From Eucommia ulmoides (taxonomy: Eukaryota; Streptophyta; Magnoliopsida; Garryales; Eucommiaceae), in the NCBI GenBank assembly GCA_016647705.1, contig CM028333.1, forward strand, positions 13,785,616 through 13,849,615: a stretch of 64,000 nt of DNA. Direction: 5' to 3'. Made by a program: the position numbers and the translations under genes. The notes beneath the pieces are model-generated. The model made no database searches and was not told the origin of the DNA. It saw only the letters and a program-made list of their open reading frames with translations. Of the stretch, positions 1 to 64,000 are shown piece after piece. The number at the start of each line of letters is the position of its first letter. Position 1 is the first letter of the stretch.

Positions 1-248
1 TACACACAATATTGATAATAAACGACAAAACAATTCCCGACAGATCATTACCAAAAACTTGGTAGCGATCTCCGAAAATTGAATTTGACAAGCAACCAAT
101 CCCCGACAACGGCGCCAAAAACTTGGTGCGTTGACGGGACTAGAATACGATACACTTGCTTCTCCTATCTAAAACTTAAGTCTCCGACCGTTACCGCGTT
201 TCTCTGACAATAACATCAAAACAATCACCGGCAACGACGCCAAAAACT
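1..248 (-). mobile_element. 5' leader of Ty3-gypsy element A with repeated tRNA-Asp-type primer-binding site
   Basis: Read on the minus strand, the end of LTR A is followed by CCAAGTTTTTGGCGTCGTTGCCGG. The site TGGCGYCGTTGYCGG is complementary to the 3' end of plant tRNA-Asp, the primer known for Athila/Tat-type gypsy elements. Copies lie at 226-242 (two mismatches) and 101-117 (one mismatch), and a decayed copy at 34-53. Each is preceded by the same CCAAGTTTTTGG string, so a leader unit appears duplicated. The rest of the element lies beyond the left edge of the window. Confidence 0.75.
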
Positions 249-1962
249 TGGTAGGGCGTGAAACATGCCGCTACTTACACTCTCAAGTATACGAGGTCTA
301 AGTTTTAGTATAGTGTGATCGTTAAGATCAAGTTATCGTATCCACAGGGATTGGTGTCGTTACTATCGAATACTGCATTTGACATGACCTAACTTTATCT
401 AGGCGAAAACAAATGTATTTAATTAATTAAACTAATACTAATATAACCTAAATTAACTAAACTAATATGCTAATATGTTTTAGGGTGAAGAATTTCCTAG
501 GGATTAACGTGTTTACAAATACATGTTCGATTTTGATTTACTCATGTTTACAGTATTCGACTTATTTGACAACCTCGGTATGTAAACTCCACCGCCACCT
601 CTCCTAAGTGTAAGATGGGGGAATACATGACTTCGAGCCAACGAAGAAGTCCCCCTAAACGTTTTAACGGCCCTAGGTCATGCGAGTCTTACCCAGCGTC
701 ATTGATTGCACACAATCCAACTCCCTCCCGGGTTATTGGATCGTCGCGTTGTATTTACCCTATCGACAATCTCCGTTCTAAAACTCTCTCACCACCTCTC
801 CCGAGTGTAAGACGATGGATATAACACAACTTTGATTTAACGAAGAAGTCCCCCTCAACGTCTTAACGACCCTAGGTAGCGTGTGTCTTGCCCCACGTCA
901 TCGATTGTCCATAATTCAAACCCCGACCAGGTTATAGAATCGTGGCGTTTGTTTACCCTAATCCGAATTCGGGATTTGTCAGAAACCCGTATTCTCCGTT
1001 TACCATTATAAGCATAATAAACAAACAATACGATAAACACAATCAAACTACGAAGAACAAACACAAACGAAACACCGAAATCATCCAAACAACGTATTTA
1101 TAAATATAGTGTTAATCCCTACTACAATCCATGTTTAACTATGGGCATAGACGCATTTATAATGAAATAACGAGTTAAACATGTTTACATGATCCTAAGA
1201 TAAATAAATAAGGAAAAAGAATCGAAGAACTTAGCCTCGTCCGAAGATAAACAGCTAAGAACGCTCTACGCTCGATTTGCCGTCTTCTCCACTTCGGAAT
1301 GTGAGCTCCACCTCTAAAATCCCTAACTATACCCTTAGATATAGCCTAAAGGGCTAAAAAATCCAAGGGATCAAGAGAGAGGCCGGCCAAAGGGGAGGAA
1401 ATGGGGTATTTATAGCCAAAATATCCTAAAAATATCTCAAGACTGTGCAAGGGAAATCCGCCTAGGCGAAGAAAACTACGCCTAGGCGGAGTTAGGTCGG
1501 TTTGGCTGACCGCCTAAGTGGTGAAGTAGGCGATGGACTGGGAGAACATTCTATTGGATTTGCGCCTAGGCGAAGAAAACTTCGCCTAGGCAAACGGCTG
1601 TCAGTAGCCCATCTTCGTCTTCTGCTGGATTTCCACCTAGGCGATAGAATCTTTGCCTAGGCGGTCATCCGTCAGTAATATTTTGCTCTTTTATCAGCTT
1701 CTTCACCGCCTAGGCAGTGGTCTGGACGCCTAGACGGTGGGCCTGTTTTATCTTTTAGCCTCTGAGCTTGTTTATTCACCGTAACTTCGAACCGCTTTGG
1801 TTCGATCTCATCGTTTTAGCTCTAGTTTCCTATATTTTTGCCCCACACTCCTGATTTATACAAAAAGATAAAAACTAATTAAAAAATAATAAAAATAACT
1901 ATAAACGTACTTGAAAACTAACAAATTCGGATTGGAAATACGTAGGTATTTTACACCTATCA
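249..1962 (-). mobile_element. LTR A (Ty3-gypsy, Athila/Tat type), 1714 bp
   Basis: On the minus strand it begins TGATAGGTGTAA at 1962 and ends in CA at 249, directly before the tRNA-Asp site. This makes it the 5' LTR of an element running off the left edge. It sits inside a related LTR (B, 1963-2314). Positions 1459-1736 hold four pairs of the palindrome CGCCTAGGCG, starting at 1459/1479, 1563/1583, 1634/1654 and 1707/1727. Each pair is spaced exactly 20 bp, and a decayed fifth pair lies near 1511-1532. The stretch 540-960 has two diverged direct copies of a unit with CCACCTCTC and the CGAAGAAGTCCCCCT string (about 592-690 and 792-890). The ORFs there are not genes. Confidence 0.75.
1459..1736. 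repeat. Array of paired CGCCTAGGCG palindromes, 20-bp spacing
   Basis: Starts 1459, 1479, 1563, 1583, 1634, 1654, 1707 and 1727. Four copies match CGCCTAGGCG exactly or in nine of ten bases, and the others carry one or two changes. Between the members of the first two pairs the spacer is AAGAAAACTA or nearly so. The array lies in the promoter-proximal half of LTR A. Function unknown. Confidence 0.85.
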
Positions 1963-2314
1963 GTAGGCTTCTGGCGGATGACCACTGCAGTGGTGGTTTT
2001 ACCACTGTAACAGTAGAATGTTCAACAACTATCTATATTTTGACCGCTGCAGCGATGGAGCTTTCACCAATTCTCTATATTTTTACTGTTCCAGCGATGG
2101 ATGCAGATTCTGAAAATTATCCATTTTGTTTTTTTTTCTCTACCGTTCTTCCACCGACTTTCTCGTTTATGGACCATTTTTGTCCTTTTTCGCCCTAAAC
2201 ACCTGATTTATAACAAAACAAATAAAAATATATTAAAACATATTAAAATGCCATAAAAATACTCAAAAATTACCAAAATTGGCTTGAGAATAAATAGATA
2301 AATTACACCTATTA
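1963..2314 (-). mobile_element. LTR B, 5' fragment (gypsy, Athila/Tat type)
   Basis: Reverse complement begins TAATAGGTGTAATTTATC and matches the first about 350 bases of the solo LTR at 4385-5714, in the opposite orientation. It is cut at 1963 by LTR A. It carries CACTGCAGTG at 1983, a second palindrome starting at 2003, and CGCTGCAGCG at 2045, in place of the CCTAGG palindromes of LTR A. Confidence 0.65.
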
Positions 2315-3068
2315 GTCTCCATTCACCTACTGGAGGTGGGCTTCCAAGTTAGCCAGGCGTCGCTCTACAGCTTCCTTGCTTAGTGCTCTTTTCGTATATG
2401 ATGGCCCATAGCTCAGACCATAGAGTGACGGGAAAAAGGTGAGTAGAAGTCGATTTTATGTCCACGTCGTCCTCTAGGATTGAAACTGGCTGGCTGATAG
2501 GAAAGATCGACTGTCAAGTGACACTGAAAGGTCCCTTATTGTATGTCTGAACGACAGAGGATGTAGGGATCTTGGTGCTGCTGCGGGGCCCTCTCCAATC
2601 CTGTAGACTAGTGGTCTCGAGGTGGAGGGTGATCCCTAGGCGTGCGCCCATTCAGAGACTCCATATGAACATCGCAGTCTTCAGGTCACTCATCGAGCCC
2701 TACAGTTTGGAGAGTTGGTCCCCCCTGGATAAAACGCAACGACAGGCGTGCAAGAAGGAGCTGCACACACAACTTAAACTCTCCCATATGGAACTCAAGA
2801 AAATTAATTTGAGATGCCTCCACAGCTCCCGAGGTCTATCCCACAACCCTAGGTGGTAGAGTAGATGGCCTTGCCTAATCTTGGAGGGGCAGTTATCCTC
2901 GTTGGTAGGAGTTGGAGGGTGTGTCCTGGGAGTTTTTGACATATCTTCTGATTCTTCTGTTTTGTGTCTGTCTATCCGGCCAGACCATGTGATTATCCAG
3001 GCTCAGCTGAGTAAAGAGCAATGATCAAGGGAATACTTTTTGCACGGTTCCCACAGATGGCGTCAAAC
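2315..3068 (-). mobile_element. Internal leader of Ty3-gypsy element C, truncated
   Basis: Minus strand. Immediately inside LTR C is GTTTGACGCCATCTGTGGGAA (3048-3068), the form of leader and primer-site sequence common in plant gypsy elements. The rest is leader without a recognisable gag frame. It is interrupted at 2314 by LTR B. The short ORFs here show no protein similarity I recognise. Confidence 0.55.
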
Positions 3069-3632
3069 TGTTGGTGTCCTAAAGTGGTCAACACCTTGAG
3101 TATGGTCTACTTAAGTAACAGGTGGGTCCTCTTGCTGAGTTGGAGTTACTGAGTTGGAAATTCTTTTGGTAAGCTACAACAATTATCCTGGAGGACTGAT
3201 TTACTGGAATCCAGAGTTTAGCCCTTCAGGGATCGGTACCATCACAAGGCTAAGCTAAAATTTGTCCCGGCAAAACCCTTTTGGCCTGAGAGTAAGAGCT
3301 CAGAAAGAAAAGGTAAAGAAACGCATTAAGTATGTAAATAGTGATTGAGCGTTACCTCGGGCTTGCATAGCCCTTGGTATTTATAGGCGTTGGAGATGAT
3401 TAACTTTATCTAATTGGGATAAACACAGTTAATTAGGTGAAACCAAGTGTTTAACTGATAATCTGGAGTGTTTAGGAGATAATCAATGGGCTTGAACTTT
3501 AGGGCCCATCTAGAAAAGCCCGCGGGCCTCTGTCAGGCCTTTAGAGGTGAGCTGGTGGAGGAGCTCGGAGATCTGTGGAGTTCTAGAGGAGAAACAGAAT
3601 AAAATTGTGTGTTGGTCGAGACAAGTAGCTAA

Positions 3633-4170
3633 GGTGGCGTTTGGTTAGTGTTCCCACTTTTCTGAACCCAACTAGAATGGGTTGAGTTGGGTTGAATTGG
3701 GTTGAGTTGAGAATTTTGGGAACAGAATTGCGTTTGGTAACGATAACTTTTATTTTATGCTGAGAACAGAATGTGTTTGGTAACGATTTTATCCTAAAAC
3801 TAATATATGTTTTGTGTTTAGTGGCGACCGGACGGCGGCGGCAATGGCGGCGACGATGGTGTTAGACGGTCGCTGGACGACGGCGGCAGACGATGGCGAT
3901 TGGTGACCGGTGGTGGTGGACGGTGACCAGCGGCGGGTGGTCGGCGGATGGTGGCTGGAGTTGAGAACTTTGAGTTAAATTTTTTGGGCACAAAAAAAAA
4001 ATAAGTTTTTTTTGTTTCTCATTTCCTTAACATTTTGATAATCAAATTCTATTTTTTGGGTTGGTTTGAGTTGAGTTTTGTATTTGTCAAATGCGTTCTC
4101 AAAAATTAAACTCAGAATTTTTGGGTTGGGTTGGGTTGGGTTTGGTTGGGAACACTAACCAAATGAGGCC
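3633..4170. mobile_element. PIF/Harbinger (Tourist)-like MITE, 538 bp
   Basis: Flanked by TAA target duplications (3630-3632 and 4171-4173). The terminal inverted repeats share TTTGGTTAGTGTTCC, with outer bases GGTGGCG on the left and GGCCTCA on the right. The middle has a GC-rich GGCGGCG/GGTGGTGG stretch (3826-3955) but no transposase. The 3-bp TAA duplication and the G-rich ends fit the Harbinger superfamily. The subterminal GGGTTGGGTTGGG runs are simple sequence. Confidence 0.8.
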
Positions 4171-4384
4171 TAAGTCCCTAAAGTTGGTAGTTTAGAGGCA
4201 TGACATAGAGTTTTGGGCGGTAGCGTCCTTGCGGGGCACATTGATCTTTCTTGGGTGTAAAGGCGATCCCAGAGATTGAGCCTTAGTCGGTGTATGATCC
4301 TGTGTGGTGCTTTGGATTCTTGAATGCATCCACATCACGATAACGGTGGACACGTGGCTGGGGCCCTGGTGCTGACTTGGTGAT

Positions 4385-5714
4385 TGATAGGTGTAATTTA
4401 TCTATTTATTATCAAGTCAGTTTTAGTAGTTTTCGAGTATATTTATAACATTTTAATATATTTTAATACGTTTTTATTTTTTTTGTTATAAATCATGTGT
4501 TTGGGATGAAAATGGATGAAAACGGGTTATAATCGAACAAATCGGTGGAAGAACAGTAGAGAAAAAGAGTAAAAATATTAAAGTTCAGAGCCTGCATCCA
4601 CCGGCGGTGAAAACCACCGCTGCAGTGATCAAAATGCAAAGAGTTGTTGAATTCCCTACCGTTGCAGCAGTCATCTTGTAGAATGCCTACTGACTTTTTA
4701 CCACTGCAGCGGTTCGACACCAGCTAGAATAGATATTTTGGGATATTTTTGATCCCTTAATATATATTCTCCTTCCCTAAACACAAGACCACGTTTTTGG
4801 TAGCTCCAAAACCTATCAACCAAGAGAAGATCACAAAGCCAAGAAGAGGAAACGTTCTCGAAGCAGTTTTAGAGTCAGTCCTTCGGATAACAGTTAGTCT
4901 CCTTGTTTATCTTGTTATTTCTTAGTTTTAGTTGATATTTTTGTATATGTTTAGCTTGTATATTGTTGTATATGTGGTTATGACCATGAGAAACTAAACA
5001 TATATTGTCTAGGGAGCGATTTGTTTATAAAAACGTTGTTTGGTTGAATCTTTGTTTCGTTATCGGTTGTTTATCTTTATCTGATTGTGTTTATCATTTT
5101 ATTATAATCATTATATGTTTGTTATGGTATTGTGGTTGGTTTGAGAATACGGGGTTTGAAACTCGGGACAGGTATCCTTGGATTTGGACTAGGGTTTAAA
5201 CACAATGTGACGATCTAATGACCTGGGAGGGCGTTAGAAAGTATGCAATATGTGAGGTTGGGGCAAGACTCGTGTGACCAAGTGTTGTATAGACGCTAGA
5301 GAAAAACTTCGGCGTTGACGCAAAATCACATATTCATTCATTTTACACTCGGGAGAGGTAGTGAGTGAGATTTTGATACCTAAATTGTCAGATAGTGTGA
5401 ATTCCGTTAATGTAAACTAGATTGAATCGAACGCGTTTGAATGAACGAAATTAATTCCTAGACAATTTACTCCCTTAAACGTCAATATTAGTATATTAGG
5501 TTATTTAGTTTAATTAGTTAATTAGTTTAGTATATTATTTATATAACAAAAATATAAATTGAGTCGCCTAGATAAAGTTAGGTTATGACAATTGTGGTAC
5601 TCAACGATCATCTAATCCAATCCTTGTGGATACGACAACTCCTACTCTTCCCACTCTACTAAAACTTGACCCGTACACTTGCGGTGAAAGTAGCGACGTA
5701 ATATTCCGTTACCA
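4385..5714 (+). mobile_element. Solo LTR B' (gypsy, Athila/Tat type), 1330 bp
   Basis: Starts TGATAGGTGTAATTTATC and ends TTACCA. The flanks GTGAT (4380-4384) and ATGAT (5715-5719) agree in four of five bases and look like a target duplication, so this is a solo LTR left by unequal recombination. It is homologous to fragment B in inverted orientation. CTGCAG-centred palindromes occur at 4618-4627 and near 4708. The 3' end has the CCTTGTGGATACGACAACTC string also seen in LTR A. Confidence 0.75.
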
Positions 5715-5749
5715 ATGATGCCCAAAAATTCCCTCATTAGATAGATATG

Positions 5750-7072
5750 GTGAATTCAATGTTGATAAGTTCGGGTTTACTCAAAAATTTATAAGGAGAG
5801 GTTGTACTTACTTCATGTTTCATATTAAATCGCATTACGACAAAAGATAATGAAAAAACCTCGTATGAAATTTGGGAGAATAGAAAGCCTAATTTGAGAA
5901 TTTTAAAAGAGTGGGGTGGTTTAGCAAAGGTGGCTATACCTGAACCAAAAAGAAAGAAAATAGGACCTAAGATAATAGACAATGTTTTCTTATGTTATGC
6001 ACAAAACATTAGTGCAAATTGATTTTTAGTTATCGAATCTCAAATTAGTGGTATATCCTTAAATTCTATAGTTGAATCAAGAGATGCAACTTTCTTTGAA
6101 GATATACCTTCTATTAGCAATAGTCTTCCTGCCGAGACAGACTTAAATTTTTTTGTAGAACCAAGACGAAGTAAGAGACATAGAATTGAAAAGAATTTTG
6201 GGGAAGATTTATATACTTACTTAGTTGAAGAAGATCCAAAAACTTACAAGGAAGCTCTATCTTCTATAGATGCACCTTTTTGGAAAAAAGACAACAGATT
6301 GTGAGATTGAATCAATCATGCGAAATAATACTTGGGGGGTTAGCAGATTTGCCTCCATAAAACAAAACTATAGGTTGTAAGTGGATTTTTAAGAAGAAGT
6401 TAAAACCTGATGGAAGCATGGATAAGTATAAGGCTATATTGGTAGCAAAAAGATTTACATAAAAGAAAGGGATTAACTATTTTGATACTTATTCTCCTGT
6501 AACTAGTATTACAACTGTTAGGATCCTTATAGCTTTAACTTAGTGATACATCAAATGCATGTAAAGATTGCTTTTCTAAATGGGGATTTGGAAGAGGCAA
6601 CTTATATAGATCAACCTAAAGACTTTATTGTTAAGGGTCAAGAACATAAGTTTTGTAAGCTAGTAAAACCTTTATATGGTTTCAAGCAAGCTCTTAAGCA
6701 ATGACATGAATATTTTGATAAGGTGATTTTAGAATATGGCTTTAGAATTAATGGTCATGACAAGTTTATATTACAAAAACAATAGTGGGGGTAGTGTTAT
6801 TTTATGTCTTTATGTAGACGATATACTTATTTTTGGAACTAATTTCAATATTTTAGAGGATGTTAAGTTATACTTATCTAAGAATTTTGACATGAAAGAT
6901 TTGGGAAAAGCGTAGATGATTTTAGGAATGAAATTAGAGAAAACCTCTAACGGTATAACCCTTGATCAGTCAAGTAGAAATGTTGAAGAAGTTTGAGTAT
7001 TTTGATGTAAAACCTGTTAGCACACCTTATGTTCTAGTGTACATCTAAAAAAGAACAAAGGTCATCCAATAT
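5750..7072 (+). pseudogene. Copia 1 pol, part 1: integrase C-terminus and reverse transcriptase
   Basis: Plus strand, several stops and frameshifts. From about 5822 a frame reads the end of the copia integrase, with YEIWENRKPN (the usual YELWxGRKPN) and the following GCLA-like block and PKRKKIGPK. Then come the RRSKRHR linker, and reverse-transcriptase motifs CKWIFKKKLKPDGS near 6380 and INYFDTYSPV near 6470. AFLNGDLEE lies near 6570, VKPLYGFKQA near 6665 and YVDD near 6815. The frame is broken at 7072 by solo LTR G1 and resumes at 9431. Gag, protease and the integrase core are absent, probably displaced beyond element C. A dead element. Confidence 0.85.
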
Positions 7073-9425
7073 TGTTGATCCTCAGATTTTAATGGATAAT
7101 TAAGTGTTGATATTTTTTATAGAACTAACAAGTTTATTTAGTGTTTCAATGTAAAAGTTCCATTATTGATGTTATCATAAAATAATTGCTAAGGATGCAA
7201 AGGGACAAACAAAGAGACAGATATTAAGAGATTGAAAATTCTGAAGAATCTAGGTGAAAACAACTCAAGTCATTTTTTATTCTTAATGTATCTCGATTAG
7301 GATCACACACGACACAAAAATGATTTATATTTATGTGTGTTTTATTAGGATCCTAATTAGATCACATATTTGCTCCAATGTGAAATTGAAAAAAGAAAAA
7401 TTGACTTAAGAAATATTAGTGTCTAAAATTGATTAATAGTGTTAATTAAGTTAACCGAGAAAAGAAATCGGTTAAATGGTCGAAAACGTTGAAGATTGGA
7501 GTTGAAATATAATTGAAAAGGAGTGATCCGTACTAATTGGTCAACCGACCAAGAGAGATCGGTAAACCAATGGCTGAGAAGTGAACTCTTTGAATCGATC
7601 GGTCAACCGACCGTCGATGATCGATCAACTGACTGCGGCCGAAAAATGGCCTGGGGAGCATCCTAAATCGATCTGTCAATCAACTCATGGGGAATCGGTC
7701 AATCGACCAACGTATAAAAATGGCTTGGGCTACAGCCTGAAATGATTAGTCGACCAATGGTTCATTGGTCGGTCAAGCGAATGAGTAGTTTCAGTGTTTG
7801 AGGGTTTTCAAGTTCTGATCCAAAATTAGCTGTTACTAGCCGTTTTTTGGCTGATATCTTGGATATATTCTGGGGATTTGAACATATTATAGATATATCA
7901 TTCATGCTTACATATCCATATAGATATGGTACAGTTATTTTAAGTGTTTCTCAATTTAGTCTATTTAATACTTCATATCCTTTTGATTTGAGAATGTGAA
8001 ATAATTTGTGGACAAAATTGAATGATTTAAAAGTCATATTTAAGTGAATGGAACCAGGATTGAGTAATATTGATATATGGGGTCTATATGAGCATTTAAG
8101 TGTCATAACTTGTGGGAATTAGCCGTTAGAGGGTTTGTTTTAAATCTATTTAAATAGACCTGCATTTTTCACATATCAATACATCACTTCTATCAAGAAC
8201 AATTAGTTCATAAGCTATCTTAGAGTTATCATTCTGATATTATACTGAGAGATTATCGTGAGATCATTCTATTGTTGAATTTCTTGAGTTAAAGTGCTAA
8301 GTGATTTGGCGTCACCGATCTAAGCTATCTAGCGATACGATTTGCAATCTTTCGATGTTTTTCTGGTGAGATCATTCCAAGATTTTCTTCTTTATTGTGA
8401 TTATATATTATTTTATTTACTTGGATTTTAGATGTTGTGAAATCGTTTTTGAACTTTAAAAGCATAAAAATTCTTTTAAAACGATTTTGGTGATAATCTG
8501 ATTACGTGCTCAATTTTGTACTACCCGCATTAATTTTATAATCAGATTTTTATTTCCTCACATAAAATTTTATCACTAGTAAATTCAGGACATTAATTGA
8601 GTTAAATTGATTTGAGGTGGAAGAAACTCCGAGTAGGAAGAAACTCATTGATTTTTGTATTTGGTGAGTTTGTGCGGAATAGATATTGTTGGGAATATCT
8701 AATCAGGGGTAGCTGAATTTTAATCTCTTCCTGTAAAGAGATTGAGGTTTAATCTTTACTTAGAGTATAAAAAGGTTAAGTTACTATTTTTCATGAAAAG
8801 AGCTAGACGTGATTCTTTCTGATTAGAATTAATTGTGAGTGAATTGTAAAAGTTTCATCCTTACCTGGGAAAATGATACTTGGAGTATTTTTGGTGAGGT
8901 TTGATTCTTAGTCTAAAGTATAAAAAAATTAGGTTTGATCATTAACCTGTGTTTATTCCTATGCTTAGAAAAAGGATTAGGTGGTAATTCCTCCTTAATA
9001 GAATTAGGTTAGTCTTTAGCTTGGAAAAAGATAAGTTTCTTCCTTAGCCTATGAAAAGAAAATTGTAAAGGTTGATTCTGCGCTTGTAAAAGAATCATTA
9101 TGTAAAGGTTTGATTCCTACCTGTTTAAAGGAATCTTAGTGGTTTAGTGGGTGCGAATCTCCGTGAACTTCGAAGGACTGGATTAGCCAAAAGTAACTTG
9201 GTGAACCAGGATATATCGAGGTGTTCTGCATTGTTACTTTATTTATTTATTATTGTTTGGGTATGCACCTAGAGCTAATTACACTTATTCACTGCTATAT
9301 AAAGATAATAATTAATTTATGATTAAATTAATTATTTGAAAATTTAAGTGTTGAAAGATAATTATTTGTTTTAATTTTTTTAACTACTCAATTCACCCCC
9401 CCTTGGGTAGATCACTAGGCCAACA
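7073..9425 (+). mobile_element. Solo LTR G1, 2353 bp, TSD AATAT
   Basis: Begins TGTTGATCCTCAG and ends GGCCAACA, with a perfect 5-bp duplication AATAT at 7068-7072 and 9426-9430. Taking the LTR and one duplication out restores the copia 1 reading frame across the junction. The 3' end has the AATTCACCCCCCC string typical just before the end of plant LTRs in plus orientation. A TATA-like region lies near 8135-8155. The region 7440-7800 carries repeated GGTCAACCGACC modules. A second member is G2 (52676-54654). Confidence 0.9.
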
Positions 9426-10331
9426 AATATCTTAATTGAAGTATTCCCAAATGATCAAATCATTTTTATATTTATCTAATAAGTCTAAACCTGATATTTC
9501 TTATGATGTTGGAAGATTGAGTAGATATACTCACAACCCTAGTAAGGAACATTGGACAGTATTAGAAAGGATTTGTAAGTAGCTTAGAGGAACTTTAGAT
9601 TTCACATTATGCTACAAAGGTTATCCTAGTGTAGTTGAAGGTTTTAGTGATGCAAATTAGATTTTTGACAGTCTAGATGTGAAATCCACCACTGGGTTTG
9701 TATTTTTCTTAGGAGGAGCTGCTATATCTTGAGGCTCTAAAAGATAAACTATTATTTCAAGGAGTATAATGGAGGGAGAACTTATAGCACTTGATACCAC
9801 ACGTGCATAAGTAGAATGGATTAAAAACTTATTTTTAGATCTATCTTTAGTTGGTAAACATATTCCTGCTATATCCATTTATTGTGATAATAGAGTTGTT
9901 ATTGACTTAGTTAAACAAGCTCATACAAATAAGAAAATGAATAGACATATACAAGTAAGATATAAATCTGTTAAGGTATGTTGAAAAGAGATATAATATC
10001 ACTAAATTTTGTGAGATCAGAAAGTACCATTGTTGATCATTTAACTAAAGGTCTATCTAGGAATACAGTCCTAGATTTGTCGAGGGAAATGTGTCTAAGC
10101 CCACAAAGAAGTCACCTAGGGAAGTAACCCAACCTTTGTGATTGAGAACCTCATGAAGGAGGTTCAACGGGTAGAAATAATTTGTATTGCGTGACTTATT
10201 GACCAACACCTAATATTAGAAGGATATTCTCAAGAGATATTCTTCTGCTCATCCCTATGGCAATAGTGCTAATGAAGTGTGATGTTAAAGAATGGTTTTA
10301 ATCCTGAATGAGACCAAGGTAGGAAAACTCT
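9426..10331 (+). pseudogene. Copia 1 pol, part 2: RNase H and 3' region
   Basis: Continuation of copia 1. It reads KPDISYDVGRLSRYTHNPS near 9485, TTGFVFFLGGAA near 9690, ISRSIMEGELIAL near 9755 and ISIYCDNRVV near 9870, with several in-frame stops. These are the conserved RNase H blocks of Ty1-copia. Next comes a C-terminal block with the DHLTKGLSR motif near 10035. Downstream is non-coding 3' sequence cut by solo LTR D at 10332. Confidence 0.85.
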
Positions 10332-13053
10332 TGTCACACCCCACCCCAGACACCCTTCATGTAGGGCCGGCATGACGTCGATATGACATCATCTAACAAA
10401 CTAACCAACCCCAAATATGACAATATAAAAAAAAATTCATCTATAACATATACACGGTTCCATCTGATAGGGATACACCGTCCCAATTATAATAACAACC
10501 CAGTATAATCTCATGCATCTCATTTTGATTCATCTCTGACACCTCGTCTCAAAATTCCTCTTAAATGACTCTACCGAGGGATCCACATAACTCTATCTAG
10601 CGCCAGTAGGGGACCAACCGACTCCTAACCATTTCACATGCAAGTGTACTGCCTTCTTAGTAAAATATTTTTATAATAATAATAATTTACTCTGCAACAA
10701 CTAAATGGATCAAGCTTAAATATGTAAACATCACATAACTCGTAAAGGTTTTCCTAATATTAGCAGTAAGAATAAAACACAATATATATATTCCTTGCAA
10801 AGTCATTTAGTATAAGAGTCATGCCAATCACCATAATAAATAATAATCACCCAGTATAAGCAAAATACCACATCTCAAAACACCACCCTCAAACACACAA
10901 ACGCTGGCCAGCCCTAGTGATCGTTTTAACCTCACGATCGGGAGTTGCAACGGTACCGTAACATTCATAGAAATGCCTTCCTACGAAATATACACACCCT
11001 TTTTTAGGGATAAATATAATCCACACCCCTGACGGGGAGAAATATAATCCACACTCGTTACGGGGAGAAACCACACCCCTTTTGGGAAGAACAACCATGG
11101 CATCGTCAAAATCAAATACAGCCTCATCGAAACACAATTCAATAAATATCGTCTACTCAACATTGTCAAATCACCACAACTACCACTTTTCTTCAAAACC
11201 AGCTTTTAAATTCAAAAATCATATTTCGCACTTTCTTTTAAAGAAAACACCCGATTTTATCAAAACCACTTTTCCATCCTTTACTTTTAGACAACCAGGC
11301 ATTTTTAAAAAAATAGATGTTTCTTATTCTCTCTTTAAAAACACCGTCTAATTTCACCAAATCCAGCGGAAATTCATTTCCAACTTTTTTTTGAAATCTA
11401 TCGAAGTCCAGTTTACCAATTCATTCAAATCCTACTTGATCCATATCGTTTATAAATTCATACAGTTTAGGTAATCACAAATGTCATCTCATATATATAT
11501 AGAAAATAGTTAGGTAAGAAGACAGTACACTCACCTCGTCATCTGTTCTCCCAAACCTTCCCTGACCATACTCTATCGGGACGCTGGTGCCTGCGAACCT
11601 AATAGCAACAGAGCCTAAATTAATATATTTTCTAAAACACCCTAATCGTGCAATGCAGACTCTATATTTCGAATTGTTACTATTTTATACACCACGTACT
11701 TAAAAGTAATTTATTGTTACGAATTTATTAAAATTTTAGGATTTGTAACACTAGATAAAATTTAATTTCATGAGAATTATTCATCGATTGAAATTTCACC
11801 TGTTTCCCAGTCGATTGGCGATCACGTGATCGGTTTTAGATTTCCCTGGGGTAGTTTCTGCAAATTCCCCTTTTTTTTCTCCTTTTTTTTTTTTTTTTTT
11901 TCCCCTTCTCTTCTTCCCCGTTTCCTGTCTCCGCTTTCCGTTACTGTTTGCTGCTTTGGGTGTCCTCCGGCCAGCCACGCACCACACGACGGCAAGGCAC
12001 AACCCCCTACGCACACCATCACAGACGTCCGACGGCCGACGACCGACCACCCACACCTCCACCGACCGGACAAAACTGATGAACACTCCTCCACGCACAG
12101 TGTCGTTGGTCCGGAAACACCCACCACAGCCACGCCACTCAAAACCAGAAACAGAAAACACCCACGCCGCCGTACGCCACCCTCGACGATCGACAATCGT
12201 CCGAACCCACTCACGCCCATACTCGTCGAATCTCGCCACTCCCTCCACGCTGATCTCTCTTTCTCTCTCCTCTGCTCCTGGTTCTGGTTTTACTGCCAGT
12301 ATCCACACACTCCACCCACTCAGCCGGAGAGACGGCGACAACACCCCCACTAGACCGACAATGACGCCCACCCAATGATACAACTACGGTGATCGAACCA
12401 CACACACAAAATGCACACCCCCCGCAGCACCCCTGCTAGAGCAACGGCCACGGTCCGAATCTCGCCATCGTCGAACTCTCTCTCTCTCTCTCTAAACGGA
12501 CCGACGAGCCTCTACGCCGATGATCACACCCCCATGCACCTCCGACACCTTTGCCGACGATCGATTCTCAACCCAAGTCCTCGGCTTGCTATCTCTTTCT
12601 CTCTTCTCTCTCTCTCTAGATTTTCTAAGTGATTCTAGATTGTTTCTCAGATCTCTCCTCAATTCCACAAGATTGTGTATATAATGCATGAGATTAGTAG
12701 GAGAAATCGTCCCTGGCTTGCCACGTCGCCTTCGCCGAACTTCTCTTGCCGGCCGGTTGGAGTCCAGTTACGCACATGGCATTTTTCTTCCTTTTTTTTT
12801 TTTTTTAAACTTTTAATTAAAATGCACTTTCCTCCCCCAACTTTCTTTAAGATGTTATTTTAATCATTTTCAACTTTTTTCAAGTTTCTAAAATTATAAT
12901 TTCACCCTTACTATTTTAAATTTTGATTCTCATTATCAATTTGGATCTCAAGTTTAATTTCCATGTTTTCTAAATTTCAAATTTGACCCCGAATTTTCCC
13001 ATACTTTAAAATGCAACTATTAATGACGTACCTATTATGATTTGGGCCTTACA
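10332..13053 (-). mobile_element. Solo LTR D, Ty3-gypsy (Del/Tekay-like), 2722 bp, TSD ACTCT
   Basis: Plus-strand ends TGTCACACCCC...GGGCCTTACA with perfect 5-bp duplications ACTCT at 10327-10331 and 13054-13058. Sense orientation is minus (TGTAAGGCCC start). It shares its 3' third with solo LTR E, including CCAGTAGGGGACC and GCAAGTGTACTG. The middle (11830-12640) is GC-rich with pyrimidine tracts and CT microsatellites, which creates long overlapping ORFs on both strands that I do not take as genes. A perfect 14-bp palindrome CGATCACGTGATCG lies at about 11819-11832. Confidence 0.9.
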
Positions 13054-13058
13054 ACTCT

Positions 13059-13414
13059 TGTAGGTATGGGTCACATATACCCTTGGAGGACTCAAAATGA
13101 GAGTTGTCGTGAGGTCGCGACTACGGGAATGGACATGTTCCCTAATAATTTTCATGAGAATCAAGATCAAAGTGCATGGCCATTAATAGCACCAACCCAT
13201 GAACCATACCTAAATATCGATGTTGTATGGGTAACAATTGAACTTTGACTTAAAGAGTCTAGTTCAAGATATAGTTCACCACGATTCTTCAAAGGGAAAA
13301 CCATTAACACTAAGTAAGGTTCAAGCCCTGAAGACACTTTCACCTATTACACAGTATAAAGTTTCCCATATTTTCTATATATGTTGAATAACGGTTTTGA
13401 AATTTGTGAGGGAT
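13059..13414 (+). mobile_element. Copia 1, 3' non-coding region and polypurine tract
   Basis: Continues copia 1 after solo LTR D. A purine-rich GTGAGGGA precedes TGTTACAAAC at 13415, which fits a polypurine tract and LTR start. The 68-codon open frame near 13042-13248 bridges the LTR D border and is not a gene. Confidence 0.6.
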
Positions 13415-14025
13415 TGTTACAAACTTTGTAAGTTTTTTTTTTTAAAAACAAAAAAAAAAACAAAAGCATTAATTAAAAATTTCAAAACCTCCATTCTAAT
13501 TTATTAAGTTTTCTGTTTTATTTGATAATTATTATAATTAATTTTTAATTTTTATTATGTGTTTATTGTTAATTATTGAGTTTTTTTTTTTTTTTTTTTA
13601 TTATTATTATTACTATTATTATTGTGTAAGTCCTATAATTTTTTACACTATATAAAATGGGTTGGCTACTCTTTGAAAGATATAGAAAATATCCTAAGAG
13701 TTCCTCCTACTACTAGCGTACATCTTTATGATATATTCAAAGACAATTAGTTCATTAGTCTTTCGATGGACGTAAACCCTGACAGGACATGCTTTTAAGC
13801 AACGGTTGTATCTTGGAGTAGCCATTGTTGTCAGAACCTTCCCGTAGGAAGGTAATCGTTACTTTAAGTCAACGATCATTCGTGCTTCCTTGAGCTCACA
13901 GGCTAGTTATTTTTTTTTTACTTATTTTATTATTTATACTTTTGGAGAGGTTTCTTATTTATATTTATAATTTTAATATTTATTTAAATTATTCTAAAAA
14001 AATCATATAATTTTTATAACAACCT
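13415..14025 (+). mobile_element. Probable 3' LTR of copia 1 (right border approximate)
   Basis: Begins TGTTACAAACTTTG after the purine tract. It contains poly-A, poly-T and ATT runs (13433-13625) and a TATA-like TATATAAAATGG near 13650. No second LTR copy is in the window, so the 3' border is a guess from the change in sequence character. Confidence 0.4.
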
Positions 14026-14706
14026 CTCATTTGTGTGTGTAATATACGTCACAAACACCTGTCGCCACCGCCACCATAGTCAACACCTACCTTATAGACG
14101 GTTCCATCGCCTTCCGGTTACCCTCTATATTTCTAATCTAAATTCTCTTTGTAGTGTATATGGGGAGGGGGGTGCTTGGATCTACAAATCCGAGAGACGA
14201 CATACATTAAGATCACAATATACTGACAATTTAATTAAGTATATAAAAAAATATCATATGTGTGTGTGTGTGTGTGATTATATAAAGAGATAGAAGATAA
14301 AAAAAAATAGAAAGATAGTTTGCATGGAGGCTAGAGCTCGTTCAGGCAGCACGGTGGTTCTCGAAAAAATGGTTTTGGAGGTTTGGGGCAAGAGTTGGAG
14401 GCAAGGATTCTGGAGGTTCGGTACAGAAGTTGGAGGCAGTGGTGTTGGAGGTTCGGGTTCAGGCGGCGCGACAAAATAAAGGTAAAATAATAATTGCATT
14501 AACTTTATTTTTTTTTAAAAAAATTATATATATTATTAAAGATAAAAATAAATAGGTAATTGATTACAAATTTTTTTTCCTTCAAAAAGTTTTCATAGTA
14601 TTTGATAAAAAAAATAGGAAATTATTATAGTCGGGTCTCAAATGTGTGTCATTTGACAATTTTCGGTAAAGTTAACATTTTTTAGTGTGCAATAATCACC
14701 AAAAAT
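14026..14706. other. Spacer with GT microsatellite and GGAGGTTnGG repeats
   Basis: Holds a (GT)n run near 14257-14276. At 14320-14470 is an imperfect repeat of TTGGAGG(C/T)... units, roughly 30-40 bp each. No gene or transposon end is recognised. The short ORFs on both strands follow the repeat. Confidence 0.5.
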
Positions 14707-14864
14707 TGTTAATGTAATAATGGGCATGGCCCACTTGGCCCATTAGGATAAAACCTTAACCCCCACTTTCCTTATAAATACTTGTGTATAGCGTTGTATT
14801 CTTTGTATCTCTTTCTCATAATATCAATATATTGTTTATGTTTCATACTTCTCAATTATCTTAA
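14707..14864 (+). mobile_element. 5' LTR of copia 2 (about 158 bp)
   Basis: TGTTAATGTAATAATGGGC to about CAATTATCTTAA. It matches the 3' LTR at 19147-19306 along almost its full length. It carries the GGCCCACTTGGCCCATTA palindromic block. TATAAATACTTG lies at 14774 and the transcription start should be shortly after. A short LTR of this kind is usual for Ty1-copia elements with an initiator tRNA-Met primer. Confidence 0.85.
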
Positions 14865-14866
14865 TA

Positions 14867-14878
14867 TGGTATTAGAGC
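14867..14878 (+). mobile_element. Primer-binding site of copia 2 (initiator tRNA-Met)
   Basis: TGGTATTAGAGC differs by one base from TGGTATCAGAGC, the complement of the 3' end of plant initiator tRNA-Met. It lies two bases after the 5' LTR. Confidence 0.85.
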
Positions 14879-15324
14879 AAGTCTTTCTTGGACCTGTTCT
14901 TTCTATATATTTTTTCGAAACCCTAAAGCTTCCGTTGTCGTCTTCTTTTTTCTCCTGTGATTTTCGTCGCTACTACAGGTTTCATCACCATTCCAACATC
15001 AACAAACACCACACCACCATCTTTGTCTTATAGAGATGAACACAACGCCAACAAAATCACCGCCACCAGAGCACGAACGTGTCCTCACGCACCTCCCATA
15101 CCCTACAATACCTCCAATATTCGCTGTCTTGGATTTTGATCTCTACTGCCTCAACCAGAACTCAAAATCCATCTCACAATATGCCATCAGAACCATCTCG
15201 ATAAAATGATTACAACGACACAAACACTTGCCCTATCCGACCTTGCGCGTGCCCTTACGCATGGCTTGAAGCTGTCTGCCCATTTATCACTTGAGATCTA
15301 CTCGCCATCGCTAAACCTTTGTGC

Positions 15325-15515
15325 CACGTCAGCCCCTAACAAGCATAGTCAGCGCCCAATCAGCATCCACGTCAGCGTTACGTTAGCACCACATTATCAT
15401 CTACATTAGCTGCCACGTCAACATCGGTTATTTCATTGCCATGTGGCCACCACGTCATCATTGACCATTACCACATCAGCGTCTAATCATCCAATCTCTG
15501 CCACGTCACTGATTA
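15325..15515. promoter_or_regulatory. Cluster of CCACGTCA (G-box/CRE-like) motifs in the copia 2 leader
   Basis: Five CACGTCA cores and one CACATCA lie within about 190 bp (near 15326, 15367, 15413, 15449, 15470 and 15502), mostly preceded by GC or TC. CCACGTCA is a known core for plant bZIP factors. The cluster lies where gag should begin, and no gag frame survives. Whether it is active is unknown. Confidence 0.6.
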
Positions 15516-15892
15516 TTTGAGGTAATCTTCTTCAGAGTTCAGGCCTTTTTTGACCAATTTTCTGCAAATTTAGACCGATTTCAAGGGTTTTTGGACGTTC
15601 TGATTCTGTTTTTGGCCTCTGTTTTGTGGTTTGAGACTCACATAATATACTTTTTGTTATATTTGTGTGGTTCCTAAATCGGTTTACTTATTTTTCACTT
15701 GGTTTTTGAAGATTTAATATCGGTTCCTAGACAATTTCAGCATTCCGGATCTATCTGTGATCTCTATTTAATCAAATTTGGATCACACAATATAGTTCTC
15801 TTTATATTATTGATTCGGTTCATCATGGAGATTTGATCAGTTTAAGGGGCTCTCAATCAATTCTTCACAAGTATAGACAGGTTCCTGGATAA

Positions 15893-16375
15893 TTGATGGC
15901 AGTTTCTCTAGTTTCTCCAGGTTTAATAGAGATGTATGTGGGTTCTTCGCTCATTATCAATGCCAAAGAGGGTTCAGATCCTACCTCCAATACTGTAACC
16001 ATGTTTATTGCAAATTTAGCTTCACTCCTCCATCATATATTCTCCAAAAATGGTACAAATCTTTCCTCTGCTCTTTCACTTACTACAGGTAACTCTTCTT
16101 GGTTCTTTGATTCTTCTTGTTGTAACCATATGACATCTGATCCCAACATTTTTTCAACCAAACTCTTCGCTGTGAATATCCCTAGTATTCATACTACTGA
16201 TGGTTCTCAAATACGTGTTACTCATACCGGTCAGGATTCTACCTCTCATCTTGTTATTCTTGACACGAATTTGATTCAGAAACTCACCTTAAATCTCTTA
16301 TCTATTGGAAAACTTTGTGAATTAGGATTTGAAGCCATATTTTCTAATAGTGGTTGTCGTGTGCAGGATCCTTAA
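15893..16375 (+). pseudogene. Copia 2 pol: protease and GAG-pre-integrase start
   Basis: An open stretch of 160 codons. It contains SSWFFDSSCCNHMT, the copia aspartic protease site, where the usual catalytic DSG or DTG reads DSS. Then come the typical ILDTNLIQKLTLNLLSIGKL block and the L-G-F-x-x-x-F block. It ends in a stop before the GAG-pre-integrase domain, whose GTxxKVGxLFELNNLYLP block can still be read after 16376 across stops. The changed catalytic triplet and the lost gag upstream mark a dead element. Confidence 0.85.
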
Positions 16376-17394
16376 ACAGGAGAAACCCTTGGGACTGCTT
16401 GTAAAGTTGGATGTCTATTTGAACTCAACAATTTGTATCTTCCATCTCCAACTCCAAAACCACCATAACCACATGTTTCTTCATCAACCTGTGCACCCTT
16501 ACCACCACTATTAGTATCCTCCTCATCATCATAATTCTTATCTCCACAGCCACCAGTGTTTCTATCACTATCCCAAATTTGCAATTCTCGGTTAGGCGCC
16601 AACTCAAATCGCTTATCTCTAGCGATCAACTAGGTTCAGTTCAGTATGAGTCCTTTTAGTATCCTCCTCTTCCTCATGCCTCGATGGGTAGTTGTCATTA
16701 CTTTGATATCTTTGTGGACGACTACTCTCGATATACATAATTTTTCTTATAAAACATCGATCTGAACTGTTCCAAATATACTCTGAGTTTTCTTCTATGG
16801 TTCAAATCCAATTTTCTAAAAATATCACAAAGTTTTTTCGCTTAGATAATGCAATGGAATACAAGGATCGGGCCTTTCTTTACCTGCTTCACAAAAATGT
16901 CACGCTCCCATATCGCTCGTATCCTAGTACATTCTAAAAAAATGGACAAGCCTAACACAAACATAGACATATTCTTGACACAGTTTGTGCTCTCCTTATT
17001 TCTCTATCATGTTCTGAGCGTTTTTGGGGTGATGCTGCCTTACAGTCGTCTACACAATAATTTGTATCCCTTCCACTACAATCCATAATCAATCTCTATT
17101 TTAGCGTCTTTTCGGTAAACCTCTCGATTACTCTAAACTTAGAGTCTTTAGTTGTGTTTGTTTGTTATTCTCAAACCACACGAACAAAGAAAACTGTAAC
17201 CAAGGGCTCATCTGTGTTGTTTTCTTGGATATGGCATTGAACATAAAGAGTATCGGTGCTGGGATCCAATTTTTAAAACTCTTTGTATCTTCCGACATGT
17301 CGTTTTTTGAGAACATCAAATATTTTTTTCTTTATGGTCATTTGACATGTAAACCATCACCAACTCCAGATTCTTTAATGATCCATTCATTGAG
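16376..17394 (+). pseudogene. Copia 2 pol: GAG-pre-integrase and integrase, decayed
   Basis: Plus strand, frames shift repeatedly. Recognisable blocks are FDIFVDDYSRYTW-like sequence near 16695, the LDNAMEY block near 16840 and the SGERFWGDAAL-like block near 17015. A GYGIEHKGYRCWDP-like block follows near 17225-17275. No single frame spans the domain. Confidence 0.75.
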
Positions 17395-18548
17395 TTGTTT
17401 CCTAAGGATACAGTTTCAGGTACTGTTGAGTCCATTCCAATACCACTAGTTGAGCCCAGTCCTGAACCATATGATGAGTCCACCCCAGTATCACCAGCTG
17501 AACCCACTCCAGAACCACCAGTTGATCTTACCCCTCCAACTCCAGCAACCATGCCTGAGACTTCTCCTATAGCTGATGATTATGTACCGATTGCCTCTGA
17601 GACCCACGCTCCAGATTACTCCCGCCGCTCTACCAGGGTAACTCATCATCCACCTTACCTTACTGATTTTCATTGCTTTTCTACTATACTTCATTTGTAT
17701 GAGCCTCAATCCTATAAAAAGACTACTACTAATCATCTTTGGCAGAAAGCAATGGATGAAGAACTTCAGGCCCTCACTAAAACTCACACCTGGGATATTG
17801 TTGATCTGCCCCCTGGAAAAACTCATATTGCGTGCAAATAGGTGTTTAAGATCAAGAAGCTTTCTGAAGGCTCCATTGAACGATATAAAGCCCGACTTAT
17901 TGCCAAGGGATTTGCTCAAGAATATAGTATTGACTATGAAGAGATATTTGCTCTAGTGGCGAAGCTCACATCTGTCTATACACTTCTTGATGTTGCCGCC
18001 ATTCGAAATTGAACTCTCTTTTAAATGGATGTCAAAAATACATTTATCAATGGTGATCTTCTTGAGAAAGTCTATATGCATACCCCTTCCAACCTGGTTG
18101 CCCCTCGAAATAAAGTTTGTCGCCTTTGTCCTGCCCTATATAGTTTGAAACAAGCTCCACGTGCTTGGTTCGCCAAATTCAGCACCACCATTTATCAGTT
18201 TGGATTCACACCTAATGCTCATGATTCGGCTCTATTTATTCGTCACACTACCAATAGTATTATTATTTTTTTATTGTACGTGGATGACATGGTTGTTACT
18301 GGAGATGATCTACGCGGTATTTCTGAACTCAAAAAAAATTCAGTAGACAATTCGAGATGAAAGATCTTGGCGTGCTCACTTATTTTTTTGGCCTCGAAAT
18401 CTCGTTCGGGATCACTGACATTAGACTTACTCTACTCAATGGTTCACCTCTTCAAGATGCCACTCTATATTGCCAACTAGTTGAAAGTCTTGTACATATC
18501 ACTGTCACTTACCTCAACATTGCCTATGTCGTTCATCAGGTCAGCTAG
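17395..18548 (+). pseudogene. Copia 2 pol: Pro-rich linker and reverse transcriptase
   Basis: A 148-codon open stretch (17395-17841) holds a Pro/Glu/Thr-rich linker, then RRSTRVTHHP and WQKAMDEELQAL, the usual start of the copia RT. After one stop the RT continues with IERYKARLIAKGFAQE and the DVKNTFINGDL block. It ends with CPALYSLKQAPRAWF and the catalytic YVDDM near 18280. A frameshift near 18355 leads to MKDLGVLTYFFGLEI. An internal deletion follows near 18450. Confidence 0.9.
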
Positions 18549-19134
18549 TCTTTGTCTGCTCCTTAGACCACCCATTACTCGGCTATTTTTCGCATCCTTC
18601 GGTATGTCATGGGTATTTTATTTCATGGACTTCATTTCTCAGCTCAGTCTTCTCCCATCTTATAAGCTTATTCTGATGCTGATTGGGTCGGAGACCCCAC
18701 CGATAGACGTACAACTACTGGTTACAGTTTCTTCTTGGGTAACTCTCTCATTTCCTAGCGTAGTAGGAAACAAACTGTGGTTGTTTACTCTAGCACTGAA
18801 GCTGAATATCGTGTCATGGCTGATGTAACTCCAAAACTTCTCTGGCTTCGATGGCTACTCGCTGACATGGGTATCTCTTCTCCTACTGCCACTACCCTAC
18901 ATTGTAACAATAAGAGTGTTATTTAGATCGCTCACAATGATGTTTTCTACGAGCGTACAAAACACATCGAGACTAATTGACACTTTATCTGTCGTCATAT
19001 TCTCCATAATACGGTTTGTCTACAATCCGTCAGATCAGTCGATCAGACAGTAGATATCACTAAGGCTCATTTACCCGGACGCTTTCACTCTCTGATTTCC
19101 AAATTTAAGTTCACCTTCCACTTACCGCCTTGAG
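18549..19134 (+). pseudogene. Copia 2 pol: RNase H
   Basis: Reads AYSDADWVGDPTDRRTTTGYSFFLGNSL near 18665 and VVYSSTEAEYRVMAD near 18780, then LHCNNKSVI near 18900. ISTHIE-like sequence and the final block follow. Several stops occur. These are canonical Ty1-copia RNase H blocks. Confidence 0.9.
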
Positions 19135-19146
19135 TTTGAGGGAGGA

Positions 19147-19306
19147 TGTTAATGTAATAATGGGCTTGGCCTACTTGGCCTATTAAGGCAAAACCCTAAC
19201 CCCCACTTCTTTTGTAAATACTTGTATATGACGTTGTATTCTTTGCATCTCTTTTCTCATAATATCAATACACTATTCATGTTTTCCACTTCTCAATTAT
19301 CTCTCA
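19147..19306 (+). mobile_element. 3' LTR of copia 2 (about 160 bp)
   Basis: Begins TGTTAATGTAATAATGGGC directly after the polypurine tract GAGGGAGGA. It differs from the 5' LTR by scattered substitutions and small indels, so the insertion is not recent. I could not find a convincing 5-bp target duplication outside the two LTRs. Confidence 0.85.
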
Positions 19307-19949
19307 TTCTCAAATTTTAAACTCACCATCTTTCAACTGGTAAGGAGGATATATGTCCATTAAGACATTACTTGTATAATATAGGATTCGGTCCATTCGG
19401 ATATAGACATTATGTTTACATTTAGTCCAACACAAATTAAGTAAAAAAATAACATAGCAGGTAATTCAAATGTAAGATAAATTTTATTTTTTATCTTCTA
19501 ATTATTGATCAATTTCTATATAGTTCAACAAATTTGTAATTTTTACTTGAGAATGAGAGATTGAGGATGAAACAGTGGTGGTGGCATCAGAGAGAATGAA
19601 ACACACAAATTTATTCGAGCACATAGAAATTAATTAATAGTTAGAAGATCAAAAATAGAATTTGCCCTCAAATCTACACAACTATCTGCAAACACTGTCT
19701 TATCACAAATAATTTTTTTTAATATTTATTATAAAAAGAACAAATAATTGTAAAATATAAAGTCATTGCAAACGAATTAAAGAGTAAGGCAGCCTTTAAT
19801 TAAAAAAAAATCCCAATAAATTCACAATAATTATCATTGTAAACACTTTGCACACAATATATATATAAAAAATAAAAATATATATAAAAGGGCAAAAAAA
19901 AAAAAAAAACACGCCGAGTTTTTGCTGAAACAAAAGTGGAACTCAAATA
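19307..19949. other. AT-rich spacer, includes the 3' UTR of the b561 gene
   Basis: No gene or repeat recognised. The minus-strand region just below 19950 should hold the 3' UTR of the cytochrome b561 gene. It has a poly-A run at 19895-19909 on the plus strand and AT-rich sequence with AATAAA-like strings (near 19815, as its complement). Confidence 0.4.
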
Positions 19950-21962
19950 TTAGACATAACGAGCGAGGGCCACGGAGATATCGACGGCGATTCCAAAGAG
20001 GAGAACAAAGAGCCCGAGAAAGTTGATGAGGCGAGACTCTCTGCTTTTGGGGTCCCGCAACCCAAGCGCCGCCTGCATCAGCCCAGTCTCGGCAGTGCAA
20101 ATCGCCATGTAAAGCAGTGCCCTTCCCGCCGACACATGCCACGGCATCGCCGTCATCCTCGTCATCGATGATGTAGATCGCGAAAACATAAACAATCCAA
20201 ACCCGAATAACCACTGTAACCATAAATAAAATCAAGTTACCAATTTTACATTTTTTAATTTAATTTTGTCAAAAAAGAAAAAGAAAAATCAAAATATTTA
20301 ATTTTGCCTTCATCCCACCAAAATTGAAATATTTATTTTTGAAAATATTAGACTATACTTTAGAAATAATTTATTTATAATTTTTTACCCATATTTTTTC
20401 TTCATGTTTTATTTATTCAAATAATTTTTTTATCCATCACTTAATATCAACCAAATTCAAGGCCTTAACGGCAGTTTAGAACCCCCAAATTTTGAGATGT
20501 TTTCAAATTGACCTCTATATTTTTTATTTTAAAATATTTTATTAATATCACCTCAAATTAAAAAAAAAAAAAATCACAATTTTAATACAACCAATATATC
20601 AATTATCTTTTCTTTTGATATTTCCTCTAATTTCTCAGTGTCGACCCTGACTAAATTGAACTCATTTATTTTATATTAACTAAATGTTAAATTTTATTTA
20701 AAAACAACTAAAATATTAATAAGAAATTAAAATAAATTAATAAAGAACCGAAAACAAATTTCTCTAAAAATAGGATTAAATTAAAAAATAGAGACAAACA
20801 CTTTTTCCCCTAAAAAAAATAAAAATAAAAAAATCTGATAGCATAAATGTTACCAGCCCCACAACAGGATTTGTGACTAATTAGCCAAAAATGTTTTCTT
20901 TTTGGGTGTGATATTTCATATATATATATACGAGCCCGGCATGAAATCACGAACTAAAAAGTTAACCTGAATTTAAAAATAAAATAAATTTGTTGTTTAG
21001 ATAATAAAACAAAAAGATCAATAAAGTGTTATATACAAAATATATTTTAGGCATATAATTTGAATTCATATATTTTCATATTCTATTTTATAAATACGTA
21101 ATAAACAACTTTACTACTTGTCAAAAAGAAAATTAATCATTTTGCATAAATTATTTTATAATTTTTTGAAAATAAATAAATATATATTATATATTTATGT
21201 GATATTCTACTTTAATCTTTTTTTTTTTTTTTTTTTTTGTCTCTTAAGACATTAAATTAAATGATTGAGAAATATTTAGAGTTGTCTTATGTCCGTCATT
21301 TTTAACCAGAATTATAGGTGAAGAATTAGGTTAGCAATTACCTGCAAGCAAAAGAGGATGAAAGTGGATAAGCCTATCCAAGAATGCAAGGAATACATAT
21401 GAGTAAGGCTCTGTCTGTCATGAAACTTAAAAGCAGCATGTATTCCCACTATCCCAAGGCATATTGCTATTACATGCATAAACATGTGTGCAAACTTCTG
21501 CACTTTCCTCTCTGCTGGAATTGTCTTGTATGCCATCATTGCTGCTCATATATAAAAATTATCGCGTGAAACTGGCTCTAATACCACGAAAAAATGTATA
21601 AATGTGATTTGTCTATATTATAAGAGAAATTAAGGCAAAAATGTGTACCTTCACCCGCGAAGAAGATGAAGCCGAAGAACATAAGAAATGGATGGACCTA
21701 TTTAGAGAGGCATTATGAAATTTTAGGTAAAATATTCAATAATAACATCAAATATGTGTAAATATATGACTGAAGTAGTTGAAGTATTTTTTTTATTTAC
21801 ATTGAAAATGTGATCCGAGTTGTAAGAATCCAAGTCGATGCCCCCGCGATAATGCACCAACCAAACAAGCAAGAGGATGATAGCCGCTACCCCAAACAAG
21901 TGGGCTGCCACCGTTATGCGGGAGGCTGACTTGCGGTACCAGCCTCTCTCAAGTGAATCCAT
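19950..21962 (-). CDS. CYB561: Cytochrome b561 / transmembrane ascorbate ferrireductase, 4 exons, 224 aa
   Basis: Exons on the minus strand: 21962-21801, 21697-21649, 21541-21342 and 20213-19950. All introns are GT-AG and the phases join into 675 nt with stop. The protein starts [10 protein letters not shown]. It has six hydrophobic helices (about residues 16-36, 55-75, 88-108, 120-142, 160-180 and 197-217). The four haem histidines of the family are present: H56 (VHP), H89, H123 (YSLHSW) and H163 (MPWHV). HYRGG (residues 37-41) and MAYK (73-76) also match plant members. The family passes electrons from cytosolic ascorbate across a membrane, often the tonoplast, to monodehydroascorbate or ferric chelates. 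Length is usual for the short-tailed plant clade. The 1128-bp third intron is AT-rich with poly-T and no gene. I cannot say which of the four Arabidopsis paralogues it matches. Confidence 0.94.
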
Positions 21963-22064
21963 TGGTGGTGGTGGTAGTTGGTGGCGGCGATGGTGGTGGT
22001 GGGAGGGAGGAAAAAATGGAGTTCAAAATTTTGATTGCTATTGGTTATGTAATTTATGGAGGTC

Positions 22065-22072
22065 TATTTATA
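22065..22072 (-). promoter_or_regulatory. Probable TATA box of the b561 gene
   Basis: TATAAATA on the minus strand, about 103 bases upstream of the ATG at 21962. A start site near 22035 would leave a 5' UTR of roughly 70 bases containing GGCGG/CCACCACC-rich sequence (21963-22012). Confidence 0.55.
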
Positions 22073-22969
22073 GATGTGTTTTAGAAGGGGAACGAATGAG
22101 GCTTTTTTTGGTTTGAGTCTGTGCTTTGGGATTGCTTCATGTGGTAGGTTTAGTATTTTGATTTTTGGAAACTTTGTGCTGTGGCAATGCATATACAACT
22201 AATCTAGTACTTGAGTATCTACACTCTTGGTAAAGCCAAAAAGAAAATAATAATAATAAATAAATAAAATAGATGTGTTTTCAAACTGTGAACCCACAAA
22301 CAAAACACTTTGAATCAGATAAAATTGAAAAAGAAAAGTTTAAAAATTGCAAGCCAAACAGATCCTTCACTGTGAACACAATCCATGCTTCTTTTGGACC
22401 ATATGGAACAATACAAACCCTGGCCCCGTTTGGTTACTGTTTTTATTCCCGCTCCCAAAATTCTAAAATTAATGTACAGAAATGTGCTTGGTAAACATGT
22501 TTCCGTTCCCCAAATTTCTAGAGTAATTTGAGATTATATCTTGAATTCTTTAAGAATCTGAGAAACAAAAAAAATGTTGATTTCTATTCAGTCCCACAAA
22601 ATTATTTCCACCAGCACACCGACCACCATACATTTAAAGAAAAACATAACAAACGTATTTCTTTCTTCTATTCTCATAAATTAAAAAATTCAATTTCAAG
22701 GCAAAGAATCATAACCAAACATGTTTCTATTTCAACCAAAAGCTACCTAAAAATTCCAATAAAGCAAATGCAAGCTAGTTTATTAATGTCTAGTATGAAC
22801 AATTGCTATATTGACAACTTAAAAACATCTAAAAGACAGCCTCAACATTGTCGTAACCACCACTACCACCACCAGCAATTATAATCTTCAAGTAATTCAT
22901 CATATACAAGGAAAAAAAAAAAAACGAAAACAATAATCACTTTGTGATCTTCACAGGCTACTACAAGAC
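22073..22969. other. Spacer between MED27 and CYB561, possible decayed MITE
   Basis: This is the upstream region of CYB561 and the downstream region of MED27. Near 22417 is CGTTTGGTTACTG and near 22715 the complementary-type string ATAACCAAACATG. These resemble the ends of a roughly 300-bp MITE, but I find no clean target duplication. The open frames of 73 and 118 codons in this stretch have no recognisable similarity and low-complexity composition. Confidence 0.4.
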
Positions 22970-25900
22970 TTATGCTTCCTCTGGAAAGCAGCCAATATGA
23001 TAAGCCTCGATGATATCCATGGAGGAGGAGCTTTGTTGATTTGATGGAGTTTTACTACCTTGAGAATTCCGGTAAAAACGGTAAACAGGAGGTAAAAGCA
23101 AAACCGATTGTTTGTCCATAGACAAAAGCCGCCCACACTTGCTGAAACCAAAGGAAAAAAAAAAAGATTTGAACATGGAATAAAAAAGCAGAAATCACTA
23201 GAACGAAAAGGAGAGAGAATCTAAAACCTGCAATTTTTCAAGAATAATGTTTGGTAGCTGCATATCCAATTCTACAAAAACAAAAAAAAGGGACAAATAT
23301 ATGCTTGAAAACATGCATATGATTCTATTGAGGTAATAACCTAAAGATGAGAATTGGAAATGTTTGTACCAATAGAGCATGCAGGGCTGTTTTTTCTTTT
23401 ACTCCGATGAAGTACTGTAGAGCAATAGTAGCATGCTCCTGTCATACAGCAAATATGAGACCGATATCTTCAAATCTGAACTAAAATTGGATGATAGAAC
23501 AAAGTTATACCGTGATATGCCTATATATATTATGAAGTGAACGCCCTCTTGCATGTACGTAGCTGCCACCCTTCACGAAAATTCATTAGCCAGAGAGAGA
23601 GAGAGAGTTTTAAATAGAAGATTTAAAATATCTATATAATAAATTTATAGATATTATATAATAAATATCTATATAATAAAGACATTATATCTATATAATG
23701 TCTTTTTGTTAAGGATTGAGATGAGATTGATTTGAGAAAAATGAATGGATGAGATTGAATTATAAAAGTCTGTTAGGGGGGAATTCTTGCCCAAAAATTT
23801 TACGTCCCTACTTCTAAGATGATTAAATTAAGTTATATTTTATACCATTTAAATTTTACATTTATATTTAATTCGTTTTTTTATTATTTACTAACTTTTT
23901 ACAATTAGAAAATCAATATAATGTGCTTAGTACGGGGAATCCCTAGTATGCTAATATAAAAAGAGCTTTAATTTATTGAGGAGACTCCACAATACGAAGA
24001 ATCCATTAGAATGGCCGTAAAACGCACATTTTAAGCCATAAAACGAATTCTCACCACAACACTGCCTGCTCCAGCAAAGCCTATACAATGTCAAAACTTT
24101 TTCCCTCACCTTTTGCGTTTGCTCACTAGAACATTTCCCAGTCAGCCCTATAGAAACTGTTCTATTGTTCTACAAACCGTTTTTTATACCTGAAATTGTG
24201 TAAAAGTGGCCTCACACTTACCCTACGCCAAGCCTTAATGGAAAACAACTAGTGAGTGCCCGTGCCTTTAAGCTTTAGTGTTATTTTAATAAATAAATGA
24301 TATTATGTAACTTTAAATATTAAATTTTGACTAAATAATTATCTTAAATAATTAATTTTATATTATAAATTTAAATAACAGTAACTCTACAAAATAATTA
24401 TGATTAACAGATATCTCCACATATATAATTCAAGGGATGAAAATATCTCTTCAATTGAATGGTTGAAATTTAGTCTGAATCTTCGCTAATAAATCTCAGC
24501 CGTTCTATTGAGAAAAAAAAAAATTATCATGTGGAATTCACACCCGTCCCAATTTATAATATAGATGTGATGTACCAAGCAGTATTAGAAGATGAGCAAC
24601 TCAAAAATTGGGTTACCTCATCAGGTGAAAAGAAAGCTACTGAAACAGGATCTATAGAGCCAGCTGGATGCAAAGACACTATAGCTCTAAAAACAGAAGG
24701 GAAGAATAACTCGATCACAGCAATATTTTCTGCGGCAACAGCACCCATTGATCCTCTTCTTAGTTTACCTGTGGTGTGAAAGTTGCGCTCTTCTAATGAT
24801 TCCATAGAGCTTTCATTGCCGGATGAGAGCAGAGAGGAGGCTCGTTTTAACCAATCTGATCGCTGGTGAGTATAAATTTTCAAATTTGGCACTTCTTTCT
24901 CCATACGTGAAACAATATCCAACACTGTTTTCTGATCACTAGGATCTTCTTCCTGATTTATAAGCGAAGCACAATGTTTCTTAGAAACTGATTCCGCACT
25001 AGACCCATCATCAAGGTGAGGAAAGAATCGCCGTTTCTGATCAGCAAATGCCTTAAGAGCTAACCTGCAGGCATTAAACCAGAAGCCCAAGGGGTGTTGT
25101 CAATTGTCATTGAAGAGAGAGGGAAGAAAAGGAAGGATCATTGCTGAACTTTGAACAGCATTTTCAGGACAGTGGTCTAATTTTTGTGAACATAAAGAAT
25201 TTAGGGGTTCTTGGTGAACTTAAATTTTTTGCCCATGCGCTACAGTAATTTTTTTGAGAAATAAAAAGTTATTATACTACATGAAAATCACTGTAATTTT
25301 TCCATGTAAAAAAATTGCAATGACTTTCATATGTCTCACAATGACTTTAAACTTTTGACATAATCATTACACTCCTCAAAAAGTTACTGAATCGAGTGGG
25401 TTGAGTAAATAGTGGGTTGCAAAATTTGGGGCCCATGGCAAAAAACCCTAGAATTTAATCACCAGTACATTTTGTTCCAATAGACCAGGCTTTAATTTTC
25501 GTGGGTGGCACTTGGAGTAGTACACTGAGTGATGGCATCACCAAAGATTAAAAAGGAATGGGGAAAAAATCCACACGCTATTGACTACATCACTAAAAGT
25601 CTATTATGTCTCTTGGGAGTTACAGGCTCACAGCACTCAGGCATGCGAATTTGGAAATTGTTGTTAAAAAAATAAAAATAAAAAAAGTTTCAAATTTTTG
25701 ACTTGGTTTCTTCAACCAATTTCTTTAGACTAAAGAAAGAAATTCAGAACAAATTTACGTTGCAAATTTCAAAATATTTGACACGTAGAGAGGCACCACT
25801 TCTAGCAGTAATAGTTGGTGAATTCTCGCTCACTTACCCAAAATTTTGTTGTCCTTCCATTCACACACACAAAAAAAAATAAAAAAAATGGAATTTTCAA

Positions 25901-27776
25901 GGTATTCTTTAACTTCTTTGTTGTCCCTTCCTCCTTTTAGAGAGTATACAGAAGAATATGGTCATAGTGTATGATATATTAAGGGAGCTCCTTTTGTGTC
26001 ACGGAGTCTCCCATAGTTAGAAGTGCTATTGATCATAGATGTCTTCATAGAGGAGAGAGTTAATGTCAAAGTCATTTTTAAGAGATATTTCCCATCAACA
26101 GAACTTAACTACCAGAAAGAAATTCTCATTGAACCAAAGACCTTGTCCTCAGTAGTCAAAGAAAACATTGTAGATTTAAGAAAATTTGATACAGATGAAG
26201 TGAAAAGGAGCTTAAACAAGTGTTAATTCCTATAAAATTGTCTGTGGGAAGCAATGGCGGACTTAGAAATTGAGTTCAGAAGGGAGCTTGTGTATTTCAA
26301 TAAAAATATATTAACTATAATTTTGTAAAGTACTGAAAAAAGAAAACTGAAGGGTAAGGGGCAAAGGGGGTCAAGGTTAATGGGGGGGTTGGGGGGGCGG
26401 CTTGAGTCCCCGCTGGCCGTTGCTTAGCTCCACTACTGTTGGGAAGGAAAAATTAACAATTTTCTAATTATTAATATACTTATTGACGGTCTAATGTCAA
26501 CTCAACAAGAATACAACACTTAATCCAATCAGCATATTGAAATCATGGCAAGTGAAACATATTTTGCACGAACAAGTGAACATGAAACAACATTAGTTAG
26601 GGTAAAGCATGAGCCTGTCAACACTTCTAAAATCGAATGGTGAAACGATCCCAGTATCTATTAATGTGACTTAAAATTAACAAATGTTCTTTAAATAAAC
26701 CAACCTGGCCCGATCAACAGCGGAAGCACCAGCCTGACCAGCAAGTTGACGTTTCCAAGCATATGCAACAACAGCACCATCAGGACACACCAGTGGCATG
26801 TGAAGGCCCCAAGAATTACTTCGCAAGCGCAGAGATTCATTGAGAACTCCAGACTCTTCCAACTGCTTTCCTACCATTTGGAGAAGGATCAAATTATATT
26901 AGACCCAATGGCAGTTATACTTAACACTACCAAATACCCTTTTTTTGGATTATTACAAATTCTGTATTAACAAATTTGAATTATAAAATTCTTTTTCAGC
27001 AGAATCTATTTTCAAATTTATTTTTTCCGAAAGGTATAAAGTATCAACTACAAAACTCTCATCTACTTCAGAAATTTCCATGCCAACCAATAACCCTCAT
27101 ATAATTTCTATCAATAAAAACTCTTGAATGTGCCTCACAAGGCTGGCCCCTAGGCCAAAGACACCAAAGCAACTAATAGGGGCACCAGTTCTTTTAGGCA
27201 TATAGATACTTGGTTCTTTAATTACAAAAAATTATAATAATTACTACCTTAATCCTAATTAGTGCATTCCACCTTAATCCTTCTTTAATTTTGCATAAGC
27301 ACATAAATCCGAAATCACCAAATCCTATTGATCGGAACTTCGCTTGAGTTCATAATGTCGAAACGGATACAAAATTGACTTCACATACCAAATGTAAAAA
27401 CAAAACCTATAAAATTTAAGCAAAAAACAAATACAAATTAAGCCTGTACGGAAGAAATTTAGTAGTTACCAACGGCCCGGAGATCTTGGAGGTGCTGGCG
27501 CATGGAGGACTCTTCTTTGAGGATCAAATGCAACGGCTTAGTAGACTGGTGAGGTTGCGCGGCGACGAAGAGTGCTTCCAGGATGCGGTCAGCGCCAATC
27601 CTGATGTCCGCAATTAGACGACCAGCCTGGGACAGGCGATCCATCGCCATCGCAACCTGTTTGGGGGGCGCCTCCGTCGTCGATTCCGGTGACGGAGAGG
27701 TGGGCATCGCCGCCATCTGAGGTGGTGGTGGTGGTGGACGTGGTCGTGGTAAAAGAGAAACCAGCACTTCGTCCAT
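22970..27776 (-). CDS. MED27: Mediator of RNA polymerase II transcription subunit 27, 7 exons, 421 aa
   Basis: Exons on the minus strand: 27776-27470, 26870-26705, 25064-24617, 23570-23511, 23438-23370, 23271-23228 and 23141-22970. Introns are GT-AG and the phases join into 1266 nt with stop. The N-terminus has a Pro run (residues 12-19) and then PPKQVAMAMDRLSQAGRLIA and GADRILEALFVAA, the helical core of plant MED27. The middle exon reads LALKAFADQKRRFFPHLDD and SDWLKRASSLL. The C-terminal part holds ARGRSLHNIYRHI, ATIALQYFIG and WICSYQTLF. Next is a metal-binding-like tail with C364, C367 (CSKCGRLL), H413 and C416 (HIGC). It ends in EEA, as in other plants. MED27 is a tail-module subunit of the nuclear Mediator complex that links activators to RNA polymerase II. 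Arabidopsis MED27 is of similar length. No truncation is seen. Confidence 0.94.
23630..23905. repeat. Dispersed repeat in a MED27 intron, shared with 62222-62400
   Basis: The stretch GATGAGATTGRATTATAAAAG through GGGAATTCTTGC and CAAAAATTTTA, up to about 23890, matches 62222-62400 in the same orientation with moderate divergence. It is preceded by an AT-rich part (23625-23705) of ATCTATATAATA units that can fold back. Probably a small non-autonomous element of unknown class. Confidence 0.55.
25195..25455. repeat. MITE-like repeat in MED27 intron 2
   Basis: The left part, AATTTAGGGGTTCTTGGTGAAC, and the right part, whose complement reads AAATTCTAGGGTTTTTT, form weak terminal inverted repeats. 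A related sequence with a complementary TTTTTGGTGAATA end lies at about 29255-29465. Both contain the CTGTAATTTTT / TACAGTTACTTTACAC type of core. Class not determined. Confidence 0.4.
26252..26438. mobile_element. hAT-like MITE, 187 bp, in MED27 intron 2
   Basis: Flanked by GTGGGAAG (26244-26251) and TTGGGAAG (26439-26446), an 8-bp duplication with one mismatch. Ends read CAATGGCGGACTTAG on the left and, complemented, CAGTAGTGGAGCTAAG on the right. The 8-bp duplication and the CA...TG ends fit hAT. It contains a G-rich run (26352-26400). Confidence 0.6.
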
Positions 27777-27786
27777 TTTTTAAATT

Positions 27787-27819
27787 TTTATAGTGGGCTT
27801 ATATGATTCTCCGGCCCAA
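27787..27819 (-). promoter_or_regulatory. Site II-like GGGCC/GCCCA motifs upstream of MED27
   Basis: On the minus strand ATTGGGCCGG (about 27811-27820) and AAGCCCAC (about 27793-27800) lie 15-45 bases upstream of the ATG. Such TGGGCC/GCCCA motifs are typical of plant housekeeping promoters bound by TCP factors. Their position next to the ATG implies a short 5' UTR. No experimental support. Confidence 0.4.
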
Positions 27820-28059
27820 TATGGAAAAACTTTATTAAGGGCCGTTTGGGTAAATTCATGAAATTTAAAATTTAAAAGTTCTTTTTTTTGGTTATTTTTT
27901 CCCCCAAAAAGTTCACTATTTTCAAGATTAATCTCACCTTCTTCTTTTATTTTATGAAAACTGTAATTCAAAATATATTTTTATGACAAAAATAAATTTT
28001 AATTATTTTTTAATAATAAACATTAATCACCACATAAAATATTCACTATTTAGTCACTA

Positions 28060-28590
28060 CTATAATAAATATTTCTATCACCATCACCACCACAATAAAT
28101 ATTCGCTATCACCATCATCATTACTGCAACAAATATTTGTTATCACCACCGCTACTACTATAACAAATATTTACTATCACCGTCGCTATTACCAAATAAA
28201 TATTCACTACTATCACCGCCATTACTGCAACAAATATTTATTACCATTACCGCCACCACCACAATAAACATTTATTATTACCACCTCTATCACCATATCA
28301 AACATTTACTATTATCACTGTCACCACCAGAGTAAATATTTTTCATCATCATCACCACAAATTAATATTTGTTGTCAATGCTACCAACACAACAAATATT
28401 CATCATTACTACCATCGCCTCAACAAATATTCGAAATCACTATTGTCATCACCATAACAAACATTCATATTATCTCCACTATCACAACAAATATAAGTTA
28501 TCACCACTACTGTCATCACAACAAATATGTGTTATCGTCACCACAACAACAATTTTTTCTACTACAATCGTCGCCGCCGCTACAACAAAT
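28060..28590. repeat. Degenerate minisatellite of AACAAATATT + (ATCACC)n units
   Basis: About fifteen repeats of a roughly 30-45-bp unit: (A)ACAAATATT(T/C) followed by a variable ATC/ACC/CAC triplet stretch. All plus-strand open frames here are His/Tyr/Asn-rich products of the repeat and are not genes. The array is followed by a poly-A run at 28668-28689. Confidence 0.8.
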
Positions 28591-28740
28591 AATCAAAAAA
28601 TTGAAAGCAAATATCAAAATTATACGATTAAAAACATAAAAAATAGAAAATTATATTTTTATATAGAAAAAAAAAAAAAAAAAAAAAAAGGATCTAGAAA
28701 TTTAAATAGCTCAAGACACATGAAGGGGAAAATGTAAACA

Positions 28741-30569
28741 AATAAAAAAATAGATATGAAGAAAAGAATAAAAAAAGAGTCATCGCAGGAAAATTCACCA
28801 CGATGGTGACTCCTATAATTGGCCGTCGCTGACCAGACAACGGCCAGATCTATTCAAGATTCGACCAGCGACGTCTAGATGTTGGTCGTCGTTGGCCAAT
28901 CTGGTGGTGTCTGGGGACTGGCGGTGCTGATAGTAGAGGGGTAGTGGTCGGAGCTGTTGGTGGAGGTGTTTCCCCTCACGAAGCTTTTTCATGTTATTGC
29001 TCGAGAGAGAGAGAGAGTAAATAGAGAGATTATGCACGTTTTGGTATAATTTTGTTTGGTAGAGTTAATCATTTATATAAATATTGATGGAGGGTAATTT
29101 TGTTAGTTCATTTTAAGTTCATGCATTTTTTAAAAAAAGAAAAAGATTTATTAATAGTGTTTTGCCCAAAAAAAATGTTGGGCCTATAGCCCATTTTAAC
29201 TTATTCTTTAAAATTGGGTTAACTCCAATTATTCCTTTTTATTCGATGATCCCAAAGTTTGTTATTCACAGTTCATTCGATCCAATCGGTAAAGTAATTT
29301 TTTGAAAAATCCAAAATTCTATCATAGGTCCAAAATCATTGCACCGTGACTTTTATGTGGTACAGTTACTTTACACTTCTCAAAAAATTATTTTAACAGG
29401 TGGACTGAGCAAAATTTTTAATTTCATAGATTATTCACCAAAAACTCTAATTTAAAATTTTAAGATTTCATCTCTGCGTAAATTTATTTGGGTATATTTT
29501 TTGAAATTAAAATTTTATTGAGGCAAATTCATTTCAAGATGTAGAGGTATACCTTCTACACAAGTATTTTCATCTGTTATTTTATTCTCTCTTAAATCTC
29601 ATTTTGAAATTTTAAAGATTTTTATATGTTTTTTTCTAAAAGAATTTTAAGTTATCAGTTTCAAAAATCCTTTATCGAAATCAAATTCTCCCAAAATATT
29701 TCACCCAAAAGAATTATAAAATATTTAGAATATTTTAAGATTATGTCTTTAAACATGATGATTGGTGGATCCTGCACAACTTAATGGCTACTATATTATT
29801 GATAGCATTACAACAAAAATTATTGACCCAAAGTGAATTATTATTTTTTTTTACCAGGTTTATCGATTATACTGTTGCCAAGTTCGGAGTGGAAATTTAT
29901 AGTTAGCAAGGGTGATTGTCATATATCATTGACATGTGTTATTTAACATTCTAGTATATATATGGATTTTAGAGATTTACAATTTAATTTATTGGATTTG
30001 GAACTATACAACTCAATTCATTGGAGATTTTTGTTTATTAAGAATTTAATGATCTATGTCTTTTCGATGATTTTTCTTGCGCACCGAATTTTTCAATAGA
30101 CTAGGTGACCTGACATGACAAGACTGTTAAAATATCTCCTGATTCAAACAGAGTTTTGATTTACATTATAAGAGTGATTCTTCTTACAATGATATTTTAT
30201 CAACAAGTGTCACTACAGTTGGTTTTTTAGTGACCTTTATTGTAAATGTTAGTATATTAGATAATGTTTTATTAATATGTGACATTTCTCTGCAAATGTC
30301 ACGGTACCAAATTTATTTAATGAGTCTTATAATAAAATGTCTTAGTATTATAATATATTTTCTTCTCTGGAAGAACCAAAATTATAATGCTTAAAAAGGA
30401 GAATCTTTAGATTAGTAATAAAGATGACTTAAATCCCATGTTAAAGAATTTTACCAAAATCTCTTCTCAAAGGAAGGATCATGTGTTTCACATAATCTTC
30501 CTAATGTATCTTGTCCTATTTAAATCATTGTAGCAACTGAAATCTATTTTGCAGAAACAAAAGAATCGA
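28741..30569. other. AT-rich spacer with a possible CACTA-element end
   Basis: No gene seen. A GA microsatellite lies at 28998-29018. At 30211 CACTACAGTTGGTTTTTTAG begins. It resembles the CACTAC terminus and TTAGTGAC subterminal repeats of plant En/Spm (CACTA) elements, but no second end or TnpA/TnpD coding region is visible. Sequence 29255-29465 is a relative of the repeat in MED27 intron 2. Confidence 0.35.
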
Positions 30570-31178
30570 TAATTCCTTTCGTCTTAATCTTTGTTGTACA
30601 CCTTTGAATTCAGAGATTTGGGAAACTCTTAAAATCATGAATGACTTAAAAGCTCCGAGCTTGGATAGGTTTCAACTCATATTTTTTTAAGAGAAATTGA
30701 AGTGTTGTGGGTTCTAATGTTTGTAATTTTGTTAGAAACTGCTTTACTAATTCTAAAATGTTTGTAATTTCTATCAAAACTCTCATTGCTCTTATCCCAA
30801 AAGTTGATAATCCTAAAAGAATTAGTCAATTTAGTCCTATAAGTCTATGTAATACTACGTACAAAATAGTTTTGTGCTGAGTCGTATGACCACGGATAAT
30901 GTTATCATTACCTAGGAAATTATTCACTTTCTTAGAAAATCTAAAAACAAAGATGGTGGCATTATAATAAAAATTAATCTTGAAAAGGCTTATGATATAA
31001 TCCGTTAGGACTTCCTTAGGGATACCTTTTTTTTTCTTTTAACCTCCCTAGCCTTTGGATCAATTTAATTATGTCATGTGTTACTAATGTGTCCTTACCT
31101 ATTCTCTGGAATGGGAACCCCTTGAGGAATTTAAACCTTCTAGAGGACTTAGGCAAGGAGATTCTCTATAACCTTATC
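30570..31178 (+). pseudogene. L1-type LINE, part 1: reverse transcriptase N-terminal half
   Basis: A decayed frame reads SEIWETLKIMNDLKAPSLDRF near 30615. Then come TLIALIPKVDNPKRISQFSPISLCNTTYKIV near 30780, IIIKINLEKAYDIIR near 30960 and GLRQGDSL near 31150. These are the conserved plant L1 reverse-transcriptase blocks. No endonuclease domain is recognisable upstream. The frame is cut at 31178 by the foldback element and resumes at 52338. Confidence 0.85.
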
Positions 31179-31799
31179 TAGGGCTGTGCAAAAATACCGA
31201 CGATCTGACCCACCTGCCATAATCGACTAGCCTGGCCTGTAAAATTCGGCTCAGATGAGTTAAGAAAAAACAGTTCCTCTCTCCTCCATCAACGAAGTGG
31301 CACTCCTTCTCTTTCATTAACTCTAGCCTCCAAATCCATCGAAATCTTCAATTCCGTTCATTGTTTTGCCTTCGTGGCTTCGTAATCGTAACTCTCCCAT
31401 GTAAATGAATGTGTTTTCGACTACTGGATTGAATGTTGGTACTTGATTTTCGACTACTGGATTGAATGTGGTTTCCGTTGAATTCTGATTCAGACCATTA
31501 CTACTTGGTTTTCGACTACTGTATTGAATGTGGTTTCCGTTGAATTCTGATTTAAACCATAACTTGATTTTCGACTTGGAATAGGAATGTTTTTCATTTC
31601 GATTACTGGTTGAGGAACAAGATTCATTTTTCTCATTGCAAGCAAAACCGATGATGGCCTTGTCACTTCTAATAGAAGATTCTAAATATAAGGTTTTGCT
31701 CTCATGGAGATCCAAGCAGATTAAGATTGCCTTATCTGCTTTGCTTCTCCCTGATTGCAAGCAGAACCGATGATCTTTCTGATTGCTTTGCCTTGAGGT

Positions 31800-32010
31800 T
31801 TTAGCTGCTCCTGATGGGAGTGCGCTGCAGCGGGGTAATAGAGCATTGCAACGCGCTTTTATGGCTGATTCTGATAGGAGGGCACCGTAGCAGGGTGAGA
31901 ATCGCGTTGCATTGTGCTTCTAATGGGCTTAGTTCTGATGGGAAGACGCTGCAACCTTTTTTTCCTGATGGCCGATTATGATAGAATCACGCTGCAACGC
32001 GCTTCCACCA
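31800..32010. repeat. CTGCAG-centred palindrome block, left arm outer copy
   Basis: Tandem modules of the type CTGATGGGAG + GCGCTGCAGCGGGGT + ... + CGCGTTGCATTG. Palindromes start at 31823 and 31844, 31883 and 31905, and near 31947, so members of a pair are 21-22 bp apart. Many copies differ by C-to-T or G-to-A at CG, as expected for methylated DNA. Confidence 0.75.
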
Positions 32011-32600
32011 AAAATTACAACCAAATCACTTCGTTTACTATTTAATCGATTTTAAAATTGAATAATTTAGTTCAATTATCCGTCCTTTAAATTTGGTGAA
32101 TGTGTGTATATATATATATTGGAATGAATGTGGTTTCCGTGGAATTCTGATTTAGACCATTACTTGATTTTCGACTTGGAATATGAATGTTTTTCATTTC
32201 AATTGTTGGTTCAGGAACAAGATTCGTTTCTTTGGTTGCAAGCAAAATCGATGATGGTCTTGTCCTTGTCCCACTTCTAAAAGAAAATTCTAAAGATGAG
32301 GTTTCTCTCTCATGAAGAACCAAGCAGACTAGGTAGTCTCATTCGTTTTGCTTCTCCCTAATTGCAAGCAAAACCGATGATCTCTCTGATTGCTTTGCCC
32401 TGAGGTTTTTCTCTCTTGGAAATGCAAATAGATTAGGGCTACCTTATCTGTTTTGCTTCTCCCTAATGATGGTCTTGTCCTTGTCCTTATCCCACTTCTA
32501 ATAGAAAATTCTAAAGATGAGGTTTTGCGCTCATGGAGATCCAAGTAGATTAGGGTTGCCTTATCTGCTTTGCTTCTCCTTGATTGTAAGCAGAATAGAT

Positions 32601-35210
32601 TGTCACGACCCGTCCCGGACACCCGTCATCCCGGGGCCGGCATAACGACAACACGACATAACTTGAACGCCAAACCAACACACAGAGCAACAAAGTACAT
32701 ACCACCTGTATAGCACCAAAATATAATTATCCATATACAAATTTATCTACTATGGGGACATACCCATCCCCAAATATAGGAACAACCAAAATTAAAAAAC
32801 CCATGAATCTCTCACAGATTCACCCCAGATAGCTCAACTCAAAACTTACACCTGACTCCATTGTAGGACTCTATCTAGTGCCAGTAGGGGACCGACTCCT
32901 AGCTGTTCCACCTGCAAGTGTACTGTCTTCTTAGTAAAAACCATTTTCTACATAATAATAATACAATATTTAAATGGATCAAGTATAAATATATAAACAT
33001 CACACAGCTGGTAAAATCTCCAATATATAAGCAGTGAAAATAAAGCGATATAATCCAGTATAAAATCATACTAATCACCATAATAAATAATATATCACCC
33101 AACATAAGTAAAACACCACATCTCAAACACACATATCAACCTCATACCCACCGGCTAAGCCATAGTGATCGTTTTAACCTCATGATCGGGAGTTACAACG
33201 GTACCGTAACCATTCGTAGGATATGCATTCCTAACGGACCTAACTGCGCAGATCCCCGCCTACCGGACATCTCCGGAGGCCATAATATAAATCACCACAT
33301 AATATCGATCACCAAATATAAATTACCACCTGCTGGACCACCCTCTGGACAGGACATAATATAAATCACCACCTACCGGACCACCCTTCGGACATGACAT
33401 AAACTATGGCATAATCAACTCAATAATATCATCATCAAATCACAAATCAATATCCATCTGCCAGACCACCCTCCGGACAGACCATAATATAAATCACCAC
33501 CTCATCAATATCGTCACAATCACTAACGTCCACCTCTTTTTTGCAAAACCAACTTTTAAATCCGAAAATCATATTTTTCACTTTTGATTGAAAACCATCT
33601 AATTTTAACAGAACCATTTTTTTCCCCTTTATATTTTTATGAAAACCAAATATTTTCTATCCTCTTTTGAAACCACCAAATTCAACAAAACTCATTTTTC
33701 AACTTTCTTTTAAAACCACCATATTTTAACGAAAATCCATTTCCGCCAACTCACCCAAAATCCAACGGAAATTATTTTAAATCCTTTTTTCTAGAAACCA
33801 ACACAATTCCCTAAAAAGATCGTTTTACCAACTCACTCCAAAAACCTGTTTGATCACGCGGTGTCACTATTCACGCGGTGTCACTGTTCACGATCACTGT
33901 TCATGCATGCGGATACTATTCACGATCACTGTTCATACCTCCGTTTGATTTGTCTTGTTTTGTTTCGTTTTTTCCCGATTTTCTCCAAACAAACGATAAT
34001 TAGTTTCTTTTCTTTTTCTTATTTTTTTGCATTTTTTGAAATAAAATAAAATAAAACAAAGTTAATTATAAAATAAAGTATAAATTTTTTAGGGGGTGGT
34101 CAAAATGTCGTGTCTACAGCTGCCTACCGCCTAAGCGAAACGGCCACCGCCTAGGCGAACTCGCGCAATTTTAGTTCCTAAAGTTCCACCGCCTACGCGA
34201 AACCGTCACCGCCTAAGTGGACGATCGTCTTCCTCTTTGCTCTGTTTTGGGTTTCTCAGCCGCCACTCTCTCTCTCTCTCTCTCATCTTACCAACTCAAC
34301 TCCGGCAACCATGCCACCAACGGCCCATACACACCCACAACACACACACAAACCTCACCGTCACAGCACACACAAGGACCTCACAAATACCCCCATGCAC
34401 CGTCGGACGAACAACACCGCCGACGACACCCTCTCTCTCTACTCCGACGGCTCACCTCCGACCTAAACAACACACACCCATATAGCAGTTGGACACCTAA
34501 AAAATACCCAGAGCACACAAACACACTCAAATCCACACAATCGCCGACCACTGGACACTCACCAACGAACCCACCTTCACTTCTCTCTTTTCCCTATTTT
34601 TCGACGACACACACACACATGGCATACCCACATACACACATACTGCTCACATACAAACATACACAACAATACACACACAACACACATGACGATTACGAAA
34701 ATAGAACACATACACACCCACTTACCGGAGACAAGGCATCCACACCGCAAGCCCACTGCCAGCGACTCTTCTCCCTCTTCCTTCTCTTCCTTTCTCTCTC
34801 TTCCTTCTCTTCCTTTCTCTCTCTTCAGTTCCGGACCCCTTTTCCTGTTTTATCTTTGTGTGTGTGTGTATATATATATATACACACACACACACATAAG
34901 AAATGTGCATATGCTCACCGGCCGGATAAGACCATGCCTCCCCCTTATCACTTCACCAACTCCCATTCTCTCTCTCTCTATATATATATATGAAGATATT
35001 TTTGTAATATTACACAAACCTCCCCCTTATATTATGTTGGGGTAGCAATTAAACTCAATTTATGTTTTAATGTTTATACAAAATTCCAATACAACCTCCT
35101 AAAATTTTAATTCATATAATAAATATCGAAATCTACCCCGGTATTTTTTTTTTTTGAAATATTTAAAACGTGGCTTGAATTTTATGTAGGTCAAAAGTCG
35201 GGGTCTTACA
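32601..35210 (-). mobile_element. Solo LTR E, Ty3-gypsy (Del/Tekay-like), 2610 bp
   Basis: Plus-strand ends TGTCACGACCCG...GGTCTTACA. Flanks TAGAT (32596-32600) and CAGAT (35211-35215) agree in four of five bases, and removing it rejoins a foldback subrepeat. Same family as solo LTR D, with shared CCAGTAGGGGACC and CTCATGATCGGGAGTT strings. CGCCTAGGCG-type palindromes occur at 34128, 34148, 34190 and 34210. The 34217-34993 open frame of 258 codons is CA/CT-repeat sequence and not a gene. Two repeats of TTCACGATCACTGTTCAT lie at 33886-33940. Confidence 0.88.
34128..34219. repeat. Two pairs of CGCCTAGGCG-type palindromes in LTR E, 20-bp spacing
   Basis: CGCCTAAGCG at 34128 and CGCCTAGGCG at 34148; CGCCTACGCG at 34190 and CGCCTAAGTG at 34210. 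Both pairs are spaced exactly 20 bp, as in the unrelated LTR A. Confidence 0.85.
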
Positions 35211-36727
35211 CAGATGATCTCTCTGATTGCTTTGCCCTGAGGCTTTTGAGAAACAAGATTAGTTTTCTCTATGAACAAGATTGTTGTTGTTTTTGTTTTC
35301 ATATTTTTAGCTTTGATTTGTTTTGGTGAAGATGAATAAGATGAGGGTACATTTCAAAATCTCTCACTCCTTTTTATTTTATGTTTGACTGCTCAGAATA
35401 CAAAAGAATATTGTTGTAATGCAGTTAATTGCAAGCAGAACTGATGATGGTCTTGTCCTTGTCCTACTTCTAATAGAAAATTCTAAAGATGAGGTTTCTC
35501 TCTCATGGAGATCCAAGCAAATTAGGGTTGCCTTATCTGCTTTGCTTTTCCCTGATTGCAAGTGGAACTGATAATCTCTCTGATTGCTTTGCCCTGAGGT
35601 TTTTGAGGAACAAGATTTGTTTTCTCTATAAACAAGATTGTTGTTGTTTTTATTTTCATTTTTTTAACTTTGATTTGTTTTGGTGAAGATGAACAAGATG
35701 AGGGTACATTTTAAAATCTCTCACTCCTTCGTATTTTGTGTTTGGCTGCTCAAAAAATGAAAGAATATTGTTGTAATATAGAATAACAACGAGAGCATCT
35801 TAGTCGTCTTCCTCGATTCTCCTTCCAAGCTTCAACAATCACTCTTTGTCGTCTCGTCTTCCTCGATTCTGTGACTGTGACAGTTTGAATATGTTGTTCC
35901 TCGATTTGTCGTCTCGTCTTTCTCGATTCAACAATAGTTTTTCTAATTATTGTTTGAATTTGATGTTTTGTTAATTTGTTTTTTTTTTTTTAATCTTCGA
36001 TTTTGATTTTTGTATGGATTAGGGTTTTTATTTTATTGTTTTCAATTACGGTTTTGTTAATCAGAGTTGGAAATTAGATTTGTTAGGGTTTCGTTAGGGT
36101 TTTGTTCATCCTTCTGCCTTGACAGACCCGCCTAAAATAGCTTAAGAACAATAAAAGGCTTATTCGCTGTCTTTCTCTCATCATTGTTGAGGAAATAGTT
36201 CGCTTCTATGAGGTATGAGAAGACCTGTGCTCAGGCCTTAACATCATGTCAGATAAAAATCTCTCTCACTGTTCTTCAAGTTTTTATATTTTCATTTTGC
36301 CAGTTACCAGTATTGGGGTTATCTGATATGTTTTTATTTTCTTGCAAACCTGTCTGAGGGAACTCGCGTGATGTGGCAGCGACGCTCTGACTCAATCTCC
36401 CTCTTAGATTTGACACAGGTAGAAAGATATTGTCATGTTAAACACAGTTTCCCTTTCCTATATATCTTCTCTCTATATCTATCTAATTATTTTGGTGAAT
36501 TCTATCTACTACTCTCTACTTTTCTATTGCTTTGTACGATGACCATGTTTGTGGTTGCATATATTTTGCTTTACATTTGCTTATATTTTCTCTTAATTGC
36601 TATTTTTTTTTTGTTATAAAATCATTGTCTAAACTCTGAATATTCTATCTAGTTTCTCTGTTGCTCTTTTTTTTTTCAATTTCTTTACTCTAGTTTACCT
36701 TTTGTCATGCATACCGGGCTCTAAGCG

Positions 36728-36922
36728 GTGTTTGTTCTTTTGGGGGTGGTTATTTTTGTGATTATCATTCGGATAATCTCCAGCATCACCACCATCTCCA
36801 AATCTTCTACCCCCGCCACCACCTCCTACACCTCCATTACATGTTCTGATGTCTCCTCCACCTGTACTACCTCTTTTGATGATTTTTGGGCCTTTATGAA
36901 TCTCGATCCGGAACCAAGGTAA
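36728..36922 (+). pseudogene. Mirrored exon-like segment, Ser/Thr-rich frame (or Gly-rich on the other strand)
   Basis: The plus frame reads VVIFVIIIRIISSITTISKSS, then a Ser/Thr-rich part and FDDFWAFMNLDPEPR, ending at a possible splice donor CCAAG/GTAAGG. The mirror copy on the minus strand (49731-49516) keeps nearly the same frame. Read from the other strand the same segment is Gly-rich and ends in a GDYPxDNHKNN string. I do not recognise the source gene, and the true coding strand is uncertain. Confidence 0.35.
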
Positions 36923-37289
36923 GGTGTTGATTATGTTGTTAATTTAATTTTTGTTGTTATGTTGTTTTGTGTCTAATATAATATTCTAAAGATGAAGTTT
37001 TGCTCTCATGAAAGTTTTGCTATTGTGTTAGGGTTTTCTCTCTCAGAAATTGAAGGTTAGGTTTTTTTTTTTATTACTTTATTTTCGATTTAGTATTTAT
37101 TGAATTCTTATTTAGACCATTACTTGGTTATTAACTACTGGATTGAATGTTGGTACTTGATTTTCGACTATTGGATTAAATGTGGTTTCCGTTGAATTTT
37201 GATTTAGGCCATTACTTGATTTTCGACCTAGAATAGGAATGTTTTTCATTTTGATTGCTGGTTGAGGAACAAGATCCGTTTCCCTGATT

Positions 37290-37700
37290 ACAACTTGCAA
37301 GCAAAATCGATGATGGTCTTGTCCTTGTCCAACTTCTAATAGAAAATTCTAAATATGAGATTTTGCTCCCATGGAGATCCAAGTAAATCAGGGCTGCCTT
37401 ATCTGCTTTGCTTTTCCCTGATTGCAAGCAGAACCGATGATCTCTCTGATTGCTTTGTCCTGAGGTTTTTCTCTCATGGATATGCAAGCAGATTAGGGTT
37501 GCCTTATCTACTTTGCTTCTCCCTGGTTGCGAGCAGAACCGATGATGATCTTGTCCTTGTCTCACTTCTAATAGAAAACTCTAAAGATGACTTTTTGCTC
37601 TCACGGAGATCCAAGCAGATTAGGGTTGCCTTATCTTCTTTGCTTCTCCCTGATTGCAAGTAGAATCGATGATCTCTCTGATTGTTTTGCCCTGAGGTTT
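37290..37700. repeat. Tandem array of about 110-bp foldback subrepeats
   Basis: The unit runs TTGCAAGCAGAACCGATGAT, then a variable part with TCTGATTGCTTTGCCCTGAGG, then CTCATGGAGATCCAAGCAGA and TTAGGGTTGCCTTATCTGC. Copies also occur at 31620-31790, 32220-32600, 35216-35640, 44880-45260, 45660-45840, 48600-49060, 50820-51240 and 51650-51850, inverted in the right arm. The many LysArgSer- or LeuProTyrLeuLeu-rich open frames in the region are just this unit. Confidence 0.8.
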
Positions 37701-38399
37701 TTGAGGAACAAGATTCTTTTTCTCCATGAACAAGATTGTTGTTGTTTTGTTTTCATATTTTTAGCATTGATTTGTTTTGGTGAAGATGAACAAGATGAGG
37801 GTACATTTCAAAATCTCTCACTCCTTTGTATTTTGTGTGTCTAATAGAAAATTGGTTGCAAGCAGAACTGATAATGGTTTTGTCCTTGTCCCACTTCTCA
37901 TTATAATATTTATTGTTATTATTTTTTTTCATTATAACTATTATTGTTATTCTTAAATATTTTGTTTTAAGAATAGAATATCACGCTTTGATACAATGGA
38001 TGTAGAAGCTTGCAGCTCGTTGGATGTTAAAGAAAACGCGATATTTCATGTACAAGAAGTAAGGTAAATTTCTATTATTGTCGTTATTGTTGGGAAAATG
38101 TGTTATAATTAGTATCTCGTTGGATATTATTATTCTTAAATTTTTGAAACTGAAATTCTCATTTGTTTATACGCAAGTACTTTAATAGCTAAACTGACCT
38201 TAAATTTGTTTTGAAAATTGTGATAAATGATTAGTTTTTCCAATGAATTTTATAACAATTAAACCTAAATAAAATATTTAGGTTCAGATTAGGGCCAATG
38301 GTTTAGATTTTACCATAACTCAATAGTAATTTTTCATACTTCAGCACTGTACTTATTGTTGTTTAAAGAAAAAGAAAAAAACCAATTTTTATTGTTGTT

Positions 38400-38800
38400 T
38401 TCTTTGAAACAGCGTACCACGTCGTCTAACAAAGCGACAACCTATTGTGTTATACCCTAGGGTCATGTGGCCGGGGAAGAGAGTATTAGCGTTTGTCGTT
38501 TTGTGAATACTTTTTGCGTAAATCTTCAAATCGAAGCTCAGTGGCACCCGCGTTGCCGTTGGAATGGGGATTACTAGAACCGAAAATGATCAAACTCTTG
38601 GATTTTGATATCTTTAAAGTCGTTAACACTTGGGAAACTAAAATACTATCCAACAACTATGTTTTTCTATTTGTGTAATAATTTTTTTTTTTTTTGCTGT
38701 TTGAACATTTATAATTATAGTCTAAGATTTTTAGTCCTACAAGTTTGTGTGACCTGTAGGACTGGGAATGTTGTTGTCTTGCCTTTTCGTTGTAGAATTG
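38400..38800. pseudogene. Mirrored exon-like segment, unknown origin
   Basis: Together with 37985-38066 this looks like two exons and an intron. The first reads MDVEACSSLDVKENAIFHVQEV and stops at a GTAAGGT-like donor. The second, after a CAG near 38412, reads PRRLTKRQPIVLYP. The mirror copy (48330-48245 and 47905-47510) keeps both frames with mostly conservative changes, which argues for a captured gene piece. No family recognised. Confidence 0.4.
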
Positions 38801-39599
38801 GGACCTGAAAATTGAATCTGTAAATATATTTTAAACAACAATATATTTTATTATTTTATTTTGTCTATCTATTATATCTCTTTAATAATATATTTTATTT
38901 GAACTTCTCTAATTTTTGTTGAGGATTTTTTTGTGCATATTGTTAAGTTGACAAGAAGCAGAGAAGGATAAGAACATATACAAATGTTTTTGTTGGGTGA
39001 AAATATTTTTGTAATAATAATTAATAAGTAAGTAATTATGGAACTTAATAACTTGCTGACTTGTTTGTCTGTAATACTGATTTATATTTTTGTGTCAATG
39101 AAGATGAGAAAATTGATGCTGAAACTAATGACCAAGAGCAGCATCAATGTCAAAGTGTTCAACTGAATTTTGATAATTTTGGAAAGTATTGAATGCAGTC
39201 ATGAATAGCAACAAACATAACACAATTGCATTATTTTTAATGACTATTAGAAACTTGCTGATTTGTACTGATTTATATGTTTATATGCTTATACTGATTT
39301 ATATGTTTGATAAGTTACAGATCTATACTGATTTATATTTTTATGTTAATAAAGATGATGAAATTACTGAAGGTGTTATGGATGTAAAGTGTCAAAATTC
39401 TCAAAATTTTAGAACAAAACTTCGAAAACAGTATAGTATTGACCCAAATTTTAATTTCTACTCTACAAGTTTACTTAGAAGGATAACAAAAATTTGTGAA
39501 CAATTCTGTTCCCAATAATCTATTCTAAAAATTCGGTGCAATAAATAGAAATATGAGAATAAAAATACTAAATCAAAGATCTAGCTTATATGTATTGTC

Positions 39600-40260
39600 T
39601 TTGATCACCAATAGAGCGTTGTAGTGCGCTTTTACGTCTAATTCTGATAGGAGGGCACTGCAACGGGGTAATATAGAACTGCAGCGTACTTTTACGACTG
39701 GTTCTAATGGGAGGACGTTGTAGCTGGATGAGAATGGCGCTACAATGTGATTCTGCTGGGATTGGTTTTTTATGGGAAGGCATTGCAGCGAGTTTATATC
39801 GCACTGTAGCACGCCTTTTTTTCTTTGATGAACGATTTTGATGGAAGCGTGCTGCAACACGATGCTGGTCCGCTGCAACGCGTTTTCTCCAAAAATTACA
39901 ATTAAAATCGCTTCGTTTATTATTGTCTTTGATCACCAATCATTGAGATTGTTCATTGGCTGCATAAGGTTCGGATTGAATTTTTTACGAATATTTTTTT
40001 TTTTAAATAAAAGACTATATGTCATTTAAGATCCAATTTTTTTTTTTGTAGCAAATGAAAAGTGATTTTGGAACGGAGCGCGCTGTAGCATGCTTTCACA
40101 TCTAGTTCTGATAGGAAGACACTGTAGTGGGATAATATAGTGCTACAATGCTCTTTTACGACTGGTTCTGATGGGAGGGCACTGCAGCGGGATGAGAATG
40201 GCGCTGCAGCACGATTCTACTGGGCTTAGTTCTGAAAGGAGGGCGTTGCAACAAGTTTAT
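39600..40260. repeat. CTGCAG palindrome blocks at the inner end of the left arm
   Basis: Modules with GCACTGCAACGGGGTAATA and GAACTGCAGCGTAC occur at 39650-39700, and GGCGCTGCAGCACG at 40200. Palindromes at 40180 and 40202 are 22 bp apart. The mirror is 41030-41750. Decay is mainly C-to-T and G-to-A. Confidence 0.75.
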
Positions 40261-40265
40261 AAGAT

Positions 40266-41025
40266 TTTTTTAAAAAATATTATCTCAAAAATTGTGTTCA
40301 ACAATTCAAATTTATTATATTATTAATTCAGTATGCAGTGTGGGTTGTTATATGTATTTAAAAAATAGAGAAGATCAAAATTTATTATATTATTAATTCG
40401 GGACAGATGTGTTAAGAAAAAACAATTTCTCTCCTCCATCAACGAAGCAGCGAAACAGTTATCTCCTCTTCTCTCATCCATCAACGAAACGGCGCTCATT
40501 CTCCTTCATTAACTCTAGCTTTCAAATCTATTAAAATCTTTAATTCCATTGATACACAATATAAATTCTTTCATCTCTAGGGTTTGTTTTTTTAGTTCAT
40601 TGATTCTTTTGATTTCGATCTCGCCTCTTCATCGTTCATCTAGATCCAGTCCAAGATCCAAATCTATGGTTTTTTTCTCTTAGATATTGAAGGTAAGGTT
40701 TTTTTTTTTTTTCATTACTTTATTTTCGATTTACTGTTCATTGAATTCTGATTTAGACCATTACTTGGTTTTCAACTACTGGCTTGAATGTTGATACTTG
40801 ATTTTTGACTACTGGATTGAATATGGTTTCTGTTAAATTCTGATTTAGACTATTATTTGATTTTCGACTTGGAATAATAATATTCACATTTTGATTGCTG
40901 TTGAGGAATAAGATTAGTTTCCCTAGTTGCTCACAGAACCGATGATGGTCCTGTTCTTGTTCCACTTCTAACAGAAAATTCTAAAGATGAGATTTTTGCT
41001 CTCATGGAGATCCAAGTAGATTAGA
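40266..41025 (+). repeat. Spacer (loop) of the foldback element with a third copy of its outer sequence
   Basis: About 760 bp between the arms. From about 40395 it carries GTTAAGAAAAAACA..., CTCCTCCATCAACGAAGC and CATTAACTCTAGC, the sequence found just inside the left end (31258-31400), in the same orientation. A subrepeat ending near 41030 follows. So the loop is a partial element copy, not unique DNA. Confidence 0.65.
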
Positions 41026-42628
41026 GTTGCAGTGCCCTCCCATCAGAATCAGCCTAGTAGAATCATGCTGCACTGCCCTCCCATCAGATCCAAGCCCAGC
41101 AAAATCGCGCTGCAGCGCCATTCTCATCCCTCTATAACGCCCTCCCATCAAAACCAACTGTAAAAGCGAGTTGCAACACTATATTACCCCGCTGCAGCGT
41201 CATCCCCTTAGAACCAAACGTAAAAGCGCTCTTCAGCGCTCTATTAATCCGCTGCAGCGCGCTCCCTTCCAAAGTTACTTTCTATTTGCTACAAAATATT
41301 TTCTAGGATCCTAAATGACATATAGTCTTTTATTTAAAAAAACAATGTTCGTAAAAATTGGATCCGAATCTTATGCAGCCCATAAACAATCCCAATGATT
41401 GGTTATCAAAGACAATAGTAAACGAAACAATTTTTGTTGTAATTTCTGGAGGAAACGCACTGCAGTGAATCAACATCGCGCTGCAACATGCTTCCATTAG
41501 AACCGTCCATCGAAGAAAAAAAGGCGCGCTAGAGCGCGATATAAACCCTCTACAGCACTCTCCCATCAGAACGAAGCTCAGCAGAATCGTGCTGCAGCGC
41601 CATTCTCATTCCGCTACAGTGCCATCCCATCAGAACCAGCCATTAAAGTGCCCTGCAACACCATATTATCCCGATGGAGTGTCCTCCTATTAGAACTAGA
41701 TGTAAAAACACACTGCAGTACTCTATTGGTGATCAAAGAAAATAAATATAAGCTACATCGTTTGTTTAGTGTTTTTGTTCTCATATTTCAATTTATCGCA
41801 CCAAATTTTTAAAACAGATTATTGGGAACATAATTGTTCCCAAATTTTTGTTATCCTTCCAAGCAAACTTGTGGAGCAGAAATTAAAATTTGGGTCAATA
41901 CTGTACTGTTTTCGAAGTTTTGTGCTAAAATTTTGAAAATTTTAGCACTTTGCACCCCTAACACCTTTAATAATTTCTTCATCTTTATTAACATAAAAAT
42001 ATAAATCAGTATAAATTCGTATTTTAACAAACTTATAAATTAGTATAAGCATATAAACATATAAATCAGTACAAATCAACAAATTTCTAACAATCATTAA
42101 AAACAATACAATTGTGTTATGTTTGTTTCTATTCATGACTGCATTCAATACTTTGTAAAATTATCAAAATTCATTTGAACACTTTGACGCTAATGTTGTT
42201 CTTGGTTATTTGTTTCAGCATTAATTTTCTTATCTTCATTGACACAAAAATATAAATCAGTATTATAGACAAACAAGTCGATAAGTAATTAAATTCCATA
42301 ATTACTTACGTATTGATTATAATTACAAAAATATTGCCACCCAACAAGTTATATGTCATTTTTTTTCCCTGCTTCTTGTCAACTTGACAATATTAACAAG
42401 CAAAAGACACAAAATAAAATCTTTAATCAAATAACTTAATATATGGAAATAAAACTACAACTAATATTAAAACTAATAACTTCAGTATTGCTAACATATT
42501 TTTCAATTCAACAATTTTTTCAAGAAGCAAGAGATGGTCATCAGTTATACTTTGGCCCTCTAGGATACTTGAAGAAGCCTCCCCCATGTCAATGTCACTA
42601 ACCTTCTACTTTTCATTATCACTGGCTT

Positions 42629-43018
42629 TCATCTTTCCATTGTCACTGACCTTCTTCTTGCGATTAACCTTATCCCAACCGACCTCATCCCACCAACAAT
42701 TTTTTTTTTTTTTTTATTATCACACGTGTCTTCACCACATTTATAAAATAATTTATCAGGATTTTTAACAATATCACTAATATATATTCTTGCATTGACC
42801 TCCTCCCCCCCCCCCCCCAGCAAATTATAAAACCAGATTTGTCCATTAGGGTAAACAACAACATCTTCCCATGGCTCAGAGAATTTACACATATCACCAC
42901 TGTATTTATATACCAATTTCTCATTCCTTACTTCTAATTCTGCCTTACGACTACATGGACAGAACTTATTGTGAAATTTGATCCTTCCACTTGTTGATGG
43001 TGACTTTGATGATGACAT
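42629..43018 (-). CDS. Putative GRF-type zinc-finger protein, 129 aa, degenerate
   Basis: Starts MSSSKSPSTSGRIKFHNKF, then CPCSRKAELEV, KLVYKYSGDMCKFSEPWED and, after an insertion, KNPDKLFYKCGEDTCDN. GRF zinc fingers have CxC(G)xxA, then a KNPGRxFYxC block, then CxFxxW. The first finger here has Tyr instead of the third Cys, and the second finger lacks the first CxC. A poly-C run (42807-42820) and a poly-A run (in the minus sense) inside the frame suggest instability. GRF proteins are often spread by plant transposons. Function unknown; possibly a pseudogene. Confidence 0.4.
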   Translation of the reverse strand: MSSSKSPSTSGRIKFHNKFCPCSRKAELEVRNEKLVYKYSGDMCKFSEPWEDVVVYPNGQIWFYNLLGGGGEEVNARIYISDIVKNPDKLFYKCGEDTCDNKKKKKIVGGMRSVGIRLIARRRSVTMER

Positions 43019-45469
43019 TCTTCCACTTGATGATGATGGCTTTTATGACGACATTAATTCTCCTCCAATAAAAATAAAACATCAATAACTAAAGTCAAGT
43101 AAAAAAATTGAGAAAATGTAGAATTAGTTACATATTAATTATCATTATAGAAATTGAGAAACTGCAGGAGAGGTAAACACTATTGTGACAAATAAAGAAG
43201 CAGTCAAGCAAGCAAACAGAATTGTGATACAGTTAAAAATTACAGTAGAATTGTGCATAATAATAAAATTCATTTCCATGAAAAATTTCTTTCGAGAGGT
43301 TCGGTGATTTTTGGTCTAGTAGGTAAGGCATGAGATATTTTCTAGTTAGAAACAAGAGCATGACCCACACGAATCTACTTTTTTGGCTAAGTTTGGATCC
43401 CCTGTGGTTGTCTTGCCTCAAATGCAAACTATTTTTCTTTTTTATAGCAAGGTATGAAATAGTATTACTCGATTCTGAATAGTCATCTTTGAAATTGAAG
43501 TTTTTGCATACTATTTTTTTTTTTTTAATTTTGATAAGATTTATATTCGATACAATGGTTATAAATATGCATTATCGTAGTAAGATTTGCCTTCAGTATA
43601 AAGGCGCATTTTTATTGTTGATAATTTAGAGTTACGAGGAAATAAATGGCTTAACTAAGAGCTCTTTATTACATCAACTCAATTATGAGGGGATTAAACT
43701 TGTTTTTCCTTCTGATTTACAAGAAGCAAGAAGCAAGAAAAATTGTCCACCAAAACAAATCAAAGCCAAAAATATGAAAATGAAAATAGCAAAAGTCTTG
43801 TTCGTAGAGAAAACGAATCCCGTTCCTATTCCTCAACTAAAATACAAATTGGTGCCAGGAAACAAGCAAAATAAAAATTGAAAGGAACCCAATATTCTCA
43901 GTGAATAAAACCCTAATTAACAAAATAAAGAAGAAAAAGTAACAAAAACACAAATTGATGCCAGTAAACAACCAAAATAAAATCCTTAATGCATAAACAT
44001 CAACTAATAGTTGAAATCTCATAATTCAATAAACAGTAAATCGAAATCTACTGACCTTCAATTTTCGATAGAGAAAATGGATAAACTAAACAAAGGGCAA
44101 TGAAAGATACTTTTTGTTCTCTATAAACCCTAATTTTGAAAAGAGACAGAGAGAGAGAAATTGAGAGTTGCAAACCTAAAGAGATAGAGAGAGAAGGGAA
44201 AATAAAGGGCAATGAGAGAGACTAAGAGCATCTTCAAGGGCAATGAGAGTCGGACAACATTTAAACGCAATCTTGACATGGGGATGAGATCGTGACTGAC
44301 GGGTCAAAGTAGTGTACAACTATGAATAGTTTATAGTAATTGCACAATTCCGTAAAATCCACAATTTCTTCTCTCTCTTTGCATATGAATGGCCTTTTCC
44401 TCTGTTTAGGGTCATTCGTATGTACAGCTAGACATGGTTGAAATCCATAATTTCTTCACTCTCTTTGCAAACGAATGGCCATTTACACTGGTTGAGTTTG
44501 ACAGACTGTATTAATTCTAGGGCTTTAATTTTTTTCGGCCGATAATAAGCTCATTTGTTGAATAAGTTTATTTGAATTCCCCAAGCAATCCTTAATTTGG
44601 AGAAACCACTTGAAACAAGTTTGTTCCACCAAAGCTTGAACTCGGGGATTGACATTCCACTTCAAGATCGCATTTATGTGTTGTCCTGCTCTCCTTGTCA
44701 TTTTGTATTACACAAAAATATTCTTTTATTTTTTGAGCAGTTAAACACAAAATACAAAAGAGTGAGAGATTTTGAAATGTACTCTCATCTTGTTCATATT
44801 CACCAAAATAAATCAAAGCTAAAAATATGAAGAAGAAAAAAAAAAACAACAACAATCTTGTTCATAGAGAAAATGAATCTTGTTCCTCAAAAATCTCAGG
44901 GTAAATCAATAAAAGAGATCATCGGTTCTGCATGCAATAAGGGAGAAGCAAAGCAGATAATGTAACCCTAATCTACTTCGATCTCCATGAGAGCAAAATC
45001 TCATCTTTAGAATTTTCTATTAGAAGTGGAACAAGGACAAGACTATCATCGGTTCTACTTGCATCTCCATGAGAGAAAAACCTCAGGACAAAGCAATCAG
45101 AGAGATCATCGATTCTGCTTGCAATCAAGGAGAAACAAAGTAGATAAGGCTACCCTAATCTACTTTGGATCTTCATGAGAGCAAAATCTCATCTTTAGAA
45201 TTTTCTATTAGAAGTGGGATAAGGACAAGACCATCATCAATTTTGCTTGCAACCAGGGAAACGAATCTTGTTCCTCTACCAGCAATCGAAATGAAAAACA
45301 TTCCTATTCCGGGTAAAAAATCAAGTAGTGGTCTAAATCAGAATTCAACGGAAACCACATTCAATCCAATATATATATACACATTCACCAAATTTAACGA
45401 ACGGATAATTGAACCAAATGATTCAATTTTAAAACCAATTAAATAGTAAACGAAACAATTTAGTTGTAA

Positions 45470-45650
45470 TTTCTACTAGAAGCACGTTGCAGCGCGATTC
45501 TATCAGAACCATCCATCGGGAAAAAAATATTGTAGTGTCTTCCCATTGAAACCAAGCCCAGCAAAAGCACGTTGCAGCGCGATTCTCAATCTACTATAGT
45601 GCCATCCTATCAGAACCAACCATAAAAACGCGCTGCAACACACTCCCATA
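45470..45650. repeat. CTGCAG palindrome block in the inserted 5-kb part
   Basis: Modules such as GCACGTTGCAGCGCGATTCT at 45480-45500 and 45565-45585, and CGCGCTGCAACACACTCCCAT near 45630. Same family as the arm blocks. A further block lies at 46265-46500 (near GCACTGCAGCGGGTTTAT and GCACTGCAGCGCGTTTC). Confidence 0.7.
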
Positions 45651-46669
45651 AGAATCAGTCGAAAGCTCAAGACAAAGCAATCAGAGAGATCATCGGTTCT
45701 ACTTGCAATTAGGGAGAAGCAAAGCAGATAAGACATTTCTAATCTGCTTGGATCTCCATAAGAGCAAATATCATCGTTAGAATTTTCTATTAGAAGTGAC
45801 AAGATCATCATCGGTTTTGCTTGCAACCAGGGAAACAAATCTTGTTAACCTCCAATTTCAACACAAATCTAGCTTCTATTAGCTAAATCCACTATCACAA
45901 TTTTCAAATCAAAACCCACACTCCACCAACAATGAAATTTTAGCTTCTCAATTTCAAATCTCTCTCTCAAATAACTTACTTAATGATTTTGTTGGCAAAA
46001 CCTTGACGAAAGAAGTCCACTTCGTGCCATTTTCCTCCTTGAACTATTCTTCGTTGAGAAAGTTGGAGAGGGTTGGTGTATAGGGTGTTTAAGAGTTGAT
46101 TTGTGGTTTTTTTATGATAAAAAATTTGGTTTCGTAGTAAATGAGAAGTGATTCTGGTAGATTAGAGATGAGTTGGTGGGGCTGGATTAGGGTTTTAGGA
46201 TGATTTGGAATGGAGGGCGGCTAGGGTTTTGAAATGAAAGATAAGAAAAGAAATCGCGACATTCATATCACATCTGAAGAGAAGGCACTGCAGCGGGTTT
46301 ATATTGTGCTGCAGAGCACTTTTTTTTGTAGATGGATGGTTATGATGGAATCGCACTGTAGTGCAATTTTAGTCGGCTGCAACGTGTTTCCACCAGAGTG
46401 TGATCTTTTTTTTTTAGCACTGCAGCGCGTTTCTGTCAGAATGTGAACTCTCTTTTGAGCATTGCAGTGCGTTTAAAGTCCGTTGCAGCACGTTTCTGCT
46501 AGAATGCATCTTTGTTCCTGCGCCATTAATTCTATTTCATCACGTGCGAGGTTTCCTCGATATCCTGAATAGTCCTTTCTCCTCTTCATTACTCCACAAC
46601 TTCGCACCATGACCACGGCCTTGCCCTTTTTTTGATCATCTTTTTTTTCTTCAATTAACACTAAGAAAA

Positions 46670-47108
46670 TTTTAATTTTCGTAAATTTAATGTCTATAAT
46701 TTATGTATATTATATTTTCTCTTTATATTATTTTTTAATTTAAATTCCGTTAACTTGATTATTGCTAAGTTTGATATTCATATATTATTACAATTTTTGT
46801 AAATTTAATGTTCACAATTTTCGTATATTATATTTGGTCTTTTATATTATTTCTTTAATTTAATTTTTATAAATTTAATATTCCAGTATTATTACTAAAT
46901 TTATATTATTCCTATAATTTCTATAAATTTAATATCCATAATTTATGTATATTATATTTCATTTTTCATACTATTTTTTTTAATTTAATTTTTATAAATT
47001 TAATATTTTGGTATTAATATTAAATTTAATAAGCATATATTATTTGTATAATTTTTATAAAGTTAATGTCTATAAGTTCTATATATTATATTTATTCCTT
47101 AAAGTATT
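46670..47108. repeat. AT-rich satellite, about 3.5 copies of a 120-130-bp unit
   Basis: Repeats of AATTTnTATAAATTTAATGTCTATAATTTATGTATATTATATTT followed by TTATATTATTTTTTTAATTTAATTTT. Starts near 46670, 46791, 46912 and 47050. Confidence 0.7.
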
Positions 47109-47331
47109 ATGATTTACCAAAAAAAATCAAGTATTATGAATAAGATATCTACCAATGTTTCTAAATATTCCAGTTTTTGTTGATCTTGTGTTTATTCCCT
47201 GTTTTTGTTTATTTTTATAGCTTTGCATTCTGCTTTTGGCCTTTGGTTTTGCTGCTTTGCTTGTGCAGCTTTGTTCCTTCGTTTTAATGAAAGTTTTCTT
47301 ATCAAAAAAAAAAAAATCCAATCGTATCTAA
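47109..47331 (+). mobile_element. 3' end of a LINE with poly(A)
   Basis: TTTTAATGAAAGTTTTCTTATC followed by a 13-base poly-A run at 47307-47319 is the typical end of plant L1 LINEs. The preceding T/G-rich 3' UTR (from about 47160) fits. No coding part remains. Confidence 0.5.
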
Positions 47332-48349
47332 AAGTTAAATAACATGTGGTTATAAGGCTAAAGATTCGATTCAATATGCATAAAATTCTCAACAAAAATT
47401 AGAGAAGTTCAAACAAAACATATCATTAAAGAGATATAATAGATAGATAATAAAATCATAAAATATATTGTTGCTTAAGATATATTTACAGATCCAATTT
47501 TCAGGTCCCAATTCTGCAACAAAAAGACAAGGCAACAACATTCCTTGTCCTACAGGTCACACAAACTTGTAGGACTAGAAATCTTAGACCATAGTTATAA
47601 AAGTCCAAACAATAAAAAAAATAAAAATAAAAATTACACAAATAGAAAAACATAGTTTTCGGATAGCATTTCAGTTTCCCAAGTGTTAACTACTTTAAAG
47701 ATGTCAGAATCCAAGAGTTTGATCCTTTCTGGTTCCAGTAACTCCCATTCCAACCACGATGCGGGCACCACTGAGCTTTGATTTGAAGATTTATGCAAAA
47801 ATATTCACAGAACGACAAACTATAACACTCTCTTTTCCGGCCACATGACCCTAAGATATAACACAATAGGTGGCCGCTTTGTTGGACGACGCGGTATGCT
47901 GTTTCAAAGAAAACAACAATAAGAACTGATTTTGTTTTTCAACAACAATAAGTACAGTGCTGAAGTATGAAAAATTACTATTGAGTTATAGTAAAATATA
48001 AACCATTGGCCCTAATCTAAACCTAAATATTTTATTTAGGTTTAATTGTTATAAAATTCATTGGAAAAACTAATCATTTATCACAATTTTTAAAACGAAT
48101 TTAGGGTCAGTTTAGTTATTAAAGTACTTGTAATGTATAAACAAATGAGAATTTCAGTTTCAAAAATTAAGAATAATAATATTTGACGAGATACTAATTA
48201 TAACACATTTTCCCAACAGTAACAACAATAATAGAAATTTACCTTACTTCTTGTACATGAAATATCACGTCTTCTTTAACATCCAGCGAGATGCAAGCTC
48301 CTACATCCATTGGATCAAAGCGCGGTATTCTACTCTTAAAACAAAACAT

Positions 48350-48402
<53 letters not shown>
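48350..48402. repeat. (AAT)n microsatellite
   Basis: About 17 uninterrupted AAT triplets in the right arm, with further AATAAC units up to 48430. The mirror position in the left arm (37900-37960) has only imperfect TTATTATT, so the expansion followed arm formation. Confidence 0.9.
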
Positions 48403-48404
<2 letters not shown>

Positions 48405-51400
48405 AAAATAATAATAACAATAAATATTATAATGAGAAGTGGGACAAGGACAAGACCATTATCGGTTCTGCTTGCAACCAATTTTCTATTAGAGACACAA
48501 AATACAAAGGAGTGAAAGATTTTGAAATGTATCCTCATCTTGTTCATCTTCACCAAAACAAATCAAAGCTAAATATATGAAAATAAAAACAGTAACAATC
48601 TTATTCGTGGAGAAAACGAATCTTATTCCTCAAAAACCTCAGGGCAAAGCAATCAGAGAGATCATCGATTCTGCTTGCAATCAGGGAGAAACAAAGAAGA
48701 TAAGGCAGCCCTAATCTGCTTGGATCTCCGTGAGATCAAAAAGTCATCTTTAGAATTTTCTATTAAAAGTGAGACAAGGATAAGACCATCATTGGTTCTG
48801 CTCGCAACCAGGGAAAAACAAAGTAGATAAGGCAGCCCTAATTTGCTTGCATCTCCATGAGATAAAAACCTTAGGACAAAACAATCAGAGCGATCATCAG
48901 TTCTGCTTGCAACCAAGGAGAAGCAAAGCAGATAAGGCAACCCTAATTTGTTTGGATCTCCATGAGAGCAAAACCTCATCTTTAGAATTTTCTATTAGAA
49001 GTGGGACAAGGACAAGGCCATCATCGATTTCGCTTGCAAGTTGCAATCAGGGAAACGAATCTTGTTCCTTAATTAGCAATCGAAACGAAAACTATTCCTA
49101 TTCTAGGTTAGAAATCAAGTAATGGTGTAAATCAAAATTCAACGAAAACCACATTCAATCTAGTAGTCGAAAATCAAGTACCAACATTCAATCCAGTAGT
49201 CAAAAACCAAGTAGTAATGGTCTAAATGGGAATTCAACGGAAACCACATTCAAGCCAGTAGTCAAAAATCAAGTACCAACATTTAATCCAGTAGTCTAAA
49301 ACCAAGTAATGGTCTAAATCAGAATTTAATGAACAGTAAATCAAAAATAAAGTAATAAAAAAAAAAAAAAAAAAAACCTGACCTTCAATTTTTGAGAGAG
49401 AAAACCCTAACATAACAACAAAACCTCCATGAGAGAAAAACCTTATCTTTAGAATATTATATTAGACACAAAACAACATAACAACAAAAATTAAATTAAC
49501 AACACAATCAACACCTTACCTTGGTTTCTGATCGAGATTCACAAAGGCCCAAAAATCATCAGAAGAGGCAGTGCAAGTGGAAGAGACATTAAAACAGGTA
49601 GTGGAGGTGTAGGAAGTGGTGGCGGGGGTGGAAGATTTGGACGTGAGGGTGAAAGATTTGGAGGTGGTGGTGGTGCAGGAGATTATCCGGATGATAATCA
49701 CAAAAATAACCACCCTCGAAAGAACACACACTACTTAGCGCCCGGTATGCATGACAAGAGATAAAGTAGAGAAAAGAAATTGAAAAAAAAGAGTAACAAA
49801 GGAACTAGATAGAATATTCAGAGTTCAGACAACGATTTTATAACCAAAAAATAGAAATTAAGAGAAAATATATGCAAATTTGAAGCAAAATATATGCAAC
49901 CACAAACATGGCCATTGTACAGAGCAATAGAAAACTAGAGAGTAGTAGAGAGAATTCACCAAAATAATCAGAAAGATTAGAGGGAAGTGGAATTGTGTTT
50001 GACATGACAATATTTTTCTACCTGTGTCAAATCTGAGAGAGAGATTGAGTCAAAGCGCTGCCGCTACACCTCGAGAGTTCCCTTAGGCCGGTTTGCAGGA
50101 AAATAAAAATATAACAGAAAACCCTAATACTGGCAACTGGCAAAATAAAAATATCAAAATTTGAAGAACAGTGAGAGAGATTTTTATCTAACCTAATGTT
50201 AAGGCCTGAGCATAGGTCTCCTCATACCACATAGAAGCGGACCATTTCCTCAATGACGACGAGAGAGAGACAATGAATAAGTCTTTTATTTTTCTTAAGC
50301 CATTTCGGGTGGGTCTGTCAAGGCAGAAGGATGAACAAAACCCTAACAAATCTTATTTCCAACTCCGATTAACAAAACCCTAATTGAAAAAAATAAAATA
50401 AAAACCCTAATCCATACAGAAATCAAAATCGAAGATAAAAAAAAAACAAATTAACAAAACATCAAAAAGAACTACTGTTGAATCGAGAAAGACGAGACGA
50501 TGAGACGAGGAATCGAGGAACACCATATTCAAATTGTCATAGTCATAGAATCGAGGAAGACGAGACGACGAAGAGCTATTGTTGAAGCCTGGAAGGAGAA
50601 TCGACGAAGATAACTAAGATGCTCTCACTGTCATTCTGTATTACAACAATATTCTTTCGTTTTCTGAGCAGGCAAACACAAAATACAAAGGAGTGAGGTA
50701 TTTTGAAATGTACTCTCATCTTGTTCATCTTCACCAAAACAAATCAAATCTAAAAATATAAAAACAAAAATAGCAAAAATCTTGTTTGTAGAGAAAATAA
50801 ATCTTATTCCTCAAAAACCTCAAGGCAAAGTAATCAGAAAGACCATTGGTTCTGCTTACAATCAGGGAGAAACAAAGCAGATAAGGCAACCCTAATCTGC
50901 TTGGATCTCCATGAGAGCGAAACTTCATCTTTAGATTTTTTTTATTAGAAGTGGGACAAGGACAAGACCATCATCAGTTCTGCTTGCAACTAGAGAGAAG
51001 CGAAGCAGATAAGGCAACCCTAATCTGCTTGCATCTCCATGAGAGAAAAACTTCAGGGCAAAGCGATCAGAGAGACCATCGGTTCTGCTTGCAATCAGGG
51101 AGAAGCAAAGTAGATAAGGCAGCTTAATCTGCTTGGATCTCCATGAGAGCATAGTCTCATCTTTAGAATTTTCTATTAGAAGTGGGATAAGGACAAGACC
51201 ATCATTGATTTTGCTTGCAACCAGGAAAACGAATCTTGCTCCTGAACCAGCAATCGAAATGAAAAATATTCCTATTCCAGGTCGAAAATCAAGTAATGGT
51301 CTAAATCAGAATTCAATGGAAACCATATTAAATTAAATATATATATACACATTCACCAAAAAAAATTAACGGACGGATAATTTAACCAAATGATTTAATT

Positions 51401-51439
51401 TTAAAACTGATTAAATAGTAAATGAAGCGATTTGGTTGT

Positions 51440-51645
51440 AATTTCTAGTGGAAGCGCATTGCAACGTGATTCCATCTGAACCGTTCATCGAGAAAAAAAG
51501 GTTGCAGCGTCTTTCCATCTGAACAAAGCCCAACAAAAGTGCGATTCTCAGCCCGCTGCAACGCCCTCCCATCAGAAGCAGCCATAAAAGTGTGTTGCAA
51601 CACTCTATTACCCCGTTGCAGCGCACTCTCATCAGGACCGGCCAA
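51440..51645. repeat. CTGCAG palindrome block, right arm outer copy
   Basis: Mirror of 31800-32010, with GCAACGTGATTCC, GCCCGCTGCAACGCCCTCCC and CCCCGTTGCAGCGCACTC modules. Nearly all copies have decayed at CG sites. Confidence 0.7.
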
Positions 51646-52337
51646 AATCTCAGGGCAAAGTAATCAGAGAGATCATCGGTTGTGTTTGCAATCAGGGTGA
51701 AGCAAAGCAAATAAGGCAGCCCTGATCTGCTTGGATCTCCGTGAGAACAAAACCTCATCTTTAAAATTTTTATTAGAAGTAAAAAGACCATCATTGGTTT
51801 TGCTTACAACTAGAGAAATGAATCTTGTTCCTCAACCAACAATCGAAATAAAAAACATTCCTATTCTAGATCGAAAATCAAGTAAAGGTCTAAATCTGAA
51901 TTCAACGGAAGCCACATTCAATCTAGTAGTCGAAAATCTAGTACCAACATTCAATCCAGTAGTTGAAAACCAAGTAGCAATGGTCTAAATCAAAATTCAA
52001 CGAAAACCAAATTAAATCCAATAGTCAAAAATCAAGTACCAACATTCAATCCAGTAGTCAAAAACCAAGTACCAACATTCAATCCAGTAGTCAAAAATAC
52101 AATCATTTACAAGGGAGAGTTACGATTACGAAGCGACGAAGACAAAGCAATGAATGGAAATGAAGATTTCAATGGATTTGGAGGTTGGAGTTAAGGAAGG
52201 AGAAGGATCTCTGATTCGTTGATAGAGGAGAGATGAATTATTTCTTCTTAATATATCTGACCCAAATTTAATGGGCTGGGCCAGTCGGTTACGGTGGGTA
52301 GGTCGGGTCGTCGGTATTGCACAACCCTAACCTTATC

Positions 52338-52670
52338 TCTTCACCCTTTGTGAGGAGAGACTTTATCTTATGATTATCAAGAGTACTACTAGGGGTGTCT
52401 AGAAGGGCCTGCGTGCTAATAGGAATAGCTCTACCATCTCTCATTTATTTTTTGTTGATGATTTTCTAAAGCTAATCAATATTTTAATTGTGTTGAATAA
52501 TTTTGTTGATGTCTAGGGTTAAAAGATTAATTTTTCCAAATCTAAACTTTATGTTTCCCCTTGTATCCCCGGTTGGAAAGCGAGAGATATCAGTAATTAC
52601 CTTAACATCGGGTTGACTGAGGATCTTTGTATATACCTTGGCTTTCCTCATGTTCATGGGAGACTTAATA
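52338..52670 (+). pseudogene. L1-type LINE, part 2: reverse transcriptase
   Basis: Resumes directly after the foldback element. It contains TISHLFFVDDFL, where FVDD replaces the usual FADD catalytic motif, then KINFSKSKLYVSP and IYLGFPHVHGR. Interrupted at 52671-52675 by the target duplication of solo LTR G2. Confidence 0.88.
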
Positions 52671-52675
52671 ATCTT

Positions 52676-54654
52676 TGTTGAACTTAATATTTTGATGTAC
52701 AATTAAACGTTGATATTTTATGGAACTAATTTTTTTATTGAGTGGTTTCAGATTTAAGTTCCATATGTTCAAATGAGAAAAAGATTTGGTTGAAAATAAT
52801 AATCATTGAAGAATTTATAACGGGTGCAAGATGAAGGCAATGAAGATTTTAAAGTATTGAATAAAGCATAAAAATATTTTTGGTTAAAGGTCTAATTGAA
52901 AAAGTGATTTTAACACTTAAAATGATGTGCTTTCGGGTCAATTCGGTCAATCGACGAAGGGGGTCGATCGTAATAATAGCTTAAGAAAGAGAAAATGGTG
53001 ACCTACTAGCCAATTCAGTCAACCGACGAATACAATCGATCGACTAATGAATTTAGTAGCCGACATAAGAAAAAATGCGAAAACACTGGTTGAGTAGGTC
53101 AACCAACCAGGGCAGTACAACTGTCAGAATTCTAACCATTGAATAGGGTTGGTTAACCGGCGATGGGCCCAGTCAACCGATAGTCAGCAGTCAAAGATTT
53201 GACTGACTTACTTTTTGGGTAAAATCTTCTCGTTTTTTACGATTTTAAATGAGGTTTTTTAAGGATTTTAACTGTTTTACTTATATATATCATATATTAT
53301 TTGTTTCTTATTTATTTGGTTCACATATTTAATATTCTCTTAATTGAATTGATGAAACTACTTCTTATCCTTAAGGATTTTAAATTGAAAAAATTTGGGG
53401 AACAAATTGAGTTTTTCTAAAAGTATTTTTAAATGAAACATACTTATTTTAAAAGTATATGATATATGGAGTATCAAAGGGTCTTTTTAAGTCTTGAAAT
53501 TTGATAATTAGCCGTTTGAGGTCTAGTTAAAGGTCTATAAATAAAGACTTGCGTTTTTTAAATTCATGAATCAAGAACATTCAACTTTTGACAATTATAA
53601 GAGAGATTTTCTTCACTGAAATTTATAAGAGAAATTTCTGAAAGAGTTCTTGATTAAGGTTCTAAAAGTTTTGGTCACTAGTTTGGGTCCATTATTAAGT
53701 TATCGTAATCGTTTTCAATGAATTCCGATGAGATCTTTCCAAGCTAATTAAGTTATTCTTTTAGATTATTTACTTAATTACTTGGATTAATTGTTTTGAG
53801 AAAAAAAAAATCATTTTCAAATCTAATATTGTGCCAAATCTTTTAAAACGATTTTTATTTTAGAAATCTGATTATTTGTTATTTGTGCGTTAAATTGTTT
53901 AAATCAAATTTGTGCCTCACATAGAATCCATCACATAGTATTTCAGGACATTAATTGAGCATAATTGTATTGAGATGGTAGAAACTCCTTATGGGAAAAA
54001 ACTTGTGATTTTTCGTATTTGAGAGTTTGAGTGGACTAGACACATTTCAAACGGTGTCTAATTTAGATAGTTAGGTTTTGATCTTTAGCTAATGAAAAAT
54101 ATTAAGGTTTAATCTTTAGCCTCAGAAAAGGATTAGGGTTTGATCTTTAACCAGCGAAAAAATATTAGGTTAATCTTTAGCCTTTTAAAATATTAGGTTT
54201 TGATTCTTCCTGTAATAGAATTAGAGTATGAGAAGGTTCTTCCTAAACCTGCGAAAAAAATAAGTATAATAGTATGAGAGAGTGATAGGTTGATTATGAG
54301 CCTGTGAAAATAATTAGTGTTATAAAAGTTGATTCTAAGCCTGCAAAAAGAATCAGGATTGTAAGGGTTTGGTTCCTACTTGGAAAATGAATCAAAGGGT
54401 TAGTGAATTGTGAAATCTCTCTGGAGCTTGGGGAATTGGACGTAGGTATGAATAGTTTACCGAATCAAGATAAATCTTTGTATATTGTATTGTTACTTTT
54501 TTGTTTGTTCGGGTGTGCACTTAGATAAATATATTTTTGTTGCTTAATAAGATAATAATCAATTGGAGAAATTGATATCTTGGATTTGAATTTATTGTTT
54601 AATTTTTTATCACTACCCAATTCACCCCCTCTTGAGTAGATCTTTGGGCCAACA
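52676..54654 (+). mobile_element. Solo LTR G2, 1979 bp, TSD ATCTT
   Basis: Begins TGTTGAACTTAATATTTTG and ends GGGCCAACA, with a perfect duplication ATCTT at 52671-52675 and 54655-54659. Homologous along its length to G1 (7073-9425) but diverged. Contains GGTCAATTCGGTCAATCGACG-type motifs at 52937-53115 and a TATAAATAAAG near 53536. Confidence 0.9.
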
Positions 54655-54659
54655 ATCTT

Positions 54660-55700
54660 CATGTCCATCACGTAATCCAAAAAATTCAAAACAAACTTTT
54701 TAAATGGAAAACAAATATGCTTTCTGTGGCTAGTAGAACTATTCTCATAAAATCTGCGACTGTTACTATCCAGAACTACTCCATGCAAATTATCTCTATT
54801 CCGTTGAAATTTTGTGATAAAACTGATAAAATAAATCGTAATTTCTTATGGGGGGATAGGGATAATTTGAAAAAAATACTATCTTATTGAATGGGATAAA
54901 ATATGCCTTAGTAAAGAGGTAGGAGGCTTGGGAATTAGGATTGCTAGAACCAATAATAAAGCTTCCTTGGCCAAACTAGGAAGAAAAATTGCTAATAATT
55001 ATCAAAGCCTATGGACTAGAGTTATTTGTAGTAAGTACTCTACTGAAAATAACTGGAATTCTTGAAAGAAAATTAGTGATAGTTCTCATATCTAGAGAGG
55101 TGTTTTTTTCGCGAAAAATATCCTTGATATAAGCATTAAATGGATAGTAGAGAATTGGACTTCAATCAATTTATAGACGGATTGGTGGTGTGGTGATTAA
55201 CCCTTAGGTTGCCAAGATCTCAAAGATTTTCTTTGTCTTTAAAGTAGCGGATATTGTTGATGATTATGATAATTGGTTTCTTAATCTTATTTTGCATTTA
55301 ATTAACTCTGAAACTGAAATTAAAATTCAGGATATGAAACCCCCTTCCTTCGAGCTCATTGATAAACGTCTTTAGATGCCCGATAATTCTCGTATTTTCT
55401 CTGTTAAAATGGCTGACCAGTTAGGTTTCCATGATAATGAGAGTAGCGTGACTGAACAGAATTGAAACTGGATTTGGAAACTTAAAATTGCCCAAAATTT
55501 AAAATTCTTTCTTTGGACTATCTTTCATAAAAGGCTTGTTACCAACTCCTTCCGTGCCTCTAGAGGTGGGGAGGTCTCGAGTATTTGCCAAAGATGTAAT
55601 AGTGCTAATGAAAATATTGAACATATTATTCGTACTTGTCCCAAAGCTAACTATATTTGAGACCAAGTCAATTGTTCTAGTTTTAGGTACAATCAGTCCT
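54660..55700 (+). pseudogene. L1-type LINE, part 3: RT C-terminus and zf-RVT domain
   Basis: Reads HVIQKIQNKLFKWKTNML, ASRTILIKS, the FLWGDRDN block near 54845 and WDKICLSKEVGGLGIR near 54890. Near 55470-55640 follows the zf-RVT zinc-binding block with FFLWTIFHKRLVTN, ICQRCN and EHIIRTC, which keeps its C-x2-C...H-x4-C pattern. Several stops and shifts. Confidence 0.85.
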
Positions 55701-55959
55701 CTATAGATATTTGAATTTGGATTAAAAATAACCTCAAAGTGAGTTTCCTTAATCCTTCTTTCTCTTCGTTGTTTCCATTTGGGTAATTTAGAAATATAGG
55801 AATAAATAGGTTATAGACGAACTTTGCAATTCCACAAGTTCTACACTTGTGAAAATTGCAAACTATGCTTGTGACATCTCTAAATCTTTCTTGGAACCAA
55901 ATTTCCTAAATGATTTCAAAAGACTCTGAACTAACTCGTTTCCTCCTAAATCAAGTTTT

Positions 55960-56460
55960 CTAAAGCTTAGTAGGGGTGGAAGCACTAAAGAATATCCTGA
56001 AAAAGGAGCCTGTGGATGCTTACTTAGAGATAATTTGGGTGAGTAGAAGATAGGATATTATGGATGCAATGACAGTTGTACATCCTTGGAAGCAGAACTA
56101 CGAAACTTAGTTATGAGAATTAAGATTTTGGCTGACAAAGACTACCCTAGAGTGCAAATTGAAACTGACTTTGCAGATGCTGTGGCATCAATTCAAAACC
56201 CGTGCTTGGAAAATCACCGATTCAGGGAGTTGATTGAAAGCGAAAGAGAGACTAATTGTTGTGCTAATATACTAGTCGAAAGAGGAGCGAATGAAGATTT
56301 TACCCTCAAGATTTTGGAAACACCGATGACTAATCTTGAAGATATCTCCTTTCAAGATATGAATAAAAGGGTCTTTGATATGTGCTCGGATGTTTAGTTT
56401 TATTTGTTTTTGCTTGTTTCTGTTTAGTTTCTTTTTAAACATTTCTCTTCTACCCAAAAA
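55960..56460 (+). pseudogene. L1-type LINE, part 4: RNase H-like domain and 3' end
   Basis: Reads GGSTKEYPEKGACGCLLRDN, then after one stop an uninterrupted 103-codon stretch (56086-56397) with SLEAELRNLVMRIKIL, VQIETDFADAV and NPCLENHRFRELIE. This is the plant-type RNase H fold found at the 3' end of L1 LINEs and in many plant genes. The 3' UTR ends near 56460 in an A-rich stretch. Confidence 0.8.
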
Positions 56461-57544
56461 ATAATAATATATTTTCTTGACATTTTACTATAAAGTTCCA
56501 TTATAACTAATTCATTGGCGATATTTATTAGCAAAATGTCACTAAGCATGGGGGCCATTTTGCAAATATATGAGGAGATATGTAATGTGGATTGAAAATG
56601 ATGGAAAAGCTTGGTGGGCCGGCCGGCTCAATCATTGGATTAGAACAAAACCCGAAACGCTCGGCCCATTTGTATCAATTGCCCATGGGCCCCACCAAGT
56701 TCCATCATCCAGTTGATTCCTTCGTTTTTTTCGTGGGGCCCACCCGCAGAGATTCCCACCCCTTTCACGCGCCAACAGAGACCTCTTGTAGGTCCCCCTC
56801 TCTCAAGTTTAAATATCAACTATTAGAGAATATTTACACTTTGCACTTGATTTTCTTAAACGGGTGTCATTTTCGTCCATGTAGTTTTTAATTTAGAAAC
56901 GTTGGAATTGGTTTATGAGAAGTTGTTCTTTTTGATTTAGCAAAAACAATGAATTTTAATTGCAATCACCAATGAAGTACTTACGTATATAATCAAAGAT
57001 TAAAAAATGGCATTTATAAACCCGAAAAAATTCAAACGGTTAAATTATCTTTTACTACCTTTATTTTGTCTAATTATCATTTTATTTATTCATTTTAAAA
57101 TGCTACACTTTATTTACTTTTATTTTAGAGAAAATTACTGGCTAGACCTACTGTTAGCAGTAATCTACCAATAAAATTCACTTCTTTTTTCTTGTACCGA
57201 AAACTCTCATGCCAGCGATTTCTTACATCGATTAATCCTTTTTTCAAAAATGGTCGGCGATGAGATTACCGAAATACCCCTCCCGTGATTTCGCCGAGCA
57301 TCGCCTTACCGTCGTCGCCAACGTCTTCGCAACCCAAATTCATCGCTGTTACTGTCGAGATCCAACACACTCTCGTCGTCCCCATCCAGATACGATGCCT
57401 TTCCCATCGTTGCCGATGTCTTCCCCACCGTTGTCGTCTAGATCCAGCTTCTCCACCACCTTCGCAACTCAAATCCGAGCATATCAATGGATGTCGTCAC
57501 CTTATTTTATGCTTTGTTTCAATCTGGTGGGATTTTCTTTGTTT

Positions 57545-57575
<31 letters not shown>

Positions 57576-57629
57576 GTGAAGTGGGTATTAAAGTCTTTAG
57601 AGTTCCTTTGGTGACGTGGGTCTGTGTTA
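56461..57629. other. Spacer, no supported gene
   Basis: Includes a GGGCC-rich stretch (56610-56760) and a (GA)n microsatellite at 57545-57572. The 140-codon open frame at 57260-57682 overlaps two other open frames and the GA repeat, has no recognisable domain, and is not called. Confidence 0.4.
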
Positions 57630-57985
57630 ATGTTACATGTAACATCCCCTTAAAATATATTGAGAGAAATGTGAGTATGTGATAATGAGGGTTCGTATTA
57701 GTGAAAGAAATTGAAAATCGTATTAATGTTACATATAACATCCTCTGAAATATAGATATTAAATGTAATATCCACATAAAAATATGTTTTCCATGTAACA
57801 TCCGTTGAAAATATATTTTAAAATAATTATAAATTATAGATGTTACATGTAACATCCATTAAAAATATGTTCAATGGATGTTCCTCTGGACATTTGCCTT
57901 TGGATGTTACATGTAACATCTATTGAAAAATATAACTGGATGTTTCTCTGAACATTACATTTTGATGTTTCATGTAGCATCCATG
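57630..57985. repeat. Ladder of GGATGTTACATGTAACATCC palindromes
   Basis: Seven perfect or near-perfect copies of the 20-bp palindrome, centred near 57637, 57733, 57763, 57793, 57847, 57911 and 57972, with AAAAATAT between. Steps are about 30 bp or multiples. Half-sites (GGATGTT) fill some gaps. Confidence 0.8.
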
Positions 57986-59819
57986 CATAATACAATTCAT
58001 ACGTATAAAAAATATGATTAGCATATCGTAAAAAATATAATACTTTATTGATTAATACAGTGTAAAAATATTAATTTTACAACATTAGGAACGACGAAAA
58101 AAATTATTGTGTTTTGATGTTAACATTAGAAGTTACATATGAGGGGTATTTTGGTCAGAAAAAAACACAAAAGGAGACGTTGGTGCATGAAAAGATAAGC
58201 ATGTTTGATCGGTAGTTTCCGCCGCCTTTTAGGACTTCTCGGTCAGTACCCCTTTATTTTAAACAAAGTGAAAACTATTTTTTTTCCATTTAAATTTACA
58301 AAATAAACTTAAAAATAGATAGAGTTAAATTTTTCATTCAATTTAAGATAAATTTTCATCTAATTTAAGACAAAGAGAAAATGTCATCTATTTCATAAAA
58401 AAAAATGGATATAGAATTTAATTTAATCTATTTTTAAGCATATTCCATTAATTTTAACGGAAAAAAATATTATTTCTCACTTTATTCAAAGTAAAACTAA
58501 GTAAAGTGTAATTTTTTTTTATAGCAGAGGATAGTAAAATGATAATTAGACATAGTAGACGAGGTAGAGGGCAATTTACCCATATCAAAAAGTTTTGAGT
58601 ATGTGTTGAATAAATGAAATTTAATTGAGGATCCAAATAAAAAATTTAAAGGATGAAAAGTGTAAATATTCCCCAAACATTAAATAGAAGTTGACATTAT
58701 ATATATCCTAGACTCCTAATAAATCCAATACAACCTTAACTATCCCCAACTCTTTATATTCTTGATTATCAATTCTTGTTTTTGCCCAACCCAAGCTGGC
58801 ACCTAATAGTGACAACCCAATTACTTATTAATTCTAATTTTATAAATAATACTAGCTTCACAAATTTATACCCATTTTTATTATATTGTAATATCAAATT
58901 TGCCTCTTTATTCTGGTTCTTAAAGAGATTATAATATGTGTGGGTGTGCAGGGAGGAGGGGAGGATTTATCGTGTCTAAATGCACATTACAACTAAATTC
59001 GCTTTTAACGATATTAAATTTTTCATAACATATACTATTTTAAATTGAAATAATTAAAAGTTATCCTATAAAAACATATCTCAATAATTTATAAAGACAA
59101 TTATTTTATTGCATTACTTTATATTTATTAGAATCATTTTTTAATTTTTATTATATATATTTTTAAATGTATCTTACTAAATAAATATTATAATAACATT
59201 ATGATTGAGTGTCTTCATAAAAATTTAAAAAAAAAATACTATTTACAAATTATTTCTAAAAATATTGTTCTAATGTGTAGTTTTTGTTGTAGTGGCACTA
59301 TTGATTTTTCAATTTAAAAGTGTTAAAAAATAATATAATAAAATAAAAAATTATAATATATATATAGAGAAAGAGTTTATCATGTTTAAAAATACTATAT
59401 CGATTTTCTAAATTTATGAGTGTTAAAAAAATAATTAAATAAAAACAATTAGTTAATAAATATATATATATGTAAAAATTTTAAATGGTATGAAATATAA
59501 TTAAACCCAAGTGAAATTTTTAGAGATATAATTTTTCTCTTAAAAATTTCATTAACTCATCTCACAATTCATGCTTCTCAAATTAATAAAAAAACCGTCT
59601 TGATTTATTAATTTTTTTTTTACCCTTTTCCATAAACAATTTTACGTAAATAAGAATGTAGTTTTCCCAAATAAATTCTTTTTTCCCCCTTAATTATTAA
59701 AAAATGAAAAAAAGTGAGATGTATGATCGTATGGTTTGGTAAGGAGGCCCGTGAAATGACATAGAGTTAGGTGGTTGGAGTTTGAATTTTACAACCCAAA
59801 ATGATTGCCATTATTTCTT
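57986..59819. other. AT-rich spacer, no gene seen
   Basis: Long A/T runs, short TA repeats (59358-59368, 59460-59472) and scattered ATTTTTAA strings. I find no coding frame with a recognisable domain and no transposon ends. Confidence 0.4.
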
Positions 59820-60400
59820 ACTTGTATGTGTAGTGTGCGAGGGAGATGTGCATGTATATCAAGTATGGTTGTGTATTGTGTGAGAGATGTAATGTAAGTT
59901 TATATGTGTGTGAGAGAGAGATCGAGTATGAGAGAGAGATAAAATGTGGTGGTATTATGATTTTTTTTTTTTTTTAATCAAGGTTGGTTTTTTTTAGAGA
60001 GGACTCTAAGAATTAAATTTTGAATACATCAAGTCGATGTAAAAAAGTGCATTTTTAAGATCGGTTAGTGAAATGATTAATTGAGATGCGCGTAAGTTGG
60101 TCAAGACATATTTTACTCTTAAAAAAAATTGTTATTGAGTCTCTGTGTGGGAGAGAGGAAGAGATAGAGAGAGATGTAAGCTAGAATTGTATGGTTGTGT
60201 TGTGAGAGAGATGTTGTGGACATGTATGGTCTGTTGCGTGTGTGTTTGTGTGTGAGAGAGAGAGGGTAGGAGGGAGATGTAAGCCCGTTTTGCGTGCGAG
60301 AGAGAAAGAGGCAGATGTATGGATTGGATTATCTTCATTTTGTGTGTGTGAGTGTTTGTGTGTGTGTGAGAGAGAGAGGGATATGTGTATGGCAAAAACA
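59820..60400. repeat. GT/GA low-complexity region
   Basis: Alternating TGTGTGTG and GAGAGAGA tracts with a loose repeating unit of GAGAGAGATGTAAG... (near 59890, 60170, 60260 and 60305). The minus-strand 128-codon frame through it is repeat-derived and not a gene. Confidence 0.7.
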
Positions 60401-60553
60401 TGATCTTGTGTGGTGGATATAATGATATGTCGGGAATAAAAACGGTAGGAAATGCCGGTACCGGCCTACTAACCGCCGGCGTTTTCCCTTGGTGTAAATG
60501 ACATTTTGTACCCTCCATTGTTAGCTCATTTTCACTTGCCCCCCCAACAAAAC

Positions 60554-60556
<3 letters not shown>

Positions 60557-60631
<75 letters not shown>
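60557..60631. repeat. (TA)n microsatellite, about 37 units
   Basis: Uninterrupted TA dinucleotides following CATAAA, ending in ATATTGATTC. Confidence 0.95.
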
Positions 60632-60635
<4 letters not shown>

Positions 60636-62177
60636 GATTCTTAAATACGCATAAAATGTAAAATATATTCACCATAGGTTGAACGCGTGACGTATGTTAT
60701 CGTTCTTGGAACGTACAATGCGTGTCCATTATTTATTTTTTAATATAATAATAATAATTTATTTTAAAAAAATATTTTAATAATAATGAAAATGGAATAA
60801 AAGAGAAAATAGAAATATAAAGTAATTATTAGTGTTCTCAAAATTTGCCATTAGACCATATACTTTAACAGAAGATAGACATCACCGTAACTGATAGGGA
60901 TAGAATTCTTGCCCAATAAGTTTTCTAAGTGTAATTATTGGGCTCATCTAACCGGGTCCAAGAGTAAGGAATACAACTAATGAATTGAATCAGCACAATA
61001 GATCCACTTTCAGTGAGTTGCCCAAACCAATTAGGGCGCCCATTGACTGAGACCATGCCCACAAATTACCTGGTCTAAATAATACCTAGCTACGTCCAAG
61101 TAACTAGCCCACTACACCCACTCGGCCTAATAATACGTCAACATGGGAGAAGGGAGCAATTAGTAGCCAACCACAAACGTGGGACATAAAACATGGGAAT
61201 TCAACAAGGAGAAACAAGTATAAATACAAAAGGAAAATCATATGATAGAGATAACTACTACATCTATCTTTTCTTTCTGAACATATTAATTTATTCTGAT
61301 GCTAGAAGTTCTTTGGTTAATATCACACCGGTGCCAAACTTAGTCTTTGGTTGTTGTAGGTTATTATGTTGTTGGGAGCAGATTTATTGTCTAAATAGAA
61401 AGTATTTGATTTCGAGAAGATATTTTGTAAATTTTCCTTAAAAGAAAATTCTTAAGAAAAAAATTAAAAAAAAAAAAAATCTCGAAATCAAATACCTCCT
61501 TCAAATACCTTACCAAAACGGACCATATATGAGAGAAAACAAACCATATATATATATATATATAAAAGCAGCTGAAGTGAAAACTTTAAGGCGTAAGATA
61601 TCAAATTATACAAATATCAAGGGAATAAAGTGTAATTTTCTCCCACCTTCATTTTAATAATCATAACCGACAATGTATAGTTGTTGAATGGAGGACAAAC
61701 CTACCATCTACCAAATTGCAGAGCGATCATACTGTCTGTTTTTCATTTGTCTTTATTTGCTTTGTTTTTGGTAGAATCTCTTTTTTTTTTTAAAGCCTAT
61801 CCAGGATTTATTTATTATTTTATTATTTAAATGTAGAATTTTATTATTTATTTATAACATTCCTTTTTGCCAAATTTATAATTTGGGAAAATTTCACTTT
61901 AACCCCCACAACATTTCATGAAGTTATACTTCATCCCATGTACATTTTACGCTAGTACTACCACCACATACTTTTTGAATATATTTGTAACTGTTACAAT
62001 TATAATTTTCAATTTAACGGTTTTTGCATTACACGCACCATCTGTGCAGGTGAATTGATTTTTGAGCTTTTTATTTTTGTTGAATGGATCAAATTACACT
62101 GGAAAAAAAAATTAAAAAAAAAATATATACTTAAAATTGTGTGGGAGTAGAGTGTAATTTCTTCAAAAACTATATAA
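60632..62177. other. Spacer with a possible gypsy LTR fragment near 60890-61390
   Basis: The stretch near 61220-61345 has TATAAATACAAAAGG followed by TTCTGATGCTAGAAG and CACCGGTGCC. This recalls the R/U5 part of some plant gypsy LTRs, but neither border is visible. The 82-codon frame 61193-61441 is not recognised. The rest is AT-rich. Confidence 0.3.
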
Positions 62178-62180
62178 TTA

Positions 62181-62219
<39 letters not shown>
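62178..62219. repeat. Poly(T) run of about 41 bases
   Basis: Uninterrupted T after AGGA. It directly borders the dispersed repeat at 62222, so it may be the poly-A tail of a minus-strand retroposed element. Confidence 0.85.
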
Positions 62220-62221
<2 letters not shown>

Positions 62222-62226
<5 letters not shown>

Positions 62227-62400
62227 GGAATTAATTTGAGAAGAATTGTGGATGAGATTGGATTATAAAAGTTTGGGGGAGGGAATTCTTGCTCAAAAAT
62301 TTTAGACCTCTACATCTAAGAGGTTAAATTGAATTATGTTTGTACTTTTTGACTTTTATAGTTGTATTTAACTGATCAATTTTTATGTTATTTACTGTTA
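62222..62400. repeat. Dispersed repeat, second copy (see 23630-23905)
   Basis: GATGAGATTGGATTATAAAAG, GGGAATTCTTGCTCAAAAATTTTA and TTAAATTGAATTATG match the copy in the MED27 intron in the same orientation. Confidence 0.55.
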
Positions 62401-62890
62401 TTTTACGGTTGCCCTTTCACTGCCACGTCAACATCATGTCAGCGTCGTGTTAATGCCATGTCATTAGTTCTCTGACATGTCATTTGCCACGGGTCTCTAG
62501 TCAACTCTTGCTTGTTGACCTGTTCAGGATGGCTTGAGAATTTATGTGGACTGGTTCACCTATTTTTTGACTGGTTCGTGAAGATTTAAAACCGATTCTT
62601 GGCTAATTTCAACGTTTTAAATCCATCCATTGCCTCAGTTTACTCAAATTTGGATAAAATAATATCATTCATTTTATAGTATTGATTCAATTCATCATGG
62701 TGTTTTGACCGGTTCAAGGGTTTATCAATCGTTCTTCACAATTATAGACCGATTCTTGGATAACTTCAGCATTCTAAATCTACTAGTTGTCCCAATTTCT
62801 CCAAATTTATATCATTCAATATACTTTGTTGTATATTGTTGATCCGATCAACAACGATGGCTAAGAATTGTTCTTCCTTGATCGTTTTTA
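62401..62890 (+). mobile_element. Copia 3 leader, diverged copy of the copia 2 leader
   Basis: Begins with decayed CACGTCA/CATGTCA motifs (62421-62485). It then follows the copia 2 leader order: GACTGGTTC, AAAACCGATTCTTGG and TTCATCATGG, as at 15560-15890. No 5' LTR or primer site is visible, so the element is truncated at its 5' end. Confidence 0.65.
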
Positions 62891-63960
62891 TTGCTAAAAA
62901 AGGGTTCTAGTCTTCCACCCATTGTTGTTTCTATCTCTATTGGGGATATAATTTCACTCTTCAACAACCTTCTCTCTGATTCTAGTACAAACTTTTTTCT
63001 TACTCTTTCACTTACTATAGGTAATTTTTATTGGTTCTTTGATTCTGCCTGTTATAATCATATGACTTTTGATTTCAACATCTTCTCATCCAAACTATCT
63101 GCTACAAATGCTCCTACCATTCACACTGTTGATGGTTCTCATATGTGTGTTATTCATATCGGTTAGATTTCTACTTCACATCTTCATATTTTTTACACGT
63201 ATTTAATTTCAAAACTCACTTTAAATCTTTTATCTATTGGACAACTCTGCGAATTGGGACTTGAAGTGATATTTTCTAATAGTGGTTGTCGTACGCATGA
63301 TCATCGGACAAGAAAAACCCTTGGGACTAGTTGTAAATAATGGACAAGTCGAACACAAACATAAACACATTCTTGACGTAGTTCATGTCCTCTTTATTTC
63401 TTCATCATGTTCTGAGCGCTTTTTGAGTGAGACTACCCTAACCATAGTATACACTTCTGCTACAATTCAATAACAATTTCTATTTGTGTGTCTTTTCGAT
63501 TACTCCCTTACTTACTCTAATTTCAAAGTCTTTGGTTGTATTTTTTTTTTTTTTTTTGTTCTTCTCAAACCATGTGAACATAACAAGTTGGAACCAAGGG
63601 TCTGCCTATGTTGTTTTCTAGGATATAGCATTAAACATAAAAAGTATCTGTGTTAGAATCATATCTCTAAAACTCTTCATATATCTCATTATGCCATATT
63701 TTGGGAATATCAAATGTTTTCTTCCTTATGGTCATTTGATATGTCAACTATTTTTAACTCTAGATTTTTTATTGATCTATCTCTTTAGTTGCTCTCTAAG
63801 GATGCAATTCTAGGTACTGCAGAGCCTACTCCAGAACCACCAACTGATTTCACATTTCTATCTCCAGAACTACCAGTTGATATCACCCCCCTCCGGCTCT
63901 ATTGATCATGCCTAAGGCTCCCTTATGTCTGATGATCCTGCACCAATTTTTTTTAAGACC
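62891..63960 (+). pseudogene. Copia 3 pol: protease, pre-integrase and integrase remnants, runs toward the right edge
   Basis: An open stretch (62891-63166) holds NFYWFFDSACYNHMTFD, the copia protease site, with the catalytic DSG changed to DSA. Downstream, with stops and shifts, are KLTLNLLSIGQL near 63215, GTSCK near 63325, a TNRSGERF-like remnant near 63410 and a Pro-rich linker near 63825. It follows copia 2 in order and orientation but is more decayed. Confidence 0.8.
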
Positions 63961-64000
63961 TTCTTTCCAGATCACTCCTACTGCTCTAATAAGAAAGCAA

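Follow-up and report, generated by a model that had tools for sequence, protein, structure and literature searches.

The window, the 64-kb stretch of Eucommia ulmoides DNA analysed here, is free of N and carries an old LINE that hosts a single insertion at 31179-52329, which corresponds to C9:13816794-13837944 in the genome; its ends are of hAT type and an exact 8-bp duplication flanks it. The 21-kb element is hairpin-shaped; its left end reads TAGGGCTGTGCAA from 31179, and its right end TAGGGTTGTGCAA inward from 52329. Its features are listed by coordinates and strand (a dot where no strand applies).

31171..31178, strand., target-site duplication ACCTTATC, left copy (8 bp)
31179..31266, + strand, left hAT-type terminal region, ~88 bp common to other hAT-ended loci
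31179..40261, + strand, left foldback arm, with a solo LTR and without the 5-kb block
32601..35213, strand., LTR E, a solo LTR with 5-bp flanks TAGAT/CAGAT (4/5 bases the same)
35787..36132, + strand, arm segment like the inside of another hAT-like-ended family
37036..37838, + strand, 5' region of the C10/C16 gene-like family, split by a ~420-bp tandem array
38937..38942, strand., left-arm junction without the block, ATATTG (CAATAT on the other strand), 6-bp microhomology
40262..41057, strand., loop or centre, holding a further partial copy of arm-tip and 5'-module sequence
41058..52329, - strand, right foldback arm, with the 5-kb block
42286..43722, - strand, fragment related to the C10/C16 tandem gene-like family, holding ORF 42629-43042 (-)
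42400..47371, strand., 4972-bp block, retained in the right arm and missing from the left one
43652..44536, strand., segment 83% related to C14:32777678-32778628
44687..45846, - strand, extra copy of arm modules within the block
52242..52329, - strand, right hAT-type terminal region, inverted
52330..52337, strand., target-site duplication ACCTTATC, right copy (8 bp)

A first-pass annotation of this DNA had claimed that one insertion breaks the LINE frame, and that it has hAT-type ends and an 8-bp duplication. Both claims are borne out. The duplication is exact on each side and of the length that marks hAT members, and joining the LINE flanks with one copy of it yields a Pfam RVT_1 match (E 2.3e-6; 27.9 bits, slightly below the Pfam cut-off of 29.6) spanning residues 100-235, with the insertion junction at ~133. 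Either flank alone gives no RVT_1 match at E<=1. Allowing <=2 mismatches, the element end matches six times in the window, exactly only at the two outer ends; shuffled windows gave a mean of 2.13 such matches and reached six in 2/100 shuffles.

About 6.2 kb of each arm aligns inverted, at 83-91% identity (80-89% counting gaps), around a mirror axis at ~41.03 kb. The four mirrored pairs are given with identity calculated with gaps left out.

31179-32595 / 52329-50850, mirrored pair 1, 1403 aligned positions, identity 0.85
35426-37227 / 50992-49199, mirrored pair 2, 1752 aligned positions, identity 0.89
37100-38942 / 49237-47372, mirrored pair 3, 1829 aligned positions, identity 0.91
38931-40261 / 42399-41058, mirrored pair 4, 1321 aligned positions, identity 0.83

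These pairs score 1340-2436 bits each, whereas 20 Markov-1 shuffles yielded no inverted match above 41 bits, so that the mirroring of the two arms proposed at first pass is confirmed. The homology reaches the first base of each end, and divergence between the arms is uneven (K2P 0.096 to 0.193 by segment). That the arms are unequal, and 83-91% identical, argues against an assembly artefact. The arms are also modular, as had been claimed, with long inverted stretches of internal repeats flanking a variable centre in the manner of foldback elements. With one copy of each as query, module M (~175 bp) gives 23 matches and the CTGCAG-rich module P (~110 bp) 11, none of them in the window outside the element; all 15 on the plus strand end by 41035, and all 19 on the minus strand start from 41026. 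This perfect strand switch (34/34) holds for the single-copy query alone, and was rejected as a general description: with a profile query, 43 of 53 matches obey the switch at the axis and 10 are exceptions. Seven of these, all weak and 59-68 bp long, correspond to M positions 66-133 and lie opposite M copies on the other strand; the remaining three are P matches (41443-41496, 46273-46323 and 46307-46393).

The arms differ by the two features that the first-pass annotation had subtracted from them, and these have different histories. The LTR in one arm was correctly recognized: LTR E is a later insertion into the left arm. The 5-kb block had been taken as extra to the right arm, a view that had to be abandoned. 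Its inner border is crossed by 5/5 related copies compared and its outer border by a locus on C14, and because related loci are continuous through both borders, the idea that the block inserted into the right arm and made a 6-bp duplication there was rejected. The block is sequence wanting in the left arm, not an insert in the right. Mirrored segments lying in independent insertions with duplications of their own would have undone the idea of one mirrored unit, and did not turn up at the junctions examined: LTR E has its own duplication, and both block borders are continuous with related loci. It is very improbable that the segment represents independent nested insertions, or inverted repeats that clustered by chance and acquired unrelated ends as boundaries afterwards; the solo LTR is one such insertion and a fragment related to another hAT-like-ended family is present, but the arms are collinear over ~6.2 kb about one axis and related loci run across both borders of the block.

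A further alternative, the macrotransposon or composite, supposes two separate hAT elements, mutually inverted, around an inverted gene-family pair, with the outer ends moving everything between them by alternative transposition. It draws on the C10 array of the gene-like family, which has inverted besides direct copies, and on a 19,341-bp composite insertion described for Ac in the available text of PMC4270019. We regard it as improbable: no inner terminus was found in the window, where the exact ends are the outer two and the match at 46222-46234 has two mismatches, and mirror homology extends to the first base at both ends. Inner hAT termini, of which the window holds no exact match, could have been lost.

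The body is a mosaic, holding fragments related to a gene-like family on C10, C16 and C13, to a one-armed locus at C14:58.42 Mb, and to another family whose hAT-like ends were seen at L068, L070 and L071 and not at L069. The ~420-bp tandem array within the 5' region of the gene-like family is missing from 5/5 related copies compared. We took the C10/C16 proteins to resemble zinc-finger-like (GRF) and plant-mobile-domain-like proteins; this identity was dropped, as Pfam gives no GRF match and the other protein has weak matches below cut-off to DUF1985 (E 0.044 and 0.011) and DUF7195 (0.044). The fragments may come from a family that is mobile in its own right, which leaves the capture of a host gene as a possibility.

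No second full-length copy was found in the genome for the six element parts searched, 44681-47371 being left out. Three candidates were set aside. At C14:58.41-58.43 Mb, the pieces read (58415141-58418268, 58421106-58425296 and 58427161-58430497) do not support a second foldback: a single arm lies on one strand, with short, partly AT-rich opposite-strand bits at ~58416641-58416807 and one end-like match at <=2 mismatches (58428272) without a facing partner. The pair C5:50921883/50930547 is no second end-to-end element, its flanking 8-mers CTTTTAAT and TGCACAAA being unlike. The 88-bp end at C14:52903428 is diverged (77%) and is accompanied by modules 31275-31416 and 40562-40672; the 10 kb read there hold no right end at <=2 mismatches. 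The first-pass annotation had named the lack of any other locus with the same ends as a refutation, and this outcome was seen in part: other loci with the same ends and 8-bp duplications do exist, but none was found that combines these ends with the same body. An established transposon family is not supported, and the dispersed set of similar copies typical of foldbacks was not seen for the six parts searched.

The ends themselves belong to a dispersed hAT-like group. The exact 13-bp end occurs 298 times in the genome (13 for the reversed control) and the 22-bp end, at <=2 mismatches, at 42 sites including the element's own left end (control 0). Facing ends with 8-bp duplications were present in 4/38 loci examined, three exact (GAAATGCC around an 892-bp element, AAATAAAT around a 939-bp element, and GACAAGAA) and one matching at 7/8 bases. 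The 13-bp end also provides the short terminal inverted repeat common to transposase-bearing elements that is expected of hAT members. A PF05699 search listed 150 matches of 1614 candidates, 71 of them on C1-C7, and among 100 listed 13-bp end sites seven lie <10 kb from one of these 71. In all seven pairs, end and domain share a strand and the far edge of the domain is reached 3.4-3.8 kb downstream of the end; ~0.006 pairs would be expected under uniform placement for a 3.0-3.8-kb span, which was picked after viewing the pairs. In four of the seven the frame is a long hAT transposase (722-729 aa) lying 3.5-3.8 kb from the 13-bp end, and the 5' ends of these loci share that end and a ACCCGACC-rich stretch. 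Transposase-bearing relatives are located at C3:25478578, C3:25517165, C4:5244367, C5:51607826 and C10:9075807. Of the 42 sites of the 22-bp end, only C10:9075807 was seen, by eye, to have a listed PF05699 match nearby, in a 149-aa frame. None of the 150 listed matches (of 1614 candidates scored) falls in the window, and the 4 of 13 listed window ORFs that were scanned gave no hAT Pfam match. The suggestion that a hAT transposase elsewhere supplies the activity is plausible, the 13-bp end being shared with transposase-frame loci.

Taken together, the element probably belongs to the hAT superfamily as a non-autonomous member that behaves as foldback transposons do; it is Pack-hAT-like and apparently single-copy. 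We propose that it arose as follows. A hAT-ended element entered the LINE, making the 8-bp duplication. Its body is related to several genomic loci, fragments of which would have been captured as in Pack-hAT elements. An inverted copy of one end and its captured sequence would then have been added on the opposite side, most probably when the gap that transposase excision opens was repaired: the two broken ends may each have used one and the same half of the sister element as template, via the shared terminal repeat, and the copied strands would have joined at the centre. The product would be a pair of arms that mirror each other from the outermost base on, with a short centre between them that has no partner, and the target duplication would stay as it was. 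Later, the left arm gained the solo LTR, and the arms diverged patchily; at the CAATAT microhomology, where the left arm runs on without the 5-kb block, the block may have been lost or skipped in copying. Transposase would have acted in trans, its putative source being the candidate frames of the same-ended hAT family. Several observations count against this explanation: the lack of a second body copy for the six parts searched; the off-strand profile matches (10/53), which include two P matches in the block; the failure to find a right end for the candidate autonomous elements within 640-655 bp at any of the three loci tried; the closest end group (L013, L015, L021), which differs from the group beside the long transposase frames; and the single site among the 42 that has a listed PF05699 match nearby. 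For a single copying event to account for the uneven divergence, gene conversion or piecemeal growth would have had to follow it.

Instead, the palindrome may already have been complete when it transposed as one unit into the LINE, in the way of maize Ac macrotransposons, a possibility that we entertain tentatively. This account and the preferred one share the hAT ends and the mosaic, the sole difference being where the mirror arose. The ends, the duplication and the LINE match are consistent with it, and its size, ~18.5 kb without the LTR or ~23.5 kb if both arms once had the block, is no bar, since the available text of PMC9910405 reports reinsertion at 10.3 kb and excision at 28 kb for Ac macrotransposons; against it, the six parts searched revealed no donor or sister copy in the genome. 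Movement of the whole unit is thus unproven because no second body copy was found with these parts, and we consider it rather unlikely that an 18-23 kb hAT-mobilized foldback, its arms mirror copies of captured fragments, transposed as a whole unit.

FB, FARE and Galileo are non-autonomous foldback transposons with long modular inverted arms, and Mutator-type foldbacks make 9-10-bp duplications; here, the duplication is 8 bp and the ends are hAT-type. Foldbacks favour rearrangements, inversions among them. Tetris of Drosophila virilis is similarly non-autonomous, with long modular inverted arms, internal tandem repeats and a variable centre; its authors, in the available text, report 8-10-bp duplications, place it with Mutator and note that most foldbacks seem to be Mutator, with exceptions (PMC4079207), whereas the ends and duplication of the present element point to hAT and one copy was found. 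Pack-TYPE hATs share with it the hAT ends, the 8-bp duplication, an undetected transposase and an inside shared with other loci; gene-like tandem family fragments do lie between its hAT ends, from a family that is possibly mobile and has weak Pfam matches, but its captured sequence forms a palindrome of two ~6.2-kb arms, none such being described in the available text of PMC8903248. Maize Ac macrotransposons and composites are likewise large (10-28 kb) rearranged units with hAT ends (PMC9910405, PMC4270019, available text), from which the element differs in having no inner hAT termini found in the window and in arms that mirror each other right up to the outermost base. MULEs with multiple terminal inverted repeats, mostly non-autonomous plant elements, Pack included, also have duplicated termini, but are of the Mutator superfamily and, in the available text of PMC3310237, mostly duplicate their ends in tandem rather than as long mirror arms. 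The tandem hAT-derived MITEs at Atlantic cod inversion breakpoints present nested repeated hAT-derived sequence and inverted repeats, yet are ~2 kb long and from a fish, and a foldback with captured fragments is not described in the available text of PMC12368964. A literature search by titles and abstract starts returned no hAT foldback of this kind, which is weak evidence of novelty, subscription papers being mostly outside its coverage.

A hAT-ended foldback with traceable relatives would show a further route to foldback structure, and the related loci would let the gathering and mirroring of fragments by a cut-and-paste element be read. A hAT foldback moving as a whole unit, if true, would be the hAT counterpart of Mutator and P-type foldbacks, and the long inverted gene-family copies, if true, could be a hairpin source of small RNAs silencing that family.

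The element at 31179-52329 is bordered on both sides by ACCTTATC, directly inside which its termini read TAGGGCTGTGCAA and the inverted counterpart TAGGGTTGTGCAA; the hAT-type inverted ends and 8-bp duplication of the first-pass annotation are thus both present. We joined the flanks, took out one duplication copy and compared the resulting frame with Pfam. This frame, an old copy that contains stops, matches RVT_1 (E 2.3e-6, residues 100-235; 27.9 bits, slightly below the cut-off of 29.6) across the junction near residue 133, and neither flank half searched alone gives RVT_1 at E<=1. Because only the joined flanks match, a single event with these two ends interrupted the LINE, as had been proposed. 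Direct repeats also lie near both window sides (15681-17632 and 62553-63988, 72-79% alike), and a dispersed window repeat (7721-9425 and 53836-54655) adjoins gene-like arrays on contigs C10 and C16 as well.

Parts of the element
31179-40261, left arm
32601-35213, LTR E, within the left arm; starts TGTCACGACC, finishes CTTACA; neighbours TAGAT and CAGAT
40262-41057, loop
41058-52329, right arm

The reported mirroring of the arms is borne out by four collinear inverted pieces, about 6.2 kb aligned per arm, which are 83-91% identical without gaps; the second piece overlaps the third by 128 bases, and K2P distances from outermost to innermost are 0.171, 0.118, 0.096 and 0.193. A single-copy query for modules M (~175-bp repeat unit) and P (CTGCAG-rich, ~110 bp) gave 34 matches, none outside the element, which switch strand once, at 41026-41035. 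With a profile query, 53 matches were found, again none outside, and 43 obey the switch. Seven of the ten exceptions are weak opposite-strand matches within M copies (positions 66-133), a self-match suggesting that each M unit contains a near-palindrome, e.g. 37528-37701; the remaining three belong to P and lie at 41443-41496 and 46273-46393.

LTR E, noted earlier as present in one arm, is a solo LTR with its own 5-bp duplication (one mismatch); subtracting it takes the element from 21,151 bp to 18,538 bp. LTR E has a relative in the window at 10590-10983 (75% over 405 columns) and 11157-11305 (73%). The 5-kb block at 42400-47371 (4972 bp) had been read as an extra to be subtracted from the right arm, a reading the relatives contradict. 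All five C10/C16-family copies compared follow the right arm through the block's inner border, C14:58422501-58422690 follows it through the outer one, and only the left arm jumps between the two borders, at CAATAT. The right arm thus has the block and the left arm lacks it; the left arm would either have lost it by deletion or have skipped it while the arm was copied.

All or part of 42286-43722, 44541-44890, 37036-37281, 39163-39375 and 39050-39112 match, at ~77-97%, an array of tandem and inverted copies at C10:5957001-5987000 (L059-L061) and a copy at C16:38462001-38477000; a further, partial copy lies at C13:8286 kb. The C10 array is a multi-exon gene-like family of units ~82-89% alike, with starts 6.0 and 7.3 kb apart and just 26-27 bp from one unit's end to the next start. 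No facing pair of ends (13-mer, <=2 mismatches) was found in the C10/C16 arrays, which gave three single plus-strand matches and zero reverse. The family codes for two protein pieces. The first, which we take to be plant-mobile-domain- or DUF1985-like (DUF1985, Pfam E 0.044 and 0.011, under cut-off), is not matched anywhere in the window by tblastn (E<=0.01); the second, presumably zinc-finger-like (no such Pfam match), is located at 43042-42632. Both arms carry ~420 bp of tandem units where the 5' region is unbroken in five related copies (three on C10, one each on C16 and C13). At C14:58.42 Mb, stretches within 36273-38942 and within 46695-49274 have a relative that lies on one strand. A relative of 43652-44536 (L041/L049, C14:32777678-32778913) is partly palindromic, its equivalent of 44295-44536 being repeated on the opposite strand after ~24 bp. 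At three loci with hAT-like ends (L068, L070, L071; no duplications shown), the sequence 350-363 bp inward of the end is similar to arm segment 35787-36132; at a fourth, L069, no hAT-like end within one mismatch was found. The open frame near the L071 end (C6:26600528 region; +2 from 288), which we take to be plastid rpoB, is probably plastid DNA in the nucleus.

Across the genome (G000, 946.7 Mb in 391 contigs; window at C9:13785616-13849615), the 13-bp end has 298 matches and the reversed pattern 13; some of the 298 are other sequence (L001 resembles a tandem repeat). The 22-bp left end (<=2 mismatches) has 42 sites, its own included, against 0 in the control. Two exact hAT-like 13-bp ends stand directly in tandem at C4:12608635-12608660. 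We surveyed 38 loci for facing ends, mostly reading 1.5 kb each side of the match; four of the 38 are pieces of this element, and two are one locus. Facing ends with an 8-bp duplication were found at four and, within that reach, not at the other 34.

Loci with facing ends and a duplication
L015, 892 bp, exact, first 80 bp like this element's
L020, 939 bp, exact, first 80 bp like this element's
L027, 771 bp, exact, different end group
L022, 794 bp, 7/8, different end group

Candidate transposase sources were sought with PF05699 (best 150 scored of 1614 candidates), pairing 100 listed end sites, all on C1-C7, with the 71 matches listed there. Among these, seven pairs lie <=10 kb apart, all on the same strand and all with 3373-3800 bp from tip to the domain's far edge.

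Ends beside PF05699
C3:25478578, 3500-3800 bp, open frame within 722-729 aa
C3:25517165, 3500-3800 bp, open frame within 722-729 aa
C4:5244367, 3500-3800 bp, open frame within 722-729 aa
C5:51607826, 3500-3800 bp, open frame within 722-729 aa
C5:15193273, frame 277 aa
C7:12381594, frame 249 aa, one TGA
C4:54887076, frame 128 aa

Chance would give ~0.006 same-strand pairs at 3.0-3.8 kb, assuming uniform placement, for a span picked after the fact and 150 matches. The 5' ends of the four 722-729-aa loci share the 13 bp and a ACCCGACC-rich stretch; right ends of transposase-bearing elements were not found (13-mer, <=3 substitutions, 640-655 bp at three of the four). One 22-bp-end site, C10:9075807, has a PF05699 match 2.6 kb away, in a frame of 149 aa.

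Other loci share the ends and have 8-bp duplications, but none was found with the same body: six parts (31179-31420, 31179-32600, 35800-37030, 37840-38930, 39376-41057, 42400-44680) gave no full-length or near-full-length match outside their own locus, in a search that may miss copies because it skips very common words and scores best candidates only. Mirror arms would arise by mirror copying in gap repair following excision, the account we think probable because three features then make sense: mirroring that starts at the first base, a lone duplication left unchanged, and the existence of just one copy. Its main rival, that the whole unit moved into the site, we regard as a clearly weaker prospect; it has a size precedent in Ac, for which PMC9910405 documents hAT units of 10.3 kb and 28 kb. 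Given the uneven divergence among arm pieces, a single event is insufficient unless gene conversion acted. Each of the three kinds, foldback, Pack-hAT and hAT macrotransposon, is already known; an element combining them was not found in the literature searched, which omits most subscription journals. The element works like a foldback and carries hAT ends, much as a Pack-hAT does.
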